Source of the DNA: Candidatus Altimarinota bacterium
GTDB lineage: Bacteria; Patescibacteriota; Gracilibacteria; UBA4473
DNA: 33,285 nucleotides
NCBI GenBank assembly: GCA_023143095.1
Contig: JAGLIF010000001.1
Span: 1 to 33,285, forward strand
Reading direction: 5' to 3'
The notes beneath the pieces are model-generated. The model did no database searches, was not told the origin of the DNA, and worked only from the letters and a program-made list of their open reading frames with translations. How positions within the stretch are numbered: the first letter of the stretch is position 1; each line of letters starts with the position of its first letter. Shown in pieces: positions 1 to 33,285 of the stretch. The position numbers and the translations under genes are program-made.

Positions 1-4
1 TAGA

Positions 5-23
5 TCCCGTTTCAAGAACGGGA
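5..23. repeat. REP-like palindrome
   Basis: A perfect 7-base inverted repeat (TCCCGTT, loop TCAAG, AACGGGA) sits at the left edge. It resembles the palindrome at 25179-25196 in size and in the trailing GAAGACA/GAATGA-type sequence, so it is probably a dispersed REP-like unit rather than a terminator, because no T-run follows. The rest of 24-173 holds only a copy of the TTAAGGAAACACTG motif at 119-132 and no gene that I can support. Confidence 0.4.
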
Positions 24-173
24 AGACAATGTTTTAATGAGGGAGGAGAACATGAATGAGGGTGGGAGAAAAATGTTTTGTACTTTCAATGAATAATATG
101 CTCTAATAGCGGTAGGTTTTAAGGAAACACTGATTTAGTCAGAAAAAAATAAAAAAACAAAAAATATATAAAA

Positions 174-3100
174 ATGAAAAAATTATTTACTGCGACAATT
201 TGTCTTTTGCTTTTATTTGGATGTGAACTTCCTGAGAAACTTCCAAAGAAAGGGCTGGAAATTAGTTCCAATATTCAGAGTGAAAATATTAAAACAGAAG
301 AAAATACAAAACTTGTGTTTGTATCACCAAGTAATAATAGCACAGATGTTTTAGGAAAGACTCCCGTTACTTTTATGTGGGATAAACCGATTTTTGTGCT
401 TCAAAATGCAGAAAAATCACAGAAATGGCTCAAGAAAAATATTTCTATAACTCCTTCTATGAAAGGGAGTTGGCAAATACTTGGGACTATGGGGATTCTT
501 TTTGAACCAAAAGAAGAGTGGAAATATTCAACTCGTTATGAATTTAACATATCGAAAGAATTGGGGGGGGAGATAATTGAATATGCTTTTGACACTCCGC
601 TAGTAAAACTGAAAAAAATTGAAGCTAAAGAACTTATTTTTCGAAAACCTTTTTTAGTATATTTAAACCAATCGATACCCCTTGATGAAGCAAAAAAGTT
701 TTGGGTTAAGCCTGAAATAGAGTTTGTCGTTCAATATCATGAAAATGAAAAAACTCGCAAAAAAGATAAAACAATAATTGAGCTTATTCCTAAATCAGAT
801 TGGATAGAAAATACTCATTATACGCTAGGTATTCCTAAGTCAATACAGGGATTAGAAGGAAATCTTTCAACTTCTGTCGAGCAAACAAAAGATTTTAAAA
901 CAATTTCTCCATTTACCGTAAAATTTGGAAAAGGTTCAGGAACAGATGTTTTTCAAGATTTAAATCTAAGGTTTTCTTCTCAGGTATCTTACAATGATTT
1001 TTTAGATTTTATTCAGCTTGTTCCTATAGAAAGTTCTGAATGGGAAAGTTATATTGAAAAAGAAAAGGAGGAAACGGTTTCTCGTTTTGGAGAAGATTAT
1101 AAATCATACTATTTTAGAATACCTTCTCCATGGGCTCATTGGATACCGCAGAAAGAACAGACTCTTACTATAAAAAAAGGATTAAAAGATAAATATGGTC
1201 GAGTACTTAAAGAGGATAAGATTTATTCTTTTACTCCAAAATTTCCAAACACGGTTCGTTCAATTTTTTTCCCAAATGAAATAAAAACTTATCAGTTTGG
1301 GACAATTCCTAAATATTATATTTGGTATTCGGGAGAACATCGTAATGTTTCTTTTAAAATCGAACGAATTCCTCCAAAAAATTTCACTTTTGAAAAAAAT
1401 GTTTTTCATAAAAATTTCACATGGGAATCTCGTTTGGAAAGACGGCAAGTGGTGGAGTTTGATTTTGCTAAAGAATTTCCAGAGTTGGTAGATGAAAATA
1501 AATTGCTGGCTCCTGGTATATATAAAGTACAGCTTTTTTATACTCCCAATGGGAACAGTTATGCACGAACAATAACTTCAGAATTTGCTGTTTTGGATTT
1601 TCCAGTGGAACTCAAACAAACCGCAAACAATGAAATGATTGTTTATCCTGAAATTATAGAAGAAATTGTGGATATAGATATTTTTGTAAAACATTGGAAA
1701 TCAAGTTGTAATTGTCAGGTAATAGAACATGAAAGTTCACATAAAAATGTGACTGTACCGTTCAAATTTTCGATTGATAGAAACAAAAGATATGTTTTTG
1801 TCCGTAATGGTGATCAGATTGGAATTGGTTCAACCGAGTTTGAAAAAGGAATTCGACCTTATGATGCACCTATATCATTCAATCCATACAAGTATGGAGA
1901 AATTCTTACTAGTGAAGTTTTTTCTGATCGTCCGCTTTATCGTCCAGGAGATAAAGTATTTTTTAAGTCGATATTTCGTGAACGGTTATTTTTTGAAAAG
2001 GAATTCCCTTTAAAGGATATAGATTTGGATAAAGAGTATTCCTATCGAGTAAAAGTATTGGATGCTCAATACAAAGAAGTTTATTCAGAAAAATTTAAAA
2101 CGAATGGAGGGAGTTTGAATGGAGAATGGATTATTCCAAAAAATGGAGGATTGGGGCAGTATCAACTCATAATTGAATTTTTAGATTCAAAAGAGAAACA
2201 AATATTTCAGAAGCAGGTAAATTTTTATGTGACAGAATATCGGAAACCAACATTTTTAATTGATGCTGAATTTGATGATCTGCGTGCTATATGGAAAGAT
2301 GATATTTCTGCTGAAGTCTCTGCTGAGTATGCTTTTGGGGGAAAAATGGCAGGGAAAAAAGTGTCTTATCAAGTTTCTCTTTTTGGTCAAGAACAACAGC
2401 AATGGTACTGGCATAGAGGAACAAATAAAGATAAAATTTTAACGAAAGGAGAAACAATTTTAGATAAAAATGGAAAACTTTTTATTCCAATAAAATTAGA
2501 CTTTATTTTGGATGAAAAGATTGATTGGAATTTGGTAAATTTAAGTGTAACTGTGGAAGCTAGTCCTAGTGAAAAAAGTTCAAAAACTATATCGATTCCT
2601 TTTTATAATTCATCAGAAAAAATACAACTTGATAATGGAAGATATTTTTATAAAGCTGAGCATGAAAACATTGATGTTTTAGGGAAGATTACAGATTTGG
2701 ATGATAACTTTCTTGAAGATAAAGATATTACTATTCAGCTTTTTCAAACAAAGTGGGTTCGTAATGACAGAAGAAGTGGGAATGGTGATTTTGTTGGAGA
2801 ATGGCAGAGCACAGAAGTATTAATTCATGAAGAAGAAATTGAATCAAACGAGCAAGGGAAATTTTTAGCTCAAGTAAAAGTGCCAGAAGAGTCTGGGCAG
2901 TATTTTGTTCGTGTTATTTCCGAAGATAGAAAGGATCGGTTAGCAAAAGTAGAAAGACATTTCTGGGTTTGGACTGATAAACATGAACAGTTTAGTATGA
3001 GACAAAATGAAGTTAATCGTATTTTACCATTATTTTCTGATAAAGATGATTATCAAGTTGGAGAGGATATAGAGGTATTGTTTCCTCATAATAAATGGAA

Positions 3101-5795
3101 AATTGATAAATCTCATATAACTATTGAAAGGGGAACAGTTTTGGAAACATTAGAAGCAAATTTAAAAAATAATACGGTTAGTTTCAAAGCGGAATCATGG
3201 ATGGCTCCAAATATATTTGTAAGCATCCTTATAGAGGGAAAAGATGAACGAGGAATTCCTCAAATAAGATGGGGTGTAATCAATGTTCCAATTTCTGATC
3301 CAAATCATGAGCTTTCAATCAAACTTACTCCAGATAAGAAAGAGTATCATCCAAAAGAGATTGTTTCATTGGATATTTTTACCGAATCAAATGGAAAACC
3401 AGTTAGTAGTGAAGTTACTATTGCTGTGGTTGATCAAACTTTACTAGCTTTAAAATCTCGTCCAAAATTGGAACTATGGAAGAAATTTTTGGCAGAACTG
3501 CCTTTGGGTGTTCGCACTTTCCATAGTTTAGCCAACTTTTTGTCAGAGGTTGAATTGTCGGATATATATGAAAAGGTTGAAAAAATTAAAGCGGCAACAG
3601 AGAGTCCTTTTGGAGGGGGAGGGAATGAAGAGAAGGGAGGAGAATTTAAGTCTCGTGGGGATTTTCGAGACACAGCAGCTTTTTTAGCGACTATTCAAAC
3701 AGATGAAAATGGTCACGCAGAAGCTCAAATTCCATTACCAGATAATTTGACTAAATGGCATATTTGGGCGGTAGGAAGTACGGCTAAAAATGCTTTTGGA
3801 GAAGCTGAAACAGAAATTCAAACAAGTCTTCCAATTTTAATTTCACCAATTGTCCCTAATTTTTTTAGAGCAGGAGACAAAACAAATATTGGTTTGCTTG
3901 TGCGAAGAAATATAACAATTCCAAAGGAAGAAGAAATAAAAATAACTATGCATCTTCCATCTGAAATTGAATGTAAAATTTTAGAAAGGAATGTTGATAT
4001 AAAGGAAGAAAGTAGAGTATTTTTTCCTGTTTATGTTCCATATGAAAAACACTCAATTCCTATTGAGGGATTAGATATTGAATTTCGATTTGATATAGAG
4101 GGAACACAATCTGGATTAAAAGATTCTGTTGTATTGAAAAGGAAAATTTTCCCTCCAGTTATTTCAACATCGGTAGCTGAATTTTTGGAAGTGAAGGAAT
4201 CGACTAATTTAACATTACGGACAGATGACAGATCTCTAAGATCTATTCTTGAGGTGAAAGTATTTGGTACATTATTGGACAGACTTCAAAAATTTGTAGA
4301 TATAGCACGAGAAATGAATTTGTTTTGTACAGAACAAAAATTTTCCTATTGGACTTCTCGTATGCTTCAATATGAATTATTTTCTTCTATTGGAAAGGAG
4401 ATTGAATTAATAGATATTGTTAAATTGGAGGAAGCAAGAAATGATATTTTGAAAGCACAAGGACATTCTGGCGGATTTAAATTTTGGTCAAATTCTTGGT
4501 ATGAAAGTGAATGGCTCACAGCACATATTCTTGAATTTGCTCCTTTGTGGAATGAATTTGGTGTGAATTTACCACAAGAAAATCTTGAAAAAGCAGCTCA
4601 CTGGCTCAGAAAAAAAGTACTTTCCCCTTGTACTCCGTATTGGTGTATTTCTGAATCAACACGACAACATGCAGCTTTTATACTAATAAAAGAAGGAATA
4701 CTCTCTTCTCAAGATTTAGATTTTCTTGTTTCTTATCTTGATTCAACAGAGGCGAAAGCTTGGTGGATTCGAAGTGTTGATTTAACTGAAATTAAGGCTG
4801 GAACATTAAACACAAAAAGTATTATTTCTCCGAAAGTTCAAACAAAGAAAAAAGAAGTGACGGAAGAATTGCAACGACTTATGAAATTTCGTGATCGATA
4901 CGCTTTTTGGGAAGAAATAAATCGTAGTTTTTATTCGCAAAATGAACGCTTAACTTCTATTCTTTTTGAATGGGTAGTAGAGAATGAAATGTTAGAATCT
5001 GCTCAGTCAAAAATAGCTCGCTATCTTGCGGATACAAAATCTCGTTTATCTGGGAACTCTGCTTTACGAGTTCTAATGGCTTTAAAAAATTATTCTGAGG
5101 TTATTCCTGAAGATAACTGGCCAACTCATTTTACGATGACTAATCTTGAGAAAGATGAATCGAAGGGTATTCAAGGGACATTGAAGTCAGGGATAGACAA
5201 ATTTGAGGTAAAAGAGTTTCTTCCAAGAAGTACAGAAAAAACTATTAATTTTTCTTCTTCAAATAAAAAACAGTTTTATGCGGATATCCAATTGCATGAA
5301 GTGTTTCAAGCGGTTGATCTTTCTCCTGTGCAGAAAGGATTTTGGATAGAGAGAGAAATATTTGAAGTGAATGATAAAAATTTCGAAACTCCTGTTACAA
5401 ATCTAGAAATAGGGGAAGCCTATCTTGTTCGAATTAAGGTAGTTACAAATACTTCTCATCGTCAAGTTGTGGTTGAAGATACTGTTCCTTCGGGTGCAGA
5501 AGGAATAAATTTTGATCTTGAAAATGTGGATCAAAATTTACAACAGTTTACAAAAACAGAAGAGGATAATAATTGCTATGGATGGTGTAGACCTCGAATT
5601 GAGCATAAAGAATTTTATTTTGATAAAACAAGATTCTTTGTTCCTGAAATGCGAGCAGGTGCTCATGAATTTAAATATCTTATTCAAACAAGACTAGAAG
5701 GGGAATATGAATTGTTGCCGCCAAAGGTTTTTGAAATGTATTATCCTGAAGTTTATGCTACAGGAAAAGGAAAACGAATTGAAATTCAACAATGA
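174..5795 (+). CDS. alpha-2-macroglobulin family lipoprotein
   Basis: A large surface protease-trap protein of 1873 residues. The N-terminus is a lipoprotein signal: two lysines, a hydrophobic stretch and the lipobox LFGC with Cys17 as the lipidation site. Macroglobulin-like beta domains follow; the family motif DRPLYRPGDKVFFKS lies near residues 585-599. A glycine-rich, bait-like stretch (around 1145-1165) precedes the family motif around DTAAFLATIQTDENG and LPDNLTKWHIWAVGS. The thioester motif CTEQ is intact (Cys1385, Gln1388), so the protein should be able to trap proteases covalently. An alpha-helical thioester domain and a C-terminal receptor-like beta domain follow. Length fits the bacterial family (about 1500-1900). 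No Shine-Dalgarno precedes the start. Bacterial relatives are often paired with penicillin-binding protein 1C; none is seen here, although the upstream side is cut off. The family call is firm; the role in defence against host or predator proteases is inferred. Confidence 0.93.
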   Translation: MKKLFTATICLLLLFGCELPEKLPKKGLEISSNIQSENIKTEENTKLVFVSPSNNSTDVLGKTPVTFMWDKPIFVLQNAEKSQKWLKKNISITPSMKGSWQILGTMGILFEPKEEWKYSTRYEFNISKELGGEIIEYAFDTPLVKLKKIEAKELIFRKPFLVYLNQSIPLDEAKKFWVKPEIEFVVQYHENEKTRKKDKTIIELIPKSDWIENTHYTLGIPKSIQGLEGNLSTSVEQTKDFKTISPFTVKFGKGSGTDVFQDLNLRFSSQVSYNDFLDFIQLVPIESSEWESYIEKEKEETVSRFGEDYKSYYFRIPSPWAHWIPQKEQTLTIKKGLKDKYGRVLKEDKIYSFTPKFPNTVRSIFFPNEIKTYQFGTIPKYYIWYSGEHRNVSFKIERIPPKNFTFEKNVFHKNFTWESRLERRQVVEFDFAKEFPELVDENKLLAPGIYKVQLFYTPNGNSYARTITSEFAVLDFPVELKQTANNEMIVYPEIIEEIVDIDIFVKHWKSSCNCQVIEHESSHKNVTVPFKFSIDRNKRYVFVRNGDQIGIGSTEFEKGIRPYDAPISFNPYKYGEILTSEVFSDRPLYRPGDKVFFKSIFRERLFFEKEFPLKDIDLDKEYSYRVKVLDAQYKEVYSEKFKTNGGSLNGEWIIPKNGGLGQYQLIIEFLDSKEKQIFQKQVNFYVTEYRKPTFLIDAEFDDLRAIWKDDISAEVSAEYAFGGKMAGKKVSYQVSLFGQEQQQWYWHRGTNKDKILTKGETILDKNGKLFIPIKLDFILDEKIDWNLVNLSVTVEASPSEKSSKTISIPFYNSSEKIQLDNGRYFYKAEHENIDVLGKITDLDDNFLEDKDITIQLFQTKWVRNDRRSGNGDFVGEWQSTEVLIHEEEIESNEQGKFLAQVKVPEESGQYFVRVISEDRKDRLAKVERHFWVWTDKHEQFSMRQNEVNRILPLFSDKDDYQVGEDIEVLFPHNKWKIDKSHITIERGTVLETLEANLKNNTVSFKAESWMAPNIFVSILIEGKDERGIPQIRWGVINVPISDPNHELSIKLTPDKKEYHPKEIVSLDIFTESNGKPVSSEVTIAVVDQTLLALKSRPKLELWKKFLAELPLGVRTFHSLANFLSEVELSDIYEKVEKIKAATESPFGGGGNEEKGGEFKSRGDFRDTAAFLATIQTDENGHAEAQIPLPDNLTKWHIWAVGSTAKNAFGEAETEIQTSLPILISPIVPNFFRAGDKTNIGLLVRRNITIPKEEEIKITMHLPSEIECKILERNVDIKEESRVFFPVYVPYEKHSIPIEGLDIEFRFDIEGTQSGLKDSVVLKRKIFPPVISTSVAEFLEVKESTNLTLRTDDRSLRSILEVKVFGTLLDRLQKFVDIAREMNLFCTEQKFSYWTSRMLQYELFSSIGKEIELIDIVKLEEARNDILKAQGHSGGFKFWSNSWYESEWLTAHILEFAPLWNEFGVNLPQENLEKAAHWLRKKVLSPCTPYWCISESTRQHAAFILIKEGILSSQDLDFLVSYLDSTEAKAWWIRSVDLTEIKAGTLNTKSIISPKVQTKKKEVTEELQRLMKFRDRYAFWEEINRSFYSQNERLTSILFEWVVENEMLESAQSKIARYLADTKSRLSGNSALRVLMALKNYSEVIPEDNWPTHFTMTNLEKDESKGIQGTLKSGIDKFEVKEFLPRSTEKTINFSSSNKKQFYADIQLHEVFQAVDLSPVQKGFWIEREIFEVNDKNFETPVTNLEIGEAYLVRIKVVTNTSHRQVVVEDTVPSGAEGINFDLENVDQNLQQFTKTEEDNNCYGWCRPRIEHKEFYFDKTRFFVPEMRAGAHEFKYLIQTRLEGEYELLPPKVFEMYYPEVYATGKGKRIEIQQ

Positions 5796-5866
5796 TTTAT
5801 TAAAATTTTTTTCCAATACTGATTTAATTACATTAAAAATTTATATTTTTTAAACAATAATTAAAA

Positions 5867-6181
5867 ATGACAGAAATTTTTTCTCTTGATTACAAAGCAA
5901 ATGTTAATCGTGGTTTTTCTTTTGTTGAAGATAGCTTGGAAGGTTGCGAAATGATAGTACAAACACCAGAGGGAGTTGTGATAATTACAGGGTTTTCATT
6001 ACCAGATGTACATGAAAAAGCAAAAATATTATTTGAAGAGGAACCAGAGACTTGGAAAATGTTGAATGAAGATTCAGTATTCTCAAAACTGAATGATTCT
6101 TTTGTGCAGAAAGGGGATGTTGTATTTGATGAAATAGTAACAAGTAAATCGAAGCAAGTGACAGAAATAATTTCAGATTAA
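5867..6181 (+). CDS. hypothetical protein, 104 aa
   Basis: A small acidic protein that I do not recognise. It has no signal peptide or membrane segment. The pattern of short beta strands (MIVQTPEGVVIITGF) followed by a helix (LPDVHEKAKILFEEE) suggests a compact alpha/beta fold. It starts 71 bases after the alpha-2-macroglobulin gene on the same strand, with no visible terminator between, so the two may be co-transcribed. The start ATG is preceded by an A/T tract and no Shine-Dalgarno. The coding look (Glu/Asp/Lys rich, A/T third positions) matches its neighbours. Confidence 0.7.
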   Translation: MTEIFSLDYKANVNRGFSFVEDSLEGCEMIVQTPEGVVIITGFSLPDVHEKAKILFEEEPETWKMLNEDSVFSKLNDSFVQKGDVVFDEIVTSKSKQVTEIISD

Positions 6182-6207
6182 TTCAAAATTTATATAATTA
6201 TATCAAA

Positions 6208-6236
6208 GTCCAGCCTTCGCTAAAGCTACGGCGGAC
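6208..6236. repeat. imperfect palindrome, repeat-like
   Basis: An imperfect inverted repeat: GTCC-A-GCC on the left pairs with GGCGGAC on the right around a CTTCGCTAAAGCTACGG-type centre. From memory, very similar sequences recur between genes, often beside tRNA genes, in many Patescibacteria assemblies. It lies about 85 bases beyond the 3' end of the tRNA-Gly gene. I see no protein gene in 6182-6320. Confidence 0.45.
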
Positions 6237-6321
6237 AGTCTCCGCATACACTTTCTTGTATTTCAAAAACACCAATTGGAGTAAATTGGCTTGCCAAGCG
6301 TAGTCTCGAAGAGGTGTAGAT

Positions 6322-6397
6322 TGGAGCGCGTGGTGGGAATCGAACCCACGTCATCGGCTTGGAAGGCCGGGATAATAAGCCATTATACGACACGCGC
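6322..6397 (-). tRNA. tRNA-Gly (anticodon TCC)
   Basis: Read on the minus strand, this forms a full cloverleaf. The acceptor stem GCGCGTG pairs perfectly with CACGCGC. The anticodon loop CTTCCAA carries TCC, and the T arm GTGGG-TTCGATT-CCCAC is perfect. The discriminator T is followed by an encoded CCA (6322-6324), so CCA need not be added after transcription. The identity is glycine, reading GGA/GGG. Confidence 0.95.
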
Positions 6398-6460
6398 GTC
6401 GTTGATTGATTTCTTGTTAAATCTTTCTTAAGAGCGAGTAAAATTTTATGATAAAAACGC

Positions 6461-6489
6461 TTGGGGTCAAATTTTTTTTGTGATAATTT
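6461..6489 (+). promoter_or_regulatory. candidate promoter upstream of tsaC
   Basis: TTGGGG (6461-6466) and TAATTT (6484-6489) are separated by exactly 17 bases, giving a start near 6496 and a long leader to tsaC at 6671. The ten bases upstream and into the -35 (AAAAACGCTTG) are identical to those at the HU promoter near 32286-32296, which supports this as a real promoter element. The leader runs through the MITE-like element. Confidence 0.4.
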
Positions 6490-6492
6490 GAA

Positions 6493-6638
6493 GGAATCTC
6501 TGATAAATAACTTTATTTCTATAAAATTGATTGTTTTGTCATTTTTGTTTTTTTCAGTGTTTTCTTAATCGATTGATGAAAATATATATTATTTGGAAAA
6601 AGAGTTTTTTTAGTTAGAGTTTATTTATCAGAGGTTTC
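6493..6638. mobile_element. MITE-like element with 18-bp terminal inverted repeats
   Basis: The left end GGAATCTCTGATAAATAA (6493-6510) is the inverted match, with 2 mismatches, of the right end (6621-6638, minus strand GAAACCTCTGATAAATAA). The enclosed 146 bases have no ORF. Inside lies an inverted copy of the dispersed TTAAGAAAACACTG motif (6555-6568). Small size, terminal inverted repeats and no coding capacity fit a non-autonomous element or insertion-sequence remnant. I do not see a clear target duplication. Confidence 0.4.
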
Positions 6639-6670
6639 TAAAGTTAGAAAAATATCAGTAATAAAAAAAC

Positions 6671-7177
6671 ATGTTTGATTTTGGAGAAATTTGGGCTTTT
6701 CCAACCGATACCAGTTTTGGTCTTGGGGTGAGAGCAGATGATGAGGCAGGACTTGAAAGGCTTTATGCTCTTAAAAAAAGACCTGCTGGGAAGTTCTTTT
6801 CTCTTGTGGTTCGAGATTTTGAGATGTTAGAGCGATTTGCAGAGATACCAGAAGGGGTAGATACCTTTTTTTTCATGGAACGACCTAGAACGGCAATACT
6901 AAAACCAAAAAAATTATTGCCACAAAGTAAATTTTGGCCAAGGGGACAGGTGGCTTTTCGGATAAGTACTATTGGAGAGATAGCGAGAAATATAAATTTT
7001 CCAGTTACGGCTACTTCGGCAAATTTTTCTTCAGAAGATCCTATTTTTGAAGTAGAGGAATTACAACGAAAATTGGGAGATCAGATAAAAATTTATGACA
7101 AAATAAAAAAACTGCATTTTTCTGATCCATCAGAAATTTGGGATTTTACGCAAAAAATCCCAAAACAAATTCGCTAA
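6671..7177 (+). CDS. tsaC: threonylcarbamoyl-AMP synthase (TsaC/YrdC family)
   Basis: Makes L-threonylcarbamoyl-AMP from threonine, bicarbonate and ATP, the first step of t6A37 modification in tRNAs reading ANN codons; cytoplasmic. The YrdC fold is recognised from the opening FPTDTSFGLG (usual form YPTDTVYGLG), the nucleotide-binding LYALKKRPAGKFFSLVV (KxR motif) and the late VTATSANFSSEDP (SxN motif). At 168 residues it is a little shorter than typical single-domain TsaC (about 180-200), and it lacks the C-terminal Sua5 domain. The start at the YrdC motif leaves almost no N-terminal extension. Its last 32 bases overlap, tail to tail, the end of the convergent gene. Partners TsaB, TsaD and TsaE are not in the window. 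Confidence 0.88.
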   Translation: MFDFGEIWAFPTDTSFGLGVRADDEAGLERLYALKKRPAGKFFSLVVRDFEMLERFAEIPEGVDTFFFMERPRTAILKPKKLLPQSKFWPRGQVAFRISTIGEIARNINFPVTATSANFSSEDPIFEVEELQRKLGDQIKIYDKIKKLHFSDPSEIWDFTQKIPKQIR

Positions 7178-7835
7178 AATTTCCACCACCATTATTAAAA
7201 AATTTCCATATTTGGTGTCCAAAAATAGTGAGAATTGATACTAGTAATGCACTAAAAAGAACTCCTAAACCAACGATAGCGATGGCTTTTTTGTATGGAA
7301 TGCCAAAAAGATAAGCAATTAGAACTCCACTCCAAGAGCCACTTCCAGGCATAGGGATAGCTACAAATAAAATGAGAAAAATTTCGCCAACAACTGCCAT
7401 CTTATGAGAATGTTCATGGCGTGTTTTTTCAAAAATCTTTTTCATTATCCGATCGAATATTGGTAGGTGATTTTCAAAAAAATGGACAAAGATAGGGAGA
7501 AGTTTGAGAACGATAGAGGCTGTTAGAATGCAACCTAAAGAGGAAATAAGAATTGCTTCATAAATAGAAAGACCAAATTGAAGATATCCAAGTGGAATAG
7601 ATACACGAAGTTCTAAAAATGGTATAGCTGACCAAAGGAAAGTACAAAAATAACCAGAGTCGAAAGGACAAAACGAAGAATCTATCATCTCGTGGATTCT
7701 AGGCAGAATTTGAATTTTATAAAGTATTTTATCCTGAAATTGTGAAGAAGTATGTTTTTTCGTGTATAAAATGTGTAGAACAAAAAAATGTATCAGATTG
7801 AACAAAAAAATAAAACACAACTTCCAGAAGATCAA
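7146..7835 (-). CDS. COG2426-type small multidrug export membrane protein
   Basis: An integral membrane protein of the PF06695 (Sm_multidrug_ex) family, whose transport role is not established. Family marks are the early PFLELRVSIPLG, the central PMPGSGSWSGVLIAYLFG and several hydrophobic helices, with a basic loop around KKIFEKTRHEHSHK. The family is usually 150-180 residues. The frame from 7835 gives 229, with an extra hydrophobic segment at residues 3-24. A start at the internal ATG at 7688 would give 180 residues that match the family. Neither start has a Shine-Dalgarno, so the N-terminal 49 residues are uncertain. It overlaps tsaC by 32 bases, tail to tail. Confidence 0.75.
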   Translation of the reverse strand: MIFWKLCFIFLFNLIHFFVLHILYTKKHTSSQFQDKILYKIQILPRIHEMIDSSFCPFDSGYFCTFLWSAIPFLELRVSIPLGYLQFGLSIYEAILISSLGCILTASIVLKLLPIFVHFFENHLPIFDRIMKKIFEKTRHEHSHKMAVVGEIFLILFVAIPMPGSGSWSGVLIAYLFGIPYKKAIAIVGLGVLFSALLVSILTIFGHQIWKFFNNGGGNFSEFVLGFFA

Positions 7836-7989
7836 TTAAAAACTGGAATAATACTTGTTTAAATAAAAAATGTGTTCTAGAATTGAGCTAAATCTGTGTT
7901 TTTCCTTATAAATAGGGTTATAACACATGAAATTGTTTTACACTTCTTGTGCACAACTTTTGCACATTGTATCAAAAATTGTTCAAACA

Positions 7990-8925
7990 ATGCCACTCAT
8001 AGACTTAGTTCACGAGCCTGTTTTAAAAAAAGAAGTTATTGGTGTCTTGATGTCTAAAAAAATAAAAACAGTTTTTGATGGAACTTTGGGGTTGGGGGGA
8101 CATGCCAAGTTGATTTTGGAAAACTTTCCGCAGTTAGAAAAATATATTGGAGTGGAATTAGATATGCAACATTTGGATTTTGCACAAAAAAAACTTAAAA
8201 AATGGCATAAAAAAACAGTTTTTAAAAATCAAAATTTTTCAGAGATTAAGGAGATTTTGCAGACAGTAGGTTTCTTTCGTCCCTTAGTGGTTTTGCTTGA
8301 TTTAGGGATTTGTTCAAATCAAGTGGATAATGGGGAGAAAGGTTTTTCTTTTATGCAAGATGGACCTTTGAATATGGCTTTTGATAAGAAAAATAACGGG
8401 AAATGTTCAGAGATTATAAATAAGTTTTCAGAAAATGCTTTATCGGATATTTTTAAAAAATGGGGAGAAGAACCAATGCATTCTAGCTTGGCGAGAAAAA
8501 TCGTAGAAGGACGAAAACAAAAAAAGATTGAGACGACTATGGAATTAAAATCTATTATTGAAGCAAATGTTCCATCATATAAAGTGAAAAAGATTTTAAT
8601 GCGTATTTTTCAGGCTTTGAGAATAGCAACGAACGATGAGTTATGGCATTTGGAAAAGGTTCTACATGAAACAGTAAATTTATTAGAATTAGGAGATCGG
8701 TTTGGGGTAATGTCTTTTCATTCGTTGGAAGATCGAATGGTAAAGCATTTTTTTCGGAAAAAAACAGAGCCAAAAACAGAAGAAACAGTTTTTTCATTAC
8801 ATACTCAGACTGAACCAGCGGAGTTTAGGCTTTTAAGTAAAAAACCGATAGTACCATCACAAGTAGAACAGGAAGAAAATTCACGATCTCGTTCAGTAAA
8901 ATTTAGAATTATAGAAAAAATATAA
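7990..8925 (+). CDS. rsmH: 16S rRNA (cytosine1402-N4)-methyltransferase
   Basis: Methylates N4 of C1402 in 16S rRNA, using S-adenosylmethionine, near the ribosomal P site. The Rossmann-type SAM motif is at about residues 30-39 (DGTLGLGGHA), followed by LLDLGICSNQVD, FSFMQDGPLNMAFD and the C-terminal GVMSFHSLEDRMVKHFF. The frame is open back to an ATG at 7927, but the conserved N-terminus (HEPVLKKEV) begins a few residues after the ATG at 7990. That start gives 311 residues against about 313 in E. coli, so I prefer it. The gene is followed after 9 bases by an ftsL-like gene, the usual mraW-ftsL order of division clusters. No mraZ precedes it and no ftsI follows. Confidence 0.93.
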   Translation: MPLIDLVHEPVLKKEVIGVLMSKKIKTVFDGTLGLGGHAKLILENFPQLEKYIGVELDMQHLDFAQKKLKKWHKKTVFKNQNFSEIKEILQTVGFFRPLVVLLDLGICSNQVDNGEKGFSFMQDGPLNMAFDKKNNGKCSEIINKFSENALSDIFKKWGEEPMHSSLARKIVEGRKQKKIETTMELKSIIEANVPSYKVKKILMRIFQALRIATNDELWHLEKVLHETVNLLELGDRFGVMSFHSLEDRMVKHFFRKKTEPKTEETVFSLHTQTEPAEFRLLSKKPIVPSQVEQEENSRSRSVKFRIIEKI

Positions 8926-8934
8926 AGCCAAAAA

Positions 8935-9297
8935 ATGAATATTAATAATTTCCCAGCTCGCGAAAAAGAAATTTCCACACAAGTGGAGAAAGGACAAACG
9001 AGAAATTATTTAAAATCTTTTTTGTTTGGAGGAACGATTATAAATTTAGTTTTGGGTTTTTGCTATCTTATGATGCTAAACTCACTGTCAACGCGTGGTT
9101 TTGACCTGGAGGAGTTGAAATCGGAAAAAATGAATCTTCGGAAACAATTGGAAGAAATTGAAATTAGTTTGGCGATTCCAGTGAGTCTGTATGCGTTGGA
9201 AAGTGATGAAGGTGTGCAGTCTATGGCGAATGTGAAAAAAAAGACTTTTATGGAAGTATCAGAACTCGGATTGGCGTTTGTGAAGAAAAGAAGGTGA
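8935..9297 (+). CDS. FtsL-like septum protein
   Basis: A 120-residue bitopic membrane protein. The cytoplasmic N-terminus (about 30 residues) is followed by one transmembrane segment at about 30-48 (FLFGGTIINLVLGFCYLMML). A charged coiled coil follows (LEELKSEKMNLRKQLEEIE), then a short C-terminal part. This topology, and the position 9 bases after rsmH, is that of FtsL, which joins FtsB and FtsQ in the divisome. Sequence conservation in FtsL is too low to be certain without a profile search. It ends 2 bases before the end of the convergent ispE. Confidence 0.62.
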   Translation: MNINNFPAREKEISTQVEKGQTRNYLKSFLFGGTIINLVLGFCYLMMLNSLSTRGFDLEELKSEKMNLRKQLEEIEISLAIPVSLYALESDEGVQSMANVKKKTFMEVSELGLAFVKKRR

Positions 9298-9299
9298 AA

Positions 9300-10073
9300 T
9301 TAAAGACAGTTTACTTCAAAAATCTTACAATGAGAAACATCATGTTTTTTAAGACTAAAAAAACAACTCCCACTTCCACACAAGTGAAAGTTTTTTAGAG
9401 TTAGTTTTTTTAAAATCATTTTGTATTTTTCCTCTTTTAAAAATTGATCAAACCCATTACCACATTTTTCAAGAGAAGGGTTTTGTAAAAAATCTTGTGT
9501 GAAATGAGTTCCCAAATTTTGAAGCGTTTGGTACATTTGGGCTGTAGCATTTTTAAAAGTTGGTTGATATATAAAGATAGGTGTTTTGGAAAAATTGAAA
9601 TTCAGAGGATTGATATCTTCTCCAAAGCTATTTCCAAGAGAACAAGAAGTTTTACCAAAAAAGAATGGAATATCTTTTCCAAACGACTTAGATGCTTCAA
9701 TGATAGAATTTGGAATTTGCCCCATATCAAAAAGTTGAAAGTAGAGTTGAATGAAGGTTGCAAAATTAGAACTGCCACCTCCAAGCCCGCTTTTTTCGGG
9801 AATGTTTTTTTTGATTTTTACTTTTACGGATTTTGCAGTTGAATAATTTTTTTGTACAAGTGAGAATGCCTTGTGGATTAGATTTTCTTCCATTTTACAA
9901 GAAAATTTTCCTTCAATTACAAAGGTAGAGTTTTCCACAATTTCTACTTTATCTACAAGCGAAATTTTATGAAAAATGGTTTTAAGTGGATGAAAATTTT
10001 CGCCTGTTTTTTTTCTAAAAACATCAAGAGTGAGGTTTATTTTTGCAGGAGAGAGTCCTTGTATTTTTTTCAT
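9300..10073 (-). CDS. ispE: 4-diphosphocytidyl-2-C-methyl-D-erythritol kinase
   Basis: Phosphorylates CDP-methylerythritol at the 2-hydroxyl with ATP, the fourth MEP-pathway step. A GHMP kinase: motif 1 SPAKINLTLDV is at residues 8-18, the glycine-rich ATP loop is PEKSGLGGGSSNF, and the third motif LCGSGSCFF is near the C-terminus. At 257 residues it is somewhat shorter than the usual 280-300. It is the last gene of the leftward MEP operon, 57 bases after ispDF. The gap includes AAGGTTGACTT, a weak match to the operator-like palindrome at 16203. Confidence 0.92.
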   Translation of the reverse strand: MKKIQGLSPAKINLTLDVFRKKTGENFHPLKTIFHKISLVDKVEIVENSTFVIEGKFSCKMEENLIHKAFSLVQKNYSTAKSVKVKIKKNIPEKSGLGGGSSNFATFIQLYFQLFDMGQIPNSIIEASKSFGKDIPFFFGKTSCSLGNSFGEDINPLNFNFSKTPIFIYQPTFKNATAQMYQTLQNLGTHFTQDFLQNPSLEKCGNGFDQFLKEEKYKMILKKLTLKNFHLCGSGSCFFSLKKHDVSHCKIFEVNCL

Positions 10074-10130
10074 ATATTTGATTTTAAAGACCGATTTTTG
10101 TAAAACAAGGTTGACTTCGCATATGTTAAG

Positions 10131-11327
10131 TTAAATAGTAATTAAGATTTCAACTAAACATTGAATTCCGAGTCCTTTTCCTGCATCACTCAAACCTTCT
10201 CCACTAGTATAAGTTAGTCCAATTTTGTCTTTTGAAATAGATAAGATTTTGGCACAATGATTGACAATGTTCTCGTGCATTGGGGATAAGTGTGGTGTTT
10301 TACACTCAAGAGAACAGATGACATTTTGAATTTCAAAGTTTGAAAACTTTTTTTGAGCAGTTTCTAGAGCTTTTTCAATATATTTTTGAGAATTAGTAAT
10401 ACCTTTTTGGCACATATTTGCGGCAAAAGTATCAAGTGTTTTTTCTCCTACTGCACTTAAAATTGCGTTACATAGTGCATGTAAAATCACATCTCCATCA
10501 GAATTGGCATGGAAACTTATCTGTTGTGGAAAAGTAATACCTCCCAAGATAACAGGTTTATGTGAATCATACTTTACAGCAAAACGATGAGAATCTTCGC
10601 CAACACCTATTCTAAAAGAACGGTTTGAGTCTTCTTTAAATGAGCTAAAATCTTGTGGGAAAGTGACTTTTTGATTATTAGGGTAACATTCATATACGAA
10701 AATTTTCTCATCAATAGTTTTAAGCAATTCAGCCTCGTCTCTTGGGATGTTTTTATCTTTTCTATCAAATGCTTCAAAGGCTTTGATAAAGGTTTTTAAA
10801 TCGGAGATTTGTGGCGTTTGTGTTTGGAATATTTCGTCACGGTTCAGTATTTTCACTACTTTTCCTTTGTGGACTTGTTTGATTGAATCTTTAGCAAAGA
10901 ATCCAAAAATTATATTTTTTTGTTTTTCGGCTAAGGCGATACCGGCTTTTAAATCGGAATTTGTTAAATTCGGATTGGCGCCATTGTGTACGATAATACG
11001 ACAATTTACTTTCTTTTTTATGTATTCAATAGCGTTTTTAAGTGAAAAAAAGCGTTGAGTACCGCCTGGCAAAATTTTTGAAATTTTTGGAAACTGTTTT
11101 TGTAATAGTATGGCATTTTCTTCAAAAGAATGTCTTCCTAAATTTGTTTCAGAATCTACTATTTTTTTAGTGCTAATTATCACAAGTATTTCATCAATTT
11201 TATCACATTGTTGAAAGGTTCTACAAGTTTGAAAAATTACAGGTTCGCCAAATTTGTTAGTGAATAATTTATCAAAGCCACATCTGACGGAATTTCCAGC
11301 AGCGAGGATGATCGCGATATTTCTCAT
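10131..11327 (-). CDS. ispDF: bifunctional IspD-IspF fusion
   Basis: Two MEP-pathway enzymes in one 398-residue chain. Residues 1-230 are IspD (CTP:methylerythritol cytidylyltransferase): nucleotide loop LAAGNSVRCGFDK, then ILNRDEIFQTQTPQ, DEAELL and NNQKVTFPQD. Residues 238-398 are IspF (cyclodiphosphate synthase), with zinc ligands in GVGEDSHRF (Asp245, His247) and His283 in SDGDVILHA. Both halves are divergent. The IspD motif usually VHDAARP reads VHNGANP (113-119). The IspF motif usually GDIGxxFPDTDPxxKGADS is replaced by an unrelated stretch at 293-313. The start ATG shares its A with the dxr stop (TAATG), and an AAGGAAAC Shine-Dalgarno lies within the end of dxr, so the two are translationally coupled. 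IspDF fusions are known in alpha- and epsilonproteobacteria. Confidence 0.9.
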   Translation of the reverse strand: MRNIAIILAAGNSVRCGFDKLFTNKFGEPVIFQTCRTFQQCDKIDEILVIISTKKIVDSETNLGRHSFEENAILLQKQFPKISKILPGGTQRFFSLKNAIEYIKKKVNCRIIVHNGANPNLTNSDLKAGIALAEKQKNIIFGFFAKDSIKQVHKGKVVKILNRDEIFQTQTPQISDLKTFIKAFEAFDRKDKNIPRDEAELLKTIDEKIFVYECYPNNQKVTFPQDFSSFKEDSNRSFRIGVGEDSHRFAVKYDSHKPVILGGITFPQQISFHANSDGDVILHALCNAILSAVGEKTLDTFAANMCQKGITNSQKYIEKALETAQKKFSNFEIQNVICSLECKTPHLSPMHENIVNHCAKILSISKDKIGLTYTSGEGLSDAGKGLGIQCLVEILITI

Positions 11328-12418
11328 TAAAGTTTCCTTATGAATTTTTGGGCGAGTACTCGCGCATTTTTATCAATTTCTAGGATTTTTTCCAATGAAT
11401 CTGGATTTTCGAGTTTAGTTTCATGGATTGTTTGTTCTAAAACATCAAAGATTTGGGAGAACAAAATCTTTTCGTTGAGGAAATTTTCTACGGCTATTTC
11501 GTTTGCAGCATTGAATACAATCGGAAAGTTTTGCATTTGTTCTGTACAGATTTCTAAGAGTTCAAGTGTTCGAAAGACTTTTTTGTCGGGTGTGCGGAAA
11601 CTTAGATCAAGATTGGAAAAAATTTGTCTTGGGAGATTATAATTTTCCCTTTTGGGAAAATTTAGTGCTAGGGCAATAGGGAGTTTCATCGTTGGTGGTG
11701 AGAGTTGTGCAATAATGGAACTATCAGGGAATTCAACCATCGAATGAACAATCGATTCTCGGTGAATGACAATCTGTATTTGATTTTTTGAAGCACCAAA
11801 TAGATGCATGGCTTCAAAAAATTCTAGACATTTATTTGCCAAAGTAGCTGAATCAATAGAAATTTTGGCTCCCATTGACCAATTAGGATGTTTGAGAGCT
11901 TGAGCGATCGTAATTTTTTCAAGATTCTTTTTTGTTTTACCCCAAAAAGGACCGCCAGAACAAGTCAAAATAATTTTTTTAAAATCAGTATGGGGTGAAG
12001 TATTAAGACACTGAAAAATGGCAGAATGTTCAGAATCAACTGGTAAAATTGGAGTTTTATTTTCTTGGGAAAGTTGCATGAGTAATTTGCCGCCGGCAAC
12101 CAAACTCTCTTTATTTGCAAGGGCAAGTGGTATCTTTTGTTGGAGTGTTTCTATAGAAAACTTTAATCCTGTGAAACCTACAATGGCATTAAGCACGATA
12201 TCTGGTTCACACTTTTTCAAAAAATCTGCATAATCAAAGGATTCTTTGGTATTGAGAAGATGGGGAATATTAAATTCTTGGGCAATGATTTCAAGTTCTG
12301 GAAAATGGGCATGTCCGCTTGCTCCGACAATTTTGAATTTATCGGGATTTTTTTTAACCAATTCGAAAGTAGATTTTCCAATAGATCCAGTGGCGCCAAG
12401 TAAACAAATTTTTTTCAT
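11327..12418 (-). CDS. dxr: 1-deoxy-D-xylulose 5-phosphate reductoisomerase
   Basis: Converts DXP to 2-C-methyl-D-erythritol 4-phosphate with NADPH, the second and committed MEP step. The NADPH-binding GATGSIGKSTFEL is at residues 8-20, followed by NAIVGFTGL and ALANKESLVAGG. Metal ligands are Asp128 and Glu130 (PVDSEHSAIFQ) and probably Glu202 (ANKCLEFFEA). The flexible loop is represented by HPNWSMGAKISIDSATL, with His177. The 363-residue length is slightly below the usual 380-400. The gene overlaps ispDF by one base and starts 38 bases after ispG. Confidence 0.95.
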   Translation of the reverse strand: MKKICLLGATGSIGKSTFELVKKNPDKFKIVGASGHAHFPELEIIAQEFNIPHLLNTKESFDYADFLKKCEPDIVLNAIVGFTGLKFSIETLQQKIPLALANKESLVAGGKLLMQLSQENKTPILPVDSEHSAIFQCLNTSPHTDFKKIILTCSGGPFWGKTKKNLEKITIAQALKHPNWSMGAKISIDSATLANKCLEFFEAMHLFGASKNQIQIVIHRESIVHSMVEFPDSSIIAQLSPPTMKLPIALALNFPKRENYNLPRQIFSNLDLSFRTPDKKVFRTLELLEICTEQMQNFPIVFNAANEIAVENFLNEKILFSQIFDVLEQTIHETKLENPDSLEKILEIDKNARVLAQKFIRKL

Positions 12419-12456
12419 AATGTTTTTATGAATTCATATTAATGGAATTCTTATTT

Positions 12457-13638
12457 TTAATCTTTATACTTTTCTTTGATATAATCTTCTAAAATTTTCA
12501 GAAATTTCTCTTCAATGTCATTTCCTTTGAGATTGCAGAGTTTTTTTCCATCTTGAAAGACTACGGCAAAGTTTTCTCCTCGACCAGGAAGTGAAATCCC
12601 AATATCACAGTGAGTGCTTTCTCCTGGTCCATTGACGACGCAACCCATGACTGCGATTTTGAGGTTTTCTATGCCTGGATATTTAGTTTTCCATCTAGTC
12701 AATTCTTGATCAATCTTTTTGTTCACACATTGAGTTAGTTTTTGAAAATAATCACCAGAGGTTCTGCCGCATCCAGGACAAGAAATCACTTTTGGTCGGA
12801 AATGTTTGAGTTCCAAGCTTTGTAAGATCATTTGAGCAACTTCCACTTCTTTTGTTCGTGAGGATTTTGGGGTGGGAGTGAGGGAAACTCGAAAAGTGTC
12901 GCCAATACCTTGTTGTAATAGAATGCTTAACGCAGAGGTGCTTTGGATAATCCCGGATTCACCACTACCGGCTTCGGTTAAGCCTAAATGCAATGCATAG
13001 TCAGATTTTTGAGCTAATGCTTCATATACTGCAATCATTTGCTGTGTTTGTGAAACTTTTCCTGAAAGCACTATCTGATTTTTGTTCAGACCTATACTTT
13101 CGGCTAATTTGGCAGAGGTTAAGCAGGATGCGATCATTGCTTCTACAAAAATTTCTTCAGAAGATTTAGTTTTAATATTTTTTTCAGTGAGCTTATTTAA
13201 AATTTTCTGATCAAGACTGCCCGAATTAACTCCAATTCGAATTGGCTTCTGATTTTTTAGGGCTATTTCGCACATTTCTCTAAAGTTTTTGTTATCAGCA
13301 TTGCCGGGATTGATACGATATTTATCTAAAAGTTGAGCACATTCGGGTACTTTTTGAAGTAACAAATTGCCATTGAAATGAAAATCTCCAACTAACGGAA
13401 CGCTAGACTTTTTTCTGACAATTTCAATGATTTTAGGTACGGCTAAAGCGGCTTTTATATCATTGATAGTAATTCGTACGATTTGTGCTCCAGCAGCGTT
13501 TAAATCTAATATTTGTTGAGAAGTTTCTTTTACATTTTCAGTAGGTGTATTGGTCATGGATTGTATCGCAATAGGAAAGTTTCCTCCGATAGAAATCGTA
13601 CCAATATTTACTGTATGACTTGTTCTTTGTTTTATCAT
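12457..13638 (-). CDS. ispG: 4-hydroxy-3-methylbut-2-en-1-yl diphosphate synthase (GcpE)
   Basis: Reductively opens MEcPP to HMBPP using a [4Fe-4S] cluster, the penultimate MEP step. The TIM-barrel part begins with IGGNFPIAIQSMTNT and includes GVNSGSLD and LHLGLTEAGSG. The C-terminal cluster domain has Cys287 and Cys290 (SCPGCGRTSGD), Cys333 (VMGCVVNGPGE) and Glu340 as the expected ligands. At 393 residues it is the short bacterial form without the plant insert. It sits 12 bases after the transporter gene and 38 before dxr, in the operon. It needs a flavodoxin or ferredoxin donor, which is not in the window. Confidence 0.95.
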   Translation of the reverse strand: MIKQRTSHTVNIGTISIGGNFPIAIQSMTNTPTENVKETSQQILDLNAAGAQIVRITINDIKAALAVPKIIEIVRKKSSVPLVGDFHFNGNLLLQKVPECAQLLDKYRINPGNADNKNFREMCEIALKNQKPIRIGVNSGSLDQKILNKLTEKNIKTKSSEEIFVEAMIASCLTSAKLAESIGLNKNQIVLSGKVSQTQQMIAVYEALAQKSDYALHLGLTEAGSGESGIIQSTSALSILLQQGIGDTFRVSLTPTPKSSRTKEVEVAQMILQSLELKHFRPKVISCPGCGRTSGDYFQKLTQCVNKKIDQELTRWKTKYPGIENLKIAVMGCVVNGPGESTHCDIGISLPGRGENFAVVFQDGKKLCNLKGNDIEEKFLKILEDYIKEKYKD

Positions 13639-13650
13639 TTTTTTTGTTTT

Positions 13651-15216
13651 TTATGGTCTTCGTTCAAAAACACTTTGTGGTACACCTACTTCTTCTGGAA
13701 AGTCTATATTATTTGGTTGTTTTTTCTTTTTCTTGGGTAAGAAAAGAAATACGGCAAGCAGAGGCATAAAGAATGAAATAATAATAACGGTGATAAGGAG
13801 AGAACCAAGATTATCATAATTTTGTGTTGAAAGAATCTCTCCTGCTTCATTTTGGACTTCTCGGGTAACGATAAAGATTTTATTGAGATATTTTGTAAAG
13901 AGGCTGCCAGCTGTCAAAGCTAGATTGGTGAAGCTGGCTCCAATTGCAAACCAAGTACCACGGTAGCCTTTTGGGGCATAAAACGCGATTAAACTGAGTA
14001 TCAAAACCATAGAAATATGGACAAGAGGACTAGAGAGTGCGGTATCAAATAATGCGATAGTTTGAGCATTCATACCAAGATATTCGTGGATACCAAAGTA
14101 CAATCCGAGTTCAGGCAAACTCATAATAGTTTCCACGAAAATAAGAAAAATAAGTACAGTTCGAAGTGGATATTTGGTGATAAAGCTAGAAAAAAGCCAT
14201 AAAATTGCTAGTGCGGTGGCTGCTCCAATTTGTGCTAAAACACCGAAAAATTTCTGATCAAATTCGAGGATATCGATGGTCCACCAGTTGAGTCCTGGAC
14301 CAACTGAAGGAGTTGCTCTATAGAGAAAAATGGCAGCCATAGCACCAAATAATACTTTCCATTGAGAACGCGGCAAGTGTCTGGCGACGAAAAAGAGCAT
14401 GGTAGATAACAGTATAAAGGAAACGATGAATACGATTTCTTGTGAAAAAGGGAAATCATTTATTCCCATAAATATGGAAAAAGCACCAAAAGCGATTCCG
14501 CCGCCGAATATTTTATAGTCGAGAGGGGGAATGAGTTTGTCTTCAAATTTTTCGAGTTTCACAAAAAGTGCTCCCAAAATAGAAATGATTGGAATGATAA
14601 GTGTAGACCAGAAAATAGATTCATACGAAAATGTTGCGGCTAACCAACCTCCTAGTCCTGCTACGGCGAATCCAGCTACCGATAATGCTAAGCGACCAAG
14701 AACCTGCACCATAGCGATTTCAGACTGTATTTCTTCTTCTGTTTTGTTTTCTGTTTCTACCACTTCTGTTGTCATAGTATCTGCTGTCACATCTTGGATC
14801 ACAAATCCGAGAGTTGAAAAGAGCAGAGAAAGTAAATATAGGGAATATTCTGAACCCAATGTCATGAAAAAAGAATATCTTCCTGCGAGTCCTGCTAGCA
14901 AAATACTTCCCAAAATCATGAAAAAAGCACCAATTAAAATATAAATTTTTCGGCGAGAACCGAAGATTTTAACTGAATCCACCATTTGACCAAAGACCAT
15001 TTTGACAGTCCAAGGAATCATTATCCACACAGAAATAGCAATAAGTTGCTGTGCAGATAAGCTTATAGTTTCTTTTTCCCAAAAACTTAGAGCAATAGCT
15101 GAAAAAGCCGAAGCACCATAAGAAAAATAAATAAATAGCAGAGGAATATAGCGTTTTTTGCACGCACGAATAGGTGTTAAAAGAGCTTTGTCGAGTGCAT
15201 GTAGGAGAAAATTCAT
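13651..15216 (-). CDS. BT1-family (folate/biopterin-transporter-like) MFS protein
   Basis: A 521-residue membrane protein with about 12 predicted helices. The first half carries the signature IPWTVKMVFGQMVDSVKIFG followed by RRKIYILIG, close in pattern to the [21 protein letters not shown] region of BT1 (PF03092) transporters. Parts of the motif AxSFWxKE before it also fit. The substrate cannot be read from sequence: eukaryotic and cyanobacterial members move folates or pterins. The gene lies between ispH and ispG with gaps of 19 and 12 bases, so it is co-transcribed with isoprenoid synthesis. It may move a related metabolite, but that is inference. The C-terminus is a charged tail starting at LPKKKKK. 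Confidence 0.75.
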   Translation of the reverse strand: MNFLLHALDKALLTPIRACKKRYIPLLFIYFSYGASAFSAIALSFWEKETISLSAQQLIAISVWIMIPWTVKMVFGQMVDSVKIFGSRRKIYILIGAFFMILGSILLAGLAGRYSFFMTLGSEYSLYLLSLLFSTLGFVIQDVTADTMTTEVVETENKTEEEIQSEIAMVQVLGRLALSVAGFAVAGLGGWLAATFSYESIFWSTLIIPIISILGALFVKLEKFEDKLIPPLDYKIFGGGIAFGAFSIFMGINDFPFSQEIVFIVSFILLSTMLFFVARHLPRSQWKVLFGAMAAIFLYRATPSVGPGLNWWTIDILEFDQKFFGVLAQIGAATALAILWLFSSFITKYPLRTVLIFLIFVETIMSLPELGLYFGIHEYLGMNAQTIALFDTALSSPLVHISMVLILSLIAFYAPKGYRGTWFAIGASFTNLALTAGSLFTKYLNKIFIVTREVQNEAGEILSTQNYDNLGSLLITVIIISFFMPLLAVFLFLPKKKKKQPNNIDFPEEVGVPQSVFERRP

Positions 15217-15235
15217 AGTTATTTATTAGTGTTTG

Positions 15236-16165
15236 CTATATTTGAGGGAGAGGGAAGGTAACTGTTTCGTCGAAAATTTTTATTTCTTCTATTTTTAAAT
15301 GATCTTGTTTTATTTTAAAGATTTGGATTATATTTTCTACTAAAATTTCTGGTACGGAGGCACCAGAAGTTAGACCAATCTTTTCATATTGGAAGATTTG
15401 GTCATTGATGGATTCGGCATTTTCAAAAAGTTGAGAAGGACATCCTAGTTGTTGTGCGGTGGTAACGAGTTTATTTGAGTTAGAAGAATTTTTTGAGCCA
15501 ATGACAGCTATAAAATCGCAAATTTCAGCCAAATTTTTGACTGCTTTTTGTCGATTAGTAGTGGCATAACAAATATCTTCTGGTGTGCGGACATGTGGAA
15601 TTTTTTGTTTGAGTGCCTTTAAAATCGATTGTGTATCATCGACAGAAAGAGTAGTTTGAGAAAGACAAACTACGCGTGTGTTTTTAAAATTTTGAGATTT
15701 GAGTTTTTCAACACTTTCAAGGTTTTCTAAAAGCTCAATATTTCCGATTCCCTTAACGCCTAAAAATTCTTGATGGTCTTTTTGTCCGATATAAAATATT
15801 TTTTGTCTTTCTTCTGCAAACTTTTGAGCTTCCCAATGGACTTTGGTTACGAGAGGGCAAGTAGCATCAATGATTTTGAGTTTTTTTTCTTCCGCTTTGA
15901 TTCGAAATTGTGGTGAAACTCCATGAGCTGAAAAGATATAAATAGAATGAGAAGGGATTTCTTCTAAATTATCGGTAAAAATAACGCCTTGGCGTTTGAA
16001 ATTGTTCACCACAAATTGATTATGAACGATTTCGTGGTTTACATAGAGAGGTGTTCCGAATTTTTTAAGGGCTTTTTCAACTGTCAAAATCGCACGATTT
16101 ACGCCAGCACAAAATCCGCGAGGAAAGGCAAGAAAAAGTGTTTTAGAAGACATTAAAGTAATCAT
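15236..16165 (-). CDS. ispH: 4-hydroxy-3-methylbut-2-enyl diphosphate reductase
   Basis: The last MEP step: reduces HMBPP to IPP and DMAPP with a [4Fe-4S] cluster. Cluster cysteines are Cys19 (PRGFCAGVNRA), Cys103 (DATCPLVTKVH) and Cys199 (DICYATTNRQ). Substrate residues include His44, His81 (SAHGVSP), His131/Glu133, Thr172, the SSNSNKL loop and Ser268 (LTSGASVPE). The 309-residue length is typical. The start could be the ATG at 16165 or the one at 16153; neither has a Shine-Dalgarno. It is the first gene of the leftward MEP operon, with a promoter at 16183-16210. Confidence 0.96.
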   Translation of the reverse strand: MITLMSSKTLFLAFPRGFCAGVNRAILTVEKALKKFGTPLYVNHEIVHNQFVVNNFKRQGVIFTDNLEEIPSHSIYIFSAHGVSPQFRIKAEEKKLKIIDATCPLVTKVHWEAQKFAEERQKIFYIGQKDHQEFLGVKGIGNIELLENLESVEKLKSQNFKNTRVVCLSQTTLSVDDTQSILKALKQKIPHVRTPEDICYATTNRQKAVKNLAEICDFIAVIGSKNSSNSNKLVTTAQQLGCPSQLFENAESINDQIFQYEKIGLTSGASVPEILVENIIQIFKIKQDHLKIEEIKIFDETVTFPLPQI

Positions 16166-16182
16166 TATTTAAAGTTAGTGGA

Positions 16183-16210
16183 ATTATAGGGTTTTATAAA
16201 TAAAGGTCGA
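16183..16210 (-). promoter_or_regulatory. promoter of the leftward MEP operon
   Basis: On the minus strand TCGACC (16205-16210) is followed after 16 bases by a perfect TATAAT (16183-16188), placing the transcription start near 16176, a few bases before ispH. The -35 region lies within the palindrome at 16203-16214, so a protein bound there would block or modulate this promoter. Confidence 0.6.
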
Positions 16211-16214
16211 CCTT
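16203..16214. promoter_or_regulatory. operator-like palindrome AAGGTCGACCTT
   Basis: A perfect 12-base palindrome in the divergent region between ispH and dxs, overlapping the -35 of the ispH promoter. A near copy (AAAGTCGACCTT) occurs inside the HU promoter at 32306-32317. An intergenic palindrome in an AT-rich genome, shared by two promoters, suggests a transcription-factor site. The factor is unknown. Confidence 0.45.
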
Positions 16215-16292
16215 GGAAACATTTTTGTTTTTTTTCAGTATTTCTTTAACATATTTCTATATTTTGAATTATTCATTAAGCTATTAGTGTTT

Positions 16293-18224
16293 ATGAAAGA
16301 TGCTTCAAATATTTTGAAAACAGGAACCTATTTGAAAAAAATAGATTTACCAGAAGATTTGCGAACTTTTAAAGTATCGGATTTACCAAATATTTGTGCT
16401 GATTTAAGGAATTTTATCATTGATAATGTAGCAGATAATGGAGGGCATTTCGGATCTAGTTTGGGAGTGGTGGAGCTTACGGTGGCACTTCATTATGTGT
16501 TTAATACACCAGAAGATAAGATTGTTTGGGATGTTGGACATCAGGCTTATGGACATAAAATTTTAACTGGGCGTCGAAAAAAGTTTCATACTAATAGAAA
16601 AAAAGGTGGTTTGAGTGGTTTCCCGAAAAAATCAGAAAGTGAGTATGACAGTTTCGTGGCAGGACATTCTTCAATCTCGATTTCAGCTGCATTGGGGATG
16701 GCAACTGCTTCGTGTTTAAAGGGGGAGAATCGCCGACATATTGCTGTGATAGGGGATGGAGCATTGACGGGAGGGGTAGCATTTGAGGGTCTTAATAATG
16801 CAGGGGTTTCAGAAGCAGATTTATTGGTTGTGCTTAACGATAATCAGATTTCTATTGATCCAAATGTAGGTGCTTTGAAAAATTATATGTTTAAGTTAAC
16901 GAAGTCAAAATCCTTCAATTATCTGCGTCGAAGTATCAAAGATGCCTTACAAGGAACGGGGAAAATGGGTGGGAATGTGGACAGATTTGCTGCAAAAATT
17001 GAGCAGCAGTTTAAAAATCTTTTGTTGAAGGAGCATAATTTTTTTGAAGTACTTAATTTTCGATATTTTGGTCCTTTTGATGGACATGATGTTGAAAATT
17101 TGGTGAAGGAACTTGAAGTTATCAAAAAGTATCCAGGTCCCAAAATTTTGCATATTTTGACGACGAAAGGAAAGGGTTTTATGCCAGCAGAAAAAGAGCA
17201 AACCAAGTGGCATTCGACGAATGGGTTTAATCAGCAAGAAGAACATAAAAATTTAAAATTTCCAAATAAATTAGAAGGAATATTGGTTAAAAATGATGGA
17301 ATTTTGAAGTACCAAGAGGTTTTTGGGCATACTTTGGTGGAATTGGCAGGGAAAGATAAAAATATTGTGGGGATTACTCCAGCTATGCCGACAGGATCTT
17401 CGCTTAATTTGATGATGAAAATATTTCCAAAGCGAGCATTTGATGTGGGGATTTGTGAACAACATGCGGTAACTTTTGCTTCAGGATTGGCTAGCGAAGG
17501 ATTGATTCCGTTTTGTGCGATTTATTCGTCTTTTGCTCAAAGAGCGTATGATCAAATTATTCATGATGTTTGTATTGAATCTACTCCGGTTATTTTTTGT
17601 TTAGATCGAGCTGGGTTAGTTGGGGAAGATGGTGAAACACATCATGGAGTTTTTGATATGGCTTATTTGAGACTGCTTCCGAATTTGATTATAGCAGCTC
17701 CGATGAATGAAATTGAGTTGCGAAATCTTATGTATACAGCTTATAAAAACCGAAAAGCGCCTTTTGCAATCAGATATCCACGAGGGAAAGGAGTAAAGAA
17801 AGATTGGAAAAAACCGTTTGAAATTATAGAGATTGGAAAAGGAGAAAAAGTTTCGGATGGAAAAGGAACAGCAATTTTATCCTTTGGACATCCTGGTAAT
17901 TTTGTAATAGAGGCTAAAAAGATATTAGAAACCAAAAAAAGTAATCCAGCACATTTTAATATGCGGTTTGTAAAACCATTAGACGAAATCCTTTTGCATG
18001 AGGTGTTCAAACAGTTTGAAAAAATTATTACGGTTGAAGATGGAAGCAAAAAAGGTGGTGCGGGTTCGGCAGTGTTGGAATTTGCTGCAGAAAATGGCTA
18101 TAAAAATAGCGTGAAGATATTGGGTATTGGTGACGAATTTATTAAACATGCAACAGTGGAACAACAACAAAAAGCATGTGGATTTGATATAGAAGGGATT
18201 GTAACTGCGGTGATAGAGAAATAA
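16293..18224 (+). CDS. dxs: 1-deoxy-D-xylulose-5-phosphate synthase
   Basis: Condenses pyruvate and glyceraldehyde 3-phosphate to DXP with thiamine diphosphate, the first MEP step and also the source of DXP for cofactor synthesis. Present are the N-terminal GHFGSSLGVVELTVALH and WDVGHQAYGHKILTGR, the ThDP/Mg motif GDGALTGG (from about residue 154) to LNDNQISI, catalytic Glu389 in ICEQHAVTFASG, and DRAGLVGEDGETHHGVFD. The 643-residue length is typical (about 620-640). I use the ATG at 16293; an in-frame GTG lies two codons earlier. It is divergent from the ispH operon, with 127 bases between the starts. Confidence 0.97.
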   Translation: MKDASNILKTGTYLKKIDLPEDLRTFKVSDLPNICADLRNFIIDNVADNGGHFGSSLGVVELTVALHYVFNTPEDKIVWDVGHQAYGHKILTGRRKKFHTNRKKGGLSGFPKKSESEYDSFVAGHSSISISAALGMATASCLKGENRRHIAVIGDGALTGGVAFEGLNNAGVSEADLLVVLNDNQISIDPNVGALKNYMFKLTKSKSFNYLRRSIKDALQGTGKMGGNVDRFAAKIEQQFKNLLLKEHNFFEVLNFRYFGPFDGHDVENLVKELEVIKKYPGPKILHILTTKGKGFMPAEKEQTKWHSTNGFNQQEEHKNLKFPNKLEGILVKNDGILKYQEVFGHTLVELAGKDKNIVGITPAMPTGSSLNLMMKIFPKRAFDVGICEQHAVTFASGLASEGLIPFCAIYSSFAQRAYDQIIHDVCIESTPVIFCLDRAGLVGEDGETHHGVFDMAYLRLLPNLIIAAPMNEIELRNLMYTAYKNRKAPFAIRYPRGKGVKKDWKKPFEIIEIGKGEKVSDGKGTAILSFGHPGNFVIEAKKILETKKSNPAHFNMRFVKPLDEILLHEVFKQFEKIITVEDGSKKGGAGSAVLEFAAENGYKNSVKILGIGDEFIKHATVEQQQKACGFDIEGIVTAVIEK

Positions 18225-18227
18225 TAA
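18199..18227 (+). promoter_or_regulatory. weak candidate promoter at the end of dxs
   Basis: TTGTAA (18199-18204) and TAATAA (18222-18227), 17 bases apart, overlap the dxs stop and would start transcription near 18234, just ahead of the structured segment 18279-18450. Matches of this quality arise by chance in AT-rich DNA. Confidence 0.25.
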
Positions 18228-18278
18228 ACAAAGTTATTTATTAGTTATTCATCAGAAAAACCAGGTACAAAAAAACAC

Positions 18279-18450
18279 CGACAAAAGAAAGTCGATTCAA
18301 AAAAGTTGAAGATGGAATAAAGGTGAATTCAAGCGGAAAACTTCGATGTCTTTAATGAAGAGAGAAGTTTTCCGCGGAGAATTCAGGGATAACTAGCCCC
18401 GAAACTCTCGCCTTGCTTGGGTAAAAATAACCGATTCACCTACGGAATCC
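18279..18450. other. structured intergenic segment, possible RNA
   Basis: No protein gene is seen. A hairpin with a 12-bp perfect stem (18333-18344 with 18364-18375, arms GCGGAAAACTTC and GAAGTTTTCCGC) is flanked by GAATTC on both sides. It is enclosed by an 8-bp pairing AGGTGAAT (18321-18328) with ATTCACCT (18434-18441). A smaller CGAC/GTCG hairpin lies at 18279-18294. The segment is richer in G and C than its surroundings, as structured RNAs are in AT-rich genomes. I compared it by eye with tmRNA, RNase P RNA, SRP RNA, 6S and common riboswitches and found no match. The transcribed strand is not settled. Confidence 0.35.
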
Positions 18451-18472
18451 TTGTTGTAAGTTTGTGATTTTT

Positions 18473-18501
18473 TTGACAATAAAGTTAAAAAATGATAAAT
18501 T
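18473..18501 (+). promoter_or_regulatory. strong promoter upstream of unknown transcript
   Basis: TTGACA (18473-18478, perfect -35), a 17-base spacer and TAAATT (18496-18501) give a predicted start near 18508. It is the best -35 match found in the window, and no recognised gene follows for 700 bases. This favours a non-coding RNA or short-ORF transcript. Confidence 0.6.
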
Positions 18502-18680
18502 ACGGATTGAAAAGTAAAACCTCGAAAACGATTTGAGAAAAAGGGCGGCTTAAAGAGTCGTCCTTTTAGACAAAGGTTTTTTAAATTAAGACACTTTTTC
18601 TTCTTCGTTTTGTGAGAGGGGATCTAGAAAAGTAGTAAATGCTTTAGAGACCTCATCGCAAAGCGGAGAGAAAAGAGTAA

Positions 18681-18830
18681 ATGAAAACTCATTTTCGAAT
18701 CGACCAACGGATCAGATTTTACGAGAAAAAAAGAAACACGAAGGAAGAAAAAAAGAAAATGAGTTCCGAACAAAATGAAATCGATGAAGTGATCCAGAAA
18801 CATTACAATAAAGTAATGAAAAGCCGATGA
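18681..18830 (+). CDS. short ORF, 49 aa, basic
   Basis: ATG at 18681 to TGA at 18828-18830, encoding 49 residues rich in Lys, Arg and Glu. The C-terminal half is an amphipathic helix pattern (SSEQNEIDEVIQKHYNKVMK). GGAGAG lies 11-16 bases upstream, a loose Shine-Dalgarno. Its stop overlaps the start of a second short ORF (ATGA). Against it: it lies inside the proposed structured RNA, and its 5' end is the arm of a long inverted repeat. Codon use (ATC, TAC, CGA) is less A/T-biased at third positions than neighbouring genes. No homology is recognised. Confidence 0.3.
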   Translation: MKTHFRIDQRIRFYEKKRNTKEEKKKMSSEQNEIDEVIQKHYNKVMKSR

Positions 18831-18997
18831 GAACCATATTTTCAAATTATAAACCTGAAAAAACTCGTTTATGCACTCAAAGGAGAAAGGAACCTTCTAT
18901 TTTGGTTTTATTTTTATTTTCGGAAATGAAAGTGGGAGCTTTCATTTCATTTACTCGTTTCTCTCCACGGAAATTGAATTGTAAAAGATCGATTTGA
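18827..18997 (+). CDS. short ORF, 56 aa, overlapping the previous ORF
   Basis: Starts at the ATGA overlap with the 49-residue ORF and ends at TGA 18995-18997. The product is basic at both ends with a hydrophobic centre (PSILVLFLFSEMKVGAF), so it could be a small membrane-associated peptide. The 3' half coincides with a 10-bp hairpin and the long inverted-repeat arm, so it may be only an open frame within a structured RNA. Confidence 0.2.
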   Translation: MRTIFSNYKPEKTRLCTQRRKEPSILVLFLFSEMKVGAFISFTRFSPRKLNCKRSI

Positions 18998-19146
18998 TTG
19001 GTTTTGAGCACTATCCGCTTGTTTTTATTAATTTCTAAGCGAAGTGTTCAGAGTATCTTACTAAATAAAAAAACAAATGTCAAAACTTTTTTAGAGAAAG
19101 TATATTATCTAGAATAGAAATTTAATTTGAAGGCGAAGATTTTTTC

Positions 19147-19175
19147 TTGAGAAAAGAGTTTTTTTATGGTACAAT
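19147..19175 (+). promoter_or_regulatory. promoter of unknown operon A
   Basis: TTGAGA (19147-19152), a 17-base spacer and TACAAT (19170-19175) lie 30 bases before the start codon at 19205. The spacer end and -10 (TTTTTATGGTACAAT) are almost identical to the promoter of operon B (TTTTTATGGTATAAT at 27569-27583), so the two unknown operons probably share promoter control. Confidence 0.7.
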
Positions 19176-19204
19176 GAAAGGATAGTTTTAAAATTATCCC
19201 TTAT

Positions 19205-19522
19205 ATGGCTGATTTAAAAGCAGAAGCGATTATTCTCATAGGACAAAGTAATTTTATTCCAGAGGAAGCTCAAAAGAATGAGTGGATTGATAAAATTGTA
19301 CCGCAGATGACAGAGAAAGATTTAGCAAAGTTCATTGCTATGCTTGAAGAGGGGGTAGCTATTGAAGCAAAGGAGCTTGAAATATTAAAAGAAAAATATA
19401 CCAAAGCCCAAACACTTCTCAGACAAGTGCAAACCTATTCACGAGTAAAGAAAGAAGAAAAGGATCATTCAAAAGAACTAGATTCTCTTGAAGAACTCGA
19501 AGCTGAGCTTGATGACATTTAA
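19205..19522 (+). CDS. small acidic hypothetical protein, 105 aa
   Basis: First gene of operon A. It is soluble and helical, with no signal peptide. The central part (EWIDKIVPQMTEKDLAKFIAML) has the same spacing of aromatic, Met and acidic/Gln residues as the 147-residue protein at 31212 (QYWFNLTEVMNMDQTEKLRNIL). Both end in an acidic Leu-rich tail (EELEAELDDI here, EEDLLGELNNL there), so I infer distant paralogy. It is followed after 24 bases by the large gene at 19547. Function unknown. Confidence 0.78.
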   Translation: MADLKAEAIILIGQSNFIPEEAQKNEWIDKIVPQMTEKDLAKFIAMLEEGVAIEAKELEILKEKYTKAQTLLRQVQTYSRVKKEEKDHSKELDSLEELEAELDDI

Positions 19523-19546
19523 TAAACAAATTATTTACACAATATT

Positions 19547-21943
19547 ATGAAATTACTTTTTTCCCAACTGAGAATAGATAATACAAAATTTATATTTATG
19601 GGGTCTGATATTCCAGATTTTCAGGAGCAGGTAGATGCGGCAAAGAAGACAGTGATAGGCTCCAATGGAAAGAGTCATACGGAGACAAAAATAAATCAAA
19701 CTATTGATGAAATAGCACGGAGATTGAAGAGATTGCCTGATGAAGGTTCTAAAAAAACAAATTTTTTGCAAGAATTACAAAATTTAGATATGGAATTAGA
19801 AAAAACTCAAGAGACATACGACCAGAATGAAAAAAAGATAAATAAACTCAAAGAAAAATATTTAGGGATAACTGGTGAGCAGTTCAAAGAAAGGTTTGAT
19901 GTATTTGTGGATGATGTTGATTTTAAACATGACTGGAAAAATGACTCGAATTATCGGCAGGATCAAGTGAGATTTAGATTATTAAAGAAATCAGCAGGAG
20001 ATTTACCAGATGGTGTGGAGAAAAACTCATTGCAAGCAAACCAATATTTTGCTGAATTGCAAACAGTATTTGAAGAGATGATGGATAAGGCTGATGAGGG
20101 GTTTTGGGATTCTGTTGATAGGATGGAATTAAATAATATTATTAGAGACTTTGAAAAAGAAAAAGAAGAACTTCAGAAGAAGTATTTTTCGCCAAAAGAA
20201 GTAAAACCAGAACCAGTAGTAAAAGTAGAACCAGTAAAAGTAAAACCAGTAAAAGTAGAACCAGTAAAAGTAGAACCAGTAAAAGTAGAACCAGTAAAAG
20301 TAGAACCAGTAACACCAGAACCAGTAGTAGAAGTAGAATCAAACAAACACAACACGGTTAGAGACCAGATAGCACAATCTCTCATTAATAAAATTGAAGA
20401 AGATGAAAATTTCGATTTTACTAAAGAAAAATACACTGTAGAAGATGGTGATAATCTTTCACGGATTGCCTTTGGATTTGATAAAGCCGCTACGGCGAAA
20501 TGGAAAGGAGAAGAAGAAAATGTAGGTAAAGAAATAGATCATTCAAAAAAAGATATTAATATCAATTGGAATACAAAAGTGATTTTGTCAGATGGAACGA
20601 ACACAACTTTTGAAACGACTTTGACTAATGCTAAATTGATTCATCCAGGAGATATTGTTTCTTTTACCAAAACGAATGGTGAAACAGTGATTCATATTGA
20701 GAAAATAAGGGAATTATCACAAAAACCAAAGGTAAATAAACTAGACTTAAAAAAAGAATTAAAATTGGAACAACGAAAGGAAAAAATGAAACAAATAAAT
20801 AAAAAGAAACTAGAAGTGAAACAAAAAGCAGAAATTGAAAAAATAGAAGAAAAATATAATTTAGAACATATAGAAGAAGATGTTTATATTTCAAATAGCG
20901 AAAATGTAGAAGATATAGCGGCAATAGCTGAAAGAGCAAAAGTAGCTTCAGCTGTGGTTTTGAAGGAAGCAAAAAAGGCTATTGTAAATGGGGCAGGCTT
21001 AGATAGTCCTAATCTTAGTGGGAGAAAAGTGGCGAAAGAGCTAGGTATAAAAGATATTAGAAGCACTTCATTGGAACAACAGTTAGGAAAAGTTACAGGA
21101 GAGATTGAGCTTGATCTTGATGAGATTATGGGAGGGACTAATAATTTTTATGAAGGAATAAATGTAACGGGTATTCGTCTAACAAATGCTCGGTATATAA
21201 ATACAAAAGAACTTGGAGCAGATTTACTAAAAAATGGATTTATCGTGGATGTACAGGTACCTGGTGAAGAAAAGACAATGATTCGTATTGGAGGTGATCA
21301 GTTGCAGAAAAGTGGTGGAAATGAGTTTGTAAAACAGTTGCAAGCAGGAAAAGAAAATGAAGCAGCTTTTCAAAAACTTTTAGTACAAAATTTGCCGTTT
21401 GTTCAAAGTGAATTGGCATTTAAAAATATTCAGACAATTAAGAAAGAAGGAGGGTTTGATGAATATAAAAAGATTAATAGCTTTGTGAAAGATTTTCTCG
21501 TGCAGGCATGTGGTTTTGATGGAGATATGGAGGATATCATTGGAGATGAAGTCGAAAAAGAAAAATTCAAAATATATGGAAATAAGGTTCAGTTTGGACT
21601 TGATTGGGAAGGTGTGGATTATGGATCAGGGGAAAATGATGCATTTGTAACCATTACAAAAGTAGAGGGAGGAATGCCAAAAGTTACAGTACAGAGTTAT
21701 GGTGTTGGAATAGATGCAAATGATCTTGATAATTTATTAAAAAGAGATTTAACTAGAGAATTTCAATTAAAGGAAGTAAAAGAGATGTTAGCATTTGGGA
21801 AAAACAGAGGAAATAAAAGAACTCTTGATGGAAATATAGCAACAGGACTCCAAGAGGCACGAGCATCACATCGAGCTTGGAAACGGTTAGAAAAGGCTAT
21901 ATCGAAACAAGAAAGGGCAAAGGATTTAGATGGCCAACAATAA
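19547..21943 (+). CDS. large hypothetical protein with VKVEP repeats and LysM-like segment
   Basis: A 798-residue acidic protein without a clear signal peptide or membrane helix. In order: a helical N-terminal part; a Pro-Lys-Val-Glu linker made of six 15-base repeats (residues 225-254, VKVEP or VKVKP); a LysM-like segment at about 296-372 starting YTVEDGDNLSRIAFGFD and ending IHPGDIVSF, with an insertion in the middle; a Lys/Glu coiled coil (about 395-435); and a mixed alpha/beta C-terminal region. The ATG at 19547 gives a hydrophobic start unlike its presumed relatives. The ATG at 19598 (MGSDIPDFQ) is a plausible alternative. It ends 10 bases before the end of the convergent secF. The LysM reading is moderate and the overall function unknown. 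Confidence 0.8.
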   Translation: MKLLFSQLRIDNTKFIFMGSDIPDFQEQVDAAKKTVIGSNGKSHTETKINQTIDEIARRLKRLPDEGSKKTNFLQELQNLDMELEKTQETYDQNEKKINKLKEKYLGITGEQFKERFDVFVDDVDFKHDWKNDSNYRQDQVRFRLLKKSAGDLPDGVEKNSLQANQYFAELQTVFEEMMDKADEGFWDSVDRMELNNIIRDFEKEKEELQKKYFSPKEVKPEPVVKVEPVKVKPVKVEPVKVEPVKVEPVKVEPVTPEPVVEVESNKHNTVRDQIAQSLINKIEEDENFDFTKEKYTVEDGDNLSRIAFGFDKAATAKWKGEEENVGKEIDHSKKDININWNTKVILSDGTNTTFETTLTNAKLIHPGDIVSFTKTNGETVIHIEKIRELSQKPKVNKLDLKKELKLEQRKEKMKQINKKKLEVKQKAEIEKIEEKYNLEHIEEDVYISNSENVEDIAAIAERAKVASAVVLKEAKKAIVNGAGLDSPNLSGRKVAKELGIKDIRSTSLEQQLGKVTGEIELDLDEIMGGTNNFYEGINVTGIRLTNARYINTKELGADLLKNGFIVDVQVPGEEKTMIRIGGDQLQKSGGNEFVKQLQAGKENEAAFQKLLVQNLPFVQSELAFKNIQTIKKEGGFDEYKKINSFVKDFLVQACGFDGDMEDIIGDEVEKEKFKIYGNKVQFGLDWEGVDYGSGENDAFVTITKVEGGMPKVTVQSYGVGIDANDLDNLLKRDLTREFQLKEVKEMLAFGKNRGNKRTLDGNIATGLQEARASHRAWKRLEKAISKQERAKDLDGQQ
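20219..20308 (+). repeat. six tandem 15-bp repeats (VKVEP linker)
   Basis: In-frame copies of GTAAAAGTAGAACCA, one with a single change giving VKVKP, encode a stiff proline-rich linker between the helical and LysM-like parts of the protein. Copies 3-6 are identical in DNA, so copy number probably varies by replication slippage without breaking the frame. Confidence 0.9.
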
Positions 21944-21953
21944 AAATAAAGAG

Positions 21954-22859
21954 TTAATCTCTACTATCCGACCAGTTTTTCCAAGTTATTAACGCTGGAG
22001 CTGCTAAGAAGATTGAAGAATATGTTCCTATGGCGATTCCAATGGTTAATGCGAGTATAAAGTAAAAGATAGAACTTGCACCAAAGAAAAGCAGTCCAAG
22101 AAGCGGGAGAAGTGTTGAAATCGAAGTATTGATTGATCGAATGATTGTTTGTTGTACGGATTTTTCAATTGTGTCTTCGAAAGTTTCATGTGCTTTTTGC
22201 AGTCGGATATTTTCTCTTACTCGGTCCAATATCACAATGGTATCATTGATTGAAAATCCAAGAGTTGCCAACAAGGCGGTAATAAAAGGTAGATCAAGTT
22301 CTGTACCGACAAAATATCCTAGAACTGTGAATATTCCTAAAACGATTATAATATCATGGAAAAGGGCTAGAATTGCTACTCCTCCAAATCGCCAAGGATT
22401 GATAGCGGAAGGAATCTTTCGGAAAGCAAAAGCTACAAAAAGAATCATTACTCCAAGAGCGGTGAGTATAGTATAAAAAGCTTTTATTTTGAAACTAGCT
22501 CCAATACTAGAATCAACTTTTCGGTATGATTTTTCAGTAAAATTTCCAATGGTTTCACGGAGATTAACTGCAATGGCTTGAATTGTTTTATCATCTAAAT
22601 CTTGAAGAGTAATCAAGAAAGTTCCTTCTTCTGATTGTTGAATCTTTGTGTCTTGTGTGAGTACTTTTTGTTTGTTAAAAAACTCTTTTAGTGTTTCATT
22701 GGTTACTTTAACCGATTTTTCAAAATCAATATCCCATCTAGCTCCACCAGTAAAATCAAGTCCAAAATTGAGTCCAAAGATACTTACTCCTGTAAAGCTC
22801 AACAAGATAAGCAGTCCAGAAATAGTAAACCAAAGTTTTCGTAGTTTTGTAATGTTCAT
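21954..22859 (-). CDS. secF: protein translocase subunit SecF
   Basis: Forms with SecD the proton-driven complex that assists SecYEG in pulling proteins across the cytoplasmic membrane. After the first transmembrane helix come the conserved GLNFGLDFTGG, a periplasmic domain of about 100 residues, then five helices including LATLGFSINDTIVILDRVRE, the SecF signature. The 301-residue length is typical. It lies 46 bases after secD on the same strand and is probably co-transcribed with it. No Shine-Dalgarno is visible. Confidence 0.95.
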   Translation of the reverse strand: MNITKLRKLWFTISGLLILLSFTGVSIFGLNFGLDFTGGARWDIDFEKSVKVTNETLKEFFNKQKVLTQDTKIQQSEEGTFLITLQDLDDKTIQAIAVNLRETIGNFTEKSYRKVDSSIGASFKIKAFYTILTALGVMILFVAFAFRKIPSAINPWRFGGVAILALFHDIIIVLGIFTVLGYFVGTELDLPFITALLATLGFSINDTIVILDRVRENIRLQKAHETFEDTIEKSVQQTIIRSINTSISTLLPLLGLLFFGASSIFYFILALTIGIAIGTYSSIFLAAPALITWKNWSDSRD

Positions 22860-22905
22860 GGCGAAATTATTAATGAGTTGTTTTTAAATTTTTAAAAAAA
22901 TGTAA

Positions 22906-25062
22906 TTATTTTTTTCGTTTTCGGATTTTAGCTCCGATTTCTTTTTTTCCTATATCAGACTCGTTTACGCCAAAGAGAGATGCTTTTTGAAGGGGTTTAA
23001 AGAGCAAGAAAAATCGAATTAAGTTTCGTGAAATAATAATAGCAGTAAACATCGATAAAAGTGTTCCAACAATCAAAGTAATAGCGAATCCTTTGATAAT
23101 AGAACTTCCAATGAAAAAGAGAATGAGACAGATAAGAAGTGTCGTGAGATTGGAATCTCGAATCGCTGTCCAAGCTCGTTCAAAACCAAGATCAATTGCT
23201 TGAAGTAAACTACGACCTCTTCGCAGTTCTTCTTTCATTCGTTCAAAAATTAAGATGTTTCCATCTACCGCAAGTCCTACAGAAAGTGCAATACCAGCTG
23301 CTCCAGCTAGACTCAAAACAATCGGACCTCCAAAACTTTCTGGCCAAATTTTAAGAATCATAATGAACATTCCTGCGTAGATTATTAACGAAAGAGAAGC
23401 GATAATACCAGCAAATCGATAAAATATAATCATGAAGATCATAGTAGCTAAGAATCCAAAGGCTCCAGCTTTGAGACTTTTTTGTAATTGATTTTTTCCA
23501 AGTTCGGCTTGAATTGTTGTTTGTCCGCTCAAAATTACTGGAGCATCAATAGCACCCAAGTTTAATCCATCAGCCAGTTCATGTGCTTCTTCGAAAGTGA
23601 AGTTTCCAGTAATTTGAGAGTTTCGACCTATAATTTTTTCTCGAACGGTTGGTTGTGTGAGCCAAATACCGCCTACTTTGATTCCCAGTCGACAAGGATT
23701 TTCACCACAACTTTTTGCTGAAACTCTTCCAGTAATTTCTCCAAAAAGATTACCTCCCTCTTCATCAAATCGAAGATTTACCATTGCGTTTCCTACTTGA
23801 TCAAATCCTACGGAAGCAATATCAAGTTGTGCGCCGCCGAGAGATGTAGGCATCCAGTTCATGTTAGACTTGTCCCAAGAGATGAGTTCGTATCCTACTT
23901 TTGGTTCTTGTATTTTTTCAACTCTTTCTTTAGTAATACTTTGTACTTCAATGATATGAAATCCAAAATCAGTTTCTACAATATTTTGTACGAGTTGAGG
24001 AGTTTCAAGTGAAAAAACAGCCTCTTCAAAAGGAGCAGCCATGGTTCCTTTTTTAAAAGTTCCAAGATCACCACCCATTTCTTTACTTGGTCCAGTGGAA
24101 AATTCTTGAGCTAGTTTTGCAAAATCTTCTTCATTTTTCAATTGTTCCAAAAGTTCTTCTGCTTTGGTTTTAGCTTCTTCGGCAGTTTTGTATGGTACAT
24201 CGTCTCCTGCTCGCATTGCGCCTGTGTAGGCCAATAAAATATGTCTGGCACTTGCCTCAGCAGGGATTGTTTGTTCTCTTTCCTCGATTTCTTTCGTTGT
24301 TACTCGAGCGATGGTTAAAACTTCTCTAGGGTATGGCATGCCCTCAAATTTAATTTGTCCATCTTCTCCTATTTTATAGATAGGATCGATTCTAGTATCG
24401 ATTATTGTTTGTAAAATTTGTCCAGGAGTAGCGGCTAACAATTTGTCTGCAAAATCAGTATCAGAAAAAGCGTTTTTAAAAACTGGATCAAATATTTCAT
24501 ATTTTACAATTTTATTCTCCTTTTCGAGTTCTTTTGCTTTTGTAATAAAATTTGTATTGTTAATTTTTGTTAATTCTGAAGCAATTTTTATTCGAAATTC
24601 ATTTTCTAGCTCAGGATTTTCCTCGAAGAATTCAAGTCGATTATCCTTTTCAGCATCTTTTTTAGCTTTTTTGACATCCGTATTTGGTGGCATTTGAATA
24701 AGTACATGTTCCTCATTATTCATAGAAGACAATTTTACGATAATTTCTCCGACACCAGCAGGATTAACTCGTCGTTCAAGAGCATCTCTCACGGATTCTA
24801 CAATACTAGTGAGATTGAGATTATTTTGAGGATCATCGTCTGAATTTTGTGCGATAGCATCGGAAAGATCAATACGATAATCAAGTTCAGTTCCGCCTGC
24901 AAGATCTAGACCAAGTGCGATTTCGAATTCACTGAGTTTGTTAACGAATACTGAATCTTCGCCAAATATCTTTCCCCAATATTGAGAAGGAATAGCAAAA
25001 AAGCTAGTGAGAAAGATGATTCCAACAATAAATAAAAAACGGTTTATGATCTGCTTTTTCAT
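22906..25062 (-). CDS. secD: SecD with an inserted parvulin-type PpiC domain
   Basis: Protein translocase subunit SecD, 718 residues from the ATG at 25062 (the frame is open 6 codons further, to a TTG at 25080). After TM1 comes GLDLAGGTELDYRID (about 51-65), then the P1 domain with RRVNPAGVGE. The C-terminal half has five helices with LAVDGNILIFERMKEELRRG, the SecD motif. Residues about 269-376 form a parvulin peptidyl-prolyl isomerase domain: ASARHILLAYTG, DFAKLAQEFSTGPS, GGDLGTFKKGTM, PFEEAVFSL and DFGFHIIEV. The insertion faces the extracytoplasmic side, so the translocon carries its own proline isomerase. This makes the protein longer than E. coli SecD (about 615). Confidence 0.95.
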   Translation of the reverse strand: MKKQIINRFLFIVGIIFLTSFFAIPSQYWGKIFGEDSVFVNKLSEFEIALGLDLAGGTELDYRIDLSDAIAQNSDDDPQNNLNLTSIVESVRDALERRVNPAGVGEIIVKLSSMNNEEHVLIQMPPNTDVKKAKKDAEKDNRLEFFEENPELENEFRIKIASELTKINNTNFITKAKELEKENKIVKYEIFDPVFKNAFSDTDFADKLLAATPGQILQTIIDTRIDPIYKIGEDGQIKFEGMPYPREVLTIARVTTKEIEEREQTIPAEASARHILLAYTGAMRAGDDVPYKTAEEAKTKAEELLEQLKNEEDFAKLAQEFSTGPSKEMGGDLGTFKKGTMAAPFEEAVFSLETPQLVQNIVETDFGFHIIEVQSITKERVEKIQEPKVGYELISWDKSNMNWMPTSLGGAQLDIASVGFDQVGNAMVNLRFDEEGGNLFGEITGRVSAKSCGENPCRLGIKVGGIWLTQPTVREKIIGRNSQITGNFTFEEAHELADGLNLGAIDAPVILSGQTTIQAELGKNQLQKSLKAGAFGFLATMIFMIIFYRFAGIIASLSLIIYAGMFIMILKIWPESFGGPIVLSLAGAAGIALSVGLAVDGNILIFERMKEELRRGRSLLQAIDLGFERAWTAIRDSNLTTLLICLILFFIGSSIIKGFAITLIVGTLLSMFTAIIISRNLIRFFLLFKPLQKASLFGVNESDIGKKEIGAKIRKRKK

Positions 25063-25095
25063 GCGATATTTAAATAACAAAAATTTTTCTGTGGG

Positions 25096-25123
25096 ATTCT
25101 AAAATATTTTTCTAATGCGTCAA
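25096..25123 (-). promoter_or_regulatory. promoter of secD-secF
   Basis: On the minus strand TTGACG (25118-25123) and TAGAAT (25096-25101) are separated by 16 bases, giving a start near 25089, about 27 bases before the secD ATG. Confidence 0.6.
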
Positions 25124-25135
25124 AAGAAATCGTTA

Positions 25136-25154
25136 TTTCCTTAAGGAAACACTG
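25136..25154. repeat. dispersed TTAAGGAAACACTG motif within a palindrome
   Basis: TTAAGGAAACACTG (25141-25154) is identical over AAGGAAACACTG to the copy at 121-132. Related copies occur at 6555-6568, 16236-16249, 27393-27406 and 32207-32219. Here it overlaps the 14-base palindrome TTTCCTTAAGGAAA (25136-25149). All copies lie outside recognised genes, although the 27393 copy falls within the proposed short gene there. Confidence 0.5.
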
Positions 25155-25178
25155 TTTTTATGTAAAATATTGAATGGG

Positions 25179-25196
25179 TTCCTGCCTACGCAGGAA
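25179..25196. repeat. REP-like palindrome
   Basis: TTCCTGC, loop CTAC, GCAGGAA: a perfect 7-bp stem followed by TGAGG. Similar CCTGCCTACGCAGGAATGA sequences are widespread intergenic repeats in many bacteria. It lies between secD and ligA and could also act as a weak bidirectional hairpin, but no T-run follows. Confidence 0.5.
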
Positions 25197-25230
25197 TGAG
25201 GTAGTGGTGCATGGAAACTGGTGCACAAAT

Positions 25231-27360
<2,130 letters not shown>

Positions 27361-27383
27361 TCTAGGATTTATAAATTTTTATT

Positions 27384-27560
27384 GTGAGATTTTTTAAGAA
27401 ACATTGGAAACATAGTAAAAAATCCAGAAAGAGTGCTTTCGGAGGAGAAGTAAAATCTCAGGAAGAAATAGAAGTGTTGAATAAAAAGATAAAAGCGCAT
27501 GAGGAAGCGGAAATGGAGGTTTTTGAGAAGAAATTTGATAAGCAATTGAAGGATTTGTAA
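27384..27560 (+). CDS. small basic coiled-coil protein, 58 aa
   Basis: A short gene starting on GTG at 27384 and ending with TAA at 27558-27560. The N-terminal third is strongly basic (MRFFKKHWKHSKKSRKSA). The rest is a charged helix (EEIEVLNKKIKAHEEAEMEV) likely to form a coiled coil. Codon use resembles its neighbours. It has its own promoter at 27332-27360, and its stop codon is part of the -35 box of the next promoter, which supports a real, separately controlled gene. An ATT codon lies just before the GTG. No family recognised. Confidence 0.6.
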   Translation: MRFFKKHWKHSKKSRKSAFGGEVKSQEEIEVLNKKIKAHEEAEMEVFEKKFDKQLKDL

Positions 27561-27583
27561 AAAAAGCCTTTTTATGGTATAAT
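27555..27583 (+). promoter_or_regulatory. promoter of unknown operon B
   Basis: TTGTAA (27555-27560), a 17-base spacer and a perfect TATAAT (27578-27583) lie 22 bases before the ATG at 27605. The stretch TTTTTATGGTATAAT differs by one base from that in the operon A promoter at 19161-19175. A half-site AGGTCGA follows the -10. Confidence 0.75.
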
Positions 27584-27604
27584 AGGTCGATAAATATCAA
27601 TAAA

Positions 27605-29260
27605 ATGGGAAATTTGGAAGAAAAGACTTCAATGCAAGCTGATACAATGCAAAACGATGCATTGGAAGGGGTTCAAATAGGGATTAAAGTAAATCTTGGA
27701 AATTTAGAAAAAGAGATAATTAATCCAGCATTGAGTCCTAATATAATCAAGTTTAAAGACAAATTAAAAGCGTTTGAGTCTAAATCAATTACGCCTAAAA
27801 TGGTGGCAGAATTTGTGAATAAATTTTTAGGAGATGTTTTGGGATGTGAAAATATTGTGGCATTAAATCAAAATCAGCAAATGGTTGTGGTGAAACATTT
27901 TTTAACTGCTGATTTAACAAATCCACTTGTAGTGCATAAGGAAATGAAATCATTGGATACAAGTTTGGCTGGAAAAAGCAAAGAGCAAATTTTAGCTGAA
28001 ATAAAAAAACTTGAACCAGCGAAAGAAATAACATCTCTTGATGCAGAAGTACAAGCTCCACAGATTTTGTATTATTTTGAAAATATTATAAAAGAATCTT
28101 TGAGGGTAAATGGGGGAAAAATTATAGATGGGGAAGTTTTAGCGAGCAATCTTACAGCAAGTTGGAATACGATCAGAATTGCAATAGAAAATCCTTTTTT
28201 ACAAACAAAGAAAAAGGAAGTAAAAGAAGTTGAAGATTCTTTTGCGAAGAGTGGAGTTAATGTAACAGAACAAAAAGCTGGAGAATTACTTAACAAGCTC
28301 ACGGCAAAAGGAAAAAAGATTGAAGTGAAGGATATGACTGAGATGCAAAAATTTGTAAATGCTTTAGATATGGCAAATGAGTTTGAGTTAGCTATGGCAG
28401 AAGCTCAAAATGTACAAAAAGATCCTGCAAAAGTGAAGGAAATTTTTGACACCTTGGATGTCAGGGTGCAAGCAAGAATTGCCGAATATACAGCGAAATT
28501 AGATGGAAAAACAATTGAGGAAATTGAAACAACAGTAAAAAAGAATATTCAAGAAAAGGTAGATAGATATATTGAGGATATTCCAGATGTGTATCTAGAT
28601 ACTCAATATGCTACGGATTACGCAGTGTTATTGCGAAGTGGAAAGATTGATAAATCGTTTACTGAATATTTAAACGAAGATGTACAAATGACTGGGTTTG
28701 AGCGATTGTTTTTGATGCTCAAAGGGCTCTTTATGAAAATTAACAATGGTTTGTCATCAATGTTTGGAGAGAATGAGGAGACGAAAAAAATAGAAGAAAA
28801 AGTAAAAGGACAAAGAGATGGGTTGAAGGAAAAAGCGAGAGATCCAGAAGAAGTTTATGAACAAAGTTTGGATGATTTTTTGAAGAAACCAGAATGGAAA
28901 AATATTAATATTAATAATTTTTATCAACAAAGAAGTTCATCAACGATAGATTTTCGAAAAGCATATTTTACATTTATGGAATCAGAATCAGGAGGAGTGG
29001 ATGAAATGGATTGGTTTGAAACTAATGTTTTGGGAGATGGAGTGAGTGATTATATGAAATTAGCTCGAACAAAAGGATTGCAATTACAAAGTTTAAAGAC
29101 GCTAGAGGCATTGGATAGTAGAGATGACATAATGATAGAAAAGAATGATACTGATGGGTTGGTCATAGAAATTAAAGGAGGAAAAGAGACGGTTGAAATC
29201 GATTTTAAAAAGAAAGGTGTATATAAGCAAATAGAGGATATTAAGAAAAACATTAATTAA
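27605..29260 (+). CDS. large hypothetical protein, 551 aa (operon B)
   Basis: An acidic, mostly helical protein without signal peptide or membrane segments. No known domain is recognised. A middle block (TEYLNEDVQMTGFERLFLML, then GENEETKKIEEK) lines up with a block of the next gene's product (VEWIDVQKAEGKISFFEKFL, then GEQTEEQKKG). The helical stretch before it also has a counterpart in that product (DVRVQARIAEYTAKLDGKTI here, NAKLQATLYAALKDGKL there). Both end in beta strands plus a last helix. I infer that the two are tandem paralogs. It is the first gene of operon B under a strong promoter; the next gene follows after 47 bases. Confidence 0.82.
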   Translation: MGNLEEKTSMQADTMQNDALEGVQIGIKVNLGNLEKEIINPALSPNIIKFKDKLKAFESKSITPKMVAEFVNKFLGDVLGCENIVALNQNQQMVVVKHFLTADLTNPLVVHKEMKSLDTSLAGKSKEQILAEIKKLEPAKEITSLDAEVQAPQILYYFENIIKESLRVNGGKIIDGEVLASNLTASWNTIRIAIENPFLQTKKKEVKEVEDSFAKSGVNVTEQKAGELLNKLTAKGKKIEVKDMTEMQKFVNALDMANEFELAMAEAQNVQKDPAKVKEIFDTLDVRVQARIAEYTAKLDGKTIEEIETTVKKNIQEKVDRYIEDIPDVYLDTQYATDYAVLLRSGKIDKSFTEYLNEDVQMTGFERLFLMLKGLFMKINNGLSSMFGENEETKKIEEKVKGQRDGLKEKARDPEEVYEQSLDDFLKKPEWKNININNFYQQRSSSTIDFRKAYFTFMESESGGVDEMDWFETNVLGDGVSDYMKLARTKGLQLQSLKTLEALDSRDDIMIEKNDTDGLVIEIKGGKETVEIDFKKKGVYKQIEDIKKNIN

Positions 29261-29307
29261 TGAAATAGAAAGAGCTAAGCAGAAAAATATAAAATTATCA
29301 GATAAAA

Positions 29308-31194
29308 ATGACACAAGCACAAAATCCAGATCAACTGAAAAAAAAGATAGAGCAGGTACAAGAATATAATCCTACTGCAGAGAAGCTTGATGCGTTAGAA
29401 ATAAATTTTGGCTTTGCTGCAGCGTTAAAAGAACTCTCAAGGGAGATTTTGGAGGTTAGTTTGAATACATTACCAGAAAACATAAAAGTAGAGTTAACTT
29501 TACTATCAGATGCATTGGGGTTAGCAACTGTGCGGGAACTTTTAATAAAAATCCAAGAAAAGCTTGATAATCCAGAGGTTCAAATAAAGTTAGAAATTTA
29601 TTATGCAGGGAAATATCAAAAGACGGTTCAGACGAAATTATTAGAATCAACTTATACGCTTGATGGTTACAAGACAGACATAAAAAACTTTTTTGAAGGC
29701 TTGCCAGATATTTGGAGAAAAAAGGAGACAAAAGACAAAATATTATCTTCCATTGAGAGTTTAACTCAACAGCAATTTAAAATACTTAAGTTGCAAGCAG
29801 TTGAAGCACAAAGAAGGGGTGAAGCAGGAGTGGAAGTAGAAGATATTGAGAGAGAAGCAGACAGAGTAACACTTAGTAGAGAACAAACGAGTCTTCTCAA
29901 TGCTGATCCGAAATTTAATATTTCATCGTTAGTTGAGAAGGCTAGAAAAAAAACGGGTCAAAAAAATCAAATGGATGAGTTTTATAGGCTTTTTACTGAT
30001 GCGGTGTATGGGAGAGTAGAGAATTGGCTTTCAAAAAATCGAGAATTTGTGAAAGGAAAAAATGGAAATGTAGCACTTACGCAGGAAAAAAAATTAGCGA
30101 AGGATGTGATAAATATAAAATCATTCGAAACTTCGTTTGGAGGGAAAGGGATTGAGAAGATACAAGGTGCTTTTAGTGGACTTGTTGGGAATTTTGAAGC
30201 ATTTGGATTTACTTTTATTGGAAATGATCCAATTTTGAAAAAAGTGGTCAATGCGAAATTGCAAGCAACTCTTTATGCTGCATTGAAAGATGGAAAATTA
30301 GATGATCCAAAGAAGATAAAAGATGAAATAGAAGTAAAAATAAGAGAAATTCTTAAAGGTACAACATTGAATGATATCGAAGGAAGTTTTAAAGCTTTTG
30401 GAACAGATGAAGAATTAGAGAAAACAGATCTTCAATTTTTGAGGAACAAAATGCAGACGATTAAAAAGGGATATATTGGGAGTGATTGGGATACAAAATA
30501 TGAAACTTATGTTAGGGAAACAGGAAAAGGATCAATGGATTTTGTAGAATGGATTGATGTTCAAAAAGCAGAAGGAAAAATTTCGTTTTTTGAAAAGTTT
30601 TTGATGGATATCAAGAGCTGGTTGCCGGATTTTGTTTTAGATTTTATCAATGGAGAGCAAACAGAAGAACAAAAGAAAGGACCAGAAACGAAATATCAAA
30701 ATCTAATTGCTGAAATTGATAATCCAGGTGGTCTGAATGATTCAATTACAGTGACGCAAGAAGTAAAACAAGTACTAAAATTAAAGTTAGAAAAAGAAGT
30801 AAATAAATATGGTGGAAAGTTATCCATTAAGGAAATCGATGGGGTTACGGATTTTTCGTTTGAAAATTTAAATGATGATCAGAGAAAAGGGTTAAATAAA
30901 TTTTTAGTAGTTTGTGAAAATGATAAATTTGCTGCGAATTTATTAAAGAAAGGTTGTCGAATTGATGATCTGATTTATATTGCTAATTATTATATTGATG
31001 ATGAGGGAACATTTGAAGTGGATCGAACTTTTGAATTTGATAAAGGTGAATTGGAAATAGATTTTCCAGGTCTTGAAGATGGGATAAAAATTAAATACAA
31101 TGCTCAAGATTTTTCTATCAAATTGAAGGAAGCAATACAACGATTGGACGAGCAAGAAGAAAATGCAATGCTTTTTTATGGCAGAGAAAAATAA
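29308..31194 (+). CDS. large hypothetical protein, 628 aa (operon B)
   Basis: Acidic, helical, soluble; no known family seen. It shares the FEKFLMDIKSWLPDFVLDFI plus GEQTEEQKK block with the preceding gene's product. The C-terminal part alternates beta strands (GTFEVDRTFEFDKGELEIDF) and a terminal helix (KLKEAIQRLDEQEENAM). The N-terminal 150 residues are helical, with a possible coiled coil. No Shine-Dalgarno precedes the ATG. The gene is separated from the next by 17 bases, so it is co-transcribed. Function unknown. Confidence 0.82.
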   Translation: MTQAQNPDQLKKKIEQVQEYNPTAEKLDALEINFGFAAALKELSREILEVSLNTLPENIKVELTLLSDALGLATVRELLIKIQEKLDNPEVQIKLEIYYAGKYQKTVQTKLLESTYTLDGYKTDIKNFFEGLPDIWRKKETKDKILSSIESLTQQQFKILKLQAVEAQRRGEAGVEVEDIEREADRVTLSREQTSLLNADPKFNISSLVEKARKKTGQKNQMDEFYRLFTDAVYGRVENWLSKNREFVKGKNGNVALTQEKKLAKDVINIKSFETSFGGKGIEKIQGAFSGLVGNFEAFGFTFIGNDPILKKVVNAKLQATLYAALKDGKLDDPKKIKDEIEVKIREILKGTTLNDIEGSFKAFGTDEELEKTDLQFLRNKMQTIKKGYIGSDWDTKYETYVRETGKGSMDFVEWIDVQKAEGKISFFEKFLMDIKSWLPDFVLDFINGEQTEEQKKGPETKYQNLIAEIDNPGGLNDSITVTQEVKQVLKLKLEKEVNKYGGKLSIKEIDGVTDFSFENLNDDQRKGLNKFLVVCENDKFAANLLKKGCRIDDLIYIANYYIDDEGTFEVDRTFEFDKGELEIDFPGLEDGIKIKYNAQDFSIKLKEAIQRLDEQEENAMLFYGREK

Positions 31195-31211
31195 AATTTG
31201 AATAATATCAC

Positions 31212-31655
31212 ATGACACAAACACAAACTTCAGGGACAACGACCACAAACCTTCAAGCGCTTAAAACGCCATCAGGCAAGGGGATTGCGGATTTTAAAAT
31301 TTCAGAAAAACTGATTCAGGAGGATCAGGGTCTTATTGAATTGGTGATGCTTTCAGAATCCATGAATGACGGAGAACGGCAGTATTGGTTTAATCTCACT
31401 GAGGTAATGAATATGGATCAGACGGAGAAATTACGGAATATTTTGGTGAGAGAACGACAAAAATTGGCTGAAATTGATGCTAAATATAATAAAAAGAAAG
31501 TTGTTGAGGATCCAGAGGTAGTTGCAAAAAGAGTACAAGAAAAGGCTAGAATTAGATCGGAAGAGCAAGCACAATTACGAAAAAGGGAAGCTGAGCATGA
31601 AGCTGCTGAAAAAAATTCAGAAGAAGATCTTTTGGGGGAATTGAATAATCTTTAA
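31212..31655 (+). CDS. small hypothetical protein, 147 aa, Glu/Lys-rich tail
   Basis: Last gene of operon B. The Thr/Gln-rich N-terminus looks disordered. The centre (NDGERQYWFNLTEVMNMDQT) resembles the 105-residue protein of operon A. A long charged coiled coil (EVVAKRVQEKARIRSEEQAQ) and an acidic end (EEDLLGELNNL) follow. No signal peptide. A hairpin plus T-run at 31684-31714 follows it. I infer that each unknown operon encodes one such small protein beside large partners, which suggests a complex. Confidence 0.78.
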   Translation: MTQTQTSGTTTTNLQALKTPSGKGIADFKISEKLIQEDQGLIELVMLSESMNDGERQYWFNLTEVMNMDQTEKLRNILVRERQKLAEIDAKYNKKKVVEDPEVVAKRVQEKARIRSEEQAQLRKREAEHEAAEKNSEEDLLGELNNL

Positions 31656-31683
31656 ACTTTGTCATTATTTCTAAAAACAAATT

Positions 31684-31714
31684 GGAATTTATAAAAAGAA
31701 GAATTCCTTTTTTT
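31684..31714 (+). terminator. candidate weak intrinsic terminator after operon B
   Basis: GGAATT (31684-31689) pairs with AATTCC (31702-31707), followed directly by seven T. The stem is short and AT-rich with a 12-base loop, so efficiency would be low, but the position just after operon B is right. Confidence 0.4.
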
Positions 31715-31740
31715 ATTGTGATGAATAGTATGAAGTGGAA

Positions 31741-32091
31741 ATGGTAAAAAAACTAAGAGTTAAACGATTTACCAAAATGAACGAAGGATTTGTTTGTGAA
31801 ATATGTGGGCAGAAAAATATTCCAGCTTTGCAGACTTGTCGTGATCATTGTATAAAGTGTTTATGTTCAAAACATGTGGATAAAAATCCAGGTGATAGAG
31901 ATGAAGAATGTCAAGGAATTTTGCGTCCAGTAGATATTGAAATTGTGGGAGGAGATATGAAAAAGATTGTCTACAAGTGTGAGAAATGTGGAATTATTCG
32001 GAAAAATAAAATAGCAGAAGATGATGATCGAGAAGTTTTGTTTAAGATTCTAGAACAGGTTGCAATTGCTAAAAGTTCAGGAAGAGAGTGA
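31741..32091 (+). CDS. RNHCP-domain zinc-binding protein
   Basis: A small protein of the RNHCP (PF12647) type, whose function is not established. The cysteine pattern is FVCEICGQK, CRDHCIKCLCSKHVD (the family motif RNHCP reads RDHCI here), PGDRDEECQGIL and YKCEKCGIIRKNKIAEDDD, giving two probable zinc sites. The start could be the ATG at 31741 or a GTG at 31735. It ends in TGA, yet the same frame stays open for another 50 codons (32092-32241) to a TAA, which may be a decayed extension. It is on the same strand as operon B, 85 bases after it. Confidence 0.82.
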   Translation: MVKKLRVKRFTKMNEGFVCEICGQKNIPALQTCRDHCIKCLCSKHVDKNPGDRDEECQGILRPVDIEIVGGDMKKIVYKCEKCGIIRKNKIAEDDDREVLFKILEQVAIAKSSGRE

Positions 32092-32292
32092 GAAAAAATT
32101 AAAGCAAAAGAAATAACTTTGGCTGATTATCAGGTTAAAATAAGTGCACTTTTTAAAAGATATAAAGTATATAACAAAAGATTATTTTTTTGTACAAAAT
32201 TGGTATCAGTGTTTCTTAAAAAAAGGGGTGTTAAAATATATTAAATAAAAACAAAAAAATTGTAATGTCTATCATTTTTTGAGTAAAAACGC

Positions 32293-32321
32293 TTGCCAAA
32301 GGGGTAAAGTCGACCTTAAAA
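32293..32321 (+). promoter_or_regulatory. HU promoter with internal operator-like site
   Basis: TTGCCA (32293-32298) and TTAAAA (32316-32321) are 17 bases apart, with the start near 32328, 28 bases before the HU ATG. The spacer contains AAAGTCGACCTT (32306-32317), a near copy of the palindrome at the MEP promoter. The AAAAACGCTTG around the -35 also occurs upstream of tsaC at 6453-6463. The rest of 32092-32292 shows only a dispersed-repeat copy (32207-32219). Confidence 0.55.
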
Positions 32322-32355
32322 TTCGAAACACAATATTTATTAACCCATTTATATT

Positions 32356-32634
32356 ATGTCAAAAGGAGATTTGGTAACGGCAATCGCAGAAGGTGCAGGA
32401 CTTACTAAGAAATCAGCGTCAGATGCACTTGAAGCAACTTTGGCAGCTATTTCTGGTGAATTAGCAGGAGGAGGACAAGTAACTGTTACAGGATTTGGAA
32501 CTTTCAAAGTTTCACATCGAGCAGCACGAGTTGGAGTAAATCCACAAAATCCTACTCAAAAAATTCAAATCAAAGCTTCAAAGGTACCTACATTTAAAGC
32601 AGGAAAAAACTTGAAAGAAGCAGTTAACAAGTAA
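32356..32634 (+). CDS. hup: DNA-binding protein HU
   Basis: A 92-residue histone-like dimer that bends and compacts DNA. It matches the HU/IHF family from end to end: MSKGDLVTAIAEGAGLTKKS, then GQVTVTGFGTFKVSHRAAR, and the DNA-binding arm with the intercalating proline in RVGVNPQNPT (usual RTGRNPQTG). The C-terminal helix is VPTFKAGKNLKEAVNK. Bacterial HU is about 90 residues. The gene stands alone between its own promoter and a strong terminator. Codon use is richer in C/G at third positions (GCA, GGA, ACT) than the unknown operons nearby, in line with high expression. Confidence 0.97.
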   Translation: MSKGDLVTAIAEGAGLTKKSASDALEATLAAISGELAGGGQVTVTGFGTFKVSHRAARVGVNPQNPTQKIQIKASKVPTFKAGKNLKEAVNK

Positions 32635-32654
32635 TTGGATTTTTTTAAAAATAA

Positions 32655-32684
32655 AAAAGACCACGCTTTGGCGTGGTCTTTTTT
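32655..32684. terminator. bidirectional intrinsic terminator
   Basis: A 12-bp perfect stem, AAAAGACCACGC (32655-32666) with GCGTGGTCTTTT (32671-32682), loop TTTG. A run of T follows on the plus strand and a run of A precedes it, so it can end both the HU transcript and the converging transcript of the gene at 32700. Confidence 0.95.
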
Positions 32685-32699
32685 ATTTAATTTTTAAAA

Positions 32700-33285
32700 T
32701 TATTCAGAATTTTTGTTTTTTTGATGATGCTTATGTTTTTTTTTGTTGTGATTTTCATGTTTCTCTTCTTTTTCTTCTTTCTGAAAATTAGCGGTAAGCA
32801 TTTCAATTTCTTGAAGCATTTTATGAAATTCAGCCTTTTTTGTCTTCAATAATTCTTTTTCTTCTTTGATTTCATTTTGTAATCCTTTGATCTGGTCTTC
32901 GTAGTCGGTAATATTGGTCTTATGTAAAGCAACAAAATTTTCAATTTCACCTTTGATTAGACTCAAAGAAGCAAGTGGATCTTGATTATCAGTTTGTGTT
33001 GAAGAATCTTCTTCAACTTCTTGAGTTGTTTCTTCTACCTCTGTGTTATCAGAATCGAAAGAATGAATTTCTGTTTTAGTGTCATCTTCAATTAATTCAG
33101 GTGCAACAGCTGTATTATCGTCAGAAGCAAAAGGATCTATCTCATCAACAGCAGCAAGAGGTGCTGTGTCTGTTACGGGAGCAACTTCTTTAACTGTTGA
33201 AGCGTTAGTGTTATCTGCAAAAGGATTACTAGCAGCTTGTGTTGCTTCTTCATTAGGTATTTCAGGTATTTTTTCAACAACAGGT
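32700..33285 (-). CDS. acidic coiled-coil protein, 5' end outside the window
   Basis: The frame is open from the right edge to a TAA at 32700-32702; at least 194 residues are present and the start is not in the window. The visible N-terminal part is low-complexity and acidic, with spaced NPFADN, DPFASDD and DPLASL units. A coiled coil follows (NEIKEEKELLKTKKAEFHKM), then a His/Lys-rich tail (KKKHKHHQKNKNSE) that could bind metal or nucleic acid. No family is recognised. It converges on HU and shares its terminator. Confidence 0.72.
   Translation of the reverse strand, partial: PVVEKIPEIPNEEATQAASNPFADNTNASTVKEVAPVTDTAPLAAVDEIDPFASDDNTAVAPELIEDDTKTEIHSFDSDNTEVEETTQEVEEDSSTQTDNQDPLASLSLIKGEIENFVALHKTNITDYEDQIKGLQNEIKEEKELLKTKKAEFHKMLQEIEMLTANFQKEEKEEKHENHNKKKHKHHQKNKNSE

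Follow-up and report, generated by a model that had tools for sequence, protein, structure and literature searches.

Our analysis indicates that positions 18225-19204 of the window (the whole 33,285-nucleotide stretch analysed here, which is an entire contig of the 1.2-Mb genome G000) are an RNA locus, neither a protein gene nor empty spacer. Judged from its sequence, the locus is a previously unlisted class of structured RNA. The explanation that we favour, with a probability of about 0.6, is that it specifies a large structured minus-strand RNA and an overlapping partner from the opposite strand, acting as an RNA with a built-in antisense. Large structured RNAs are uncommon in bacteria and frequently prove to have unusual functions.

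Coding content and folding of the region

The region lies between dxs (16287-18224) and a 105-amino-acid ORF (19205-19522). The original prediction, made from the same DNA, described it as lacking any recognisable gene, and this was borne out: the ORFs within it are short, the longest being a minus-strand frame of 73 amino acids with a TTG start. A protein-coding locus was rejected for this reason, with code 25 also considered. Stops are mostly TAA, and the genes recognised by Pfam are close to full length when read with table 11, which indicates that the standard code is used.

The segment 18260-19060 folds at -230.9 kcal/mol, compared with -168.9 +/- 4.7 kcal/mol for dinucleotide shuffles, and its z-scores against such shuffles are -13.2 on the plus strand and -6.2 on the minus strand. 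The predicted 22-base arm (18665-18686 with 18945-18966) is present and 95% complementary, and the stem proposed inside it (AACTCATTTTC / GAAAATGAGTT) was found in the minimum-energy fold.

Distribution and genomic setting

A DNA search found conserved blocks of the locus in genomes of the same order. R1, a covariance model of the central block, gave strong matches in 12 of 20 genomes of the order, including two (G012 and G018) outside its training set. R2, the model of the left block, revealed four more genomes, none of them used in building it (G001, G004, G006 and G015; E 1e-7 to 1e-15), and the loci of these four, when read, contain the remaining motifs. Altogether, copies were detected in 16 of the 20 sampled genomes of this order (Candidatus Gracilibacteria), with one or two per genome; no copy was found in the other four, three of which are at least 91% complete. 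Since most of the genomes sampled from this CPR order, which has reduced genomes, have retained the locus, it is likely to be important there, and its covariance models would fill annotation gaps in Gracilibacteria.

Beyond the order, no convincing copy was found among the 353 genomes searched in the class (order included), nor in a sample of 380 genomes of the phylum. Scanned for a pattern, the named genomes yielded 14 contigs, nine labelled Candidatus Gracilibacteria and two others labelled as an unnamed or uncultured bacterium. The last three belong to other groups; we regard them as chance matches, and R2 gave no hit there. Weak R1/R3 hits in G001, G002, G003, G009, G059 and G088 were judged false, as they fall mostly in coding DNA and none is accompanied by the flanking motifs.

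The second copy in G000 (contig C11, 1526-2393) follows leuS and is 95% identical across about 850 bases. The presence of two such similar copies in one genome would fit a cis-acting leader or the remnant of a mobile element, and not a free-standing RNA gene, but we consider this very improbable: the neighbouring genes differ among copies, four genomes have the downstream gene in reverse orientation, the region is not bounded by terminal inverted repeats, and no copies were found in viral contigs or in phage and plasmid records. Several genomes have a divergent gene upstream. Five genomes have the locus before a ruvB-like gene (identified by eye), a placement that looks like shared ancestry. 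As no neighbouring gene is constant, the minus-strand RNA would be free-standing and act in trans.

Two other arrangements were observed among the copies. G007 (L039, 4300-5300) has two tandem copies of the element, the upstream one without the P3 end described below, and in G001 (L110) several short AAAATCCCGCGAAATTTT-type repeats surround the element, some of them directly beside its terminator.

Conserved helices and covariation

About ten helices recur among the copies and show compensatory changes, which argues for a real structured-RNA locus. Their positions in the window are as follows.

18333-18344 / 18364-18375: hairpin HP1; its stem has 14 different sequences among 16 copies and is paired in every one
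18386-18400: hairpin HP2, with a conserved 7-nt loop (plus strand URACYAG); 15 copies show 13 different stems, paired in every copy
18420-18445: proposed H-type pseudoknot, S1 18420-18423/18437-18440 and S2 18431-18433/18443-18445
18446-18508: arm Px, enclosing the promoter P2; outer helix 18446-18450/18504-18508, inner helix 18456-18459/18500-18503
18470-18478/18484-18492: end hairpin of arm Px
18525-18531/18605-18611: helix PA, enclosing PB
18537-18543/18594-18600: helix PE, enclosing PB
18543-18550/18556-18563: hairpin PB
18623-18648: hairpin PC; each of 14 copies has its own stem sequence, with 95% pairing
18655-18670: most conserved block, plus strand ATCGCAAAGCGGAGAG, near-invariant
18665-18966: long hairpin PD, whose arms (18665-18686 / 18945-18966) are those of the 22-base pairing given above
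19006-19012 / 19043-19049: terminal helix PF, at the 5' end of the minus-strand RNA; 12 copies, 100% paired when matched and 52% when swapped

Compensatory changes in the relatives exceeded both the shuffle and the slide controls. In the R2 alignment, 94.9% of the structure cells are paired, compared with 24-49% when slid, and the outer helix of Px has two-sided changes at five of its five pairs. The 18-copy alignment gave 89.5% against 20-48%, a figure that leans towards structure because this alignment was fitted to the model. The pseudoknot cells are paired in 92% (S1) and 100% (S2) of cases with a two-sided change at one pair in each, most of its pairs being invariant across copies. In PD, G001 and G015 share a compensatory change from GGAGAG/CUCUCC to AGAAAG/CUUUCU; in these two genomes ATCGCAAAGCGGAGAG became GCAGAAAG and the partner strand changed to match.

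We assigned the strands of HP1, HP2, PA, PE, PB, PC, PD and PF by eye before checking them, and hand assignment inflates the matched pairing, so that the values of 94-100% for own strands and 43-76% for strands swapped between genera have to be read with this bias; for PA, PE and PB they are 96-99% and 47-65%. The duplex energies of flanked windows favoured own strands on average, and swaps were better for some copies. For this reason, we base the claim of structure on the tests that use alignments, on the compensatory change in PD and on the independent hits of the models.

An ORF of 49 amino acids (18681-18830) lies in the loop of PD. It is open in both G000 copies with a few amino-acid differences, and no counterpart was seen when the relatives that were read were inspected by eye.

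Promoters, terminator and predicted transcription units

The signals and the RNAs predicted from them are the following.

19055-19083, minus strand: promoter P3, TTGACA (19083-19078), 17 nt, TAAGAT (19060-19055), start at about 19048
18269-18294, minus strand: intrinsic terminator, CGAC/GTCG stem followed by U7
18473-18501, plus strand: promoter P2, TTGACA (18473-18478), 17-nt spacer, TAAATT (18496-18501), start at about 18508
18269-19048, minus strand: predicted main RNA of ~780 nt, from P3 leftward to the left terminator
18508-19048, plus strand: predicted opposite-strand RNA from P2, extending at least through PB (~18563)

A promoter scan identified the conserved right-hand block as the minus-strand promoter P3. 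TTGAC is separated from TAnnnT by 17 nt in 16 of the 17 copies examined, with exactly this spacing in all 16, and P3 was not found in G014; an A-rich tract (19084-19095) lies upstream of it. At the other end, 15 of the 17 listed copies have a U-rich tail after the leftmost hairpin as read on the minus strand, the other two being G016, where the contig starts, and G014, where the position is outside the extract. The left-end hairpins have the minus-side U-run even in copies without one on the plus side. The conserved promoter at the right and the terminator at the left suggest that the main transcription unit is probably one minus-strand RNA of ~780 nt, from about 19048 to 18269, and structure is conserved along this length.

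The TTGACA-17-TAAATT plus-strand promoter of the original prediction corresponds to P2; it is present and conserved across relatives. Over 17 copies, A-11 and T-7 are found in 17 and T-12 in 15, and positions -8 to -10 vary; the -35 scores sum to 87 at spacings of 16-18 nt, compared with 42.7 +/- 3.8 in shuffles, and P2 is weak in G008 and G019. P2 faces P3, both being conserved, and is predicted to fire the opposite way from inside the minus-strand unit. One could suppose that the minus-strand RNA alone exists and that the P2-like boxes simply result from the RNA sequence of arm Px, as P2 is wholly within this covarying arm and its -35 forms a local hairpin. We regard this as improbable, because A-11 and T-7 are invariant while the positions between them vary, the -35 score at the proper spacing is far above that of shuffles, and in every genus PB keeps G.U pairs that would become A.C when read from the minus strand. 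The idea of a single-stranded-DNA promoter was also considered, and no supporting geometry was found.

These results change the division and the strand of the RNAs that had been proposed. Two RNAs (18.23-18.46 and 18.51-19.0 kb) are not supported, as Px spans their border (18446-18459 with 18500-18508) and covaries, and RNAs starting at the plus-strand promoter do not agree with a right end that is a minus-strand promoter and a left end that is a minus-strand terminator. The original prediction was therefore right on the kind of element and wrong on its strand and division. A long plus-strand RNA from a promoter upstream of HP1 was rejected, since no promoter above chance was found there within about 110 nt.

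Strand of the folded RNA

Raw folding energy was rejected as a guide to the strand, as shuffles show an equal strand difference; the z-scores favour the plus strand in both halves of the locus for most of 11 copies. A strand-neutral count of wobble pairs gave 38 G.U on the plus strand to 5 for PB, and 7 on the plus strand to 29 on the minus strand for PD. Counted by genus, the plus-to-minus ratio is 12:0 in PB and 0:8 in PD. The wobble pairs of PF fall on the plus strand, and Px leans to plus-strand wobble pairs although it lies before the start point of P2, a result that the two-promoter model leaves unaccounted for.

An alternative is that the functional product is a single plus-strand structured RNA from P2, with P3 as a regulating antisense promoter and the left third as antisense RNA. 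The wider margin of the plus strand over shuffles, the wobble pairs of PB and PF, and unpaired conserved blocks that are A-rich on this strand, as in many RNAs, agree with it. We nevertheless find it unlikely, because P3 is stronger, better conserved and paired with a terminator, whereas the right end of the locus in the window showed no terminator on the plus strand; the wobble pairs of PD favour the minus strand in each of the 8 genera counted; and HP1, HP2, the pseudoknot and Px would fall outside such an RNA.

The simplest model that fits the wobble pairs of both PB and PD is that RNAs from the two strands exist and fold. It is quite possible, though somewhat less likely than not, that selection acts separately on the folds of two overlapping opposite-strand RNAs, with some helices tolerating G.U only as plus and others only as minus. 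To our knowledge, a two-way structured RNA gene of this kind would be unlike any known class.

In the favoured reading of a minus-strand RNA with an opposite-strand partner, P3 would drive the folded RNA of ~780 nt, and P2 would drive a second RNA, starting at the border of arm Px, with complementarity to the 5' portion of the first. The plus-strand RNA may pair with the nascent or finished minus-strand RNA, or the two promoters may interfere, and either process could set the amount or the fold of the long RNA. Our guess is that this long RNA, alone or together with protein, serves as a scaffold or regulator and not as a cis-acting switch. The two conserved facing promoters make the locus a concrete, testable case of a structured RNA with its own opposite-strand partner.

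Comparison with known RNAs

Neither strand of the stretch matched an Rfam family at the gathering score, a permissive search of both strands gave weak hits at chance level, and no family matched in 15 loci including relatives. The expectation of a multi-branched structured RNA of an unrecognised class thus held, given this result and the covariation in relatives. The covariance models of RNase P, tmRNA and 6S did not match the locus, and the genome has its own copies of these RNAs elsewhere (C8:86959, C11:169258 and C6:48779, respectively), so that a known housekeeping RNA was rejected. We found nothing relevant in the literature on structured RNAs of Gracilibacteria or CPR.

OLE, GOLLD and ROOL resemble the locus in being non-coding and several hundred nucleotides long, with many conserved helices and a low copy number per genome. 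GOLLD combines a well conserved part with a variable one (PMC12286853), and so does the locus. In contrast to these three RNAs, the locus reached neither their Rfam gathering thresholds nor a match in the permissive both-strand search, is restricted to one Gracilibacteria order in the searches made, has a conserved promoter for the opposite strand and shows no link to phages or tRNA arrays. A locus of this size and complexity, present once or twice per genome, would suit a divergent form of one of these ornate RNAs, or of RNase P, tmRNA or 6S; with no Rfam match in the window or the 15 loci and separate housekeeping RNAs in the genome, there is very little chance of this. 6S RNA is likewise a stand-alone structured RNA, but differs in size and fold.

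ColE1 RNA I / RNA II and CopA / CopT are plasmid antisense pairs transcribed from facing promoters in one short region. The locus is similar in its facing promoters and in the long structured RNA and opposite-strand structured RNA predicted from them. It differs in being chromosomal and in its longer possible overlap, and it shows no evident link to a plasmid or a replication gene, nor any sign of replication control; by eye, no replication or toxin gene was recognised beside it, and its neighbours vary.

Other features of the window

Upstream of the element, 9300-18224 holds a nearly complete MEP isoprenoid cluster (GHMP kinase, an IspD-IspF fusion, DXR, GcpE, LytB and DXS), together with a BT1/MFS transporter, in this CPR-like genome of 1.2 Mb. 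Downstream, 19547-21943 is an ORF of 798 amino acids without a Pfam match. An alpha-2-macroglobulin-type protein of 1873 amino acids is encoded at 174-5795, and a SecD-like protein at 22906-25080 contains an internal PpiC-type rotamase domain (residues 271-381).
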